DNA of 64,000 nt from SAR116 cluster bacterium AG-321-K23 (GTDB lineage Bacteria; Pseudomonadota; Alphaproteobacteria; Puniceispirillales; Marisalimonadaceae), in the NCBI GenBank assembly GCA_003284565.1, contig QBXO01000005.1:1-64000 (forward strand), given 5' to 3'. The notes under the pieces were generated by a model. That model ran no database searches. It was not told where the DNA came from and saw only the letters and a program-made list of their open reading frames with translations. How positions within the stretch are numbered: position 1 is the stretch's first letter; every line of letters begins with the position of its first letter. The translations under genes and the position numbers were made by a program. Shown here piece by piece: positions 1-64,000 of this stretch.

Positions 1-592
1 TCCAATTTGGTGACCATGACCTTACAGCTGATAAAACCAAATTGAAACCAGCCATTATAAGTATAAAACCACTTATAGAAGATATTATGAAAGCTATGAC
101 TTGATTTTTTGTAAGTACTGATAGACAAGAAGTAAGGGCCAAAAAGGCTCCTGCCATAAACCAGCTACCAATGTAAGATATTAAAATTACATTATTATCT
201 GGATCACCTAAAAAGTTTACAGTTATCCAAATTGGCATGGTTAGGATAAGCGCAATAAGAGTAAAAAACCAACTTGCTAAAAATTTACCGACCACTAATT
301 GTGTATTAGTAACAGGTAAAGTAATCAATAATTCAATTGTACCAGACCTTCTTTCCTCAGCCCACAACCTCATGCCAATAGCTGGCATTAAAACAAGAAA
401 TAACCATGGATGCCAAGAAAAAAAAGCAGTTAAATCAGCCTGATCTCTCTCAAAAAATCTCCCTAAAAAGAAAGTCATACCGGATGATAAAGCTAAAAAA
501 ACAAGTAAAAAAATTGATGCTAATGGAGTTCTAAAATATCCTCTTAGCTCTCTATCTAATATGATATATGTTTTATTTAAGTAATTATTCAT
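1..592 (-). CDS. ABC-2 type transporter permease (partial, runs off the left edge)
   Basis: Reverse-strand translation MNNYLNKTYIILDRELRGYFRTPLASIFLLVFLALSSGMTFFLGRFFERDQADLTAFFSWHPWLFLVLMPAIGMRLWAEERRSGTIELLITLPVTNTQLVVGKFLASWF... typical of ABC-2 permeases; lies directly after the ATPase gene on the same strand. Confidence 0.88.
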   Translation of the reverse strand, partial: MNNYLNKTYIILDRELRGYFRTPLASIFLLVFLALSSGMTFFLGRFFERDQADLTAFFSWHPWLFLVLMPAIGMRLWAEERRSGTIELLITLPVTNTQLVVGKFLASWFFTLIALILTMPIWITVNFLGDPDNNVILISYIGSWFMAGAFLALTSCLSVLTKNQVIAFIISSISGFILIMAGFNLVLSAVRSWSPNW

Positions 593-611
593 AGGTGCAT
601 ACCATTTATTT

Positions 612-1562
612 TTAATTATTGCCTGTGGTTATTGTTCTAAAAATCTTTTCAAGATTTACCTTTTGAAAATTAGCTTCAATAACATTGAGTTTATGTTTAT
701 TAATTTGTTTTAAAACTGTGCTTAGATTTGGCACTTTTTTGTTATCACTTACTAAAATTATATAAGTTGATGCGTCAGATTTTTGAATTTTAATTTCTTC
801 ATATTTTAAAGAAGATTTAATATCTTTAAAAACAACATTATTGATTTTATCGGATATTTTTATAGATAAAGTATGTTTGTTTAAAAACTTTTTTTCTAAA
901 TTTTGTGGTGAATCATTTGCAAGTAATTTTCCATTAGCAATAATAATAGCCCGTGAACAAACCGCTTCAACTTCCTCTAGGATGTGGGTAGAAATTACAA
1001 TTGCTTTATTCTTGGATATCTTTTTAATGAGGTTTCTCATTTCGTGTTTTTGATTTGGATCTAACCCGTCTGTTGGTTCATCTAAAATTAATATATCAGG
1101 ATCATGTATTAATGCCTGAGCAATACCAACCCTTCTTTTAAAACCTTTCGAAAGGGTTTCTACAGGCCTATCCCACATTTCTTTTAAGTTAATTTGATTA
1201 GCCATTTCTTCTAATCTATTACTCAATTTTTTATCACTCAAACCTCTCATTTTTCCAATAAATGATAAAAAGTCTGAAACTATCATATCTGAATATAATG
1301 GTGCACCTTCAGGTAAATACCCGATATATTCCTTAGCCTTAAGAGAATTAGACTTTAGATCAATACCGTTAATAAATATTTCACCATCATCAGGTTCTAA
1401 AAAACCGGTAAGCATTTTCATAGTTGTAGATTTACCCGCTCCGTTCGGGCCAAGAAAACCTACGACCTCTCCCCTATCAACTTGTAAGTTAATTTTGTCA
1501 ACTGCAATAAATTGATCGAATGATTTTTTTAGATTCTTTGCGTTTATTAGTTTATCAGGCAA
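612..1562 (-). CDS. ABC transporter ATP-binding protein
   Basis: Walker A GPNGAGKST, signature LSKGFKRRVGIAQAL, Walker B ILILDEPTDGLD. Confidence 0.95.
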   Translation of the reverse strand: MPDKLINAKNLKKSFDQFIAVDKINLQVDRGEVVGFLGPNGAGKSTTMKMLTGFLEPDDGEIFINGIDLKSNSLKAKEYIGYLPEGAPLYSDMIVSDFLSFIGKMRGLSDKKLSNRLEEMANQINLKEMWDRPVETLSKGFKRRVGIAQALIHDPDILILDEPTDGLDPNQKHEMRNLIKKISKNKAIVISTHILEEVEAVCSRAIIIANGKLLANDSPQNLEKKFLNKHTLSIKISDKINNVVFKDIKSSLKYEEIKIQKSDASTYIILVSDNKKVPNLSTVLKQINKHKLNVIEANFQKVNLEKIFRTITTGNN

Positions 1563-1679
1563 TTATATTATTCCTTCGATCATATTTATTAAAAAATTTT
1601 TTATTGAATTTAATTAATTTTAAAATTTAAAATTTCAAGATAAAAAAAGTTTTTTGTTATAATTATTTTCAATTTAACA

Positions 1680-3098
1680 TTATATAAATTTATTTACGTC
1701 AGGTAGTTCAGGTGGTCCAAATGCCTCTTCAAAAGCCAAAGCAATTGCAACTGCATAGTCATCGTCATCTTTATTACAAATAACTTGTAAACCAATTGGT
1801 AAAATTTGTTGACTTTTACTATTAGCAAATTTCTGAATGGGGTAGGTAATTGCACACATTCCAAAGATATTAACTGGTTGAGTATTCGCTGATGCCAAAA
1901 GGCTCCTCTCGTGTAACTCAGTCCCTACTACACTATTATCAACTTCTATTGCTTGCATTATTGTCGTAGGAGAGACAAGTGCATCATACTTTTTGAAATA
2001 ACCTCCTACAATAGAATTTAATTCCGGAATTCTTTTTTTTGCATTAATATATTCTACTGATGATACATTTAACCCTAATTTAGCTCTAATGCCTGTCACA
2101 GGATCCATTTGATCTACAACTTGTAGAAATTTTTCTTTCCCAAATGCGCTTATGATTTCTGATCCAACTATAGTTGGAAATAATCTGGCTTTTTCTTTAG
2201 CCTCATCAAGTATTACATCTTCAATTTTTGCACCAGCATCTTCTAATTTCTTACAAAAATTGTTGTATGCTTCCATTACACTACTATCTAAATTTTCTGT
2301 AAAAGGTTCCTTTAATTTGCCAATTACAAGATTTTTAATTTCTAACGGTTTTGATACTTTTTTATTTTTGTTGTAAGTATCAAAAATTAATTTTGTATCT
2401 TTTACAGATCTAGCAAGTGGACCTGGAGTATCCAAAGTAGGTGAAAGTGGAAATATTCCGTCAGTAGGCCATTTGTTTTTTGTGGTCTTCAAACCAATAA
2501 TACCATTAAACGATGCTGGTATTCGAACTGATCCACCAGTATCTGTACCAATTGCAAAAGCTGCTAATCCCGCTGCGACTGCAACTCCTGAACCACTGCT
2601 TGATCCACCAGGTATCCTATGGATTTTTGCATCCCAAGGATTTTTTGGGGTACCTTTATACTTATTTAATCCTGTCGCGCCTAAAGCAAACTCTACTGTA
2701 TGTGTTTTGCCTAAAATAACACACCCAAGCGCTTTTAGTTTTTTAACGAGGCTACCTTCTGGACCAGTTATGTCATCACTAATTATATTAGAGCCATTAG
2801 TTGTAGGCATACCATCAACCGAACAAATATCCTTAATTGCAATAGGAATACCCATTAGTGGACCCAAGTCAACACCACACGCAAATAATTTATCTATTCC
2901 ATCTGCCCAATCAAGGCCCTTTTCTTCGTCTACGAATATATATGCATGAAGATGAGGATTTAAAATTCTAATTCTTTCATAATAAGCCGATGTTATTTCC
3001 CTACATGATAGTAAACGGTTTCTGAATTTTTGACCTAACTCCTCAATGGTAACACCACTTAAAGGATCTTTTGGTAAATTTATATCTGTGTCATTCAT
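1680..3098 (-). CDS. Amidase signature family protein
   Basis: GGSSSGSGVAVAAG amidase signature motif, full length 472 aa. Confidence 0.93.
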   Translation of the reverse strand: MNDTDINLPKDPLSGVTIEELGQKFRNRLLSCREITSAYYERIRILNPHLHAYIFVDEEKGLDWADGIDKLFACGVDLGPLMGIPIAIKDICSVDGMPTTNGSNIISDDITGPEGSLVKKLKALGCVILGKTHTVEFALGATGLNKYKGTPKNPWDAKIHRIPGGSSSGSGVAVAAGLAAFAIGTDTGGSVRIPASFNGIIGLKTTKNKWPTDGIFPLSPTLDTPGPLARSVKDTKLIFDTYNKNKKVSKPLEIKNLVIGKLKEPFTENLDSSVMEAYNNFCKKLEDAGAKIEDVILDEAKEKARLFPTIVGSEIISAFGKEKFLQVVDQMDPVTGIRAKLGLNVSSVEYINAKKRIPELNSIVGGYFKKYDALVSPTTIMQAIEVDNSVVGTELHERSLLASANTQPVNIFGMCAITYPIQKFANSKSQQILPIGLQVICNKDDDDYAVAIALAFEEAFGPPELPDVNKFI

Positions 3099-3110
3099 TT
3101 AAAAACTCCT

Positions 3111-3509
3111 TTAATTTTTAAATTGATTTTTCATAGAACCGAAAATACCTTTTAATCTTGGCGAGGTTGAACAATCAGCTTCTAGTGTTAACTTTTTTTC
3201 TACAGGAACATGGATACCAACGTAACGCACTGATTTATATTTTGGGTTAGATATGAGCTGCACTTTTCTATTAGATTTCAATCTATATCTTGCTACTCCT
3301 TTTTTAAAGGGAAAAATTATGTCTGTACCTGGAACTGCAACCGCAAAACTATCATCATCAACAGAGCATTTATTATTTAAAGTAATTGTCACTGAAATCA
3401 CTTCTACAGGTTTAAAAGCTTGTTGAATATTAGGCATACCAAACCATAGCATTAGCCCAATGACACTAATTCCTGAGAGAAAAAAAATAATTTTAGTTAA
3501 AAAACGCAT
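3111..3509 (-). CDS. Hypothetical protein with N-terminal membrane anchor
   Basis: ORF 132 aa; hydrophobic N-terminus FLTKIIFFLSGISVIGLMLWFG; no family recognised. Confidence 0.6.
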   Translation of the reverse strand: MRFLTKIIFFLSGISVIGLMLWFGMPNIQQAFKPVEVISVTITLNNKCSVDDDSFAVAVPGTDIIFPFKKGVARYRLKSNRKVQLISNPKYKSVRYVGIHVPVEKKLTLEADCSTSPRLKGIFGSMKNQFKN

Positions 3510-3607
3510 TGATACCTTAAAATAAACATATTACATCTTATCATGGAGTTAATTATACCAAATTTATAGCCAAAGTAATTAATTTTTAGATAATATTTTA
3601 GGACAAA

Positions 3608-4807
3608 TTGAAAAAAATTATGCGAAACGAATTTGATAGAATCAAAAGATTACCACCATATGTCTTTGCTGAGGTAAATGACCTTAAAGCTAAACTAAGA
3701 TCTAAAGGTAAAGATATAATTGATTTTGGAATGGGGAACCCTGACATGCCAACACCAAAGCATATCAGAGAAAAATTAAAAGAAACTGTAGAAAGACCTG
3801 GAACAGGAAGATATTCTACTAGTAAGGGTATAAATGGGTTGAGAAAAGCACAAGCTGCTTACTATAAAAGGCGTTTTAATGTTAAATTAGATCCTGAAGA
3901 TGAAGTAATCGTTACTTTGGGATCAAAAGAAGGTCTAGCTAACTTGGCTCAAGCAATAACATCTCCTGGAGATATAATACTATCCCCAAATCCTTCATAT
4001 CCTATTCATCCATATGGATTTATAATTGCAGGTGCTTCATTACGTCATTTACCAGCTATGGATGATGGAACTTTTAATCCTGGTCTGTATCTAGAGAGGT
4101 TAGAAAGATCAATTATAGAAAGTGTGCCTGCCCCAGTGGCTGTTATTATATCTTTTCCTTCCAATCCAACTGCACAAGTTGTGTCATTAGAATTTTATGA
4201 AGAAGTGGTAAAAATTGCTCTTAAATACAATGTCTTTATATTGTCTGATCTTGCATATGCAGAAATATATTATGATAACTCCCCACCCCCTTCAATACTT
4301 CAAATACCAAAAGCAAAAGAAGTGGCAGTAGAATTTACGTCAATGTCAAAGACTTATGCTATGGCAGGATGGCGAATTGGTTTTGCCGTTGGCAATATAA
4401 GATTAATAAACGCACTTACTAGAATTAAGTCGTATTTAGATTATGGAGCTTTTACTCCTGTTCAAGTTGCTGCAGCAGCAGCATTGAATGGCCCTCAAGA
4501 TTGTGTTCAAGAGATAAGAAGTACTTATCAAAAAAGAAGAGACGTTCTAATAAACTCTATGGCTAGGGCTGGATGGAACATCCCAAGTCCAAAAGCAAGT
4601 ATGTTTGCTTGGGCTCCAATACCAGATAAATATAAAGATAAAGGATCTTTAGAATTTGCAAAAGAATTAATGCTTAAAGCAGATGTTGCAGTCTCTCCAG
4701 GTGTAGCTTTTGGTGAATTTGGAGAAGGTTTTGTAAGAGTTGGTTTGGTAGAGAATGAACAAAGAATAAAACAAGCTGCCAAGAATATTAAAAAGTTATT
4801 ACAATAA
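3608..4807 (+). CDS. Class I/II PLP aminotransferase (alanine/LL-diaminopimelate aminotransferase-like)
   Basis: DFGMGNPDMPTPKHI, SKTYAMAGWRIGFAVGN lysine motif; 399 aa. Confidence 0.9.
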   Translation: MKKIMRNEFDRIKRLPPYVFAEVNDLKAKLRSKGKDIIDFGMGNPDMPTPKHIREKLKETVERPGTGRYSTSKGINGLRKAQAAYYKRRFNVKLDPEDEVIVTLGSKEGLANLAQAITSPGDIILSPNPSYPIHPYGFIIAGASLRHLPAMDDGTFNPGLYLERLERSIIESVPAPVAVIISFPSNPTAQVVSLEFYEEVVKIALKYNVFILSDLAYAEIYYDNSPPPSILQIPKAKEVAVEFTSMSKTYAMAGWRIGFAVGNIRLINALTRIKSYLDYGAFTPVQVAAAAALNGPQDCVQEIRSTYQKRRDVLINSMARAGWNIPSPKASMFAWAPIPDKYKDKGSLEFAKELMLKADVAVSPGVAFGEFGEGFVRVGLVENEQRIKQAAKNIKKLLQ

Positions 4808-4859
4808 TTATCAATTTCTACAATCACCATAAACATTAATTAATATTGGAGTAAGATCT

Positions 4860-6467
4860 TTGACAGATTTTTTTAATAATTTTGATAAAAGAGATTTTGC
4901 AAGACCAGGAAGATCAAATGCCCTTAGCTCTAATGCTATGTTGGCTAGCTCTCATCCCATAGCTTCATCGGTAGGAATTGAGATATTAAAAAGTGGAGGC
5001 AATGCAGTAGATTCTGCAATTGCTATGAACGCTGTTCTTTGCATTGCCGAGCCGCATATGACAGGAGTTGGTGGTGACTGTTTTGTGATGTTGTCTGTTG
5101 ATGGTAGTACAAACATTAAAGCTCTAAATGGATCTGGTAAATCTTCTTCAAATGCTAAGGCAAGCGATCTTCGTAAAAATAAATTATCAGTGATTACTCC
5201 GGAAATGCCAGATGCTATTACAATACCAGGAGCTGTTGCGGCATGGAGTCTGCTCCATAAAGAACATGGTTATATGCCGTGGAAAGATATTTTTAGTCCA
5301 GCCATTAATTTTGCAACTCAAGGTATAAAAGTACATGAGAGAGTAGCGCTTGATTGGTCAAAATACAAACAAAAATTGTCTTTGGATTCTGATACTTCCA
5401 ACATTTTCCTTAAAAATGGAAAATCATTCAAGTTCTTGGATAATTTTAAGAATGAGAGTTTGTCAGAAACTTTTCGGACGATAGCTAAAGAGGGCCGGAA
5501 TGGTTTTTATCATGGGTGGGTTGCTAATGACATGTTTAAAAAACTTGAATCAATTGGAGGAAATCACACCCTAAATGATTTTGGTAAAACAACCGCTGAA
5601 TGGGTAAAGCCAATTTCTTCAGATTACAGAGGGTTTCGCATCCATGAATGTCCTCCAAATGGTCAGGGTATGGTAGCATTAATTATTTTATCAATTCTTG
5701 AAAAGTTTGATTTAAAAAATATGTCCAAAACTGACTATACACACTTATTTTGTGAGGCGACAAAAATAGGGTATTTTTTAAGAGATGAGTATCTTGCAGA
5801 TCCAGAACTAAACAAATTATCTTTTGATTATTTTCTAAATTCAAATTTGATAGATGAGTATGTGTCTGCCATAGATATGAAAAAAGCAAAGATTTACAGT
5901 TTAAGTGATTTTCCGGATCATCCTGATACAATTTACCTTACTGTAAGAGATAAAAATGGCATGATTATTTCATTTATTAACTCTCTTTTTGACGCTTTTG
6001 GTAGTGGTATTACCGCTCCTAAAAGTGGTGTTCTTTTTCATTGTCGAGGAAGAGCCTTTAATACTATTGATGGCCATCCCAATGAGCTAAATCCAAATAA
6101 AAGGCCGGTACATACTATAATTCCTGCTATGATTTCAAAAAATAATAAGTTAATAGGTTCATTTGGTGTAATGGGTGGTCAATATCAAGCTGCTGGTCAC
6201 GCTTATGTTTTATCTCAAATGATTGATTTTGGATTAAACCCACAACTTGCCCTAAATCATTCCCGGATTTTCCCAAATAATAATGTGTTAGATGTTGAAG
6301 ATGATTTTGACTTAAATTTAATTAATGAATTAAAGTTAAAGGGGCACAAAATTAATTATCCAGTACCTCCTATAGGGGGTGGTCAAATGATTTTAATAGA
6401 TGAAGAAAAGAATGTATTAGTTGGTGCAAGCGATTGGCGTAAAGATGGTCTTGCAATAGGATATTAA
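4860..6467 (+). CDS. Gamma-glutamyltransferase family protein
   Basis: GGNAVDSAIAMNAVLCIAEPHMTGVGGDCF N-terminal motif; DTIYLTVRDKNG region corresponding to the catalytic Thr; TTG start. Confidence 0.9.
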   Translation: MTDFFNNFDKRDFARPGRSNALSSNAMLASSHPIASSVGIEILKSGGNAVDSAIAMNAVLCIAEPHMTGVGGDCFVMLSVDGSTNIKALNGSGKSSSNAKASDLRKNKLSVITPEMPDAITIPGAVAAWSLLHKEHGYMPWKDIFSPAINFATQGIKVHERVALDWSKYKQKLSLDSDTSNIFLKNGKSFKFLDNFKNESLSETFRTIAKEGRNGFYHGWVANDMFKKLESIGGNHTLNDFGKTTAEWVKPISSDYRGFRIHECPPNGQGMVALIILSILEKFDLKNMSKTDYTHLFCEATKIGYFLRDEYLADPELNKLSFDYFLNSNLIDEYVSAIDMKKAKIYSLSDFPDHPDTIYLTVRDKNGMIISFINSLFDAFGSGITAPKSGVLFHCRGRAFNTIDGHPNELNPNKRPVHTIIPAMISKNNKLIGSFGVMGGQYQAAGHAYVLSQMIDFGLNPQLALNHSRIFPNNNVLDVEDDFDLNLINELKLKGHKINYPVPPIGGGQMILIDEEKNVLVGASDWRKDGLAIGY

Positions 6468-6468
6468 T

Positions 6469-7383
6469 TTATTTTTTCTTAATTTCCCGATATGTGATTA
6501 AAAGACAAGAGCAAATAACAACTAAGCCCCCAATGATTTGATTGTATGTTGGAATTTCATTCCAAATGATAAAACCAAAAAGCGTTGCTAATGGAATTGC
6601 TAAATATCTAAGTGTTACTAAAATTGTAGCCTCTGCATATTTATAACTCTGGGCCATAAGATACTGAACAAATGACCCTGTCATCCCAAGTGCAATCAAA
6701 GTATAGAGTATGTTGTTAGGAGTTATTAAAATTTCAATCCCATAATCGCCTGTTTTTCCATAGAACTTTGTTCCAAAAAAAATAATAGTAAAAGTGATAA
6801 CCAAGGAAGTTAATAGATTATGTATTAGAGCTGTAGTGGCAGGGTGTTCAGTTTTACCAATTCTTCTTAATATAAGAGCAAGTGCAGCGTGTGTTAATGC
6901 ACTTCCAAATGCTAGGTAAACACCTAATGCAGACAATTCTGACGTCTCATTAATAATACTGATTGGATTTATCATAAAAAAAACACCAATTAACCCAAAT
7001 GTAACTGCTGACCATCTAACTAGACCTATTTTTTCTCCTAAGACAAATGGAGATAAGAGAGTGACGTAAATGGCTGAACTCTGCGCAAGTGCTGTAGTAA
7101 GTCCAATAGGAATTAACTGTAGTGAGGAAAAAACCATAATCATAGTGACGAAACCAAAAAGGGATCGTAAAGCAATGTTTTTCCAATTATTAACTTGAAA
7201 TAAAAGTGATTTTCTAGCTAAGTAAGCTAAAACAAATAAAATGGGCAATGAATATGCAAACCTAGAAAATAAAGTGATAATAAAATCCACTTCACCTGAT
7301 AAAGACTTGATTATCATGTGAGTAAATAGCGATAAAAATATAAATATGATCCAAATGAGAGAACCAATTATATTTGAAGACAT
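6469..7383 (-). CDS. EamA/DMT family transporter
   Basis: Multi-TM protein of 304 aa with paired EamA-like repeats. Confidence 0.88.
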   Translation of the reverse strand: MSSNIIGSLIWIIFIFLSLFTHMIIKSLSGEVDFIITLFSRFAYSLPILFVLAYLARKSLLFQVNNWKNIALRSLFGFVTMIMVFSSLQLIPIGLTTALAQSSAIYVTLLSPFVLGEKIGLVRWSAVTFGLIGVFFMINPISIINETSELSALGVYLAFGSALTHAALALILRRIGKTEHPATTALIHNLLTSLVITFTIIFFGTKFYGKTGDYGIEILITPNNILYTLIALGMTGSFVQYLMAQSYKYAEATILVTLRYLAIPLATLFGFIIWNEIPTYNQIIGGLVVICSCLLITYREIKKK

Positions 7384-7485
7384 ATTAGACCAAATAATAA
7401 AATGAACTTGAAAAAAATATATTAAAGAATAACAATAAATTTAACAATCTAATAAAAATAGTCCCCTCTAAAAGGATAAAATTAA

Positions 7486-8958
7486 ATGAAAAAAACAGTT
7501 ATAATTGTTGGCTCTGGTAATGCTGCTTTATCAGCCGGTATAGCCGCTTTAGAAAAGGGTGGAGATGTAACTATTTATGAAAAAGCTGACAAAAAATTGG
7601 CTGGTGGAAACACTAAGTATACAGCTGGTGCAATGCGATTTGCCTATGATAATAGTAATCAGTTAATGGATCTTTTAAAAAATCCCGATGATGAGAGGCT
7701 TAAGGACACAGATTTTGGTTCTTATACCCAAGAAAATTTTGAAAAAGACTTGTTAAACTTTAATGATTATAGACCACTAAGCCATGAGCAAAAAATTTTG
7801 GTTTCAAAATCATTAGAGACAATCAAGTGGCTTTCTTCCCACAATGTTAAATTCGAACCCATTTATTCAAGACAAAGCTTTTTAAAAAATGGCAAGCATA
7901 TTTTTTGGGGAGGATTAACACTTGCATCAGAAAACGAAGGTGTTGGTTTGTTTGACCAAGAATTAGAAGCATTTTTAGCATTAGGTGGAAAAATTTTTTA
8001 TCAAAGTCCTGTCACAAATCTTTTTTATGAAGCTGGAGAGGTGAAGGGCGTTCATGTGAATGGAGAAAAAGTAATTGCTGACGCAGTTATTCTTGCATCA
8101 GGGGGGTTCGAAGCTAATGATGAACTTCGAAAATCCTACATTGGTAACAACTGGATAAAGGCCAAAGTAAGAGGAACTCCTCATAATACAGGAGATGGGC
8201 TGAAGATGGCCTTAGAAATTGGTGCTGCTAAACATGGTTTATATGATGGCTGTCATGCTACTCCCATGGATTTACATATGAAAAATTATGGTGGCTTAGA
8301 TTTAAAACCAAGTGAAAGAAAAAATTATAGAAAGATATGTTATTTTTTAGGAATTATGATTAATGCAAATGGTAAAAGATTTTTAGATGAGGGTAAAAAT
8401 TTTAGAAATTATACTTATGCTCAATATGGAAAAAGAGTTTTAGATCAGCCAGGTCATTTTGCTTGGCAAATTTTTGATAGTAAGGTTTTTGATCTACTTT
8501 ATGAAGAATATACATTCCATGACGCTCACTTTGTTGAAGCTGACACTATTGACGAGTTAATAAAAAAAATGGATGGTGTTGATAAAACTGAAACCAAGAA
8601 AACAATTGATCAATATAATAATTCAGTTGATCTTTATACCACCTTTGATCCGACAATTCTTGATGGAAAATCAACTAAGGGTCTCGAAATTGAAAAATCT
8701 AATTGGGCACAGAAAATAGATAAAAGACCTTTTAAAGCATTTCCCGTTACTGGTGGTATTACTTTTACATATGGTGGATTAAAAGTAGATAAAAACGGAT
8801 CAGTATTAGATATTAAAGATAATCCTATAAAAGGCTTATTTGCTTGTGGAGAATTAGTAGGAGGTGTGTTTTTTAATGGATATCCTGGTGGATCAGGCTT
8901 AACGTCTGGTGCAGTCTTTGGAAGAATGGCCGGTTATGGTTCAGTACAAGAAGAATAG
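7486..8958 (+). CDS. FAD-dependent oxidoreductase (fumarate reductase/tricarballylate dehydrogenase-like)
   Basis: N-terminal VIIVGSGNAALSAGIAALEKG dinucleotide fold; C-terminal GLFACGELVGGVFFNGYPGGSGLTSGAVFGRMAG. Confidence 0.9.
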   Translation: MKKTVIIVGSGNAALSAGIAALEKGGDVTIYEKADKKLAGGNTKYTAGAMRFAYDNSNQLMDLLKNPDDERLKDTDFGSYTQENFEKDLLNFNDYRPLSHEQKILVSKSLETIKWLSSHNVKFEPIYSRQSFLKNGKHIFWGGLTLASENEGVGLFDQELEAFLALGGKIFYQSPVTNLFYEAGEVKGVHVNGEKVIADAVILASGGFEANDELRKSYIGNNWIKAKVRGTPHNTGDGLKMALEIGAAKHGLYDGCHATPMDLHMKNYGGLDLKPSERKNYRKICYFLGIMINANGKRFLDEGKNFRNYTYAQYGKRVLDQPGHFAWQIFDSKVFDLLYEEYTFHDAHFVEADTIDELIKKMDGVDKTETKKTIDQYNNSVDLYTTFDPTILDGKSTKGLEIEKSNWAQKIDKRPFKAFPVTGGITFTYGGLKVDKNGSVLDIKDNPIKGLFACGELVGGVFFNGYPGGSGLTSGAVFGRMAGYGSVQEE

Positions 8959-8961
8959 AGA

Positions 8962-9918
8962 ATGAAAAAAATTAAGGTAGCAATTTTAGATGATTATCAA
9001 AATGTTACGCATCATTTTGCTAATTGGGAAATCCTTAGAGATAAAATAGAGCTTAAGGTGTTTAATGAATATATTGGAGACGATCCTTACTTGTCAGAAA
9101 AACTATTTGATTATGACGTTTTATGTTTGATGAGAGAAAGAACTCCACTTACTCGAAACTTAATAAACAAACTCCCAAACCTAAAACTAGTCATTACAAG
9201 TGGGATGTGGAATGCTTCTATTGAAGTAGAAACTTTAAAAGAAAAAAACATAATGTATTGTGGTACTGAAACTAAAATTCACTCAACTGCAGAATTAGCA
9301 TGGGCTCTAATAATGAATTCATGGAGAGGGTTACAGACAGAAATACAAAATATGAAAGATGGTAATTGGCAAACTACTATTGGAAGAGGTTTGAAGGGAA
9401 ATACCTTAGGTATTTTTGGTCTTGGTAAACAAGGTTCTCAAGTGGCGAATTACGCTAAAGCTTTTGGAATGAGAGTGATAGCCTGGAGTCATAATTTAAA
9501 AAAAGTAGATTGTGAAAAAGTTGGTATTGAATATGTAAGTAGTACTGATTTATTTAAAACCTCAGATATTTTAACAATACACACCAGATTATCGGATAGA
9601 ACGAGGAGTTTTATTAATAAAAGCAATCTTAAGTTAATGAAAAAAAATTCTGTAGTTGTGAATACTAGCAGAGGACCCATTATAAAGGAAAAAGATCTAA
9701 TAGATGCACTTAATAATGATGTTATTTCATGTGCTGCATTAGACGTTTATGATCAAGAACCTCTACCAAGAGATCACATCTTAAGAAAGACAAAAAACTT
9801 AATTCTTACACCTCACATTGGTTACGTGTCTAAAGAAGTATACGAAAAGTTCTTTAATGGTTATTTAAAAGCAATAGAAGCTTTTATAAACAAAAAACCA
9901 ATTAATCAAATTTTTTAA
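8962..9918 (+). CDS. D-2-hydroxyacid dehydrogenase family protein
   Basis: GNTLGIFGLGKQGSQVANYAKAFGM NAD fold; NTSRGPIIKEKDLIDAL; DVYDQEPLP. Confidence 0.93.
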   Translation: MKKIKVAILDDYQNVTHHFANWEILRDKIELKVFNEYIGDDPYLSEKLFDYDVLCLMRERTPLTRNLINKLPNLKLVITSGMWNASIEVETLKEKNIMYCGTETKIHSTAELAWALIMNSWRGLQTEIQNMKDGNWQTTIGRGLKGNTLGIFGLGKQGSQVANYAKAFGMRVIAWSHNLKKVDCEKVGIEYVSSTDLFKTSDILTIHTRLSDRTRSFINKSNLKLMKKNSVVVNTSRGPIIKEKDLIDALNNDVISCAALDVYDQEPLPRDHILRKTKNLILTPHIGYVSKEVYEKFFNGYLKAIEAFINKKPINQIF

Positions 9919-9960
9919 AATAGTAACCAATTATCTACAATTGATTGAGGTGTTTTTTAA
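9818..9960. repeat. Left copy of degenerate direct repeat bracketing the wzz gene
   Basis: ...aaagaagtatacgaaaag...ggttatttaaaagcaatagaagcttttataaacaaaaaaccaattaatcaaattttttaaaatagtaaccaattatctacaattgattgaggtg; matches 11459-11600 by eye. Confidence 0.75.
9921..9960 (-). pseudogene. Remnant of the glycosyltransferase C-terminus (KTPQSIVDNWL)
   Basis: Reverse-strand translation KTPQSIVDNWL versus KTPQWVIDNWL at the C-terminus of the intact GT at 11560-12297. Confidence 0.7.
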
Positions 9961-10113
9961 AAGGTTGTTTGGAGCTCACAATCTTAGACCAAGCGCTCGA
10001 ATAAAGTCAGCCTATAACAAGTACAAACTAACAGACTTTTATGTTATTGAATTCTAAAACATTTTTTATTTGTATAGTGAGGCAATCTTGATTTTATAAA
10101 AAGAATATATCTT

Positions 10114-11340
10114 TTATGAACTTACTTTGTTAATTTTACGATTTTCAAATGCATTAGCTATTAATACATAAAAAACACCTATAATGCCTCCAAAAACCAT
10201 GGCTAACGCATAATATAGATTTAGGTTTTTCTTATTTTTTTCTACAAAATCAGTTGTAGCAACTTTTACTATCGTTGCTTTAAAATCAGTTTGATTTAAA
10301 GGGGTTTCATTAAATAATTTTACAGCTCTTTGTATAGTCTTGTCTTGTTTTAATTTTCTTTTTTGTTTTTCTAGTTCATATAAATCATCTATAAACGCGT
10401 ATTTATCTTTCCTAGCATTTATTTGTTTGATTTCTTCTTCTATTGCTAAATAACCCCTTAGATAAAATGGGTTATCTATCATATAAATATTTTTTAAATT
10501 TTTATTAAATGTGTATTGAGTAGCTAAATTTTGAGAAGGATTGGTGTTGTTTTCAATTTTCAATTTTCTAGCTATAGCTGCTTGTTCAGTTAAAAAAGCT
10601 ATCCTATTTCTTATAGATCTTTCATAGTCTTCTTTGATGTTATCAATTTTTACTTCCAAATCTTCAAAATCAAAGTTCTTTTTTTGCTGCTGAACAGATA
10701 CTATCGTTTCAAAACGACTAATTATAGTGTTTTTCACACTTTTATTTGCTTCATTTTTAACAAAGGAAAGTAACTGTTTCCATTTATCTTTATCGTTATA
10801 TTCTCCAATTAGCACATAATGTAAACGTGTCTCACCGTTTGTTTTTCTATCTTTATTAATGGGTTTAAGAATTTGAATGTTAGATACAAATCTTTCAATT
10901 GCCTCTCTATAATCAATTTCAGTCTTAAAAGTATCTTTGTTAATTAGATTAAACTTCTTAACACCAGTTGCTAATAAAGTGCCTTTTTCTATTTGTTCAA
11001 TGTATGAATTTAAGAGAGATTCTTTTGTAATTTCAAAAATACTATCTTCTATATTAAAAATATCTTTTCTTACTTCTATATTAAAAATATCTTTTCTTAC
11101 AATTTTTTTAAGGGATGAATTAAACAGTGAATATTTGTCTAAGTCAGAACTGGTAATAGGTTTAATCTCAGTAGTTGCAGTAAAATTTCTATCAGTATCA
11201 GGTTTGACAATATTAAAACTAAAGACTGATATTAGAGAAAGAGCTATTATAGACGCAATTTTCCATTTCCCATTCCAAATGATTTGTATTAAGCTGAGTA
11301 AATCAATCTCGTCATCATAACTTGAAAAAATGTTAGCCAT
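10114..11340 (-). CDS. Wzz-type chain length determinant / polysaccharide co-polymerase
   Basis: N-terminal DEIDLLSLIQIIWNGKWKI followed by TM, C-terminal TM LNLYYALAMVFGGIIGVFYVLIANAFENRK; coiled-coil-rich middle. Confidence 0.88.
   Translation of the reverse strand: MANIFSSYDDEIDLLSLIQIIWNGKWKIASIIALSLISVFSFNIVKPDTDRNFTATTEIKPITSSDLDKYSLFNSSLKKIVRKDIFNIEVRKDIFNIEDSIFEITKESLLNSYIEQIEKGTLLATGVKKFNLINKDTFKTEIDYREAIERFVSNIQILKPINKDRKTNGETRLHYVLIGEYNDKDKWKQLLSFVKNEANKSVKNTIISRFETIVSVQQQKKNFDFEDLEVKIDNIKEDYERSIRNRIAFLTEQAAIARKLKIENNTNPSQNLATQYTFNKNLKNIYMIDNPFYLRGYLAIEEEIKQINARKDKYAFIDDLYELEKQKRKLKQDKTIQRAVKLFNETPLNQTDFKATIVKVATTDFVEKNKKNLNLYYALAMVFGGIIGVFYVLIANAFENRKINKVSS
11047..11100. repeat. 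Perfect 27-bp tandem duplication (2 copies) inside wzz, in frame
   Basis: ttctatattaaaaatatcttttcttac repeated head to tail; encodes the duplicated VRKDIFNIE in the protein. Confidence 0.95.
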
Positions 11341-11458
11341 TATAGATTACCTAAATTAATTAGAATATAACCTTTTAAAAAAAACTTCATATTTCTAAGC
11401 TATTAATACTATTAAGTAAACATTACAACATTTAACTTTTTAAATTAGATAATTATTT

Positions 11459-11600
11459 TATTGTTATTCTATAAGAAGTGTGTGAAAAATTACTTGTAGG
11501 GTATTTTAAAAGTAATAGAATTTTTATAAACAAAAACCCAATTGATTAAATTTTTAAAATTATAGCCAATTATCTATAACCCATTGAGGGGTCTTCAATT
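11459..11600. repeat. Right copy of degenerate direct repeat bracketing wzz; contains decayed tail of the D-hydroxyacid dehydrogenase
   Basis: Plus-strand reading EVCEKLLVGYFKSNRIFINKNPID* parallels EVYEKFFNGYLKAIEAFINKKPINQIF* of the gene at 8962-9918. Confidence 0.75.
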
Positions 11601-12297
11601 GTTTATAAAGTTTTTTGTAAAGTTGTGATTTTTTAACTGGCCAGTGACCGTTAATAACGTCATCAGGGTCAGGTTTACCAGTAAAAGCAACGATAGATGT
11701 GTCTTTGGGAAGTTTTGCAGGTTTCCAAATTCTAAATGGCCAGCGAGGAAGAAGGTTATGTTTAAAACTCTTACACCATTCATTTGGCCAAAAAGCCTGA
11801 TCTTTAATTTGCTTACTTAAGTAAACTTGTTCTATATGGTATTTTTTCCAATATTTTTGTGGATTTTTTTGAAATTTTTTGAAAATTGAATTATGCTTTC
11901 CAATGTGAAATCTAAAACAACTAGTATTCCCAATATTTTCTCCTATTTGAGTCCAATTTTCAATAACGCAATAAGAACCTGGTTTAAAATCAAAAAACCG
12001 GTCCAAATTACCAGTTATAACCAAATCTAAATCTAAAAATAATACATCACCTTTTAAATCATAAAGAGGCCATTGCCACAAACTCATTTTTCTCCATGGT
12101 GTGTTGGCAATGGTCTCAGGTAAAGAGATTTTTGGTAGAGGTTTACAAATTATATCCTTATTAATATTATTTGTATTGTCGGTGAAACAGTAAAGTTGAG
12201 TTGGACATTTGGTATGTTTTTTTATTGATTTGTATAGTCTATTTACGTATTCATGACCGTATCTTGAGCCCCATTTCATGCATATGATAGTTTGCAA
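11560..12297 (-). CDS. Glycosyltransferase
   Basis: GDVLFLDLDLVITGNLDRFFDF DxD-type motif typical of GT8-like enzymes. Confidence 0.8.
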   Translation of the reverse strand: MQTIICMKWGSRYGHEYVNRLYKSIKKHTKCPTQLYCFTDNTNNINKDIICKPLPKISLPETIANTPWRKMSLWQWPLYDLKGDVLFLDLDLVITGNLDRFFDFKPGSYCVIENWTQIGENIGNTSCFRFHIGKHNSIFKKFQKNPQKYWKKYHIEQVYLSKQIKDQAFWPNEWCKSFKHNLLPRWPFRIWKPAKLPKDTSIVAFTGKPDPDDVINGHWPVKKSQLYKKLYKQLKTPQWVIDNWL

Positions 12298-12379
12298 TTT
12301 AAAGCCTTATTATAAAAAAATATTAAGATAATTAAAATAAACCTATAACATAATTAATTATTTTACTAATAATGAAATC

Positions 12380-13477
12380 ATGAAAATAAATATTTTATTA
12401 CCCTTCAAAGAAAAATTTGATAAAAATAGAGCTTCTTCAGTTTCTATTACAGTCAGAAATAATTTGCTTCATTCTAATTATTTAAATCAAATAAAAATTT
12501 TTGGTCAAAATACAGAGAATCCCCTTTTTAAAAATAATTTTTTTGGGTTAAAATATTCTATTTTATCTTTTAAAAGTAAAAATAAATTTTTGGCTAATGA
12601 AATGTTGAAAGTAATTTCTGAAGATTTAGACCAAAACCAGTTGATAGAAATTCACAATAGGCCATACCTTGTAGAAGAAATAACAAGGGGAAATAAATTT
12701 GCTGTTAGTTTGTTTTTTCATAATGACCCGCAAACAATGAAGGGTTCAAAATCAATTAGAGAAAGAGAAAATATTTTATCAAAATGTGCCGCTATATTTT
12801 GCGTTAGTGAGTTTGTTAAGAAAAAATTTCTAGAGGGAATTAATGAAAATTTTCAAAAAGTTCACGTATTATATAACGGAATTGAAAAAAAACTTAAAAA
12901 ATTTCCAATAAAGAAAAAAGAAATTTTGTTTGTTGGAAGGTTAGTGACTGAAAAAGGAGTACATCTTTACGTTGATGCTATTAAAGATATAGCTCAAAAG
13001 TATCCTGATTGGAGTTTTGGCCTCATTGGCTCCTTGAAATTAGGAGACAATAAACATAGTGACCTTTATTCAAATGATATAATAAAAAAAATGAAGGCTA
13101 TTGGTCCTCAAGCTCAATTTCACGGATTTAAAAATCAAGAATTTGTTGAAGAAAAAATGGAAAGTGCCTCAATTATTGTTATACCTTCAATATGGGAAGA
13201 ACCTTTTGGATTAGTGGCTGCTGAGGCAATGTGTAATGGAGCATGTATTATAGCTTCAAAAGTTGGAGGTATTCCAGAAATAATTAAGGATAATGGAGTA
13301 TTAATAGATAATATAAATCTTAAAAAATTATCGTCAACGATAGATTTTTTAATTAAAAACAATCAGCTAAGAGAAAATTATCAAAGAAAAGCATGGAAAA
13401 ATTTTGAACTTTCTTCTGAAGTATCAAGCCAAAAGTTAGACCACTTTAGACAATTGATTAGTTCAAAGTATCTCTAG
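12380..13477 (+). CDS. Glycosyltransferase family 4
   Basis: EILFVGRLVTEKGVHLYVDAI; SIWEEPFGLVAAEAMCNGACIIASKVGGIPEII. Confidence 0.92.
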   Translation: MKINILLPFKEKFDKNRASSVSITVRNNLLHSNYLNQIKIFGQNTENPLFKNNFFGLKYSILSFKSKNKFLANEMLKVISEDLDQNQLIEIHNRPYLVEEITRGNKFAVSLFFHNDPQTMKGSKSIRERENILSKCAAIFCVSEFVKKKFLEGINENFQKVHVLYNGIEKKLKKFPIKKKEILFVGRLVTEKGVHLYVDAIKDIAQKYPDWSFGLIGSLKLGDNKHSDLYSNDIIKKMKAIGPQAQFHGFKNQEFVEEKMESASIIVIPSIWEEPFGLVAAEAMCNGACIIASKVGGIPEIIKDNGVLIDNINLKKLSSTIDFLIKNNQLRENYQRKAWKNFELSSEVSSQKLDHFRQLISSKYL

Positions 13478-14756
13478 CTTTTCTCCATCCCTGAAATTGT
13501 GAAATAGCAAAAGCTATTGCGAACCAAATAAATAAATTTCCCCACTGACCATAGAAACTTCCAAATTGTTGAATTGGAAAAAACAATCCAAATGGAATAA
13601 CAAAAGCTGTGGCTGCCATTGGACAATTAAAATTTTCAAATCTTGCCTTATAACATGTAGTAATCAGTGAGCCAAACATAACACATCCTAATAATAAACC
13701 AATTGCACCCACTTCAGCAAACAATTGTATGTAAAAGTTGTGAGGATGATTTCCACAATAATTTCTTCCTGGCAACCATTCTGGAAGGTTTGTATCTAAA
13801 TTAGCACAAGTATTTCTGGTGCCTGAAGGTCCAATACCCTTAATAGGATTAATCAATCCCTGCTGAATTCCACCACGCCAAGCACCCCAATATTCATTAT
13901 TATTAGAGGTATTAGTTATTGGTATACTATTTAAAAAGGCTTCTCCATACCTTCTTGATAAATCAGGACGACTTAAAAAAAGAGCTAAAACACCTATAAC
14001 TTCAATAAAGATTAATGATGAAATAATTATAAACTTTGGTTTCCAAACAAAGCTTGCTATTATACCTCCACAAGCTAGAAGAAGAAAATTAGTTCTTTCA
14101 CCAGTTAACACAATTACAATAATAGACACTAACACAATCATACCAGAAAATATGCTTGCTTTGCTTTTTTTACTAACTGCTGTAGCCATTAAAATACAAA
14201 ACAAAGGTAGTGAAACTTTAGCAACATAACCACCTGGGATTAGATCCCCATATGGCCAAGTTAACCTTGGTTTAGGTTCAATAAGTGTTTCGGCAATCAA
14301 AATACCACACATTAATAGCATTCCTATTAACATAGACATTAACATCAAAACTCTGATTTCTCTATCTTTTGCAAGCCATACTTGTGCAGCGGCTACATAG
14401 AGTGGAAAGCGGATCCAAACAAATCCTTGTTGAAATGTAAAAAAAGGATCTGTACTCGTAACAGCTGAGAACAAGCCAAACAACCACAGAACTAATGCGC
14501 TTTTAAACCAAATTTGAGACGTCCAATCCCAATCTTTATTTTTAATGCATCTTAATAAAAAAATTATACCAATTAAAGTAAGCCATAAATCAGCAGGGTC
14601 TCTCTCTATTAAATAAATAAATGGTCCCAAGAGCCAAAAAATGGTCATTGATTTTTCAAAGGTATTTAAGCTCTTTATTTTATTTGAACCGTCTTCCCAA
14701 CTTTTAGAAAAGTTAAGCTCTGGAATAGAAATATATTTTAAAATCATTGGAACCAA
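13458..14756 (-). CDS. O-antigen ligase family protein
   Basis: Multi-TM; GIGPSGTR... NHPHNFYIQLFAEVGAIGLLLG Wzy_C/WaaL motif. Confidence 0.88.
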   Translation of the reverse strand: MVPMILKYISIPELNFSKSWEDGSNKIKSLNTFEKSMTIFWLLGPFIYLIERDPADLWLTLIGIIFLLRCIKNKDWDWTSQIWFKSALVLWLFGLFSAVTSTDPFFTFQQGFVWIRFPLYVAAAQVWLAKDREIRVLMLMSMLIGMLLMCGILIAETLIEPKPRLTWPYGDLIPGGYVAKVSLPLFCILMATAVSKKSKASIFSGMIVLVSIIVIVLTGERTNFLLLACGGIIASFVWKPKFIIISSLIFIEVIGVLALFLSRPDLSRRYGEAFLNSIPITNTSNNNEYWGAWRGGIQQGLINPIKGIGPSGTRNTCANLDTNLPEWLPGRNYCGNHPHNFYIQLFAEVGAIGLLLGCVMFGSLITTCYKARFENFNCPMAATAFVIPFGLFFPIQQFGSFYGQWGNLFIWFAIAFAISQFQGWRKARDTLN

Positions 14757-14918
14757 AAATTAAAGTTATAATTTTATGTCTTTATACAATTTATTATTAA
14801 AAACAATAATTAATATTATTACTGGTATAAATATACTTTTAAAGAGAATAATTACTGAACTTATTTTATATTTCTGGAAGTTCGTCTAAGTTTATAAAAA
14901 AGGTATGTTGAATAATAA

Positions 14919-16367
14919 TTATTTTGCTCCAATTTCTATTTTATTTCTTATGAACCATAAACAAATTAATGAAGGAATTACCATTATTGTAGTTAAAACA
15001 AAAAAAGTTACCCAATCACCATTTAACCAATCAACAAGAGCTCCTGAAGATGAAGCGAGGGTCGTTCTTCCAGCAGTTCCTATAGAAGCAAGTAAAGCAT
15101 ATTGAGTTGCAGTATAAGTCCTATCAACTAATAATGAAATAAATGCAACAAAAGCTACTGTTGCAAATGCTGCTGTAATGTCATCAGCTATAACAGCTAT
15201 TGCAAATAATAATTCAGATTTACCAGTCCATGCTAAAATTGCAAATAAGAGGTTTGTTAAAGCCATTAACCCTCCAGCAAAGAACATTGTTTTAATTGTT
15301 CCTGACCTCATTGCCATAATACCACCTAACAATGTGAAAATAACAGTTGTGACCCAGCCAAGACCTTTTGAGTAAATAGCAATCTGTCCTTTAGAAAACC
15401 CAATTTCTTTATAAAAAACAATAGACATACGTCCAAGAAACGCTTCGCCAATTTTGAATAAAAAAACAAAACCTAATATTCCTAAAGCTATACTCAAGCC
15501 ATTTCTTTTAAAAAAACTTGTAATAGGTCCACTAATAGTACCTGTAATGTACGCAAATAAATTAGTAACAAAATTTTTAGAGCCAAGTTTATTTAAAATT
15601 ATTTCATCAGTTTGTTTTTGTTTTATTTGTCTGTTATTGTCTATTGGTTCATGAATAAATAGCAAGCCAATATTCATTAAAATTACTATAATCCCCAATA
15701 CTAGAAAAGTTGCCTGCCAGTAATCTGAAATACCAATATTTTCAAAATATTCTGCTACAAATAAAGCTATTACACCTCCAAGTTTATAGCCAGTCCACCA
15801 ACCTACCACTGCAATTGCAGCACCAGCTGCCATAGCCTTTCCTTCATTTTCATTAATTTGTTCAATTCTCAGAGCATCAACAGTTACGTCCTGTGTGGCT
15901 GAAGCTATAGCAATAATTAATCCAATTAAAATTAATAGAGTTAAGTTTTGAGTTGGGTTTATTAAACTCCACATTATTAAACTAATTAAAATTGTAGCTT
16001 GCATTAGCAGTATCCATCCCTTTCTATGACCAAGTTTTTGGGTCAAAAGGGGTATGCGAATTCTATCTATCATTGGAGCCCATAAATAATTAAATGCGTA
16101 AACACCAAAAATTAATCCAGCAAATCCAATAGTAGATCTACTCAGCCCTTCTTCTTTTAGCCAGAGGCTTAAACTACTAGCGATTAGAACCCATGGAAAT
16201 CCACTAATAGCACCAAGAAGTAAAATCCTTAGCATTCTAATATCTTTATAAACTAAAATTAATTGAGACCAGCTTTGTTTTTTTTCTGCCATAATATAAA
16301 TATTCCAAAAATGTTTTAAGAATTCTACTCTTATTTTAAAAAAAATATATGTTTTTTGTTTGATCAA
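14919..16367 (-). CDS. AmpG-like MFS permease (muropeptide transporter family)
   Basis: APMIDRIRIPLLTQKLGHRKGWILLMQ, TQDVTVDALRIEQINENEGKAMAAG. Confidence 0.82.
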   Translation of the reverse strand: MIKQKTYIFFKIRVEFLKHFWNIYIMAEKKQSWSQLILVYKDIRMLRILLLGAISGFPWVLIASSLSLWLKEEGLSRSTIGFAGLIFGVYAFNYLWAPMIDRIRIPLLTQKLGHRKGWILLMQATILISLIMWSLINPTQNLTLLILIGLIIAIASATQDVTVDALRIEQINENEGKAMAAGAAIAVVGWWTGYKLGGVIALFVAEYFENIGISDYWQATFLVLGIIVILMNIGLLFIHEPIDNNRQIKQKQTDEIILNKLGSKNFVTNLFAYITGTISGPITSFFKRNGLSIALGILGFVFLFKIGEAFLGRMSIVFYKEIGFSKGQIAIYSKGLGWVTTVIFTLLGGIMAMRSGTIKTMFFAGGLMALTNLLFAILAWTGKSELLFAIAVIADDITAAFATVAFVAFISLLVDRTYTATQYALLASIGTAGRTTLASSSGALVDWLNGDWVTFFVLTTIMVIPSLICLWFIRNKIEIGAK

Positions 16368-16384
16368 ACTATCTATACTTAATT

Positions 16385-16927
16385 ATGAAAAAAAATTGGT
16401 TGATTATAAAACTTAACAAAAAGTATTACTTGAAAGTCGATAATAAGGTACTTGAATGTCAAATTGGCAAAGGGGGCCTCAAGAATGTACAAAAAAAGAC
16501 TGAGGGTGATAAAGCAACACCAATTGGGAAATGGTATTTAAAATCACTGTATTATAGATCTGACAGTATTTTAAGGCCAAGGCTTAAGAAAAAAAATGCA
16601 TTAAAAATAAATAAAATAACAAAAAATTGTGGATGGTGTGATGACATATCAAGTAATTTTTATAACAAATACTTAAAAATTAATAATTTTAAGTCAGTAG
16701 ATCTAAATTATGAAAACTTATGGAGACAAGATGAAGTTTATGACATTGTTATTGTAACTTCTCATAATACTAAACCAACAATTAGAAACAAAGGAAGTGC
16801 AATTTTTATACATTGTAGTTTCTATGATTATAGGAGCACTGCAGGATGTATTGCACTGAAAAAAAAAGATTTAGTTTTTCTTCTGAAAAATCTGAAAGAT
16901 AAAACATTTATAAAAATCAAAAATTAA
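16385..16927 (+). CDS. L,D-transpeptidase (YkuD) family protein
   Basis: KATPIGKWYL; IFIHCSFYDYRSTAGCIAL catalytic His/Cys region. Confidence 0.88.
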   Translation: MKKNWLIIKLNKKYYLKVDNKVLECQIGKGGLKNVQKKTEGDKATPIGKWYLKSLYYRSDSILRPRLKKKNALKINKITKNCGWCDDISSNFYNKYLKINNFKSVDLNYENLWRQDEVYDIVIVTSHNTKPTIRNKGSAIFIHCSFYDYRSTAGCIALKKKDLVFLLKNLKDKTFIKIKN

Positions 16928-17005
16928 TATTATAAAATATAAAACTTTACAGAATTAATTAATCGAATTAAAAGTTAATTTTTTTACTAAAATTGGGGTT
17001 TAAAC

Positions 17006-19012
17006 ATGCCATATTCTTTAATATCAATAGTTCTGGGTCTTTTAGGCTTATTGTCTGCTTATGCAGTATATCTTAAGGTAAAGTCTTCTCCCGAAGGTGA
17101 AGGGCGTGTAAAAGAGATAGGAGACGAAATTCATCTTGGCGCTATGGTGTTTATGTCTGCAGAATATAAAAGATTAGCTGTTTTTTGTTTAATTTGTATA
17201 TTGGCTCTTTATTTTTCCCTAGGTTGGCAAACTGCTGCGTCTTTTCTCCTTGGTGCATTATGTTCTGGTACTGCTGGTTTTATAGGAATGTATGCGGCCA
17301 CAAAAGCTAATGTAAGAACAGCGGTAGCAGCTAAAGAAAAAGGCGCATCTGAAGCTCTAAATATTGCATTTTTTGGGGGCTCAGTTATGGGCCTTACAGT
17401 TGGGGCGATGGGATTGTTTGGGATTGGTACTTTATTTTATTATTTTGCAGGTGACGTTGAAACCATTCATGCAATTGAAGGTTTTGCAATGGGCGCCTCT
17501 TCAGTTGCCTTGTTTTCAAGAGTTGGTGGAGGTATTTTTACAAAAAGTGCGGATGTTGGAGCTGATTTAGTTGGAAAAGTTGAGGCAGGTATTCCAGAAG
17601 ATGATCCTAGAAATCCTGCAGTCATTGCTGATAACGTTGGAGATAACGTCGGTGACGTAGCAGGCATGGGTTCAGATATTTTTGAATCTTACTGCGGATC
17701 AATGATAGCTTGCATTGCACTTGCTGCTTCAATGACAAGTGTTACAATAACTAACCTTGGTGGCAATCAATTTTTATTGCAATTTATGCCTTTAGCTCTG
17801 GCTTCTTTAGGATTAATATGTTCACTGTTAGGAATAATTACTGTAAAAGTTTTCTCTTCTAAAAGTCCTGAAATAGCTCTCAGATATGGTACAATTGGAT
17901 CTGCAGTATTTTTTGTTATAACATCATACTTTCTAATTAATTTAATGGGAGTTTCATCAGGCGTTTGGATTGCAGTATTAGTAGGATCGGTTGGTGGTAT
18001 TGTTGTTGGATTAATAACCGAATATTACACTGGAGGTGGTCCGGTAAAGAAAATAGCTAAGGATGGCGAAACTGGCCCAGCTACAGTTATGATATCCGGT
18101 CTTGCTACTGGTATGCAATCAGTCGCTATTCCAGTTTTTACAATCGTAGTAATTATTTTTGTTTCTAACATTTTTGCAGGTCTTTATGGAGTTGGTATTG
18201 CTGCTGTTGGTATGTTGAGCACTGTTGGCATTACAATGGCGATTGATGCCTATGGGCCTGTGGCGGATAATGCAGGTGGAATTGCAGAGATGTCAGAAAT
18301 GGGTAAGGAAACCAGAGAAATAACTGATTCTCTTGACGAAGTAGGAAACACTACTGCAGCTATTGGTAAGGGTTTTGCAATAAGTGCAGCAGCACTAGCA
18401 GCGTTAGCATTAATAAGTGCTTATATTGAAAAAATTTCCAGTAAAGACGCAAGCTTTGTTTTAGCTATCAATGACCCACTAGTTTTGTGTGGGATGTTTT
18501 TAGGTGGTATCTTCCCTTTCTTAGTAAGTTCTATGACAATGACGGCCGTAGGTGACGCAGCCTTTGATATGATTAAAGAAGTTAGAAGACAATTTAGAGA
18601 AATACCAGGTTTATTAGAGGGGAAAGCCAAGCCTGATACAGCTAGTTGTGTTGATATTGCGACTAGAGCTGCATTAAGGAAAATGATTGGTCCTGGAACT
18701 CTTGCCGTTTTATCTCCTGTAATTATTGGTTTTTTACTAGGGCCTAAAGCACTTGGAGGCATGCTAGGTGGAGCTCTAATTTGCTGTGTGATGATGGCTT
18801 TAATGATGTCAAATGCTGGAGGTGCATGGGATAATGCAAAGAAGTTTGTAGAAAAAGGAAACTTTGGTGGCAAAGGCTCTGATGTTCATAAAGCCGCTGT
18901 TGTAGGTGATACTGTCGGTGATCCCCTAAAAGATACATCAGGTCCTTCTATGAACATCTTAATTAATGTTATGGCCATAGTAAGTTTAGTTATTGCACCA
19001 TTATTAATTTAA
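17006..19012 (+). CDS. hppA: Membrane-bound ion-translocating pyrophosphatase
   Basis: [47 protein letters not shown] substrate-binding motif; 668 aa multi-[14 protein letters not shown]. Confidence 0.97.
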
Positions 19013-19050
19013 TTAATTAAATATGAATAAAGATATTATTCTTTATAGCT

Positions 19051-19923
19051 TTATTTATTAAAATTAACAATTGCAGAGAAATCTAGCTCGCCTTTATTAT
19101 CATCAACCATTTGCTTAAAATTTTCCTGAGATTTTGTGCCAAAAGGAGCTTTTGTTTTTGTGTCTTTTATAGCTTTTAATGCAATTGTAAGATCTTTAAG
19201 CATTAGATTTCCAGAAAATCCAGGTTGAAAATTATTATCAGCAGGACTGCTAGGTCCTACGCCTCTAATAGGACAATATGTATTGATAGCCCAACAGTTA
19301 CCAGTAGAAGTTGATAATACATCAAACAATTTTTTTAAATCTAGGCCCAAATTTTCTCCAAGATTAAATGCTTCTCCTACACCTATCATTGTTGTTGCTA
19401 AAAGCATATTATTACAAGCTTTAGCTGCTTGTCCTGAGCCTGCAGATCCACATAAAACTGATTTTTTACCCATAACTTCAAACAAAGGTAACATTAAGTT
19501 ATACGCTTTTTCATTTCCACCGACGATAAAGGTAAGCGTTCCATCTTTAGCTCCACCGACGCCACCTGATACAGGAGCGTCGAGAGACAAAAGGCTTTTC
19601 TCACCACATATTTTGTGTAACTTTTTAGCTGTCTTTACGTCAATAGTTGAACAATCAGTAAGTAGTGTATTGGGCTTTAATCTATTTACAATATTTTCAT
19701 AAACCTTTTCCACAATTTCCCCATTAGGTAGCATTGTTATTACTATATCAACATCATCTGGAATTTCATTTAAACTAGAAGCTTTGTATATACCGCTAGG
19801 AATTAGATCATCTATAAATTTTTCATTAATGTCGTAACCAATAACCTCATAATTAGCGTTCAAAAGATTTACAACCATTTTTGACCCCATATTGCCTAAG
19901 CCAATAAATCCAATTTTTTTCAT
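19051..19923 (-). CDS. 3-hydroxyisobutyrate dehydrogenase / beta-hydroxyacid dehydrogenase family
   Basis: KIGFIGLGNMGSKMVVNLLNANYEVIGYDIN; DAPVSGGVGGAKDGTLTFIVGG. Confidence 0.93.
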   Translation of the reverse strand: MKKIGFIGLGNMGSKMVVNLLNANYEVIGYDINEKFIDDLIPSGIYKASSLNEIPDDVDIVITMLPNGEIVEKVYENIVNRLKPNTLLTDCSTIDVKTAKKLHKICGEKSLLSLDAPVSGGVGGAKDGTLTFIVGGNEKAYNLMLPLFEVMGKKSVLCGSAGSGQAAKACNNMLLATTMIGVGEAFNLGENLGLDLKKLFDVLSTSTGNCWAINTYCPIRGVGPSSPADNNFQPGFSGNLMLKDLTIALKAIKDTKTKAPFGTKSQENFKQMVDDNKGELDFSAIVNFNK

Positions 19924-21092
19924 TTTTTTTCTCCTTTATTTAATTTTTTTATGAAGTATTCAGATAGAGGTTTGGTTTGCGTTTTTATTAATCGTTCAGA
20001 GGTTAAAATATTTAATTTTATTTGTAAATCGTGCTTTAAATTAAATAAATAAGGATACCATTCTCGCGAAAGTTCGCTTTTCCATTTCCATAAAAGATAA
20101 TCTATTGCTTCAATATGTTGAATATTTGCACTTGAATTAGTTGTAAAAGTCTCTGAGCTAAAATCTGGTTTTAAAAAATATTGCTTAATTTTATTAAAAA
20201 TGCTTGGTACTCCATGATTTTTTAAAATTTTTTCCCATTTGTTTTCACATTGGTTGTTACTTATTTTACTAGCCACTATGTCTAAAATCATTAAATCCGT
20301 ATTAATTAATCCAGTTGGATTTATCATGATATTATCCAACTTCTTTCTTCCAATGAAAGGTCCAATAAAAAGACGTCTTGGGCAGTAATCATTAGCATAA
20401 TAATTGTCCCAATAGATTATCTGATTATTTAGGATTTTTTTTATTTTTGAATAATTAGTTAAAGATTTTGAAACAACATTTTTACCACAGTAAAATACTT
20501 TGATTTTTGAGTCTAAGACAAAACTTAGATCACTTAAATAATTAGGTTCATCGTCAATCAATTCATCTGCATAGATTCTAGGTACGAAATAAATATTTTT
20601 ACCCAAACTTTCAGACAGCATATTTGCAAGAATGCCGTGACTAGTGCCTTCTGACAATTTATCACCAAATCTATTCTTAAAATCTTCCGGAATATCATCC
20701 AATAATAAGGCTATGGAATTTGCTCCATCTTCTAGTAATTGTTTTGATTTATAATAAAGTAAATTGTAATCAATACTTTCTTGATTTTTTGCCTTGTTAA
20801 ATAATGTCATGAAATCAAAGTCTAACCCAGGAGATATACCTGCTATAACATTTATATTATTTTCTTTACTAAATTGTGTGAAATCCCGAAAATTTTTTCG
20901 CCAATTCAAATCGTATTTTTTTCTCCAATTAAATCTATGGCACACATCCTCTTTAGGCGCGTATAGATAGGTATTCATATTATTTTTTTTTAGTGAATTA
21001 ATTATAAGTTTTCTATTTTCCCAACTTAAAAGTTTACCATAATAACCTTCTATGTAACCCGTTGTATTATTTTCATTTTTATTTTTTTTCAT
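19920..21092 (-). CDS. GH84-like beta-N-acetylglucosaminidase (NagJ/O-GlcNAcase-type domain)
   Basis: GYIEGYYGKLLSWENRKLIINSLKKNNMNTYLYAPKED; IALLLDDIPEDF with adjacent Asp-Asp typical of GH84. Confidence 0.82.
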   Translation of the reverse strand: MKKNKNENNTTGYIEGYYGKLLSWENRKLIINSLKKNNMNTYLYAPKEDVCHRFNWRKKYDLNWRKNFRDFTQFSKENNINVIAGISPGLDFDFMTLFNKAKNQESIDYNLLYYKSKQLLEDGANSIALLLDDIPEDFKNRFGDKLSEGTSHGILANMLSESLGKNIYFVPRIYADELIDDEPNYLSDLSFVLDSKIKVFYCGKNVVSKSLTNYSKIKKILNNQIIYWDNYYANDYCPRRLFIGPFIGRKKLDNIMINPTGLINTDLMILDIVASKISNNQCENKWEKILKNHGVPSIFNKIKQYFLKPDFSSETFTTNSSANIQHIEAIDYLLWKWKSELSREWYPYLFNLKHDLQIKLNILTSERLIKTQTKPLSEYFIKKLNKGEKK

Positions 21093-21148
21093 TTGATATC
21101 TTCATCTGTTATAAAATACCATAATATCTATATTAGGAGAAAAATATA

Positions 21149-21838
21149 ATGAAAATTTTAGCACTGGGGGCTCACCCTGACGATATTGAAATTTTTATGT
21201 ATGGTTTAGTTTCTATTTATAAAAATGAGGGTAATCAAGTGTTTACAATGGTTGCCACAGATGGAGCGAAAGGTGGCTCACAGCAAGATGATATATTAAT
21301 TAAGCAAAGAGCTGAGGAGACAACTGCGGGACTAAAAGACTTAGCCGCACCCATATTTTTAAATATACCAGATAGCGAATTAGGAGAAGATCCTGTTCAT
21401 CAAAAAATTATTAAAGAAAGCATCTTAAATATTATGCCAGATTTAATTATTACTCATTCGAAATATGATTATCATTCAGATCATCGATCATTATCACGAA
21501 TAACGAGTAATGCTGCTAGTCATCATATACCCATATTATCTTGTGATACTCTAATGGGAGTAAATTTCAAGCCAAATTATTATGTAGATATAACCAATTA
21601 TTTTAAAAAGAAAAAAGAAGCAATACTCAAACATAAAAGTCAAAAACCTCAAAGATTTGTGGACTTAATAAAATTAATGAATTCTTATAGAGCTGCTCAA
21701 TGTAATGCGCCTCTAGGTAGGTATGCAGAAGCATACAGTTTTTCATCATCATTTCCCTTTACCGATATAAGAGAAATCCTACCTTCTTCTCTTAAAGTAA
21801 GGCCCTTTCATATTGACAACCAAAACGGCTTTTTATAG
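21149..21838 (+). CDS. PIG-L/LmbE family deacetylase
   Basis: ILALGAHPDDIEIFMYG zinc motif; THSKYDYHSDHRSLSRI. Confidence 0.92.
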   Translation: MKILALGAHPDDIEIFMYGLVSIYKNEGNQVFTMVATDGAKGGSQQDDILIKQRAEETTAGLKDLAAPIFLNIPDSELGEDPVHQKIIKESILNIMPDLIITHSKYDYHSDHRSLSRITSNAASHHIPILSCDTLMGVNFKPNYYVDITNYFKKKKEAILKHKSQKPQRFVDLIKLMNSYRAAQCNAPLGRYAEAYSFSSSFPFTDIREILPSSLKVRPFHIDNQNGFL

Positions 21839-22924
21839 ATAATTATATACCTTACCTCCTGATAAAGGTTTTGAAACTCCGGTAGTTGACGGAAAGGTGA
21901 TTGGAAGGTTATAGATAGATCTAGCTGACAGGTAAGCGATTAATTCCGATTCAATAAAATCAAAATCAATGCCTAATTGTTTTTCATTAAAAAATTCTAA
22001 ATTTAGTTTTGCTTTTAATCTATTAATTAAATGAGTATTTCTATAACCTCCCCCACAAATTATTATGCTATTAACCTTTTTCGGTAGAAACCTAAAACTA
22101 GATACAATAGTATCAACCGTTAACTCAGCCAAAGTAGCCATCATATCATCATCTGAGTAATTATATTTAATTAATTCATCATAAAAGTTAATAAATGAGT
22201 TTTTGTCCAAAGATTTTGGAGGGTGAGTGTTAAAAAATTCATGATTTAGAAATTTTTTTATTATCGTTTTATTCGGTGTTCCTTTTGAAGCTAAAGTTCC
22301 ATTTTCATCAAAGTACTTGTCTGATATAAATGACATATAATTGTCCATTAATGCATTACCTGGTCCAGTATCAAAGCCAATTAAACTATTGCCATCCCAG
22401 TAAGTTAAATTTGAAACACCACCTATATTTAAAATACAAGATGGTAGTTTTAAATTAAGTTTTTCAATTATAAATTGATGATAAATGGGCGCTAATGGAG
22501 CTCCTTGACCACCTAATTCAACGTCTTTAGACCTAAAATTAAAAACAACATTCTTGTTGAAAATCTTTGCTAATTTTTTTGGATCCCCTAGCTGAATAGA
22601 TATTTTTTTGGTTGGGTTGTGATAAATTGTTTGACCATGAAAACCAATTATGTCAGTCATCTCAACGATGTTTAGGTCTTTTAAAGCAATATAATGTTCG
22701 TTTGTAATAAATTCGTCTAAATACTTTTTTCTTTTTAAATTAAAACTTATATCTTCTTTTAAAATATCCATTAATTTTGCTTTTGTATTAATACTATATT
22801 CATAAAAGTAATTTTTATTTAATCTCTTTAAGTCAATGCCATTAGTTTCGACTAAACTAATGTCTATACCATCCATACTAGTTCCAGTCATCAGACCAAT
22901 TATATTTAAAAAGTCATATTTCAA
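21833..22924 (-). CDS. anmK: Anhydro-N-acetylmuramic acid kinase
   Basis: IIGLMTGTSMDGIDISLVE; IGFHGQTIYHNP; QLGDPKKLA; CILNIGGVSNLTYW. Confidence 0.95.
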   Translation of the reverse strand: MKYDFLNIIGLMTGTSMDGIDISLVETNGIDLKRLNKNYFYEYSINTKAKLMDILKEDISFNLKRKKYLDEFITNEHYIALKDLNIVEMTDIIGFHGQTIYHNPTKKISIQLGDPKKLAKIFNKNVVFNFRSKDVELGGQGAPLAPIYHQFIIEKLNLKLPSCILNIGGVSNLTYWDGNSLIGFDTGPGNALMDNYMSFISDKYFDENGTLASKGTPNKTIIKKFLNHEFFNTHPPKSLDKNSFINFYDELIKYNYSDDDMMATLAELTVDTIVSSFRFLPKKVNSIIICGGGYRNTHLINRLKAKLNLEFFNEKQLGIDFDFIESELIAYLSARSIYNLPITFPSTTGVSKPLSGGKVYNYL

Positions 22925-22971
22925 AATTAAAATTTCCTTTTTATATTATTATTAATTATATAATATCTAAC

Positions 22972-23715
22972 ATGATTAGACATATTTCTAAAACAGAACT
23001 TTTATATAAAAAAAGTAAGCCTATAGACCATTTAAGTGTTCGTAAGGGCATAACATTAATGGTAAATGAACAAGAAGATGCTGCAATGGCAGTTAAAAAT
23101 GTCATTGATTCTATAGAGTTGGCTATTAATCAAATATACAAACGTTTAATGCTTCATAATGAAGGAAGATTGATATATGCTGGTGCAGGCACATCAGGCA
23201 GAATAGGTGTACAAGATGGTGTCGAACTTTTCCCAACATTTAATTGGCCAAATAGTAGGTTAGATTATATTATAGCAGGAGGTAACAAAGCTATACTAAA
23301 AGCTGTGGAAAATGCCGAAGATGACGTTTTGGCAGCGAAAGAAGCTATTTTAAAAAAAAAAATAAATTCAAATGACGTTGTAATTGGTTTAGCAGCAAGT
23401 GGTAACACGCCATTTACATGCAAAGTATTAGAAGAAGCAAGTAAAAAAGGTGCTCTTACAATTGCAATTAGCAATAATCCTGACGGATATATATTAAAAT
23501 TTGGACATGTTAGTATCATACTTGATACTCAAGAAGAAGTAATATTAGGTTCAACAAGATTAAAGGCTGGCACGGCCCAAAAAATTTGTCTAAATATAAT
23601 TTCTTCTATGGTTATGATAAAAATGGGTAGAGTGCAAAATGGAATTATGAGTCATATGGTTCCAACAAATGAGAAACTTAGACATAGAAAACTAAGATTA
23701 AACAAACAACTATAA
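22972..23715 (+). CDS. murQ: N-acetylmuramic acid 6-phosphate etherase
   Basis: GRLIYAGAGTSGRIGVQDGVELFPTF; VVIGLAASGNTPF; GSTRLKAGTAQKICLN. Confidence 0.95.
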   Translation: MIRHISKTELLYKKSKPIDHLSVRKGITLMVNEQEDAAMAVKNVIDSIELAINQIYKRLMLHNEGRLIYAGAGTSGRIGVQDGVELFPTFNWPNSRLDYIIAGGNKAILKAVENAEDDVLAAKEAILKKKINSNDVVIGLAASGNTPFTCKVLEEASKKGALTIAISNNPDGYILKFGHVSIILDTQEEVILGSTRLKAGTAQKICLNIISSMVMIKMGRVQNGIMSHMVPTNEKLRHRKLRLNKQL

Positions 23716-23821
23716 TCAAACTATTTAAAATATGATATAGTTATTAAGGTTAATATTTTTTTAAATTAAATTACTTTTATAAAAAATTATATTTCTAAAG
23801 TAATTTGTAATAATAGGATTA

Positions 23822-24838
23822 ATGAAAATTAGGAAAGTTGCTTTAATAACAGGATCATCTGGATTTATTGGTTTTCATTTAGCAAGATTTTTATTGTCTT
23901 GTGATTGGAAAATTATAGGCCTTGATGGAATGACAGATTATTATGATGTGAACTTGAAGTGGGCTAGACAAAAGCTTTTATGTGAAAACACTAGTTTCTA
24001 TAATTATCAGGGTATGGTTCAAGATTCAAAATTTTTAGATGAAATTTACTCAAGTCATAAACCTAATATAATTATACATTTAGCAGCTCAAGCTGGCGTA
24101 AGATACTCTATTGAGAACCCAATTTCTTATGTTGAGTCTAATCTAATAGGGACTTTCCATATCCTTGAAATGGCAAGAAGATATAAACCTGACCATCTAT
24201 TAATGGCATCAACTTCTTCTGTTTATGGAAGCAACAAAGATATGCCGCTACATGAAAATCAAAAATGTGATAACCCAATGTCTTTTTATGCCGCAACCAA
24301 AAAATCCAATGAAGTTATGGCTCATTCCTATTCTCATTTATATGATTTTCCAATAACTATGTTCAGGTTTTTTACTGTTTATGGGCCATGGGGAAGGCCT
24401 GATATGGCCTTGTTTAAATTTACTAAGAATATTTTATCAGACAAACCTATCGATGTGTATAATGAAGGAAATATGATCAGAGATTTTACTTACGTTGCTG
24501 ATTTGGTAGAAGCTATTTATCTTTTAATATCTAAAATCCCAACAAGGGTTAATAAAAGACAAGATATTATCAATAATGATAGTATTTCTGATGTAGCTCC
24601 TTTCAGAGTAGTTAATATTGGAAACTCTCAACCTATAAATTTGCTTGACTATATAAAAGAATTAGAAAGAGTATTGGGAAAAGAGGCGAAGAAAAACTTT
24701 TTAGGCATGCAGGATGGTGATATTCATAAAACACACAGTAATATAGATCTACTTGAGGCCCTTACAGGGTTTCTACCAAAAACAACTTTGCATGAGGGAA
24801 TATCTGAATTTGTAAAATGGTATAAATCATATTATTAA
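23822..24838 (+). CDS. NAD-dependent epimerase (UDP-glucuronate 4-epimerase-like)
   Basis: ALITGSSGFIGFHLARFLL; YDVNLKWARQ; MFRFFTVYGPWGRPDMALFKF. Confidence 0.92.
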   Translation: MKIRKVALITGSSGFIGFHLARFLLSCDWKIIGLDGMTDYYDVNLKWARQKLLCENTSFYNYQGMVQDSKFLDEIYSSHKPNIIIHLAAQAGVRYSIENPISYVESNLIGTFHILEMARRYKPDHLLMASTSSVYGSNKDMPLHENQKCDNPMSFYAATKKSNEVMAHSYSHLYDFPITMFRFFTVYGPWGRPDMALFKFTKNILSDKPIDVYNEGNMIRDFTYVADLVEAIYLLISKIPTRVNKRQDIINNDSISDVAPFRVVNIGNSQPINLLDYIKELERVLGKEAKKNFLGMQDGDIHKTHSNIDLLEALTGFLPKTTLHEGISEFVKWYKSYY

Positions 24839-24895
24839 TATAAATTAATTACCATTATGATAAATTTTTAAAAAAATAAATTATGTAAAAAAACA

Positions 24896-25648
24896 TCAAT
24901 TAAAATCCATCATTTTTATTATATTAAAATCTTCACCCATTCTCACAATAATTTTATCTAAAGGTTCTATTTTTGTTTGCATATGGAAAGCATTTGCGTG
25001 GATACAATTCAAACTATCAATCATAATGCCTACATGACCTTTCCAGAAAACAACACATCCTCTTTTTAAATAGTCAATATCCTTAATATACTTTTTTTTT
25101 AATTTCACTTGTTGTGAAGTGTTTCTAGGTATGTTTTCTCCATAAGTTTGGTAGGTTAATTGTAATAATGCTGAACAGTCTATTCCAATAGTGTCCCTAC
25201 CACCCCACTTATAAGGTGTTCCTTCAGATAATTCAGCAATGGCAACCCAATCTTTAACTTTATGATCAAGGCTTACTATGTGATTACTTGGGATATAACC
25301 AACTTGTGTTTTATTAGTGTATAATCTAATTTTTGCCCATTCAGACTGAATATTATCTATTACTAATTGAGAGCCTAAAGGGAGATAAAGTAGATAGTTA
25401 GACTTTGGATTTTTGTCTTCATAAACAAAAGATCTATTAGCAATAACTCTGTGTGTTGGGTTTTCTGCTTTGCCTAAACCTTCTTTTTTAACCCAACCGT
25501 GGTAGTTGTCAGTTTTTAATTTACAATAAACCCAATCTAAATATTCATCTAAAATCTCAACTTTTTCACCATATAAACATTCAGTTTCAAGAGGTGATGT
25601 CTGAGTAGGTTCTGATTTCATAAATACTGACGAATTAATAATGTTCAT
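24896..25648 (-). CDS. NlpC/P60 family peptidase with SH3-like domains
   Basis: GTPYKWGGRDTIGIDCSALLQLTYQTYG; GCVVFWKGHVGIMIDS. Confidence 0.93.
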   Translation of the reverse strand: MNIINSSVFMKSEPTQTSPLETECLYGEKVEILDEYLDWVYCKLKTDNYHGWVKKEGLGKAENPTHRVIANRSFVYEDKNPKSNYLLYLPLGSQLVIDNIQSEWAKIRLYTNKTQVGYIPSNHIVSLDHKVKDWVAIAELSEGTPYKWGGRDTIGIDCSALLQLTYQTYGENIPRNTSQQVKLKKKYIKDIDYLKRGCVVFWKGHVGIMIDSLNCIHANAFHMQTKIEPLDKIIVRMGEDFNIIKMMDFN

Positions 25649-26046
25649 ATGAATTTATCCTTAGCCCAAGTTGATACATCAAAATTAGGACAAGTTTTAT
25701 TAGTATTACCAGTATCTCGATGCCCAACTATTTTAGCTTCAGGATATAAAGATTTCCATTTTCGTAAAATTTTTTCTAATGATAAATACTGTTTTTTTGT
25801 AAACTTATTTCTTCCTATCAGACACACACCTAAGCTAATATCATTTTTACCTTTAACGTGAGCTCCAATCCAGTACTCAGGCCGCCCATTTTCTACTTTT
25901 CCAGATCTTTTGATTATTTTATGGTATCCTATGCCATCCCAACCAAATTCTAAATGCATTTTATGCAGATCTAAAGCACCTAAGTTTTGATTATCCTTGG
26001 TGTCAGAGCAATGAATTACAAGTAACTTAATATTTTTAATAAACAT
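25645..26046 (-). CDS. N-acetylmuramoyl-L-alanine amidase (Amidase_2 type)
   Basis: LLVIHCSDTKD; GWDGIGYHKIIKRSG; IVGHRDTGNTNKTCPNFD; 4-bp overlap with the downstream NlpC gene. Confidence 0.9.
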   Translation of the reverse strand: MFIKNIKLLVIHCSDTKDNQNLGALDLHKMHLEFGWDGIGYHKIIKRSGKVENGRPEYWIGAHVKGKNDISLGVCLIGRNKFTKKQYLSLEKILRKWKSLYPEAKIVGHRDTGNTNKTCPNFDVSTWAKDKFI

Positions 26047-26200
26047 ATTTGAATATTTTAACCAACCCTATAAATATTATTTACACCAATTAAAAAATAA
26101 TTGAAACTTATTTGAAAAAACTATATAAATATGACTAATTAATTTAAGGAAAATTGGTCATTTAATGCCTAATAATATAGGTTTTTATAATTATATGTCC

Positions 26201-26212
26201 GTGCGGTAGCTT
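26201..26212 (+). promoter_or_regulatory. ops/JUMPstart-like element (GTGCGGTAGCTT)
   Basis: Contains the GCGGTAGC core (26203-26210) of the RfaH-recruiting ops element, upstream of a ~37 kb all-plus polysaccharide gene run. Confidence 0.5.
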
Positions 26213-26245
26213 TGCCTAAAAAGTAGACACAGTATTACTAGAAAA

Positions 26246-26358
26246 TTAAAAATTTAGACAAGTTTTATTGGTATTACCAGTACTTCGATGTCTAACTATT
26301 TTAGCTTCAAGGTATAAAGATTTCCATTTTCTTTCAAGAATAGATTCTTTTAAATATG
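26246..26358 (-). pseudogene. Fragment of a second N-acetylmuramoyl-L-alanine amidase (C-terminal ~37 codons)
   Basis: Reverse-strand YLKESILERKWKSLYLEAKIVRHRSTGNTNKTCLNF* aligns with ...ILRKWKSLYPEAKIVGHRDTGNTNKTCPNFD of the intact gene at 25645-26046. Confidence 0.85.
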
Positions 26359-26574
26359 ACTAAATTAACTATTGATATGGTATCTAGTCTTAACTCTTTA
26401 AGTTAGTAAGATAAGCTATTAAGAGTTGTCTGTGAATAACATGAGTCTAACTAAGCAATCTAAAGTTACTTGATGTTCATCATTAGTAGTTTTATTTCAA
26501 ACCATCATAAATTGAATTTCACATCAGCTTCACATTCCTTGGTCCTAATAGTAGTTGGAAAATAAAAAAATAAA

Positions 26575-28737
26575 ATGATTTATCTTTTCACTCTAGTTAT
26601 TGCTATGCCTACTTTATATAAACGTGGCATTCTTATTGTAGCCGACTCATTAATGTTGATTTTTGCTTTGTGGTTATCATTTTCTCTGCGCTTGGAAAGT
26701 TGGTACTGGCCTGTTGGCGGAGAGAATAATGCCATTGCACTGCTGATGTTGTTTGCTCCAGTATTAGCTGTACCAGTTTTTATACAATTTGGACTTTATC
26801 GAGTCATTATCCGTTATCTTGGTGTGAAGGCTTTTTTGTCTGTTTTTAAGGCGGTCATAATTTATTCAGCTGCTTGGGGATTGTTGGTTTTTATAAGTGG
26901 CGTGCAAGGAGTGCCTCGTTCTGTGGTACCTATAAATGCCATGGTTGCATTATTTACAATTGGTGGATTACGTGTTTTAGCTCGATGGTTATTACGTAAA
27001 ATAGAAGATGTGAAACGAGCTAAAAAACATCATTTTGGCTTCGATATGGGTTTCATAAAACACAGGCCAGCCAAGGTGGTTATTTTTGGTGCAGGAGAAG
27101 CAGGGCGTCAATTGGCTGTTGGTCTGGGACAAAGTCACCAATGTATTTTGCTTGCCTTTGTGGATGACGACTTTAATCTTCAGGGACGAGATTTGATGGG
27201 GGTGCCCATTTTGTCTCAAGCAAAATTAGTTGAATTTGTGAGTCAGCATCAGGTAGATGACATATTGCTTGCCATTCCTTCTATTTCTCGAAAGCAACGC
27301 AATAAGATTATTGAAGGTTTAAGACCACTTAATAAGCATATACGTACCTTGCCTGGTTTAGCCAACATGGCTCGTGGACAATCTGATTACAGCCAACTAA
27401 ATGAATTAGACATTAACGATTTATTAGCACGAGAACCTTCAGTAGCAGACGAAGCTTTACTTCAATCTCAAGTAAGAGACCAAGTGGTTCTGGTGACCGG
27501 GGCTGGAGGTAGTATCGGAAGTGAACTTTGTCGTCAGGTATTACAGCGTAAACCTAAAATTTTGTTGTTATTTGATCAAAGTGAAATAGCCCTCTATACG
27601 CTCAATAACGAGTTACAGAAAATCCTTTATCAACTTAGTCAAGCAGAAAGCGTTGGGTTTTCTGGTGAACAAAACCAGGATAATGCTTCGAAAAATAATT
27701 TAGGTAATATTAATTTAATGCCTAGAATCGTGCCTTTATTGGGTTCTGTAACTGATGAAAAACGAGTGAGGGATGTGATATCTACTTGGAGACCTAGTAT
27801 TATTTATCATGCGGCAGCAATTAAGCATGTGCCTATCGTGGAAAAAAATATTGCAGAATGTGTAAAAACAAATATTTTTGGAACTTTAGTTATGGTCAAG
27901 GTGGCGATAGAGTGGCAAGTCGATCGATTTGTTTTAGTAAGCACAGATAAGGCTGTAAAACCTACTAATGCAATGGGGGCAAGTAAACGTTGTTGTGAAC
28001 TTATTTTGCAGGCCCTAGCGGCAGAGGTACAACCTGCTTTTGGGCCGTTATTGAGTGGTCAACAAAGTGTACGCACAGAGCATAAAACCCAATTGTCAAT
28101 GGTACGATTTGGAAATGTGTTGGGTTCCTCAGGTTCTGTAGTGCCATATTTCCGTAACCAAATCAAGCAAGGTGGACCAATCACCCTTACCCATAAGGAC
28201 GTTGTCCGCTACTTTATGACTATTCCAGAGGCTGCGCAGTTGGTTTTGCAAACCGGAGCGATGGCAGGTCAAGAACTGAGAGACACTATTGAAGAAAAGT
28301 GTGCTGAAGTATATGTGCTAGACATGGGTGAACCAGTTAAAATATATGACTTGGCACGTAGAATGGTTGAACTTTCTGGCCTCCGTGTTAAAGACGATGA
28401 TTTTCCATCAGGTGATATTGCCATTAAAGTTATTGGCTTACGCCCAGGTGAAAAGCTTTATGAAGAACTAATAATAGGTAATAATCTACAAAAAACCCAG
28501 CATACAAGAATTATGAAAGCGAGGGAAGAATACTTGCCTTGGGATGAGTTAACACCTTGGCTTAGCAGCTTAAAGGCTGCAGCTGAGAATAGTGATGTTT
28601 TGATGATACGCACTCTTTTTAAAAATCTTATACCTGAATACATTCCTGAAAAAAAAGTTGCAGACTTGATCTATAATGAACAAAGGAATAATAAGGACAA
28701 ATTTGATCAGAAAAAATTTCAAGTTCCACATTTTTGA
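26575..28737 (+). CDS. WbpM/CapD-type nucleoside-diphosphate-sugar 4,6-dehydratase (membrane-anchored)
   Basis: N-terminal TM helices; two Rossmann motifs VVIFGAGEAGRQLA and VLVTGAGGSIGSELCRQV; STDKAVKPTNAMGASKR. Confidence 0.93.
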   Translation: MIYLFTLVIAMPTLYKRGILIVADSLMLIFALWLSFSLRLESWYWPVGGENNAIALLMLFAPVLAVPVFIQFGLYRVIIRYLGVKAFLSVFKAVIIYSAAWGLLVFISGVQGVPRSVVPINAMVALFTIGGLRVLARWLLRKIEDVKRAKKHHFGFDMGFIKHRPAKVVIFGAGEAGRQLAVGLGQSHQCILLAFVDDDFNLQGRDLMGVPILSQAKLVEFVSQHQVDDILLAIPSISRKQRNKIIEGLRPLNKHIRTLPGLANMARGQSDYSQLNELDINDLLAREPSVADEALLQSQVRDQVVLVTGAGGSIGSELCRQVLQRKPKILLLFDQSEIALYTLNNELQKILYQLSQAESVGFSGEQNQDNASKNNLGNINLMPRIVPLLGSVTDEKRVRDVISTWRPSIIYHAAAIKHVPIVEKNIAECVKTNIFGTLVMVKVAIEWQVDRFVLVSTDKAVKPTNAMGASKRCCELILQALAAEVQPAFGPLLSGQQSVRTEHKTQLSMVRFGNVLGSSGSVVPYFRNQIKQGGPITLTHKDVVRYFMTIPEAAQLVLQTGAMAGQELRDTIEEKCAEVYVLDMGEPVKIYDLARRMVELSGLRVKDDDFPSGDIAIKVIGLRPGEKLYEELIIGNNLQKTQHTRIMKAREEYLPWDELTPWLSSLKAAAENSDVLMIRTLFKNLIPEYIPEKKVADLIYNEQRNNKDKFDQKKFQVPHF

Positions 28738-29181
28738 AATAAGTTTATTCTAACTTATATAGTGGCATGATGATTATAGGTTAAATTAAACTGTTTATAA
28801 AGTGATTAATTAAGCTTAGACATCAAAACTTCTAAACTGGGTTTTAACTTATAAACCACAAGGATTTGCTCAAATTAAAATCCAAGCGCCATATCTTTAA
28901 ACCTTGTATGTATGAGGATGTGGTATATTTCTAAAATTTCCACTACGCAGATACTAGCGCCGAACAAATCTATCTTCACAGGCTATTATATTATCAAGCA
29001 CCGACATCCTTTTTAGCACACAAGCCAAAACCTGAAGCGCCAGCACTTGGGCGAGTTGTGATTTATGTTTGATAATAGCCATTATCGGTTTTTAATAAAC
29101 CTTGGATAAAACTAAACAAAACTTATCAATATTAATTAATTGAAAAATGATATTTACTTAATTATTGATTATGGATCTTAA

Positions 29182-30600
29182 ATGCAAATAATTCCCGTTA
29201 TTCTATCAGGCGGCTCTGGAACAAGGCTCTGGCCCTTGTCTCGCAACGAGTATCCTAAGCAGTATTTACCTTTGGCAGGTGATAACACCATGCTGCAGGA
29301 AACTATCCTGCGTCTCAGTGGATTAGATAACCTTGCAGATCCAATTATTGTTTGTAATGCGGATCATCGTTTTTTAGTGGCAGAGCAGTGCCAGCAAATT
29401 AGGGTTAAGAACCCAATAATATTACTAGAGCCTATTGGCAGAAATACAGCGCCTGCTATCGCTGCAGCGGCACTTCAATCACTTAAAGCCTCTGACGATG
29501 CAGTAATGTTAGTATTGTCAGCTGATCACGTAATTCAAGATATTGACGTATTCCACGAGTCAATTAAAATTGCAAGCAGTCAAGCACAAGATGGTAAATT
29601 AGCTACATTTGGTATTGTGCCAATAGATGCCAACACAGGTTATGGTTATATCAAGTCATCTAAGAACAACACTGATGGCGGATATAAGGTCGAAGAGTTT
29701 GTTGAGAAGCCAGACCTAGAAACCGCACAAGCTTACTTAGAACAAGGTAATTACCTTTGGAACTCTGGCATGTTTATGTTCAAGGCTGATGTACTAATTG
29801 ATGAGCTAACTATCCATTCACCAGATATTGTTCAGTTAGTAAGTGATGCTGTTAATAACGCCACACAGGATCTTGATTTTGTTCGTCTTGAGGAGCAATC
29901 TTTTTCATTAACTCCGGGTATCTCTATTGATTACGCACTCATGGAAAAAAGCGATAATGTGGTTGTTGTGCCACTGGACGCTCAGTGGAATGATATTGGC
30001 TCCTGGACAGCGCTGTACGATATTGGCGCAAAGGATGGTAGTGGTAATGTGCTCAAAGGAGATGTAATTGCGAAAGATACAACTAACACGTATATTTATG
30101 CTTCTCGCCATGTGGTAACTGCAGTTGGCGTAGATAATCTAGTCGTTATTGATACGCCTGACGCTACATTTATTGCTAGTCAAGACAAGGCGCATGAAGT
30201 TAAGTCTATTGTTGAGTCTCTTCAAAAAAAGGGCAGAGATGAGGCCCGCTCCAATCGCAAGGTATATCGTCCGTGGGGCTGGTATGACTCTATTGAAGTT
30301 GGTGTGCATTTTCAAGTTAAGAGATTGCACGTAAATCCTGGTGCAAAACTGTCCCTTCAAATGCATCACCAGCGTGCAGAGCATTGGGTAGTAGTCAGTG
30401 GGACAGCTACAGCGATTAATGGAGAAGATGTCCTTACATTAAAGGAAGGTGATGCAACTTACATTCCGATTAGGACAACACATAGTTTAGAAAATAAAAC
30501 CAATGAGCAGTTAGAGATTATTGAAGTACAAAGTGGCGCTTATTTGGGCGAGGATGATATTGTAAGATTTGAGGATATTTACGGCAGGGTCAAAGATTAA
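29182..30600 (+). CDS. manC: Mannose-1-phosphate guanylyltransferase / mannose-6-phosphate isomerase
   Basis: VILSGGSGTRLWPLSRNEYPKQYLPL; C-terminal cupin RPWGWYDSIEVG...HHQRAEHWVVVSGTA. Confidence 0.96.
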   Translation: MQIIPVILSGGSGTRLWPLSRNEYPKQYLPLAGDNTMLQETILRLSGLDNLADPIIVCNADHRFLVAEQCQQIRVKNPIILLEPIGRNTAPAIAAAALQSLKASDDAVMLVLSADHVIQDIDVFHESIKIASSQAQDGKLATFGIVPIDANTGYGYIKSSKNNTDGGYKVEEFVEKPDLETAQAYLEQGNYLWNSGMFMFKADVLIDELTIHSPDIVQLVSDAVNNATQDLDFVRLEEQSFSLTPGISIDYALMEKSDNVVVVPLDAQWNDIGSWTALYDIGAKDGSGNVLKGDVIAKDTTNTYIYASRHVVTAVGVDNLVVIDTPDATFIASQDKAHEVKSIVESLQKKGRDEARSNRKVYRPWGWYDSIEVGVHFQVKRLHVNPGAKLSLQMHHQRAEHWVVVSGTATAINGEDVLTLKEGDATYIPIRTTHSLENKTNEQLEIIEVQSGAYLGEDDIVRFEDIYGRVKD

Positions 30601-30601
30601 T

Positions 30602-31038
30602 GTTGAACGATCAAATATTTAAAAAATTTGTTGATTCTGCCCCACTGATTTCTATTGATATTTTAATTAAAAAAGGTAATAAAATATTATTTGGCAGGAA
30701 AATTAATAAACCTGCACAGGGTTATTTCTTTATTAATTGGCGGTATAATTAATAAGAATGAAACCATTGACAATACAATGGCAATAGTGACTTTAAATGA
30801 GATTAATAATGAGTTGAAATCTGTACCAAAGTTTATTGGTGTCTTTGAGCATTTTTATGATGATAGCAACTATGAAAATGTATCAACACACTATTTAGAA
30901 ATTGCTAATGAGTATGAGGAAGAAGAGACTCTAGGTCTACCAACCAAGCAACAAAGTGAATACCAATGGTTTACTGTTGATGAATTATTAAATAGCAATC
31001 AATTACATAAATATATAAAGGACTATTTTAGAAATTAA
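30602..31038 (+). pseudogene. gmm: GDP-mannose mannosyl hydrolase (Nudix), frameshifted
   Basis: Frame 1: LNDQIFKKFVDSAPLISIDILIKKGNKILFGRKINKPAQGYFFIN then shift at ~30738 to GGIINKNETIDNTMAIVTLNEI...FIGVFEHFYDDSNYENVSTHYLE. Confidence 0.8.
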
Positions 31039-31040
31039 AT

Positions 31041-32135
31041 ATGGCAAAAAACAAAGTAGCACTAATTACAGGCATAACAGGACAGGATGGCTCCTACTTA
31101 GCAGAATTTTTGTTAGACAAGGGGTATGAAGTTCACGGCATCAAGCGTCGCGCATCCTCATTCAATACCAAGCGAATTGATCATCTCTATCAAGATCCTC
31201 ATGAAACTGATAGAAAATTAGTGCTTCATTATGGAGATCTGTCGGATTCAATGAGTTTGGTGGGTGTTATTCAGAAAATTAAACCCGACGAAATTTACAA
31301 TTTGGGTGCGCAGTCACACGTGGCTGTTTCTTTTGAGACACCTGAATATACAGCTGAAACTGTTGGTCTGGGTGCGCTTCGTGTGCTTGAGGCTATTCGC
31401 ATTTCAGGTCTTGAAAAGAAAATTCGTTATTACCAGGCTTCCACTTCAGAACTATACGGCGAAGTACAAGAAACCCCACAAAAAGAGACTACACCGTTCT
31501 ACCCACGTTCTCCATACGCAGCAGCTAAGTTATACGCTTATTGGATTACGATTAATTATCGTGAGGCATATGGTATGTATGCCTGTAACGGCATATTGTT
31601 TAATCACGAATCTCCAGTGCGTGGCGAGACTTTTGTTACTCGTAAAATTACTCGGGCTTTGGCTCGTATTTCGTTAGGCTTGCAAGATACGCTTTATTTG
31701 GGGAACATGAATGCGTTGCGAGATTGGGGCCATGCAAAAGATTATGTTGAGGTGCAGTGGCTAATGCTTCAACAAGATGAGCCAGATGATTTTTGTATCG
31801 CTACTGGTGTTCAGTATTCAGTGCGTGACTTTGTTGATTTTGCTTGGGGACATTTAGGTAAGAAGATTCGATGGGAAGGCGAAGGCATGGATGAGAAAGG
31901 TTATGATTCTGAAACAGGCAATTTAGTCGTTGCAGTTGACAAGCGCTACTTCCGTCCAACGGAAGTAGAAACATTATTGGGTGATCCATCTAAAGCCAAA
32001 GAAAAATTAGGCTGGGAGCCAAAAATCACTCTAGAAGAAATGGTGCATGAAATGATGGAAAATGACATTAATATCGCCAAGCGTGATTCATTAGTGAAAG
32101 ACTATGGTTTTAAAGCACCAGATTTTAATGAGTAA
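31041..32135 (+). CDS. gmd: GDP-mannose 4,6-dehydratase
   Basis: [46 protein letters not shown]. Confidence 0.97.
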
Positions 32136-32146
32136 TTGATTTAGAA

Positions 32147-33103
32147 ATGGATCTTAACGACAAAATCTATATTGCAGGGCATCGTGGCCTAGTAGGCTCT
32201 GCAATAGTTAGGCAATTAGAAGAAAGGGATTTCACCAATCTGTTAGTGCGCGAACATAAAGAGCTAGACCTCACTAATCAGGTGGCAGTGCAAGCCTTTT
32301 TTTCACAAGAAAAACCTGATTATGTTATTCTTGCTGCAGGAAAAGTGGGCGGTATTCATGCAAATAACACTTATCCAGCTGACTTTATCTATCAAAACTT
32401 AATGATAGGTGCTAATATCATTAATTCGGCTTATGAGCACAAGGTTAAACGCTTATTGTTTTTAGGCAGTACTTGTATTTACCCTAGGTCTGTAGAGCAG
32501 CCAATGCGTGAAGATGCAATGCTCACCAATGTATTAGAACCAACTAATGAGCCTTATGCACTATCAAAGATAGCAGGTATTAAACTTTGTGAATCATACA
32601 ACCGTCAACACGGTACAGATTTCCGTTCAGTAATGCCAACCAACCTTTATGGTATTAATGATAACTTTCATCCGGAGAACTCACACGTTATCCCAGCACT
32701 GATGCGACGTTTTCATGAAGCAAAGGTAAATAATGAGCCTGAAGTAGTTGTGTGGGGTACAGGCAATGCAATGCGTGAATTTTTGTATGTCGATGACATG
32801 GCTGCAGCATCACTATTTGTACTTGAGTTAGATAAGCAAACTTACCAAGCCAACACTCAACCAATGCTCTCACATATTAATGTTGGAACAGGCAAGGATA
32901 TAACTATTCGTGAAATGGCAGAAACGATGAAAGAGGTGACTGAGTTTACTGGCAAACTTCGCTTTGACACAACTAAATCAGAGGGTACTCTGAGAAAATT
33001 GATTGATGTAACTCGGCTGGAAGGTATGGGCTGGAAGTATAGTATAGATTTAAAAGAGGGTCTTAAAAAAACATATGAATGGTATTTTGAGAGTAATAAG
33101 TAG
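32147..33103 (+). CDS. fcl: GDP-L-fucose synthase
   Basis: [69 protein letters not shown]. Confidence 0.97.
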
Positions 33104-33104
33104 A

Positions 33105-33735
33105 AATAGCAATCGCCGGCACCTGCTACGTTAGCCTATCAAATGCTATGCTCTTGTCTCAAAACCATGATATTATAGCTTTTGATATCATCCCTGAGAA
33201 AATAGATCAACTTAACAATAAAATCTCTCCAATCGTAGATAGTGAGGTTATAGATTTTCTAGCCAATAAAAGCCTAAACTTCACTGCAACGCTTGATAAG
33301 TAGTTGGCTTATAAAGATGCCGACTTTGTTATCAATTCCACATCTACATATACGATACTGCTAAAAAATATTTCAATGCTGTTTCTGTTGAAGTAGTCAT
33401 TCAAGATGTAATTGATATCAATCCTAGTGCGGTGATGATTATCAAGTCAACTGTAAAGGTTGATTATACGCAAAGCATTAAAGAGAAATTCAATATTAAT
33501 AATATCATCTTCTTACCAAAATTTTTAAGAAAAGGCCTTGTTCTTGACGACACCCTACCCTTCACACATTATTGTGGGCGAGAAGTTTGAATGAGTTGAA
33601 GTGTTTGCGAACCTTTTACAAGAAGTTGCTATAAAAGAGAATATTAATGTTCTGTTTACATATTCTACTGAAGCAGAAGCAATAAAACTTTTTAGCAATA
33701 CTATCTTGCTATGAGGGTTTCATACAATGTTATAG
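33105..33735 (+). pseudogene. ugd: Decayed UDP-glucose 6-dehydrogenase
   Basis: Readable in pieces: IAIAGTCYVSLSNAMLLSQNHDIIAFDIIPEKIDQLNNKISPIVDSEVIDFLANKSLNFTATLDK*LAYKDADFVINST..., [74 protein letters not shown] with stops and frameshifts. Confidence 0.88.
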
Positions 33736-33815
33736 GTAAGGTTTATACTAGAGATTTATTTAACTCAGATTAGTTAAATAAATAGAATAACAACAAATTA
33801 AAAAATAAGAATTAT

Positions 33816-34673
33816 ATGAAAATATTAGTAACAGGTGGTGCAGGATTTATTGGTAGTCACCTTTGTGAAGAGTTGGTAAAAAATAAAAATAATAGTGTGT
33901 ATTCATTAGACAACTATTCAACTGGAACAAAGAAAAATCATGTTGAGGGAGTGACTTATATACAGGGGGAGACTAAAAATATTGACAATCTAATTGATTT
34001 CAATCCAGAGATTGTTTATCACCTTGGAGAATATTCACGAGTTGAGCAAAGTTTCGATGATATTGAAAAGTTATGGGGTAGCAATAAAGACGGTATTTTT
34101 GCTATATTGCAATTTTGTAGAAAACACTCCTCAAAATTAGTATATGCTGGAAGTAGCACTAAGTTTGGAGATGGTGGCATTGGAAGAAATCAGAGTCCAT
34201 ATGCATGGACAAAAGCATCAAATACAGAGCTGGTTAAAAATTATGGAGATTGGTTTGGACTCAAATTTGCAATTACATATTTTTATAATGTTTACGGTGG
34301 TAGGGAAATATCAACAGGGAAGTACGCAACTTTAATTGCCTTATTTAAAGAAAAATATAAAAATAGAGAGCCTTTAACGGTTGTAAGTCCTGGCACTCAA
34401 CTAAGAAACTTTACACATATTGATGATATTATTTCAGGCCTTATTATGGTAGGAGAAAAAGGTAGTGGTGATAATTATGGTATAGGTTGTTCAGAATCAT
34501 TTTCAATATTAGATATAGCAAATATGTTTGATACCAAAATAAAAATGTTACCAGAAAGAAAAGGAAATAGAATGACCTCCAAGGTTGAATGTGAAAAGAT
34601 AAAAATCCTTGGCTGGAGTGAGACGAAATCAGTTTTAGATTACATTGAAAGTTTTAAAAATAATAATAAATAG
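33816..34673 (+). CDS. NAD-dependent epimerase/dehydratase (UDP-glucose 4-epimerase-like)
   Basis: MKILVTGGAGFIGSHLCEELVKN; SPYAWTKASN; YFYNVYGGRE. Confidence 0.9.
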   Translation: MKILVTGGAGFIGSHLCEELVKNKNNSVYSLDNYSTGTKKNHVEGVTYIQGETKNIDNLIDFNPEIVYHLGEYSRVEQSFDDIEKLWGSNKDGIFAILQFCRKHSSKLVYAGSSTKFGDGGIGRNQSPYAWTKASNTELVKNYGDWFGLKFAITYFYNVYGGREISTGKYATLIALFKEKYKNREPLTVVSPGTQLRNFTHIDDIISGLIMVGEKGSGDNYGIGCSESFSILDIANMFDTKIKMLPERKGNRMTSKVECEKIKILGWSETKSVLDYIESFKNNNK

Positions 34674-34748
34674 TAAATTAAACAAAAAACTATAACAAGT
34701 TTAAATGGACTCTTGGCATGTGATTTAGATAATAAAAAAAGGATGTAA

Positions 34749-36011
34749 ATGAAAAAAATAGCTATAATTGGTCTTGGTTACGTTGGACTCCCTCTTGCTG
34801 TAGAGTTCGGTAAAAAACGTGTAGTTATTGGTTTTGATATTAACCAATGTAGAATTAATGATCTTAAAAATGGTGTCGATTCAACTCTTGAAATTAGTTC
34901 TGAAGGGCTTAAAAATGCGGTCCATTTAAGTTACGCAACTAACGTTAATGATTTAAAAGATTGTAAGATTTTTATCATCACTGTCCCGACACCAATTGAC
35001 AAGCATAAAAGACCTGATTTAACTCATTTAGAAAAATCCAGTGAGGCAGTTGGCTCCATTCTTAAAAAAGGTGATATTGTTATTTATGAATCAACCGTTT
35101 ATCCGGGCGCTACTGAAGAGGTTTGTGTACCCGTCCTTGAGCAGCAATCTGGCTTAACTTTTAATAAAGACTTTTATTGCGGCTACTCTCCTGAGCGTAT
35201 TAATCCAGGTGATAAAGAACATAGAGTTACCACTATTAAAAAAGTAACAGCGGGCTCAACTCCTGAGATTGCTACTGAAGTTGATGAGCTGTATAAAGAG
35301 ATTGTTATTGCCGGCACACATAAGGTGAGTAGTATTAAAGTTGCTGAAGCTGCAAAGGTTATTGAAAACATTCAAAGAGATGTAAATATTGCTCTTATTA
35401 ATGAGTTTGCGCTTATTTTTAATAAACTAGATATTGATACAGAATCAGTGTTAAAAGCCGCAGGCACTAAGTGGAATTTTTTACCATTCAGGCCAGGCTT
35501 AGTAGGAGGGCACTGTATTGGTATTGATCCATACTATTTAACTCACAAAGCGTTAGAGGTGGGTTACAACCCCGAGATGATTCTTGCCGGTCGAAGACTA
35601 AACGACAGTATGGGATCTTATGTGGCAGACCAAGTGATAAAACTCATGAATAAGAAACGCATTCACGTTGTAGATGCGAATGTACTGATCATGGGTCTAA
35701 CATTCAAAGAGAACTGTCCAGATCTTCGCAATACTCGTGTCGTTGATTTAGTTAAAGAATTTGAAGGTTTTAACTGCAATATAGATGTATATGATCCATG
35801 GGTTGATAAGGATGAGGCTCTACATAAATATGGTATTAACCCAATCGATCAGCCGTCAGAGGGTAAATATGATGCAATATTGTTAGCAGTTGCACATGAT
35901 AAATTTAGAGATTTATCATTGGCTCAAATAAAAGCTTTTGGTAAAGATAGTCACGTTCTTTACGATATTAAATATTTACTTAAAGCCAATGAAATAGACG
36001 GAAGACTATAA
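34749..36011 (+). CDS. Nucleotide sugar dehydrogenase (UDP-N-acetylglucosamine 6-dehydrogenase, TviB/VipA/WbpO-type)
   Basis: [58 protein letters not shown]. Confidence 0.95.
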
Positions 36012-36800
36012 ATGATTAATTACGAACAATTACAAGAACACTTAAGGAGTAATCAAAGCTCTTGGTTGGTAGCTGGCGTTGCAGTTTTATTGGCTATAAC
36101 TTAGTTGAGAAGTTATTAACCTTATCATCAAAAAGTGGTGGGCTTAGATAACATTGATACTGGCGATCAACATAATAAAGATCAAACCATAGAAGACGCT
36201 AATAATACTACTGGCCCAATAATACTACTGGCAAGGACTTAAGGGTAACTTTAAGTTTGTTAATGATGATATAAGAGAGTTGAGTAATGTAAGGATGTAC
36301 GTAATAGTGCCGACTATGTACTAAAACAGGCTGAACTAGGATTAGTGCCTAGATCAATCGAAGACCCTATTAATACCAACAGTTCTAATAATGATGGCTT
36401 AAACATGCTAGTTGCTAGTAAAGATGCAAACGTAAAATGATTTATCTATGCAGTATCAAGCTCTACTTATGGTGATCATCCAGATCTTCCGAAAGTAAGA
36501 GATAAGATTGGCAATTCTTTAAGCTCTTATGGGGTAACTAAAGTTGTTAATGAGCTTTATTCCAATGTATTTGCAAAAACTTATGGATTTAAAATCATAG
36601 AGTTAAGATACTTCAACATTTTTGGCAAAACACAAGATCCAAATGGTATGTAAGCAGTAGTCATACCAAAATGGTTGGTGGCTATTTTAAATAAAGAGGA
36701 TGTGTATACTAATGTTGATGGTGAAACGAGTTGGGATTTTTGTTATATTGATAATACAGTCCAAATAAATCTACTTGCAACAACAAGTATTGTAAATTAA
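36012..36800 (+). pseudogene. Decayed TviC/WbpP-type UDP-HexNAc 4-epimerase
   Basis: MINYEQLQEHLRSNQSSWLVAGVA...GYNLVEKLLTLSSK...GLDNIDTGDQHN...DLRVTLSLLMMI-type frameshifts; ...RSIEDPINTN..., [70 protein letters not shown]; multiple stops. Confidence 0.87.
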
Positions 36801-36834
36801 TACATTTGAAATTATATGAAGGTGCTTTAAAAAT

Positions 36835-37830
36835 ATGAAATTAGAAAAATTAATAATAGCTGAAATTGGCTCCGTACATGATGGATCGTTTGGCAATGCT
36901 ATGAATTTAATTGAATCAGCAGCAAAACACGGGGCAAACTGTGTTAAATTTCAGACTCATATTGCCCAAGCCGAGACTTTGTTATCTGCGCCCAATCCTC
37001 TTTATTTTACAGGTGAGCCTCGTTTTGAATACTTTAAGCGCACATCATTTAGTGTGGAGCAGTGGATAGCATTGCGGCAAATGGCCGAAGATTGTAATGT
37101 AGAATTTCTTTCTTCTCCCTTTTCTTTAGAGGCTGTAGATTTATTGGAAGAAATTGGAATATCAGCATATAAAATTCCATCTGGAGAAATTAGTAACACT
37201 CCTTTAATCGAGAAAATAGCAGAAATTGGTAAACCTGTAATTGTTTCTTCAGGTATGAGCAACTGGGGTGATCTAGATAATGTTGTTAACTTGCTAAAAG
37301 AAAATTGCGATCTTGCTGTAATGCAATGTTCCTCAATATATCCATGTCCTAATGAGAAGGTTGGATTAAACGTTATTAATGAAATAAGGAATCGTTATAA
37401 CTGTTTTGTTGGTTTTTCAGACCATACTGAGGGAATTGCAGCTTCAATTTCTGCTGCAACCTTAGGGGCAACAATAATTGAAAAGCACTTTACTTTTTCT
37501 AAGCAGATGTATGGAAGTGATGCAAAAAATTCTATGGAGCCTCTAGAGTTTAATGTAATGTGTAATGCAATTAAAGATGTATGGGTTATTATGGACAATC
37601 CTATAGATAAGAATGATATTTTAGAATATAAAGAAATGAAATTAATTTTTCAAAAAAGTATAGTGTCTAAAGAAGATCTTTCAGTTGGCACAATTTTAAA
37701 AAAAGAACACATGGCTTTTAAAAAGCCTGGAAGCGGCATTGAAGCCAAAAATTATAGAGAGTTGATTGGAAAAAAGTTGACAAAGAGTTTTCTTAAAGAT
37801 GAAATGTTTACATTAGATTTCTTAGAATAG
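36835..37830 (+). CDS. neuB: N-acetylneuraminate synthase family protein
   Basis: LIIAEIGSVHDGSFGNAMNLIESAAKHGANCVKFQTH; KIPSGEISNTPLIEKIAEIGKPVIVSSGM; C-terminal SAF-like domain. Confidence 0.93.
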   Translation: MKLEKLIIAEIGSVHDGSFGNAMNLIESAAKHGANCVKFQTHIAQAETLLSAPNPLYFTGEPRFEYFKRTSFSVEQWIALRQMAEDCNVEFLSSPFSLEAVDLLEEIGISAYKIPSGEISNTPLIEKIAEIGKPVIVSSGMSNWGDLDNVVNLLKENCDLAVMQCSSIYPCPNEKVGLNVINEIRNRYNCFVGFSDHTEGIAASISAATLGATIIEKHFTFSKQMYGSDAKNSMEPLEFNVMCNAIKDVWVIMDNPIDKNDILEYKEMKLIFQKSIVSKEDLSVGTILKKEHMAFKKPGSGIEAKNYRELIGKKLTKSFLKDEMFTLDFLE

Positions 37831-37959
37831 TCTAACTATGTTAAGTAAGTATTTATTAGGTTTCCTAAATAATAATATTAAATTTTTAACTAGTGTTTCT
37901 TATATTAAGCACATTAGAAGTGTTTTTTAAAAATAATTTAAAACTTTAAGGGTAAATTT

Positions 37960-39108
37960 ATGATACGCAAAATATGTGTATTTGTAGGTTCTAGGGCTAA
38001 TTATTCTAGTATAAAATCAGCAATGGTAGCTATTAATGAGCACCCTAATCTTGAACTTCAGTTAGTTTTGGGAGCTTCCGCATTGCTAGATAGATACGGC
38101 TTGGTTTCTGAATTGATTAAAGCGGATGGATTTAAAGTTTCTGGAGAAGTTTATATGCTTCTTGAGGGGGAAACCCCAACTACAATGGCAAAATCTACTG
38201 GGATTGGATTAATGGAGTTGCCGACAGTTTTTGAAAGATTGCAGCCAGACATTGTTTTAACTGTTGGAGATAGATTTGAAACCATGGCGACAACTATTGC
38301 AGCAAGCTATATGAATATACCAGTAGCTCATACTATGGGTGGAGAAGTTACTGGTACGATTGATGAAAGTATTCGTCATGCTGTAACAAAATTTGCTCAT
38401 ATTCACTTTCCTGCAACTAAAGATGCTAAGGATAGAATTATAAAACTTGGTGAAAGAGAAGAAGATGTTTATGTTGTTGGCTGTCCAAGGATTGATTTAG
38501 TTGATGAGGTTCTTAATAACAAGAAAATTAACGAAAGTTTTATGAATAAAGGCATCGGAAGTAAAATTGACATTAATAAGCCTTTTCTTCTTGTATCTCA
38601 GCATCCAGTAACCACAGAATATGGCAATGGCGAAAGTCAGATAGAGATAACATTGAATGCAGTAAGAAAAACGGGCTATCCGTCCATTGTGCTGTGGCCT
38701 AATGCAGATGCAGGGTCGGATGATATTGCTCGTGGCATAAGAAAATATAGATTAAAAAATTCAAACGATAATATGCATCTCTTTAAAAATCTACCTGTTA
38801 ATGTTTATATTCAACTTATGAGTAAGACCCTTTGCTTAGTGGGTAATTCATCTAGTGGAATCAGAGAAGCAGCATTTATTGGAACACCAGTGGTAAATAT
38901 TGGAAGTAGGCAGGTGATGAGGGAGCGTGGTAAAAATGTAATAGATGCCTCTTACAATGAAATTGAAATACTCGAAGCTATTAAGAAGCAAATTAAAAAT
39001 GGGGCATATCCAAAAGAGTCTATTTATGGTGATGGCAATGCGGGAGTTAAAATCGCAAATATATTGAGTAAATGCACTTGGAATATACAAAAGAGAATCA
39101 CATATTAA
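37960..39108 (+). CDS. neuC: UDP-N-acetylglucosamine 2-epimerase (hydrolysing)
   Basis: CVFVGSRANYSSIKSAM; DIVLTVGDRFETMATTIAASYMNIPVAHTMGGEVTGTIDESIRHAVTKFAHIHFPAT. Confidence 0.93.
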   Translation: MIRKICVFVGSRANYSSIKSAMVAINEHPNLELQLVLGASALLDRYGLVSELIKADGFKVSGEVYMLLEGETPTTMAKSTGIGLMELPTVFERLQPDIVLTVGDRFETMATTIAASYMNIPVAHTMGGEVTGTIDESIRHAVTKFAHIHFPATKDAKDRIIKLGEREEDVYVVGCPRIDLVDEVLNNKKINESFMNKGIGSKIDINKPFLLVSQHPVTTEYGNGESQIEITLNAVRKTGYPSIVLWPNADAGSDDIARGIRKYRLKNSNDNMHLFKNLPVNVYIQLMSKTLCLVGNSSSGIREAAFIGTPVVNIGSRQVMRERGKNVIDASYNEIEILEAIKKQIKNGAYPKESIYGDGNAGVKIANILSKCTWNIQKRITY

Positions 39109-39160
39109 TTTCTTCAATCTCAATTATGCACACTTTTTTTATTAAAAACCAAATTATACT

Positions 39161-39853
39161 ATGAAAGTTCTTGGCATTATTATCGCCCGAGGCGGATCTA
39201 AAGGCATCCCAGGAAAAAATATTAAGAATCTTGCTGGGAAACCCCTCATTTCATACACTATAGAAGCTGGATTAAAAAGTAAGTTAATTTCAAAACTTAT
39301 ACTTTCAACAGATGACGAGGGGATTGCTAAAATTGCAAGAAAATATGGTGTAAGTGTGCCATTTATAAGGCCGGAAAAATTATCAAAAGATGATACTCCA
39401 GGTTTGCCAGTAATTACCCACGCAGTAAAATATATGAAGGAGGAAAATAATTATCAACCAGATGTTATTGTTGTTTTACAACCAACCTCTCCTTTAAGGC
39501 GATCAGATCATATTGATGAGGCGTTAAAGATATTTTTGGATTATAAGACAGATTCAGTTGTTAGTGTGACTAAAGCGCCACATAATGCAAATCCATATTC
39601 AATAATGAGTGTAAACAAAGATGGGTCAATTAAACAGTTTCAGAAGTATAATGAATTGGGAAATTTACGACAAAAAAAACCAGTATTTTATTGTAGAAAT
39701 GGGGCGATTTATGCTTGCACATATAAGTGTTTGATTGAGAATGAAACTTTATATGGTAACCTAACTATTCCATATTTTATGGAAAAAAAAGATTCATTCG
39801 ATATTGATGATGAAATTGATTGGAAGATTATGGAATGTTTCCTAAATACATGA
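39161..39853 (+). CDS. neuA: CMP-nonulosonate (sialic acid) cytidylyltransferase
   Basis: IIARGGSKGIPGKNIKNLAGKPLISYTIEAGLKS; VVLQPTSPLRRSDHIDEAL. Confidence 0.94.
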   Translation: MKVLGIIIARGGSKGIPGKNIKNLAGKPLISYTIEAGLKSKLISKLILSTDDEGIAKIARKYGVSVPFIRPEKLSKDDTPGLPVITHAVKYMKEENNYQPDVIVVLQPTSPLRRSDHIDEALKIFLDYKTDSVVSVTKAPHNANPYSIMSVNKDGSIKQFQKYNELGNLRQKKPVFYCRNGAIYACTYKCLIENETLYGNLTIPYFMEKKDSFDIDDEIDWKIMECFLNT

Positions 39854-40016
39854 TAAATTGAAGTAAAATCTTTAACTAAAATAATTTGAATTTAAAAAAA
39901 CAGGCAATTAAATGGTATTCATACAGTCCTTATCCTTGGTGGGAGTGAATGTGTTGGATTTGGTTGTTCTAGAAAAGGAATAATATAATATTTTTTAAAA
40001 TGTATGAATTTAAAGG

Positions 40017-41045
40017 ATGAAAAAAAATATAGACCATGCTCATATTGGCCGCATTGTAAGTGATAATTTTCACTGTTGTAATATTATAATTTCGATCGAA
40101 TGTCATGGTGACGGTACAATAGGTAGCAATCAGCATTACATAATAACCACCCCAATTTCAAAATATTTTCTTAAAACAATATGTAACGCAGACGCATTGT
40201 TTCAGGGAGATGCTTTGTTTAGAATTAAGACAGTATCAGAGGCTATTAATCAGCTTAAAAATAAAGGCTTGAATCTTGAGCATATTATTCCAAATAAAGA
40301 TGGAGAATTTATAACCAATATAGATGGTGTAATATATCGATTGTATGAATTTATAAAAGGAAGGTCTTTTAACAGCACAGAAACTGATATAAAACAGGCT
40401 GTAAGATCGATGTCAAATATTCACGAAAAAGCACATAAACTATTGGATAAAAATATATATTTTAATTTAAAAAAAATCAGAACCCCGTATCCTTTAGACC
40501 AGTCAATTAAAAAAATAGCTGAAATCAAACAGTCAATTGATATATTATCATCAAAACCAAACGTTCATAATAACACGTTTAAACTTTTATCAAATAAATT
40601 TGAATTTGTTGAGAAAGGTGTAAGTAGGGTAATTAATCTGACAGATAAAGAAGCAGATTGTCGTTTTATTCATCTTGATTTTCACCCAGACAATGTGATT
40701 TATGATGCTAATGGTGTAGCGAACATAATAGATTTAGATAATGCAATGTTAGGAAATTTGAAAAAATGTATTGCATTTTCGATATTAAGATTTTCTCTAT
40801 ATAAACAACCTTCTAACCCTTATAAAAATATTATTAATGTTTCAAAAATCTGGATAAAAAATCAAAAGCATGAAAAATCATTACAATTTAGTGATCTTGT
40901 AGATTGGATGCTGTATGTTGAATTGGAAAAAATACTTCGAATCGTGTTGAGATATATTGAAACAGGAAAATATTCAAAATTCTTAATAAATATCAATAAG
41001 ACACACTTTCCTAACTTGAAATTATTATTAAATGTTGAACGCTAA
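40017..41045 (+). CDS. Aminoglycoside phosphotransferase-like kinase
   Basis: RFIHLDFHPDNVIYDANGVANIIDLDNAMLG (HxDxxxxN / IDxD motif). Confidence 0.82.
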   Translation: MKKNIDHAHIGRIVSDNFHCCNIIISIECHGDGTIGSNQHYIITTPISKYFLKTICNADALFQGDALFRIKTVSEAINQLKNKGLNLEHIIPNKDGEFITNIDGVIYRLYEFIKGRSFNSTETDIKQAVRSMSNIHEKAHKLLDKNIYFNLKKIRTPYPLDQSIKKIAEIKQSIDILSSKPNVHNNTFKLLSNKFEFVEKGVSRVINLTDKEADCRFIHLDFHPDNVIYDANGVANIIDLDNAMLGNLKKCIAFSILRFSLYKQPSNPYKNIINVSKIWIKNQKHEKSLQFSDLVDWMLYVELEKILRIVLRYIETGKYSKFLININKTHFPNLKLLLNVER

Positions 41046-41994
41046 CAATAACCCTAATCAAGTAACAGTGGTAATGTACCACTACGTAAGGAATTTTGCA
41101 CTTACACCTTTCCCTGATATTAAGGGATTATTGGTGTCAGAATTTGATTATCAGATTAATTATTTTAGAAAAAAATATAATTTTGTTACCATTGAGCAAT
41201 GCATTGCAGCATTAAAGGGAGAGTGTTCATTGCCAAGAAACTCAATTCTATTAACATTTGATGATGCATTTTTAGATCATTATACAAATGTATTTCCAAT
41301 ATTAGATAAATACAATATACAAGGCAGTTTTTTCCCTCCAGCAAAAGCCGTTATGGGGAGTTGCGTACTTGAAGTGAACAAGATACAGTTTATTCTATCA
41401 AAAGCAGATAATGTGGATTTGATTATACTGGATATATTTAAGATGATAGATGAGAACAGGTTAGAGTTTTCGCTTGAATCCAATAAGTATTATTTACATC
41501 ATTACCTTAAACCTAGGCGATTTGATAACAAAAATATTGGTTTTGTAAAAAATATTTTACAGAAAGGTTTGCCTAGAAAGTTTAATGAGCTATTGCTCGA
41601 TAAATTATTTCATAAATATGTCACAACTGATGAAAATGCCCTTTCTCATGAGTTATATATGACTGCTGAACAATTGAATTGTATGGTTAGAAATGGTATG
41701 TATGTTGGTAGTCATTGTTATGATCATGTTTGGCTCGATTCTCTAAATGAACAAGAACAAGAATATCAAATCGATTTATCGTTAAAGTTTCTTAATCAAA
41801 TTGGAGCACCCATAGATAATTGGGTAATGTGCTATCCACATGGTGGTTATAATTTAGTTACAAAAAATATTCTTGAAAGAAAAGGTTGTGCACTTGGGTT
41901 GACAGTAAACAATGGAGCGTGGCTTCTAGACAGACATAATAAGTACGAAGTTCCAAGATTTGATACAAATGATTTTCCAAAAAAACCTAGTTAA
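41032..41994 (+). CDS. Polysaccharide deacetylase (NodB-like) family protein
   Basis: VTVVMYHYVR; ILLTFDDAFLDHYTNVFPILDKYNIQGSFFPPA; MYVGSHCYDHVWL. Confidence 0.88.
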   Translation: MLNANNNPNQVTVVMYHYVRNFALTPFPDIKGLLVSEFDYQINYFRKKYNFVTIEQCIAALKGECSLPRNSILLTFDDAFLDHYTNVFPILDKYNIQGSFFPPAKAVMGSCVLEVNKIQFILSKADNVDLIILDIFKMIDENRLEFSLESNKYYLHHYLKPRRFDNKNIGFVKNILQKGLPRKFNELLLDKLFHKYVTTDENALSHELYMTAEQLNCMVRNGMYVGSHCYDHVWLDSLNEQEQEYQIDLSLKFLNQIGAPIDNWVMCYPHGGYNLVTKNILERKGCALGLTVNNGAWLLDRHNKYEVPRFDTNDFPKKPS

Positions 41995-42051
41995 TTTAGA
42001 AAAAATACATTTTCTTTAACATAATAGACGAGACGGTTATATTTCCTTTAC

Positions 42052-42804
42052 ATGAAAATACTTAAAGCACTTTTTAATGATACCGAATTTTATGTTACTC
42101 CGGGAAATGGTGGTGATTTTATAGTTTTAAATGGGGATATACATGGAGGTATTGAATTGAGTAATATCAAGATTCCTATGGATAAATCTGAAGTAACGAT
42201 CCCCTTAGCTCCATCAAAAATTATTGGAGTGGGAACGAATTATGCTGAAAGTGACACATCTTTTAAAAAATCAGTACCATTAATCTTCTCTGTACCCAAA
42301 ACTGCAATAAGTTGTACAAATTCAGATATTAATATAACCCGTTATTTTGATAGTGCACTAATTGAAGGTGAACTCGGTGTTGTAATAAAGAAACAAGCTA
42401 AAAATATTTTACAAGAAGATGTTTGTAATTATATTTCTGGATATACAATTTGTAATGATATTTCTGCAAGAGACTCACGCCTACCTCTTATTTCAAATTT
42501 AATTAAGAAAGGTTCCGATGGTTTTTTTCCAATAGGACCCTGCTTTTTTAAAATACAGGAGATACTTAACTTCAATATTAGAACTTATATTAATGGTAAT
42601 TTGGCTCAATCTGGAAATACTAAGGATATGATTTATTCTATATCAGAATGCATCTCATTTATTACAAAATTTGTTACTTTAGAACAGGGCGACATTGTTT
42701 CTATGGGGACTCCATTGCCAAAGCCCAAAGCTTATCCTGGAGATAATATAAAAATAGAAATTGATGGAATAGGAATACTGGTAAATAATATTACTTCTGA
42801 ATAG
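42052..42804 (+). CDS. Fumarylacetoacetate hydrolase (FAH) family protein
   Basis: PLAPSKIIGVGTNYAES; IEGELGVVIKKQAKNILQEDVCNYISGYTICNDISARDSR. Confidence 0.9.
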   Translation: MKILKALFNDTEFYVTPGNGGDFIVLNGDIHGGIELSNIKIPMDKSEVTIPLAPSKIIGVGTNYAESDTSFKKSVPLIFSVPKTAISCTNSDINITRYFDSALIEGELGVVIKKQAKNILQEDVCNYISGYTICNDISARDSRLPLISNLIKKGSDGFFPIGPCFFKIQEILNFNIRTYINGNLAQSGNTKDMIYSISECISFITKFVTLEQGDIVSMGTPLPKPKAYPGDNIKIEIDGIGILVNNITSE

Positions 42805-42843
42805 TAATTAATGTTGGAGGAATAATATTATTTTAATGAGAGT

Positions 42844-43578
42844 GTGATGCAAATCAAATTAAAAATGAAGATGTATATTTTTGTTAGAAAGTTAGTTTTG
42901 AACTATCTAAAGTATTTAAATAGTTTTAATTTATTTGACCGAATAAGGTTGTCATTAATACACCAGTTTTATAGTAAATATCATCCTTTAGATATTTATA
43001 CAAAAACTAAAGGGTCCAGCAAAAGAAATGTCATTGATAGATATGAATCTATACGTGGAAATCTTATGGGTAAGAATTGTTTGGATATTGGTTGCCAGAG
43101 TGGATATTTCTCATTGAGAATGGCTAGTGACGGTTATTTAGTAACAGGTTTAGATAGTGATGAAGTTATTCTAGACAAAGCTAATTTGATGAAAAAAAAA
43201 CATGCAATTAAAAATGTATCTTTTGCTAATTTTAAAGTCAATCTAGAGAGTGTTAGTTCGTTACCAGTTTTTGATAACATTATTTACTTATCAATACACC
43301 ATCATATGATTAAAATTTATGGATTTGAGGCGGCATCAGAAATTCTTAAAGTATTGTGTCAAAGGACAAAATACCATATGTTTTTTGATTTTCCATATCC
43401 GGATGCTTATAAGGATAATGAGTTGTTTTCTGATATTCCAGATATGGGTGATAACCCAGATGAATGGATAAAGAATTATTTGGTCACATCAGGGTTTAAA
43501 AAAGTAGTTTCATTAAATATTTTTTCTCATAATTTAAGACCAGAAGAGAAGCGTAATTTGTTTATGGCAATAAAATAG
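42844..43578 (+). CDS. Class I SAM-dependent methyltransferase
   Basis: GKNCLDIGCQSGYFSLRMASDGYLVTGLDSDE. Confidence 0.85.
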   Translation: MMQIKLKMKMYIFVRKLVLNYLKYLNSFNLFDRIRLSLIHQFYSKYHPLDIYTKTKGSSKRNVIDRYESIRGNLMGKNCLDIGCQSGYFSLRMASDGYLVTGLDSDEVILDKANLMKKKHAIKNVSFANFKVNLESVSSLPVFDNIIYLSIHHHMIKIYGFEAASEILKVLCQRTKYHMFFDFPYPDAYKDNELFSDIPDMGDNPDEWIKNYLVTSGFKKVVSLNIFSHNLRPEEKRNLFMAIK

Positions 43579-43904
43579 CTTTTTAAAACTATTAATAAGT
43601 GATTTGTTATAACTAGAAAGTTGCTTGGAACCTAATTAATATTTTTTATTGATTACGTTGTAATACTCTATAGCTGATAAAATAATTTATTAAAATATAT
43701 ATTATTAAAAAAACATCCCTGTTGATGAGTATATTCAGCCAATGAAACGAAAAACTTGTCTCGTTGAAAGTTCCTCTAACGGTGTTCGTAAAGGCGCCTT
43801 GGCAGGGTTGTGAGTGGTCAATATTCATTCAAAGAAAATATGACAAAGCAGAGGGCATTCTTTAGATGCAATTTAAGGATAGAGATCGGCTGGAGAACAA
43901 ATAG

Positions 43905-44252
43905 ATGATACACTATCAACTTGCCCATGGAAAAGAGCCCGATATGAATTATTGGGTTGCCAAGGATATAAACTGTGATACATATTTTACAAAACTCCAT
44001 CATTCATGGGCAATGGGGCAGAAAGAAAATGCGAATGGTTCGTTGCGTCAATACTTTACGAAGTGGATGGAATTAATCAATGTGACAGGAAAACAGATAT
44101 TTAAGACGGTGGATAAGCTAAATAGCAGACTTCGAAAATACCAAGAGTTCAAAACTCCTTATGATGCTTTAAAAGAAACTAAAGGGGTGGATGTGAAAAA
44201 TTTACTAAGGTTTATAAACTTGTCATTTGAATCCAGGTGTAATTTAATTTAA
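43905..44252 (+). pseudogene. IS30-family transposase C-terminal remnant
   Basis: HSWAMGQKENANGSLRQYFTKWMELINVTGKQIFKTVDKLNSRLRKYQEFKTPYDAL resembles the IS30 (N)ENxNGLLRQYFPKG...VDKLNNRPRKxLGxKTPxEV region; N-terminal half missing. Confidence 0.82.
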
Positions 44253-46036
44253 TGCTACATTCATTAAAATTTCCATTTTCAGCTGATACTTTTATTACAC
44301 AGCGTCGACGCCTGAAAAAAAAATTATTAACGCTTAACGTTAAACGGCATCCTATTCGAGTTGCAATACTAGGAGGGTCTACAACGTCAGAAATTAAACA
44401 CGTCTTAGAGGTTTTTTTATTGATAGAAGGGTTTTTGCCAGAATTTTATGAATCTGACTATAATCAATTCTATGAAGATATTATGTTCGACAACGCTGCA
44501 TTGGCTGATTTTAAACCAAATTTAATTTATTTTCACACCTCTTACGTGAATATAACAACATATCCAACATTAGATAGCTCTCATGAAGAGGTTGAGTCAA
44601 TCTGCCAGCGTGAAATGATTAAATTTAATAATCTTTGGTCTAAAGCCTATGATGAATACGGTGCTATTATTATACAAAATAACTTTGATTTACCTATTGT
44701 ACGTGAACTAGGTAATTTAGATTCTGTCACCCACAAAGGTAAGAGTTACTTAATTCAACGACTTAATCTTGAGTTTTCTATCGCTGCCCAAAATAATAAA
44801 TATTTACATATTCAAGACATTAATTATCTTTCGGCACGCATTGGTTTGGACAAATGGTGGGATCCTGCTTTTTTTTATTCGTATAAATATGCTGTAAGTT
44901 ATGCTGCAATTCCTCACTTGGCTTATAACTTGAGTCGTATTATCTGTGCCGTTTACAGTAAAACTAAAAAATGTTTAGTAGTCGACCTTGATAATACGAT
45001 GTGGGGTGGTGTTATTGGTGACGAAGGCGTAAATAATATTAAAATTGGAGTTGATACCGCCCAATCGGAGGCATATACCGCTTTGCAAAGTTATATTCTC
45101 CAACTTAAAAAGAGAGGGATTACTATTGCGGTATGTTCAAAAAATGATGAAAAAAATGCTAAAGAAGGATTTCTCCATCCTGATAGTATTTTGAAGATAG
45201 ACGACTTTGCTGTATTTAAGGCAAACTGGCAAACTAAGTCAGAAAATTTATTAGATATTGCAAATGAATTAAATATTGGACTGGATAGCCTTGTGTTTTT
45301 AGATGATTCTTCAAGGGAAAGAGAGATTATTCGTCAACAACTTCCAGAAGTTTCAGTATTAGAGGTTGGAGAAGGTATCGAAAATTTTTTATCGATTCTA
45401 GATCAGTCTGGATTTTTTGAAGTAACGTCACTGCAAAGTGAAGATGCAAAGCGTACTCAGTATTACAAGGAAAATTTTAAAAGAGAGAAATTTGAGAGAA
45501 ATTTTGAAGATTACAGTGTTTATTTGGATTCATTAAAGATGATTGCTGAAATACAACCTTTCATACCAGCTTATTTTGAACGAATTACTCAGTTAATAAA
45601 TAAAACAAATCAGTTTAATCTAACTACTAAGCGTTCTACTTATAGTGACGTTGTTCACTACCACGAATCAAAACATTTTATTGATCTTTACGGAAGGCTG
45701 AAGGATAAATTTGGTGATAACGGTTTAATATCGGTGATCGTAGGTGAATTAAAATCACAAGAAAGTCATATTGTATTGTGGCTGATGAGTTGTAGAGTGT
45801 TTAAACGAGATTTTGAATTAGCCATCTTTGATAAATTTGTTGCAGAATGTCAATCAAGGAAAATAAAACGAATTATTGGGTACTACTCCCCTACAGAAAA
45901 AAATAATATCGTTGAAAACTTATATTCAGATCTTGGATTTAAATTTTCTCACACAGTAGAAGATACAACTGTTTGGGTATTTGTAATTCCAGACGACTAT
46001 CAATTAAAAAATATAAATATTAAGGTATCATTATGA
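44252..46036 (+). CDS. FkbH-like HAD-superfamily (HAD-IIIC) protein
   Basis: CLVVDLDNTMWGGVIGDEGVNNIKIG; AVCSKNDEKNAKEGF; LVFLDDSSREREIIRQQLPEV; C-terminal acetyltransferase-like domain. Confidence 0.94.
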   Translation: MLHSLKFPFSADTFITQRRRLKKKLLTLNVKRHPIRVAILGGSTTSEIKHVLEVFLLIEGFLPEFYESDYNQFYEDIMFDNAALADFKPNLIYFHTSYVNITTYPTLDSSHEEVESICQREMIKFNNLWSKAYDEYGAIIIQNNFDLPIVRELGNLDSVTHKGKSYLIQRLNLEFSIAAQNNKYLHIQDINYLSARIGLDKWWDPAFFYSYKYAVSYAAIPHLAYNLSRIICAVYSKTKKCLVVDLDNTMWGGVIGDEGVNNIKIGVDTAQSEAYTALQSYILQLKKRGITIAVCSKNDEKNAKEGFLHPDSILKIDDFAVFKANWQTKSENLLDIANELNIGLDSLVFLDDSSREREIIRQQLPEVSVLEVGEGIENFLSILDQSGFFEVTSLQSEDAKRTQYYKENFKREKFERNFEDYSVYLDSLKMIAEIQPFIPAYFERITQLINKTNQFNLTTKRSTYSDVVHYHESKHFIDLYGRLKDKFGDNGLISVIVGELKSQESHIVLWLMSCRVFKRDFELAIFDKFVAECQSRKIKRIIGYYSPTEKNNIVENLYSDLGFKFSHTVEDTTVWVFVIPDDYQLKNINIKVSL

Positions 46037-46278
46037 AGCATGAACAGGTGTTAGAGGCGATTCAACCAATATTTCATGAAATTTTTGATGATGAAAGTTT
46101 GATTATTACAAATGAAACGAATGCTGATGATATTGAAGAATGGGATTCATTGGCTCAAATTAATTTAGTGGTTGAAATGGAAAAGAAATTTTCGGTGAAA
46201 TTTTATTTAGACGATCTTCATGATCTTAAGAATGTTGGCGATATGGTACGGCTTGTTCTTGCAAAAGTGTCACAATGA
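46033..46278 (+). CDS. Acyl carrier protein
   Basis: EEWDSLAQINLVVEMEKKFSVKF phosphopantetheine-Ser region; overlaps the fkbH stop. Confidence 0.9.
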   Translation: MKHEQVLEAIQPIFHEIFDDESLIITNETNADDIEEWDSLAQINLVVEMEKKFSVKFYLDDLHDLKNVGDMVRLVLAKVSQ

Positions 46279-46444
46279 AAAACACAGACTTAAAGAACTA
46301 AAAAAAGGACACCTGGAAATATTTTCTGTGACCATTATAAATGTAATGATAAGGAGTTTTATGCAGATAAGTGGTGACGTCAATCCAATTCATACTGATA
46401 ATGCAGGTGTAAATATTATTATCAGTGGTGGAGAGGTTTTTTAA
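46275..46444 (+). pseudogene. MaoC-like dehydratase remnant, frameshifted and truncated
   Basis: MKNTDLK(frameshift)ELKKGHLEIFSVTIINVMIRSFMQISGDVNPIHTDNAGVN...; SGDxNPIHxD is the MaoC signature. Confidence 0.75.
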
Positions 46445-46454
46445 AGTAATATAT

Positions 46455-47471
46455 ATGCAGAATCATAGAGTTAGATTGGCGCGTCGCGAGGACCAGAATG
46501 CCATAATGCAGTTTATTAGTAAGGAGTGGAAAAAAAACCACATATTGGCATTAGATAAAGAATTTTTTTTATATCAATATTCAACTAATGAAAATCATTT
46601 AAATTTTATTATTGCCAAAAATATTGAAACTCAAGAAATTGATTGCGTCTTAGGATTTATTCCATCTTCAAATGATATGCAATCTATTTGGTTGGCGCTA
46701 TGGAAATCTCGATCAAATGTACCTGTTCCAAATTTAGGAATTTCCTGTTTAAAATATTTAATTGAATATTTTAATGTTCAATGTCTATCTTGTAATGGCA
46801 TAAATGAAAAAGTAAAGATGATTTATGAGTTTCTTGGTTATCACGTTGAGGAGATGAAACATTACTACTTACCAAATCCGCAGATATCTGAGTACAAGCT
46901 GGCTTACTTTGACGAGGTTCCGCCTATTTCAGCGGCAAAATTGAGTAAAAATACTTCTTTGGTTGGTATCACTGACATAAATCAATTTAAAACATTGATT
47001 GACTCTAATATTTTCCACCAAACTAAACCTAACAAAGACATATCATATTTTCAATGGCGGTATTTCGAACATCCAATTTTTCAATATGAACTTTTTGCAA
47101 TAGAGAGTTTTAAAAAAATTTCATGTATTTTTGTACTTAGAGAAGTAACTCACGAAGAGTCAAAGGTACTGAGAATAGTCGATATTATTGGTGATGAGTC
47201 TGAAATGGAAAAAGTTGGTCTTAAAATAATTGACATGTTGATTTCTCGTGGCGGGGAGTATGTAGATTGCTTGGCTTTTGGTTTAAAATTAAATTCTATG
47301 GAAAAAGCGGGGTTTACCCTAAAATCAAGCCAAACTAAAACTGTAATACCTGAGTATTTTAGCCCATTCGAACGGAAAAATATTACTACGTATATATTCA
47401 CCAATACATTGGATAATTTCAGGATGTTCAAGGCAGACGGTGACCAGGATCGGCCTAATATCAACAATTAA
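46455..47471 (+). CDS. GNAT-like acetyltransferase
   Basis: VRLARREDQNAIMQFISKEWKKNHILALDKEFFLYQY; ATG at 46455 is more plausible than the upstream in-frame start inside the MaoC remnant. Confidence 0.7.
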   Translation: MQNHRVRLARREDQNAIMQFISKEWKKNHILALDKEFFLYQYSTNENHLNFIIAKNIETQEIDCVLGFIPSSNDMQSIWLALWKSRSNVPVPNLGISCLKYLIEYFNVQCLSCNGINEKVKMIYEFLGYHVEEMKHYYLPNPQISEYKLAYFDEVPPISAAKLSKNTSLVGITDINQFKTLIDSNIFHQTKPNKDISYFQWRYFEHPIFQYELFAIESFKKISCIFVLREVTHEESKVLRIVDIIGDESEMEKVGLKIIDMLISRGGEYVDCLAFGLKLNSMEKAGFTLKSSQTKTVIPEYFSPFERKNITTYIFTNTLDNFRMFKADGDQDRPNINN

Positions 47472-48044
47472 ATAAAAAAAATATCTACTTCCTATATATG
47501 TACATCGTATTTGCTATACACTGTCCGTCAAATGTAATTTAAATTTTTTGCTGACATGGTTTTCAATATCTTATTTTCTGATGAAAGAAAAGTTTTCCGT
47601 GATTGGAGCATGAACGAAATTAAATTACCGAAATATATAATGATTTTAAAGGTATTGGCTCTTACACATATTTGCGCGATCTGATTGCCATTATGGAGTG
47701 GGATGTGGGCCTAGGTCTATAAGATTTTTGTTTACTCTCTCTGGTTGTTTGTAATGATTTATCATTAGTAGGGAAGAATTTAATTTTTGATTTAACAGAT
47801 TTAACTGTTTAACATTTAAATGGATTTCTATCAATATGGAAAATATTCCTTTTGACGATATAACCTCACTCCGTCCTATCTGTTAAAATATAATTTATCC
47901 TTAAATCCTCATATGTTAATAGTGGGAGGTTTTATTATAAAGCGACAGAAACATTTAAAGAAACTTTTAAAAAAATTAAATTATAAATTATTTTTTGCTT
48001 TTTTTTAATCTAAGAAAGATCAAAAAATTGGGAATTTTGCTGCA

Positions 48045-48767
48045 ATGTTAGTAAAGATTATTAAAAGGTTTAGACAGGTTAGAGAAATTTTATGGTTTTA
48101 TTCTCCAAGATATCTACATCTGGTCGATTATTTTATTGCAGAAAAAAGATATCGAATGAATCTATATTTCCCATGGCAAAAAAACAAGGGCCTGAGATTT
48201 TATGAGAAAAAAATAGTAATGATTGATCCCAAAAAGGTTAAATATTATGATACGGAGCGTTTTTTTGCCTCATTTTATTTTATCCAGGCGGGTAATTGGG
48301 ATCTAAAAAAAGCAAGTTTATCAGATAAACTACAATATAAAATTGTACAGGAGCTATTTGTCGAAGGGAAAGGTATAAAAGAATTAACCTGCTTCAAAGA
48401 TCTACTTTTAAAAGCCAAGAATGCTAATTCAAGCATGAGTATGGAGGATGCTACTGAATTAGTTTTAAAAAAATACCAGAAATTGCAAAACATCTACGAA
48501 AAAATTAAAAAAAACGGTTACAAGACTCAAAAAGAATTAAACAAAAGCGGTATAAATCGTTTTAATACTTGGTATGATGAGATAAGAGTATCTATTGATA
48601 GGAATGGTGAGTACATATTAAGTGGGTCAGGCAACCATCGACTTATGATTGCAAAGCTCTTAAAGTTAGATTTAGTCCCCGCTATTTTAGTAAGAATTCA
48701 TCATGACTATTATGATCACTTCTTAAATTCTGATGATTTATTTGATCATTTGGATTGCAGTGATTAA
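48045..48767 (+). CDS. Hypothetical protein with ParB-like C-terminal motif
   Basis: EIRVSIDRNGEYILSGSGNHRLMIAKLLKLDLVPAILVRIHHDYYDHF resembles ParB/Srx-like 'GnHRl' proteins seen in polysaccharide loci. Confidence 0.65.
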   Translation: MLVKIIKRFRQVREILWFYSPRYLHLVDYFIAEKRYRMNLYFPWQKNKGLRFYEKKIVMIDPKKVKYYDTERFFASFYFIQAGNWDLKKASLSDKLQYKIVQELFVEGKGIKELTCFKDLLLKAKNANSSMSMEDATELVLKKYQKLQNIYEKIKKNGYKTQKELNKSGINRFNTWYDEIRVSIDRNGEYILSGSGNHRLMIAKLLKLDLVPAILVRIHHDYYDHFLNSDDLFDHLDCSD

Positions 48768-49903
48768 TGACAGATTTATGTAAAAAAAAAATATTGCTTT
48801 ATGTTGGTCATACTTTTGATCTTGCTTTTTTTTATAGGTTGTTACCACAAATAAATAAAGCTAATGATTTATATGTGACGTCAATTATAGCAAAGGGACG
48901 GTATTTTAGAGATTGTGATAATCTTGAATCTATCTTAGCTACTTTTTCTGATGAAGTAATTATTATTCCAGAAAATAAAATACCAAGTTATCAGCGTAAT
49001 TTTATTAAAATAATTCGTAGTGTTATTTATCTTAAAAATAAAATATCAGCGATAGATAAAACTGAAACAATTTTGATTAGCCTTGATAAATCAACATTTA
49101 TGGCTAATTATTTAAATAGCCATTTTAAACGGGTTATTTTGATCCAAACTGAAGCTAAAAATCTTGATTTGATCAATTATTATCGGCTTGATAAAATTCG
49201 AATGGCTTGGTTTAATTTAATTAATTTCTTAACAGGTTCCAAGTATATTCGTCTTTACCATAACAAAGATTCAAATGATTCTGTCTATCACTATGAGATA
49301 ATTAATGATAATTCAACCATTGTTTACCGAAGCAGCAATGAAAATATAGATAACAGAATCGTTTTAGCGCCAATTCCTGCAGGAAATAAATCAAAAAAGA
49401 TTGTTATTTTTGGCTCTAGATATAATACCTGGAATTATATGCAGCCAAATTTTATACACAATAAAAAAGCTATATTTGAATTTTATGAGTATTTGAATCA
49501 AATGTATGCAGATTATAGGGTGTATTATAAGCCTCACCCAAAAGAAATGGGGACGGAATTTAATGAAATAAATGCTATTTTTAATTACAAACTCATTAAT
49601 GTAGGAATTCGATTAAATTCTGAATTATTTCTACTTGAAAATCCTGATATTGAATTTTGTTTTTCTTTGTGTTCAACCAGTAGCATGTCAGCCTATGAAA
49701 TGGGGTTTAGTTCAAAAATATTTAAGGAGTTATTAATTTTTCCTCAGTCTATCAAGGTTTCAATGGATAATACCTTTCAAGATGCACCTGCTGAATTTTT
49801 TATCCAAAATTTGGACGAGAGTGTAAAGAAACCTTGCATTAATAATAATATTCAAGAAAAATTAGATTTTTTTCTGCAAAGTCTTGATAAGTTAAATAGT
49901 TAA
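48767..49903 (+). CDS. Putative glycosyltransferase, possibly sialyl/polysialyltransferase-like (GT-B)
   Basis: YRVYYKPHPKEMG (HP motif) and FSLCSTSSMSAYEMG (S/T-S motif); located between neuBCA/fkbH and wzx. Confidence 0.5.
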   Translation: MTDLCKKKILLYVGHTFDLAFFYRLLPQINKANDLYVTSIIAKGRYFRDCDNLESILATFSDEVIIIPENKIPSYQRNFIKIIRSVIYLKNKISAIDKTETILISLDKSTFMANYLNSHFKRVILIQTEAKNLDLINYYRLDKIRMAWFNLINFLTGSKYIRLYHNKDSNDSVYHYEIINDNSTIVYRSSNENIDNRIVLAPIPAGNKSKKIVIFGSRYNTWNYMQPNFIHNKKAIFEFYEYLNQMYADYRVYYKPHPKEMGTEFNEINAIFNYKLINVGIRLNSELFLLENPDIEFCFSLCSTSSMSAYEMGFSSKIFKELLIFPQSIKVSMDNTFQDAPAEFFIQNLDESVKKPCINNNIQEKLDFFLQSLDKLNS

Positions 49904-49914
49904 CCACTCAGTTA

Positions 49915-51225
49915 ATGCAGTTAAATCAATTAAAAAAATCTATATTTCTTAAAAACTTATCCATTTATATGGGAGGTGGACTTTTATCAAAAATCATTAG
50001 CTTTGCCACCTTTCTTTATTTGGGCAAGTTATTAGAACCCGAGAGTTTCGCCGGTTTTGCATTATTCACAACCGTTGTTGGTGTTTTGTCAATATTTTCG
50101 CTGTTTGGTTTACCCTCAGGCATGATGCGCATCATTTGGGATGATAAGCGGGTGATGCTAACAAATAGTTTGTTCATCGTTTTTACGTTAAGTAGTATCA
50201 TCGCTCTTTTTCTTTTTTATTTAGGTAATTATTTTTTATTAAAATTTAGTTCTATTTATGGATTTTTAGTAGACTATAAATTTTTAATTTATTTAAGAAT
50301 TATTACCTTAAGTGGCATTATGGTTTTAAGTACTTATTATATTTCGATTGAAAAACCTGCCAAGTTTGTAAAAGTCAGTATAGTTTCTTCAGTAATAAAT
50401 TTAATACTGGTTATTTTTGCAGCAAATTATCAAGAATCTAATCAGTTGGCGGATATTCTTTGGCTGGTTATTTTTGCACAAACTGTCGCAGGTTTTATTT
50501 CATTAATTTACGGTTTATTTATTTCCGCAGAATATATATTACCTTCATTGATATCTATTAAAAAATCTATTGAAATCATGCAACAGACATGGGTTTTTTT
50601 TATTAAGCAATTTATTGGTGGACTTCAAACATATGCAGTGACCATCGTGTTATCTTTGGTTGCTTCAAGTTACTTATTTGGTGTCTATTCATATTATGCC
50701 ATGATATTAATACAATTAAGTTTCATTTCTGGAATTTTTTTCAAGGCTTATACGCCTAAAATAAGAAATTTGGTGTTATCCACTGAAATTAAATTGCAGA
50801 ACCATGCAATTTCTTTAGTTAAAAAAACTATACGTCTGTATATAAAAGCTTCTATTTTGGTATTGCTCGTTTTGGGATGGGCAATGTATCTCATCTTTCA
50901 ATATCAGGATAATTTCTCAGCATTTATTCAACTGGATTATTTACAAAACTTAGATTTATTTTACCTGATGCTATTTACTTGGTTCGTTGGCAACATTCGT
51001 TCATTTTATGATGTATGGCAATACACTCAGGATAAAAGAGTTAATAAATATATTATAATTATCCAATTAGTTATTTTATTTACGGTTTATTTCGGTACGT
51101 TAATTTTCTTTAAGTTTTTTTCTATTTACGGCGTAGTTCTCAACCAGAATTTGATTTATATCTTTTACTGCATATTTGCTATTTTTTGTTTTAAAAGGTT
51201 TGTTATTAAGAGGCTTTCTAAATGA
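49915..51225 (+). CDS. wzx: Oligosaccharide flippase
   Basis: Multi-TM MATE/MVF-like protein, N-terminal NLSIYMGGGLLSKIISFATFLYLGKLLEPESFAGFALF. Confidence 0.88.
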   Translation: MQLNQLKKSIFLKNLSIYMGGGLLSKIISFATFLYLGKLLEPESFAGFALFTTVVGVLSIFSLFGLPSGMMRIIWDDKRVMLTNSLFIVFTLSSIIALFLFYLGNYFLLKFSSIYGFLVDYKFLIYLRIITLSGIMVLSTYYISIEKPAKFVKVSIVSSVINLILVIFAANYQESNQLADILWLVIFAQTVAGFISLIYGLFISAEYILPSLISIKKSIEIMQQTWVFFIKQFIGGLQTYAVTIVLSLVASSYLFGVYSYYAMILIQLSFISGIFFKAYTPKIRNLVLSTEIKLQNHAISLVKKTIRLYIKASILVLLVLGWAMYLIFQYQDNFSAFIQLDYLQNLDLFYLMLFTWFVGNIRSFYDVWQYTQDKRVNKYIIIIQLVILFTVYFGTLIFFKFFSIYGVVLNQNLIYIFYCIFAIFCFKRFVIKRLSK

Positions 51226-52454
51226 ACAGTATAAAAATTAATCAAATTATTTCACACTTAATCATATTTTCAATTTATTTAATTCCTCTTATTGGTTTAA
51301 TTGATTTTCTTATTAGTATAGCCGCCTTTCCTGGCAGCCCATCGAGAGGTAGAGTGGATCATCCTTTTTCCGTTATGATTGTGGGCAAGGAGTTATTAAT
51401 ATTAATTATGCTAATGTTGTTAGCGGTTATTGCGGTTTATAAATTAAAAATACAGGCAATTTCTTTGATTATATTGATGGTAGTTGGGTTTTTAATGCTG
51501 CATACTCCCAGTTTAATTGTCATGGTTTCTGGCTTCAGAGAGTCGCTTTGCTTTGTGTATGTTATTGCCGGGAAGTTGTTTTCTGATCAAAGTCGAGTAA
51601 ATTTAAAATATGGGAAAGTTAACCTTGTTAAGGCGATTAAGATTGTTTTATTAATAGAATTATTTTTTGCACTTCTTCAAACTCAATTAATGCCCCCGGT
51701 TGAAAGTTTTACTTTTCTGGGTTCAAAGCCAGTGGGATCATTTATAAATCCTAACACATTAGGGGTTTTTGGATGTTTGAGTATTTTATTATTGATTTTA
51801 TTTAAAGAGAACAAGGAGAAAATTAGTGTATTGTATTTTACTTGTGCAATACTCCTAGCTTTTTTGTCAGGGTCTCGAGTAGCCATTACGCTAATTATGT
51901 TAATATTAGTTATAAATCAGCTGACAGTGATGAAGCCAAGCCTTTTAAAATTAATGACAGCTTTTTTAGGTTTGCTTATGTTGGTTATTATCATCACAAA
52001 TATAAACTATATTTCCAACAAACCTCTTGCATTAAGTGTTATTGAAGGCGATCGAGTATCAAATATAATAAATTATTTAACCACTACTGATTTATTTCAT
52101 CTTTTGTTTGGTTATGGATGGGGTGCGCATACATCATGGTACTACATTCTATCAAGTATAAACTCCCCCTCTATTGCATTGGACTCACTTTATGCGTCGA
52201 TGTTAGCTCAAATAGGCTTAATCGGTTCAGTTTTTTTAGGGATTTTTATGTGTTGGCTGTTTAATCTAGGTGGAAAAAAAGGCCGATATCTTCTTGCTGT
52301 TTTTGCCATTATTGGGATACAAATAAATGTATTTGAATACTATCCAGCCAATCTTCTGATTTTTTTAGCATTGGGTATCTTTATTTCTGAAAATAAAGAC
52401 TCAATTAACAGAAGAACAATACAAACTGTAACTTCTTTAAGTGTAAGGAAGTGA
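51222..52454 (+). CDS. wzy: O-antigen polymerase-like protein
   Basis: Multi-TM protein with GSKPVGSFINPNTLGVFGCLSILLL and LSGSRVAITLIMLIL; follows wzx. Confidence 0.82.
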   Translation: MNSIKINQIISHLIIFSIYLIPLIGLIDFLISIAAFPGSPSRGRVDHPFSVMIVGKELLILIMLMLLAVIAVYKLKIQAISLIILMVVGFLMLHTPSLIVMVSGFRESLCFVYVIAGKLFSDQSRVNLKYGKVNLVKAIKIVLLIELFFALLQTQLMPPVESFTFLGSKPVGSFINPNTLGVFGCLSILLLILFKENKEKISVLYFTCAILLAFLSGSRVAITLIMLILVINQLTVMKPSLLKLMTAFLGLLMLVIIITNINYISNKPLALSVIEGDRVSNIINYLTTTDLFHLLFGYGWGAHTSWYYILSSINSPSIALDSLYASMLAQIGLIGSVFLGIFMCWLFNLGGKKGRYLLAVFAIIGIQINVFEYYPANLLIFLALGIFISENKDSINRRTIQTVTSLSVRK

Positions 52455-53398
52455 CCTATTCTCCTATTGTTATATTTACTTATAATCGTCTTGACTGTCT
52501 TAAAAGGACAGTTGAAAGTTTGCAGAATAATTACCTTGCAAGTAAAAGTAGGCTGTATATTTTTTCTGATGGCCCAAAAGACGACGATATGGCAAAATTT
52601 GTTGAGGAGGTCAGGTTATATCTAACTACTATTACAGGATTTTTAGATACACAGATCATTCATCGAAAAAATAACTATGGGTTAGCAAATAATATTATTG
52701 ATGGAGTGACTTACGTCGTTAATAAACATGGTAAAGTAATTGTTCTAGAGGATGATTTAGTCACGGGAAGATATTTCCTTCAATTTATGAACGACGGATT
52801 AAATGTCTACAAAAATGAGTTGAAGGTGATTCAAATTCATGGCTATGGCTACCTAAATGATAAATCTGTGCCTGAGACTTATTTTTTAAAAACAGCAGAT
52901 AATTTAGGGTGGGCAACCTGGAAGAGGGGTTGGGATTTATTTGAAAAAGATGGTGAAAGTCTACTTAACAAAATAAATAATAAGCAATTAGGATCTCAAT
53001 TTGATAGAGATGGGAGTTACCCTTTTACTAAAATGCTGGAAAGTCAGTCTCTTGGTAAGATTAATTCATGGGCAATTCGTTGGTATGCTTCAGCTTTTTT
53101 AAATAATAAATATACACTTTATCCAAAGCACTCTTTAGTGTTACACGTTGGCGATGATGAACGAGCTACAAATTACAAGCGTCTACAAACTAAAAACGAC
53201 CCTCTTTCGGTTGACTTATACCAAGGGGAGATTAAAGTTGTTAAATGTGCTATTGACGAAATGAACGAGAATGGAAGATTATATAATAAATTTCTAAAGA
53301 AGTACATTCCCTCTTTCTACAAGAGAGTAGTTAATAAGCTATTGTATTTTTCTGTAATTTTGTTAAAAAAAGAAAAATATCATAATAATCAATCTTAA
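52451..53398 (+). CDS. Glycosyltransferase family 2-like protein
   Basis: PIVIFTYNRLDCLKRTVESLQNN; VIVLEDDLVTGRYFLQFMNDGL; GTG start overlapping the wzy stop. Confidence 0.88.
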   Translation: MTYSPIVIFTYNRLDCLKRTVESLQNNYLASKSRLYIFSDGPKDDDMAKFVEEVRLYLTTITGFLDTQIIHRKNNYGLANNIIDGVTYVVNKHGKVIVLEDDLVTGRYFLQFMNDGLNVYKNELKVIQIHGYGYLNDKSVPETYFLKTADNLGWATWKRGWDLFEKDGESLLNKINNKQLGSQFDRDGSYPFTKMLESQSLGKINSWAIRWYASAFLNNKYTLYPKHSLVLHVGDDERATNYKRLQTKNDPLSVDLYQGEIKVVKCAIDEMNENGRLYNKFLKKYIPSFYKRVVNKLLYFSVILLKKEKYHNNQS

Positions 53399-53412
53399 AA
53401 TGGTAAATTTTT

Positions 53413-53697
53413 ATGACTAAGTTTTTACCCATATCAAAACCATCAATCACTCAAAAAGAGATAGATAATGAAGTTGATGCTGTAAGCTCAAGGTGGGTTT
53501 CATCTTTAGGTGAATATATCAATATCTTCGAAGAGAAATTCGCCTTGTTTTGTGACTGCAAATATGCTCTTACTACTTCAAATGGAACTGCCGCTTTACA
53601 TTTATCATTAGTTAGTTTGGTAATTGGTCAAAATGATGAAGTGGTCATTCCTGATTTTACATTTGCATCTTTAGAGAAAATAGAAATTTATTCGTAA
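53413..53697 (+). pseudogene. Truncated DegT/DnrJ/EryC1 aminotransferase N-terminus (perosamine-synthase-like)
   Basis: FLPISKPSITQKEIDNEVDAVSSRWVSSLGEYINIFEEKFALFCDCKYALTTSNGTAALHLSL...VVIPDFTFAS then stop; ~3/4 of the domain absent. Confidence 0.85.
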
Positions 53698-53885
53698 AAG
53701 ATTATTACATGCAAAGAAAATGTAGTTAATCTTGTATTGTTGTTAAGAGCGTATAGAAAGAAATTGTAATTAATCATGAGAAACCATAGTTATAAAAAAG
53801 TAAGATTAATCACATGATGGACGATTTGAAAATTGACTAAGCGTCAATAAAATATATAAAAGGTACTAAAATAATCATTGAAAAA

Positions 53886-54302
53886 TTGGTAGATAAAGGC
53901 AAGATTATCTCGATAATTATCAGAGCAAATTATAAATCTGAAAATATTGAATTCTTCACGCCTGATAACTTTTCTCAACAATTGGCTTATATGAACAGGG
54001 AAAAGGATTATGTCATTCCGCCACATGTGCATAATCCAGTCAAACGAGAGGTGACTTATACTCAAGAAGTGCTTTTTATTAAAAGTGGAAAAGTAAGGGT
54101 TGATTATTTTGATGATGATAAAAACTATTTACAAAGCGGAATACTAAACCAAGGAGATGTTATATTGCTTTCTAGCGGAGGGCATGGATTTTATATGCTT
54201 GAAGACAGTGAAATCATTGAAGTAAAACAAGGACCATATGCTGGTGATAAAGACAAAACAAGGTTTAATCCAATTCCAGAAGATCAAGTGAGGTTAAAGT
54301 AA
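53886..54302 (+). CDS. Cupin-fold protein
   Basis: YVIPPHVHNPVKREVTYTQEVLFIKSGKVRVDYFDDD...GDVILLSSGGHGFYML. Confidence 0.78.
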   Translation: MVDKGKIISIIIRANYKSENIEFFTPDNFSQQLAYMNREKDYVIPPHVHNPVKREVTYTQEVLFIKSGKVRVDYFDDDKNYLQSGILNQGDVILLSSGGHGFYMLEDSEIIEVKQGPYAGDKDKTRFNPIPEDQVRLK

Positions 54303-55408
54303 TGGTGATGGTTAATGAGCCATTATTAAATGGTAATGAAAAAAAATATATAAACGAATGTATCGATACTAATTGGATAAGCTCTGAAGGCCCGTTTGTA
54401 AAAAAATTTGAGACACAAATGGCGGAATATATTGGTAGAAAGTTTGCTACAGCATGCTCAAGTGGCACGGCTGCACTAGATATGGCTGTATCATCATTAG
54501 AGTTACAAGAAGGTGATGAGGTGATTATTCCTACATTTACTATAATCTCTTGCGCTCAAGCATTAACTAAATTAGGTGTTAGGCCAGTCCTTGTAGATTG
54601 TGAATATGATACTTTCAATATGAAAGTTGGAGACATTGAATCTAAAATTACTTCTAAAACAAAAGCTATTATGATAGTCCATATTTTTGGACTAACTGTT
54701 GATATTGACCCAGTTTTAGATCTGGCAAAAAGATACAATCTAAAGGTTATAGAAGATGCTGCGCAAGCAATAGGTCAAGATTACAAAAACAAAAAGTGTG
54801 GTAGTTTTGGTGATATAAGTATTTTTAGTTTTTATCCAAATAAGCTTATTACAACTGGTGAAGGTGGAATGGTTTTATGTGATGATGACTCGCTAGACAA
54901 AAGAATGAAAAGTTTGAGAAACCTTTGTTTTGGTCCACAAAGGTTTGTTCATAACGAAATTGGCTTTAATTATAGAATGACAAATATGCAAGCCGCACTA
55001 GGCGTTGCGCAACTCGAAAGAATTGATCAAAATGTTGAAAAAAAAAGATGGATTGGTAAGACCTATAATGGTCTTTTACAAGATTTAGACATGATAAATC
55101 TCCCGGTTAAATCAACTAATTATTGTGAAAATATTTATTGGGTGTATGCAATTACCTTAAGAGATGATTTCCCCAAAACTGCAAAACAAGTGATGTCAGA
55201 ACTTGGCAAATATAAAATTGGAACTAGGCCTTTTTTTTATCCAATGCATCAACAGCCGGTATTCAATAAGGCTAGACTCTTCTTGAAAGACAAGCTGCCG
55301 ATTAGTAAGAAACTTTATGAAAAAGGCTTTTATATACCAAGTGGGTTAGCGCTTACAGAGTTGCAAATGGAAGAAGTGTCAGAGTTATTGCATAAAGTTT
55401 TGATATGA
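54302..55408 (+). CDS. DegT/DnrJ/EryC1 PLP aminotransferase (GDP-perosamine synthase-like)
   Basis: EPLLNGNEKKYINECIDTNWISSEGPFVKKFE; VIEDAAQAIGQDYKNKKCGSFGDISIFSFYPNKLITTGEGGM. Confidence 0.92.
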   Translation: MVMVNEPLLNGNEKKYINECIDTNWISSEGPFVKKFETQMAEYIGRKFATACSSGTAALDMAVSSLELQEGDEVIIPTFTIISCAQALTKLGVRPVLVDCEYDTFNMKVGDIESKITSKTKAIMIVHIFGLTVDIDPVLDLAKRYNLKVIEDAAQAIGQDYKNKKCGSFGDISIFSFYPNKLITTGEGGMVLCDDDSLDKRMKSLRNLCFGPQRFVHNEIGFNYRMTNMQAALGVAQLERIDQNVEKKRWIGKTYNGLLQDLDMINLPVKSTNYCENIYWVYAITLRDDFPKTAKQVMSELGKYKIGTRPFFYPMHQQPVFNKARLFLKDKLPISKKLYEKGFYIPSGLALTELQMEEVSELLHKVLI

Positions 55409-56163
55409 ATCAGTTCGGAGATTTGTATTCACAATATTATGACTTGCTGTATCAAGATAAAGATTACATTGCAGAGGTTGACTACATTGGTGATTTAATA
55501 AAAAATCATTTTACTAGGGCAAAAAAAATTTTAGACTTGGGCTGTGGCACAGGAAAGCATGATGAATTGTTTTGCAATAAAGGCTATATAGTTCATGGTG
55601 TTGATATTAACGAAGAGATGCTAAAGATTGCAGAAGTTAGAAGAAAAGGCAAAGAAGAAAAATTAACATTTAGTCAATCAGACATCACGCAACTACATCT
55701 TAATCAAAAATTTGATACTATTGTGTCGCTCTTTCATGTTATGAGTTACCAAAATACTAATACCGCATTGGATAATGTTTTTACTGGCGTTAGAGAGCAT
55801 TTATATACAGGCGGGCTGTTTATTTTTGATTTTTGGTACGGTCCCGCAGTTTTAACTGATTTACCAAAAACGACAATCAAACGATTAGAGGATGAGCGCA
55901 TCAAGGTAACGAGAATAGCTGAACCTAAATTATGCGCACAGTTAAATACAGTTGACGTGAATTTTAATTTTTTTGTAACGAAAAAAGAAGATGACGTTTC
56001 AATAGAGATGAAAGAGCTTCATACTATGAGATACTTTTTTGATACCGAACTTGAAATGTTGTGTGATAAACATGGGTTTAGCATTGAAGCAAAATATGGT
56101 TGGTTAAGCGATAAAAACCCAGGGTTTGATACATGGAATGTTGTGTGGGTAGTAAAAAAATGA
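55405..56163 (+). CDS. Class I SAM-dependent methyltransferase
   Basis: AKKILDLGCGTGKHDELFCNKGYIVHGVDINEEML. Confidence 0.92.
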   Translation: MNQFGDLYSQYYDLLYQDKDYIAEVDYIGDLIKNHFTRAKKILDLGCGTGKHDELFCNKGYIVHGVDINEEMLKIAEVRRKGKEEKLTFSQSDITQLHLNQKFDTIVSLFHVMSYQNTNTALDNVFTGVREHLYTGGLFIFDFWYGPAVLTDLPKTTIKRLEDERIKVTRIAEPKLCAQLNTVDVNFNFFVTKKEDDVSIEMKELHTMRYFFDTELEMLCDKHGFSIEAKYGWLSDKNPGFDTWNVVWVVKK

Positions 56164-57353
56164 AAATAGCTGTATTTATTAGCTCAGGTATACAGGAAGG
56201 CGGGGGGTTTCAGTACGAAAGTATGGTGTTAAATATCATAAAAAAATATCACAAGAATGTTGATATAGTTTTTGAATATTACACCTTAAATAAAAAAATA
56301 TTAAAAGATTATAAAGACTTAAATCTACCAATAAAAGAGATTAGTGAAAATTTTTTTCAAAAAATGCATAGGATCAGTTTATCGAATTTGTACTTATATC
56401 GTTTGTATAAAAAAATACACCTTCAACACTCTTCAATCGAAAAGAAATTACAAAAAGATAGTATAGATTTGGTTTATTTTTTATATCCGAGTAGTATAGG
56501 TCAGACATTCGTAAGCATGTCGTATGTTTATACTTTATGGGATTTGGGGCATTTGGAACTTATAGAGTTTCCTGAGATGAGCTATGACAAAAAATTTGAG
56601 AAAAGAGAGGGGAATTTTACTTATTCGCTAAAAAAAGCTTTTAAAGTAATAGTTGATGGGGATTATGGTAAGAAAAATGTTATTAGAAGATACAATTTAG
56701 ATGAAAGAAGAGTTGAGATTTTAAAATTTTTACCAAATATCAGGGTAACAAGTGGTGGTAAATATGTTGATATAAAAGATAAATATAATATTTCAGGTGA
56801 TTACATATTTTATCCAGCTCAGTTTTGGGCTCACAAGAATCATATATACATCCTAAAAGCTATTAAAATATTAAAGGATGAAAAAAATATTAAGATTAAT
56901 GTGATTTTTTCAGGCTCTGATAAAGGAAATTTAAATCATATTTTAAAATTGTCGCGAGAGTATGGTGTTGATTCTTTAGTTCATTACATTGGCTTTGTTC
57001 CAGATAGTGAAATTCCGTATTTGTATAAACAATCATTATCACTAGTTATACCTACTCTTTTAGGACCTACAAACATACCTCCGCTTGAGGCTTTTTACTA
57101 TGGAACCCCAGTTTGCTATTCGGATACTCCTTTCTTTAGAGAACAAGTGGATGATGCGGTGTTCTACTGCGATTTAAGTAGTCCATCTAGCTTGGTTAAG
57201 CATTTGATTTGTATTATGTCCAATAATGATTTAGTAAAGAGGAAAAATATTAAGGGGAAATTAATTCTAGAGAATTGGAGCGAAGTGGATTTTTATAATA
57301 AATTACTGTCTATTTTTAACGAATATAAAGTTATCAGAGAAAAGTGGAATTAA
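56133..57353 (+). CDS. Glycosyltransferase family 4-like
   Basis: ISGDYIFYPAQFWAHKNHIYILKAIKIL; VIPTLLGPTNIPPLEAFYYGTPVCYSD; true start probably ATG at ~56161. Confidence 0.88.
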   Translation: MECCVGSKKMKIAVFISSGIQEGGGFQYESMVLNIIKKYHKNVDIVFEYYTLNKKILKDYKDLNLPIKEISENFFQKMHRISLSNLYLYRLYKKIHLQHSSIEKKLQKDSIDLVYFLYPSSIGQTFVSMSYVYTLWDLGHLELIEFPEMSYDKKFEKREGNFTYSLKKAFKVIVDGDYGKKNVIRRYNLDERRVEILKFLPNIRVTSGGKYVDIKDKYNISGDYIFYPAQFWAHKNHIYILKAIKILKDEKNIKINVIFSGSDKGNLNHILKLSREYGVDSLVHYIGFVPDSEIPYLYKQSLSLVIPTLLGPTNIPPLEAFYYGTPVCYSDTPFFREQVDDAVFYCDLSSPSSLVKHLICIMSNNDLVKRKNIKGKLILENWSEVDFYNKLLSIFNEYKVIREKWN

Positions 57354-57656
57354 GTATTATAATATTTCTTTTTGCATATTAAAAAATGATTTGCAGACTT
57401 AATTTATGCAGTTTAATCATGATGAATACAGAAGGTAGTTATTAACAGTAATTAATAAATCTATTTAGTGGCTTATTACTACTCATATTCAAATAATCCT
57501 GGGCTTTGTTCTTTATTTTGAGATGCCTTAGCTATATCAAATATAAAATTGATATATTTTTTTAATGTAAAAAATCAAAAAAATAGACTGCTTTAACGGT
57601 TTGTTTTTTATCTTGGACAGTGGCTTAAGTATGGGAATTTTAAAAGAGAGTGGAAT

Positions 57657-58577
57657 ATGGTTAATTTATTAGGTAGGACTTTTGGTAGTATAAGAGATTT
57701 ACTTAGGTTGCCTGTAACTGTAAGTGAGTATTTTGATGCAATTAAAATGAATCAGGGTTTGTTGCTAAGCGCATCTATCAGTGATCGAAGTGAATACTTA
57801 TCTTTATCAGATCTTGAGTTTCAAATTTTTTCTCAATTCGGCGATGACGGTATCATTCAGTACTTAACTAAAAATATTGAATGTAGCTACAAAACTTTTA
57901 TTGAATTTGGTGTTGAAGATTTTTCTGAATCTAACACTCGATTTTTGCTCCAAAAGGACAACTGGTCTGGATTGGTGCTTGATGGCTCTTTATCTAATAT
58001 AAATAGGCTTAAAAAAAGAAATATATATTGGAAGCATGATCTAGAAGCGAGGGCGGAATTTATTACAAAAGATAATATTGCAGCCCTTCTAAATCCAAAG
58101 GTGCAGGAGTGGAAAGGGTTGGATTTATTGCATATAGATTTAGATGGCAATGATTATTGGATTTGGAAAGAGCTTGAACTTAAGCCAACTATTTTAATCA
58201 TTGAATATAATAGTTGTTTTGGTTATGAACGTTCAATTACAGTACCCTATGTTGCTGATTTTAGACGAACTAGTGCCCACTCAAGTAATTTATATTGGGG
58301 ATGTTCATTAAAAGGGATATACGATTTAAGTTTAGAAAAAGGCTATTCATTTATAGGATGTAATAGTGCTGGCAACAATGCTTATTTTATTTTAAAAAAT
58401 AAAATGAATGCAGCGGTTCAAGAGGTCACTTTAGAGCGTGGATTTGTTGCATCAAAATATAGAGAATCTAGAGATAAATCAGGCGCATTAACATACATAA
58501 ATGGATCTAAAAGACTTGAAGAAATTAAAGGTATGCCTGTATTTAATATAGAAAAACAGATGATTGAGGCTATTTAA
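57657..58577 (+). CDS. Hypothetical protein, FkbM/SAM-methyltransferase-like fold suspected
   Basis: FQIFSQFGDDGIIQYLTKNIECSYKTFIEFGVEDFSESNTRFLLQKDNWSGLVLDGS. Confidence 0.55.
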   Translation: MVNLLGRTFGSIRDLLRLPVTVSEYFDAIKMNQGLLLSASISDRSEYLSLSDLEFQIFSQFGDDGIIQYLTKNIECSYKTFIEFGVEDFSESNTRFLLQKDNWSGLVLDGSLSNINRLKKRNIYWKHDLEARAEFITKDNIAALLNPKVQEWKGLDLLHIDLDGNDYWIWKELELKPTILIIEYNSCFGYERSITVPYVADFRRTSAHSSNLYWGCSLKGIYDLSLEKGYSFIGCNSAGNNAYFILKNKMNAAVQEVTLERGFVASKYRESRDKSGALTYINGSKRLEEIKGMPVFNIEKQMIEAI

Positions 58578-58659
58578 ATTTATAACGATAGTTAGCATAT
58601 TTTTTGTGTGTTTAATATTGGAACATATGGATTGAAATTTTGGCACTGAAAGTACATGA

Positions 58660-59850
58660 GTGAAACAAACTAATACAGTTGGTAATTTACAATCTCGCGC
58701 GTTGTTTGCTGCATTACCTTTTTCTGAACAGGCAATGCTTTCGTATAAGGGTGTGTCGCCTGCTGCACGAAGATGGCTACTTGGCTTTCTTGGTGGGTTG
58801 AATTTTAATGAAAAAAAAGTTCATGTTTTCGGCCATCAGATAGAATCTATTTTTCCCGTGGGCCGACTTATTCCAGGTAATTTTAAAAATATTCTTGACG
58901 ATTATCCTTTTTTATTACTTAGGTATTTAAATCTATGGCCTTTTCGTTGGAAGAGTTTAATAAGATCATATAAGTTAGGTTTTGACCGGGCATTGGTAAA
59001 TTGGGGAAGGTTTGATTACGTTTTTTCGTATAATCCTTGGCCCAATCAGTTAGCAATGGGGCGGCATGCTAAAAAGAGGGATCCTTCTACTAAGTGGATT
59101 TTGATAACGCTGGATTATGAAGATCCTGATGAAAATTTTAAAACCTTTCTTAAAATAACGAAAGGTGTTGACTATTATGTGTTTCTTTCTCAATGGGCAT
59201 ATGACAATATCCCAATAAAGAATAAATATCTTTTAGAAGGTGGCGTTAAGTCGGATCTTATTCAAAGTCGATACGAGTCACGGTGCAACGCCATTAAGAC
59301 AAAATATTCTCAAAATAATTCAGTGATTTTATATACAGGAATGTTTGATAAATGGGGAGGATTGTCGATTCTCCTTGAAGCGTTCATGGGATTGCCCGGA
59401 GATGATATTGAATTATGGATATGTGGCTTTGGCAATGATGATTACATTAAATCCGCCATTAGTAAGGATGCACGTATTAAGCTATACGGTCTTGTTTCTG
59501 ATGAAAAATTAGATTTACTTTCTCAAGCAGCCAGTCTTTTTGTTAACCCAAGACCTGCTCATGTAAATGGCAATATGATGAATTTCCCCTCTAAAATTTT
59601 AGAGTATTTAACTTATTGCAAGCCTGTTATTTCTACTTTAACACCAGGACTTTTAAATGAATATAAAGAGGTTTGTCACATTGTCGATACAAACCCCTCT
59701 TCAATACGTAATGGCATAATAGAGGTACTTTCTAAAGATCAAGAAAATCTTCTTGATATTGCTTCAGATATACGCAGCTTTCTTCAAGAAAAAACATGGG
59801 AACGTCAAATTGAAAAGCTATTATGGTGGATAGATACAGACAAAACTTAA
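58660..59850 (+). CDS. Glycosyltransferase family 4-like
   Basis: SVILYTGMFDKWGGLSILLEAF; FVNPRPAHVNGNMMNFPSKILEYLTYCKPVISTLTPGL; GTG start. Confidence 0.85.
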   Translation: MKQTNTVGNLQSRALFAALPFSEQAMLSYKGVSPAARRWLLGFLGGLNFNEKKVHVFGHQIESIFPVGRLIPGNFKNILDDYPFLLLRYLNLWPFRWKSLIRSYKLGFDRALVNWGRFDYVFSYNPWPNQLAMGRHAKKRDPSTKWILITLDYEDPDENFKTFLKITKGVDYYVFLSQWAYDNIPIKNKYLLEGGVKSDLIQSRYESRCNAIKTKYSQNNSVILYTGMFDKWGGLSILLEAFMGLPGDDIELWICGFGNDDYIKSAISKDARIKLYGLVSDEKLDLLSQAASLFVNPRPAHVNGNMMNFPSKILEYLTYCKPVISTLTPGLLNEYKEVCHIVDTNPSSIRNGIIEVLSKDQENLLDIASDIRSFLQEKTWERQIEKLLWWIDTDKT

Positions 59851-60914
59851 AAATTGCTGTTGGGTGGAATGGGCTTCCTTTATATGGGGCTAAATTGATT
59901 GCAGCTGCAAGAGAAAATGTTGGTTATAACTTTAACGTTATTGGCACACGTCCAAAAGTCCCAATTTCGGGAATGGATGAACTTTTGTCGACTAATTTAT
60001 ATTGGCTTAATGCAGGTGGCGATTACTCATGGAAGGAGCTTGGGCTGGAAGTGCCTGATGTATTTTTTCATACTGGATGGCGTTACAGACATTTCATTTC
60101 ATTAGCAGATGAGGTTCGTGCTAGCGGTGGTCAAGTTGTCGGGATGTTTGATAATAACTGGAAAGGGGGTATAAGGCAAACTCTAGGAGGGTTGTATTTC
60201 CGTTTCTTTATGCGTAAAAAATATGCGGCAGTATTTGTACCTGGATTTGAAGGGAAAAAACTTGCACTTTTTTTGGGCTTTAAAAAAGAAAATATCTTTA
60301 GTGGTTTGTATGGCTCTAGTGGAAAAATTTTTTCGAATCAAATAAAATGCTCTCAAAGGCCTAAATGTTTTTTATTTGTAGGGCAATTTATTCATCGTAA
60401 AGGTGTATTAGAATTGGTAAATGCTTATAAAAAGTTTCACTGTCAATATCCAGAATGGACATTAAGATTAATTGGGCAGGGGGGGTTGGCAGATCAGTTG
60501 AAAGGGTATCCAGGTGTTATGGTTGAGCCATTTAAGCAGCCAAATGAAATTGCAGAGGTGATGAGCCAGGCTCGCGTTCTTATTTTGCCTAGTCGTGAAG
60601 AGCACTGGGGTTTGGTTGTGCACGAAGCTGCTCTCTCAGGATGCGGCCTTCTTTTAACATCCCAAGTGGGTTCTGCGGTAGATTTGTCTACAGAAAATAA
60701 TGCTATTGTTATTGAGAAACTCTCTGTTGACTTGCTTGTGAGTGCTATGAGTAGATTCGCTAATATGAGTGATGAACAGTTGGATTTAATGCAAAATGAT
60801 AGTTTAAATAGATCTATAGAATTTGGGCCAGAGCCATGGGCGGAAGCATTTTTAACTATTTTAAAAAAATTGTCACCAGATAGCTTCAAGAGTAGTGATA
60901 ATGAAAAAAACTAA
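59823..60914 (+). CDS. Glycosyltransferase family 4
   Basis: CFLFVGQFIHRKGVLELVNAYKKF; VLILPSREEHWGLVVHEAALSGCGLLLTSQVGSAVDL. Confidence 0.9.
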   Translation: MVDRYRQNLKIAVGWNGLPLYGAKLIAAARENVGYNFNVIGTRPKVPISGMDELLSTNLYWLNAGGDYSWKELGLEVPDVFFHTGWRYRHFISLADEVRASGGQVVGMFDNNWKGGIRQTLGGLYFRFFMRKKYAAVFVPGFEGKKLALFLGFKKENIFSGLYGSSGKIFSNQIKCSQRPKCFLFVGQFIHRKGVLELVNAYKKFHCQYPEWTLRLIGQGGLADQLKGYPGVMVEPFKQPNEIAEVMSQARVLILPSREEHWGLVVHEAALSGCGLLLTSQVGSAVDLSTENNAIVIEKLSVDLLVSAMSRFANMSDEQLDLMQNDSLNRSIEFGPEPWAEAFLTILKKLSPDSFKSSDNEKN

Positions 60915-62049
60915 TGTGACTTTAGTTGGTCTTGACTTAGTTCCTTCTACCGGAGGCCCGTCTAAAACGATTAAATATTTTAAAGATGCCCTGTCGGCAA
61001 ATGTGATTTCCTTTACAAATGCTGTCAAATTAGAGCAAGAAGGGTCGGCAATTCCTGGAACAATACATATTAAACAGAAAAATAACTTCTTAGGAAAGGT
61101 GTTTGCATGGCCAGAAAAATCCTCCACTATTAAAGCATATCATACCGCAAAGCAGTCTGATCTTTTAACTTGTCATATTTTATGGCGCTATAGTGCTCAT
61201 TGGGTTTATTATTTGAGTCGCAAACATGATATACCTTATTGGGTAATTTTGCATGGATGCCTAGATCCTTATGTGTTTAGTTATCGAAGTTGGGTAAAAA
61301 AAATTTGGTTTATTTTATTTGGAAGGTCTTTTTTACAGAATGCCTCATTAATCATTTGCTCATCTCAAAGAGAGCGTGAAAAAATTAAAGAATTGTATTA
61401 TGGTACCAATGTTGAGGTTGTGTATTGGCCGACTACATTATTTAATTTTGTAGATGAAAAGGCAACACGTGAGATTGTGCGAAGTAATTATGGTATTAAA
61501 GACAATGAAAGGGTTTTGTTATTTTTGGGGCGGCTGCATTCAATAAAGCGACCAATCGAGACTATAAAGGCTTTTTTAAATGCATCCGTGGCCAATACAA
61601 AACTGTTAATTGTTGGGCCTTTTGAATCTTACTCCAAAGAATATATACAAAATTTTATTCAAATTGAGGGTGGATCAGGGGCTAATGTACAGATTTTGGG
61701 CCCACTTTACGGTAAAGAGAAGTTTGAGATAATATTGGCTTCAGATGGTTATATATCTTTATCGCTTAAAGAAAATTTTGGACATACTGTAGTAGAAGCT
61801 TTATCAGCAGGAAAGCCGTTAATTCTCACTCCTGGAATTGATTTATCTATGGAGTTAAGTGTATTAAATTGTGGCTGGTTTTTATCTAATAACTCTATCG
61901 AACAGGCTAGTAATGCAATTGTAGAATTTTCTAAAAAGCCACAGCAGGATTTAGTTGAAATGGGAGGACGAGGTAAAAGCTGGGTTCTTAAAAACTTGAG
62001 TTTTCAGAATTTTCAAGAAAAACTCAATTCGTTCATTGTGAAGGTATGA
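60895..62049 (+). CDS. Glycosyltransferase family 4
   Basis: RVLLFLGRLHSIKRPIETIKAFLNA; SLKENFGHTVVEALSAGKPLILTPGIDL; ATG at ~60901 likely. Confidence 0.92.
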   Translation: MIMKKTNVTLVGLDLVPSTGGPSKTIKYFKDALSANVISFTNAVKLEQEGSAIPGTIHIKQKNNFLGKVFAWPEKSSTIKAYHTAKQSDLLTCHILWRYSAHWVYYLSRKHDIPYWVILHGCLDPYVFSYRSWVKKIWFILFGRSFLQNASLIICSSQREREKIKELYYGTNVEVVYWPTTLFNFVDEKATREIVRSNYGIKDNERVLLFLGRLHSIKRPIETIKAFLNASVANTKLLIVGPFESYSKEYIQNFIQIEGGSGANVQILGPLYGKEKFEIILASDGYISLSLKENFGHTVVEALSAGKPLILTPGIDLSMELSVLNCGWFLSNNSIEQASNAIVEFSKKPQQDLVEMGGRGKSWVLKNLSFQNFQEKLNSFIVKV

Positions 62050-62075
62050 TAATCAGAATGGGGGCTTTATAGCTT

Positions 62076-62381
62076 ATGATTTTTATTAACCAGGTAGGGG
62101 TATCATTCTTTGAAATTATTCATGCTTTAGAGAAGTTATCTAAGTCGAATTGTATGTATTTACTAATAACCTCACATTACCATTCTAATGCATTTGAAAA
62201 TAGAAGCATTCTATCATGTGACTTAAGAACTTTAGATATTTTTTCATGCCCATTTCGATTCACCAAGAAAGAGATTTTATATTCACTAATTGACAATCCT
62301 GTTAATTTAAAATGGCCTAGAAAAATGTATTTATTAAAAAAATGTTTTACCCTATTTGATTTAGATCTTATTGATATATGA
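62076..62381 (+). CDS. Short hypothetical ORF (possibly a gene fragment)
   Basis: 101-aa ORF co-directional, overlaps the following GT start; no recognised motif. Confidence 0.4.
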   Translation: MIFINQVGVSFFEIIHALEKLSKSNCMYLLITSHYHSNAFENRSILSCDLRTLDIFSCPFRFTKKEILYSLIDNPVNLKWPRKMYLLKKCFTLFDLDLIDI

Positions 62382-63151
62382 AAATATCTATTGTTACTGT
62401 CTCTTATAATTCAGAGAAAACTATTGAACAGACCTTGTTATCTGTCATTAATCAAAATTATTCTAATGTTGAATATTTAGTGATTGATGGTGCGTCTATT
62501 GATAAAACTTCAGAAATTGTGTCAAAATATATTGACAAAGGTGTTGATGTATTTCTTTCAGAGCCTGATGTTAGTCTTTGGGATGCGATGAATAAAGGAA
62601 TTCAAAGAGCAACTGGTGAGTATATAGCTTTTTTAAATTCTGATGATACGTATGCTTCCAACTCTATTCTTTCAGAAGTTAATGCAAGTTTGGTTCAATC
62701 TTCGGAGGTATTAGATTTACTATTTGGGTGGGCTGATATTGTTGATCCAAATAATTTAAATAAAGTAATTAGAGAATATCGGTATGACCGTATAAGTAAA
62801 TTTAGCCTTGCAATTGGACTTATGCCCGCTCATCCGGCTACTTTTTATCGACTATCAGTATTGAAGGAAATTGGCGGGTATCTAGTTCAAAAATCGCAGC
62901 CAGCTGCTGACTTTGAATTATTATGTAGGCTTTTCTCAAATAAGCCCAACCTTAGCACAGGTAAAATTTCAAAATTGCTCGTCAACATGAAAAATGGTGG
63001 GGTAAGTAATTCTAGTTGGTTGGGTCGATTTATTAGAATCGAGCATATTTATAAAGCTGCATCTTCTAATAATATTACAACTTCTAGACTTTTTATTGTG
63101 TTTAAGTACATATTTAAGCTGTTTGAGTATATAAAACCAATCTTCAAATAA
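62378..63151 (+). CDS. Glycosyltransferase family 2
   Basis: KISIVTVSYNSEKTIEQTLLSVINQNYSNVEYLVIDGASIDKTSEIV; WDAMNKGIQRATGEYIAFLNSDD. Confidence 0.95.
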   Translation: MKISIVTVSYNSEKTIEQTLLSVINQNYSNVEYLVIDGASIDKTSEIVSKYIDKGVDVFLSEPDVSLWDAMNKGIQRATGEYIAFLNSDDTYASNSILSEVNASLVQSSEVLDLLFGWADIVDPNNLNKVIREYRYDRISKFSLAIGLMPAHPATFYRLSVLKEIGGYLVQKSQPAADFELLCRLFSNKPNLSTGKISKLLVNMKNGGVSNSSWLGRFIRIEHIYKAASSNNITTSRLFIVFKYIFKLFEYIKPIFK

Positions 63152-63226
63152 GTGTACTCTTATTTGAAGTGACTAACTTTATTCTCTTTAGTGTTAAAAA
63201 TATAACCTCTAATGCAGAGAATATAA

Positions 63227-63616
63227 ATGTTATTATTGGTTATTTTGATGGTCTTGGTTAAATTTGATTTTCCAATATTTTTTAAGCAAGCAAAATCCGG
63301 TTTAAACAAAAAAATATTTTATATGTTTATATTTAGAACAATGGGTAATGAAAGTGATAAAAATGAGAATCTCCTATGTGATAAATTGAGGTTAACTGCA
63401 TTTGGAAAATTTTTACGGTCAACTAGTCTAGATGAGTTGCTAGGAATGTGGAGTATTATAAAAGGTGATATACTTATTTGCTATGCTGACTATACTTACG
63501 CATTAGAAAAAATTGGGTGGTGCGCTGAATATGATCTTGATGAGATATATGAAGATACTTGGCTTTGGCAGGGTATGAATCTTAATGAGTATTCTGAAAT
63601 AACTACAAAAGAATGA
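63227..63616 (+). pseudogene. Degenerate bacterial sugar transferase (undecaprenyl-phosphate glycosyl-1-phosphate transferase) remnant
   Basis: FPIFFKQAKSGLNKKIFYMFIFRTMGNESDKNE...LRLTAFGKFLRSTSLDELLGMWSIIKGDI matches family, but N-terminus is missing and the expected LVGPRPLL...GITGWAQVNGRN block is unrecognisable. Confidence 0.65.
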
Positions 63617-64000
63617 AAATACTACTTACAGGTGTAACGGGTTTTATTGGACAAAGGTTGGCTAATGCAATTGGTCTAGAAATTAGAGTATTGTCTCGTG
63701 TAAAACACCCTAATTTTGAGACTGTAATATGCGATCTTCAGTCTGGAATAATTCCTGAAGACGCTCTAGATGGGATTGGGATGATTTTTCATTTGGCTGG
63801 CTGTGCGCATGATTTGCGTGATGCATCTAAAATTCAAAATATTTATCAAAAACTTAATGTGGATGCAACGATAAGATTAGCAAAGCTAGCTGTGAAGTCT
63901 GGTGTTAAAAAGTTTATATTTGTTAGTAGTGTTAAAGCGGGCGGTGGGAATAGTTTAGGGATATGTAAAAGTGAAAAAGACCAAGGTGACCCAGAAGGGA
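63613..64000 (+). CDS. NAD-dependent epimerase/dehydratase (partial, runs off the right edge)
   Basis: MKILLTGVTGFIGQRLANAIGLEIRVLSRVKHPNFE...GMIFHLAGCAHDLRDASKIQNIYQKLNVDATIRLAKLAVKSGVKKFIFVSSVKAGG. Confidence 0.9.
   Translation, partial: MKILLTGVTGFIGQRLANAIGLEIRVLSRVKHPNFETVICDLQSGIIPEDALDGIGMIFHLAGCAHDLRDASKIQNIYQKLNVDATIRLAKLAVKSGVKKFIFVSSVKAGGGNSLGICKSEKDQGDPEG

Follow-up and report, generated by a model that had tools for sequence, protein, structure and literature searches.

The window, i.e., the whole analysed stretch of 64,000 nucleotides at the beginning of a SAR116 contig, contains a polysaccharide gene island preceded by a 528-nt leader (26047-26574) with a G+C content of 25% (Table 1). 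As the earlier note had claimed, the genes that follow are all on the plus strand, which holds for all non-overlapped ORFs from 26575 to the window end. The polysaccharide run, put at ~37 kb in the same note, is real but extends beyond the window, as far as contig position 65868, and is about 39.3 kb long altogether. Its last gene (contig positions 65341-65868, 1.3 kb beyond the window end) is rfaH-like and is the sole gene of the NusG family in the assembly; it closes the plus-strand run and is followed by a convergent pyrC gene on the minus strand. The segment 36835-39853 encodes a NeuB-type synthase, a UDP-GlcNAc 2-epimerase and a CMP-sugar transferase. Judging by the predicted gene functions, the product of the island is probably a nonulosonic (sialic/legionaminic-like) acid glycan.

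Table 1. Features of the leader and of the polysaccharide island in the window
Feature	Coordinates	Strand	Remarks
Possible promoter TTGAAA-17-TATAAA	26101..26129	+	Weak, in an AT-rich region; spotted by eye
Extended lineage motif CGTGCGGTAGCTTTG	26200..26214	+	CGTGCGGTAGC conservation in the genus; identical in G005
ops core GCGGTAGC	26203..26210	+	Sole intergenic copy among 15 in the genome
Leader, ops to first island ORF	26211..26574	+	MarR_EPS-type small regulator gene absent, unlike in relatives
AmpD-like amidase gene fragment, 83 nt	26249..26331	-	Copy of 25681-25763, 89% identical
First island gene: nucleotide-sugar dehydratase/polysaccharide biosynthesis protein, PseB/FnlA-like domain	26575..28737	+	
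GDP-mannose/GDP-fucose genes: manC-type GMP_PMI, mannosyl hydrolase-like, gmd, fcl	29182..33103	+	
Island remainder (a): epimerases, UDP-sugar dehydrogenase, NeuB/NeuC-type epimerase/CMP-transferase	33816..64000	+	
Island remainder (b): flippase, aminotransferase, glycosyltransferases, sugar transferase	33816..64000	+	

An ops core in the leader of the island

The letters at 26190-26225 read TTATATGTCCGTGCGGTAGCTTTGCCTAAAAAG and include TGCGGTAGCTTTG at 26202-26214, within which the core GCGGTAGC is on the plus strand, inside the interval 26195-26220 where the earlier note had placed it. The distance to the first island ORF, given there as ~370 nt, is 372 nt from start to start, and the core is oriented into that ORF. 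The full 12-nt ops element of E. coli, GGCGGTAGCGTG, is not present at this site: nine of the 12 letters are identical (positions 2-9 and 11), and the window copy has T at positions 1, 10 and 12, with G10 and G12 in E. coli. A T in the first position is found in most of the alphaproteobacterial sites compared. The letters that define the core, namely the stem G2C3/G8C9 and the GGTA loop, are present in the window copy and invariant across the sites compared, and the site is located, as ops elements are, on the sense strand of the untranslated leader of a long polysaccharide operon. In E. coli, GCGGTAGC folds into a small DNA hairpin on the non-template strand.

The window contains two copies of GCGGTAGC against 0.22 expected from shuffles; the second, at 17321, is inside an ORF. 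In the 1.8-Mb assembly there are 15 copies, and when all 15 contexts were read, 14 were found within open frames that span no fewer than 139 codons, leaving the copy at the head of the island as the only intergenic one. From the genome-wide frequency of the 8-mer, a leader of 528 nt should contain 0.002 copies per strand.

The candidate promoter in Table 1 is situated ~70 nt upstream of the ops core. It is absent from the output of the promoter scan, which demands T as the last base of the second hexamer; promoter-like sites in the AT-rich leader show no enrichment over shuffles, and the promoter and terminator scans, being overall at the shuffle expectation in this region, are not counted as evidence. 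An AT-rich inverted repeat (26110-26131/26170-26191) was considered as a substitute hairpin and dropped because the leader folds no better than shuffles. The amidase duplication between ops and the first island gene is possibly a scar of island exchange. An NlpC/P60 gene shares a 12-nt sequence, GCTTTGCCTAAA (25467-25478), with the 3' half of the motif.

Conservation of the motif and the hairpin preceding it

The RfaH-like paralog is encoded by eight of the 37 genomes of the same SAR116 genus. The 11-mer CGTGCGGTAGC occurs in these 37 genomes three times, in the source genome, G005 and G020, and all three sites are intergenic, each of them preceding a polysaccharide operon of a genome that is RfaH+ (3/8 RfaH+ vs 0/29 other genomes, Fisher p = 0.007). 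In G005, a UDP-sugar dehydrogenase gene starts 123 nt downstream of an identical CGTGCGGTAGCTTTG, and in G020, CGTGCGGTAGC heads an operon with a PglK-like ABC transporter. Two further RfaH+ genomes, G003 and G019, have an intergenic TGCGGTAGC 10-13 nt before the MarR_EPS gene that heads the operon. In the stretches read of the RfaH+ genus members G013, G017 and G036, an intact motif was not found; some operon heads of these genomes may lie beyond the contig ends. In G003, G020 and G048, the motif and its operon point away from rfaH, which implies that the factor acts on a transcript other than the one with its own gene and hence needs a recruitment signal.

Across 11 relatives from the SAR116 order, GCGGTAGC is found near rfaH at six loci, whereas 840 8-mers of the same composition reach a mean of 0.16 and a maximum of 3. 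GCGGTAGC is present also where MarR_EPS is absent (the window, G005 and G020); in the source genome, which is 69% complete, MarR_EPS had no match. In the four relatives where the MarR_EPS gene (TIGR04176) follows ops (L048, L049, L051 and L041), the presumed promoter is covered by a dyad, GTTCANNNNNTGAAC, that may be the operator of this regulator.

In the class as a whole, an RfaH-like gene is encoded in 85 of 385 alphaproteobacterial genomes. Many of these have the element TTTCACCC-NNNN-TGCGGTAGC nearby, commonly some 70-100 nt beyond the rfaH stop codon. Of the 385 genomes, 39 contain the pattern CACCCNNNNTGCGGTAGC, and 36 of those are RfaH+ (Fisher p = 1e-23); the reversed control pattern gave six matches in total. 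A permutation test of 8-mers on the distant, G+C-rich loci alone is weak, and we relied instead on the 14-letter pattern and on a swap test of the hairpin described below. In dozens of alphaproteobacteria (e.g., G207:C107, G165:C8, G435:C14), rfaH is preceded, at a distance of a few hundred nt, by a same-strand gene for a MarR-like winged-helix protein of ~200-260 aa with a weak match to TIGR04176, as a recurring regulator/antiterminator pair.

At many alphaproteobacterial rfaH loci, a short stem ends at, or a few bases from, TGCGGTAGC or the ops core. When the 38 nt upstream were folded with the stem end forced at the core, the mean z over 50 sites was -2.1. In the swap test, 3' arms were matched to upstream sequence taken from a different site, in 2000 swaps. 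The pairing score was 14.7 for own sites vs 11.5 for swapped ones (sd 0.4, maximum of the 2000 swaps 12.8), 13.4 vs 10.4 (sd 0.5) for the 25 sites without CACCC, and 15.2 vs 10.8 for the nine SAR116 sites, where none of the 2000 swaps reaches the own score. As own-site pairing exceeds swapped pairing, the stems covary. The Rfam JUMPstart model gave no match to the alphaproteobacterial elements in the subset of loci searched, and the covarying hairpin with TGCGGTAGC is a candidate RNA family. This combination was observed near rfaH in Alphaproteobacteria and some Burkholderiales (L143-L212, e.g., L146:2048, L150:1428, L190:2334, L108:10550).

The window copy itself has no detectable stem before ops (z = 0). 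The JUMPstart covariance model RF01707 does not match anywhere in 25900-26700 even at E = 10 (as a positive control, the E. coli waaQ element was found with E = 1.2e-11), and other Rfam families gave nothing meaningful in the window or in the relatives. The earlier description of the site as JUMPstart-like therefore stands for the layout of hairpin and ops in the relatives and not for the window copy, which has the ops core but lacks the JUMPstart hairpin and represents a reduced or a partly decayed form. In the relatives, no base separates the hairpin from the ops core, and E. coli waaQ is arranged likewise, with a stem of five pairs abutting ops; the stem sequences of the relatives, in contrast, are unrelated to the Rfam family.

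The RfaH-like protein encoded in the island

Among the models of NusG-type families, the 175-aa product of the last island gene scores highest with RfaH (TIGR01955, 119.3 bits), ahead of UpxY (65), NusG (58) and LoaP (46). The curated cut-off for RfaH, 144.5, is not reached by this protein, nor by any of the 85 RfaH-like proteins in the alphaproteobacterial class sample. The closest relative of solved structure (PDB) is E. coli RfaH, and in the phylogenetic tree, the RfaH-like proteins together with E. coli RfaH are separated from the housekeeping NusG of SAR116. The possibility that the paralog is the housekeeping NusG was rejected given the tree, the NusG score of 58 bits against a cut-off of 135.7 and the presence of both genes in relatives. 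A housekeeping nusG was not found because the assembly is 69% complete; this gene presumably sits in the missing third.

Compared with E. coli RfaH, the protein retains K10, R23, Q24, T72, G74, V75, I93 and R138, and has the changes H20N, R73Y, E48V and F130V. Thus, in the patch that faces ops (K10, R23, Q24, R73), three residues are retained and R73 is replaced, with Y in this position in this SAR116 genus; in the autoinhibition set (E48, F130, I93, R138), I93 and R138 are retained, and E48 and F130 are lost. In E. coli RfaH, R73 contacts ops, and the protein is autoinhibited, with an alpha-helical CTD. For an ortholog with 81% identity (L081), AlphaFold2 predicts a beta-type CTD with a pLDDT of about 80, and the predicted NTD superposes on E. 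coli RfaH in its ops-bound state, with a fit of 1.3-1.5 A across 96-97 columns. The residues kept and lost, together with the predicted fold, suggest ops-directed loading without autoinhibition of the E. coli type.

Proposed loading of the RfaH-like protein at the ops core

We propose, with a probability of roughly 0.85, that 26203-26210 is an ops core at which the RfaH-like protein encoded in the island would be loaded for transcription of the 39-kb polysaccharide run. This reading builds on direct observations, namely the presence of the motif, an intergenic position that no other copy has, the conservation of the motif upstream of homologous islands, its co-occurrence with the paralog and the identity of the paralog. 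Given that an ops-core match lies ahead of the island and that the last gene of the island is RfaH-like, this long operon is probably equipped with a loading site and a loader of its own. Several facts count against the ops reading: three of the 12 ops letters differ, the stem is undetectable in the window copy, R73 is replaced by Y, three RfaH+ genus members have no intact motif in the stretches read, and the RfaH score is below 144.5. The earlier note had tied its proposal of RfaH-type antitermination in this lineage to the presence of an rfaH/NusG paralog in the genome and of the motif ahead of other, homologous islands. Both are found, the former in the same island and the latter in RfaH+ relatives, and the proposal is supported by comparative sequence analysis in that the motif tracks the paralog.

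By analogy with E. coli RfaH, RNA polymerase that started upstream would pause at the core, the expected pause being within the GCGGTAGCTTTG segment of the SAR116 leader, and would thereby expose GCGGTAGC on the non-template strand. The RfaH-like protein would bind these bases and the polymerase, and the modified polymerase would read through the 39-kb run, otherwise expected to be prone to Rho/NusG polarity. The same analogy underlies the pausing, DNA contact and anti-termination envisaged here, as well as exclusion of NusG and recruitment of the ribosome.

The remaining explanations differ in how much of this they concede. That the site was once a working ops and has decayed, with the leader rearranged, the hairpin and MarR_EPS lost and the RfaH-like protein loading independently of sequence, would account for the lack of a hairpin at the window copy, the unmatched MarR_EPS in the 69%-complete genome and the pseudo-copy of the amidase piece in the leader, and the predicted beta CTD of the ortholog may permit such loading. 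We nevertheless consider it unlikely given that the core and its CCG flank are perfectly conserved in a leader of 25% G+C, where unselected G+C-rich bases should drift. It is very unlikely that GCGGTAGC at 26203 arose by chance or was left behind by small duplications in the leader, despite the overlap of the NlpC/P60 identity with the 3' half of the motif, the neighbouring amidase fragment, which is genuinely duplicated and keeps the same order, and the absence of the relatives' hairpin. The shared 12-mer does not contain GCGGTA, and G005 has CGTGCGGTAGCTTTG ahead of a different polysaccharide operon, so that the bases around GCTTTG are conserved independently of the NlpC/P60 copy, which was accordingly rejected as the source of the motif. 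The expectation at the genome rate and the tracking of RfaH by the motif across genomes speak against chance as well, and conservation in relatives largely refutes this explanation.

The least probable reading is that the conserved sequence is a mere consensus pause or a protein operator, for instance that of MarR_EPS, rather than a loading site for RfaH. The relatives with MarR_EPS do have a dyad over the presumed promoter, but this dyad is separate from GCGGTAGC, which is present also in the window, G005 and G020, where MarR_EPS is absent, and the invariance of G2, C3, G8, C9 and the GGTA loop speaks against such a reading.

The SAR116 case is a variant of the known ops/RfaH system and not a new kind of system. 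It shares with the E. coli prototype a long surface-polysaccharide operon whose leader has the GCGGTAGC core in the transcribed direction, and an RfaH-type NusG paralog in the genome with the same NTD fold and with K10, R23, Q24, T72, G74 and V75. It differs in that nine of the 12 ops letters are identical at the site rather than all, in the H20N, R73Y, E48V and F130V replacements, in the CTD, which in the ortholog is predicted to be beta and not an alpha-helical hairpin, and in that the factor is encoded inside its target island, whereas that of E. coli is encoded apart from the target. Thus, the monocistronic gene unlinked to targets that is typical of rfaH is not seen here: the SAR116 gene is the last in the island and, in relatives, adjoins the motif. 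Like other NusG paralogs encoded in cis (UpxY, TaA, LoaP and the monomorphic beta-RfaH; PMC13015549), it is located within or beside its presumed target operon and has a predicted beta CTD. By score, the SAR116 protein is nearer to RfaH than to UpxY or LoaP (119 bits vs 65 and 46), and its target is marked by a conserved ops core.

How NusG paralogs encoded in their own operons are recruited has been described as unknown, and ops contacts and autoinhibition are held to be late, linked acquisitions (PMC7593976). The monomorphic beta-RfaHs tested, which are encoded beside their operons, have been reported to work without ops (PMC13015549). Based on the predicted fold and the residue loss, the SAR116 loci appear to be intermediate, which suggests a combination of ops-marked targets with a locally encoded, probably non-autoinhibited factor. 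More tentatively, at slightly less than even odds, we propose that in Alphaproteobacteria a leader element unknown to Rfam, consisting of a hairpin and ops, loads cis-encoded RfaH-like proteins that lack autoinhibition of the E. coli type.

Both the site and the factor can be read from a single contig and traced across a whole bacterial class, which makes two questions testable: the recognition of ops by a non-autoinhibited RfaH and the role of the RNA hairpin before ops. The combination of TGCGGTAGC with the hairpin offers a practical marker for RfaH-controlled polysaccharide operons in uncultured marine alphaproteobacteria. If the proposal is true, ops-specific recruitment would be older than the RfaH that switches its fold and is autoinhibited, in conflict with the supposed joint origin of ops contacts and autoinhibition.
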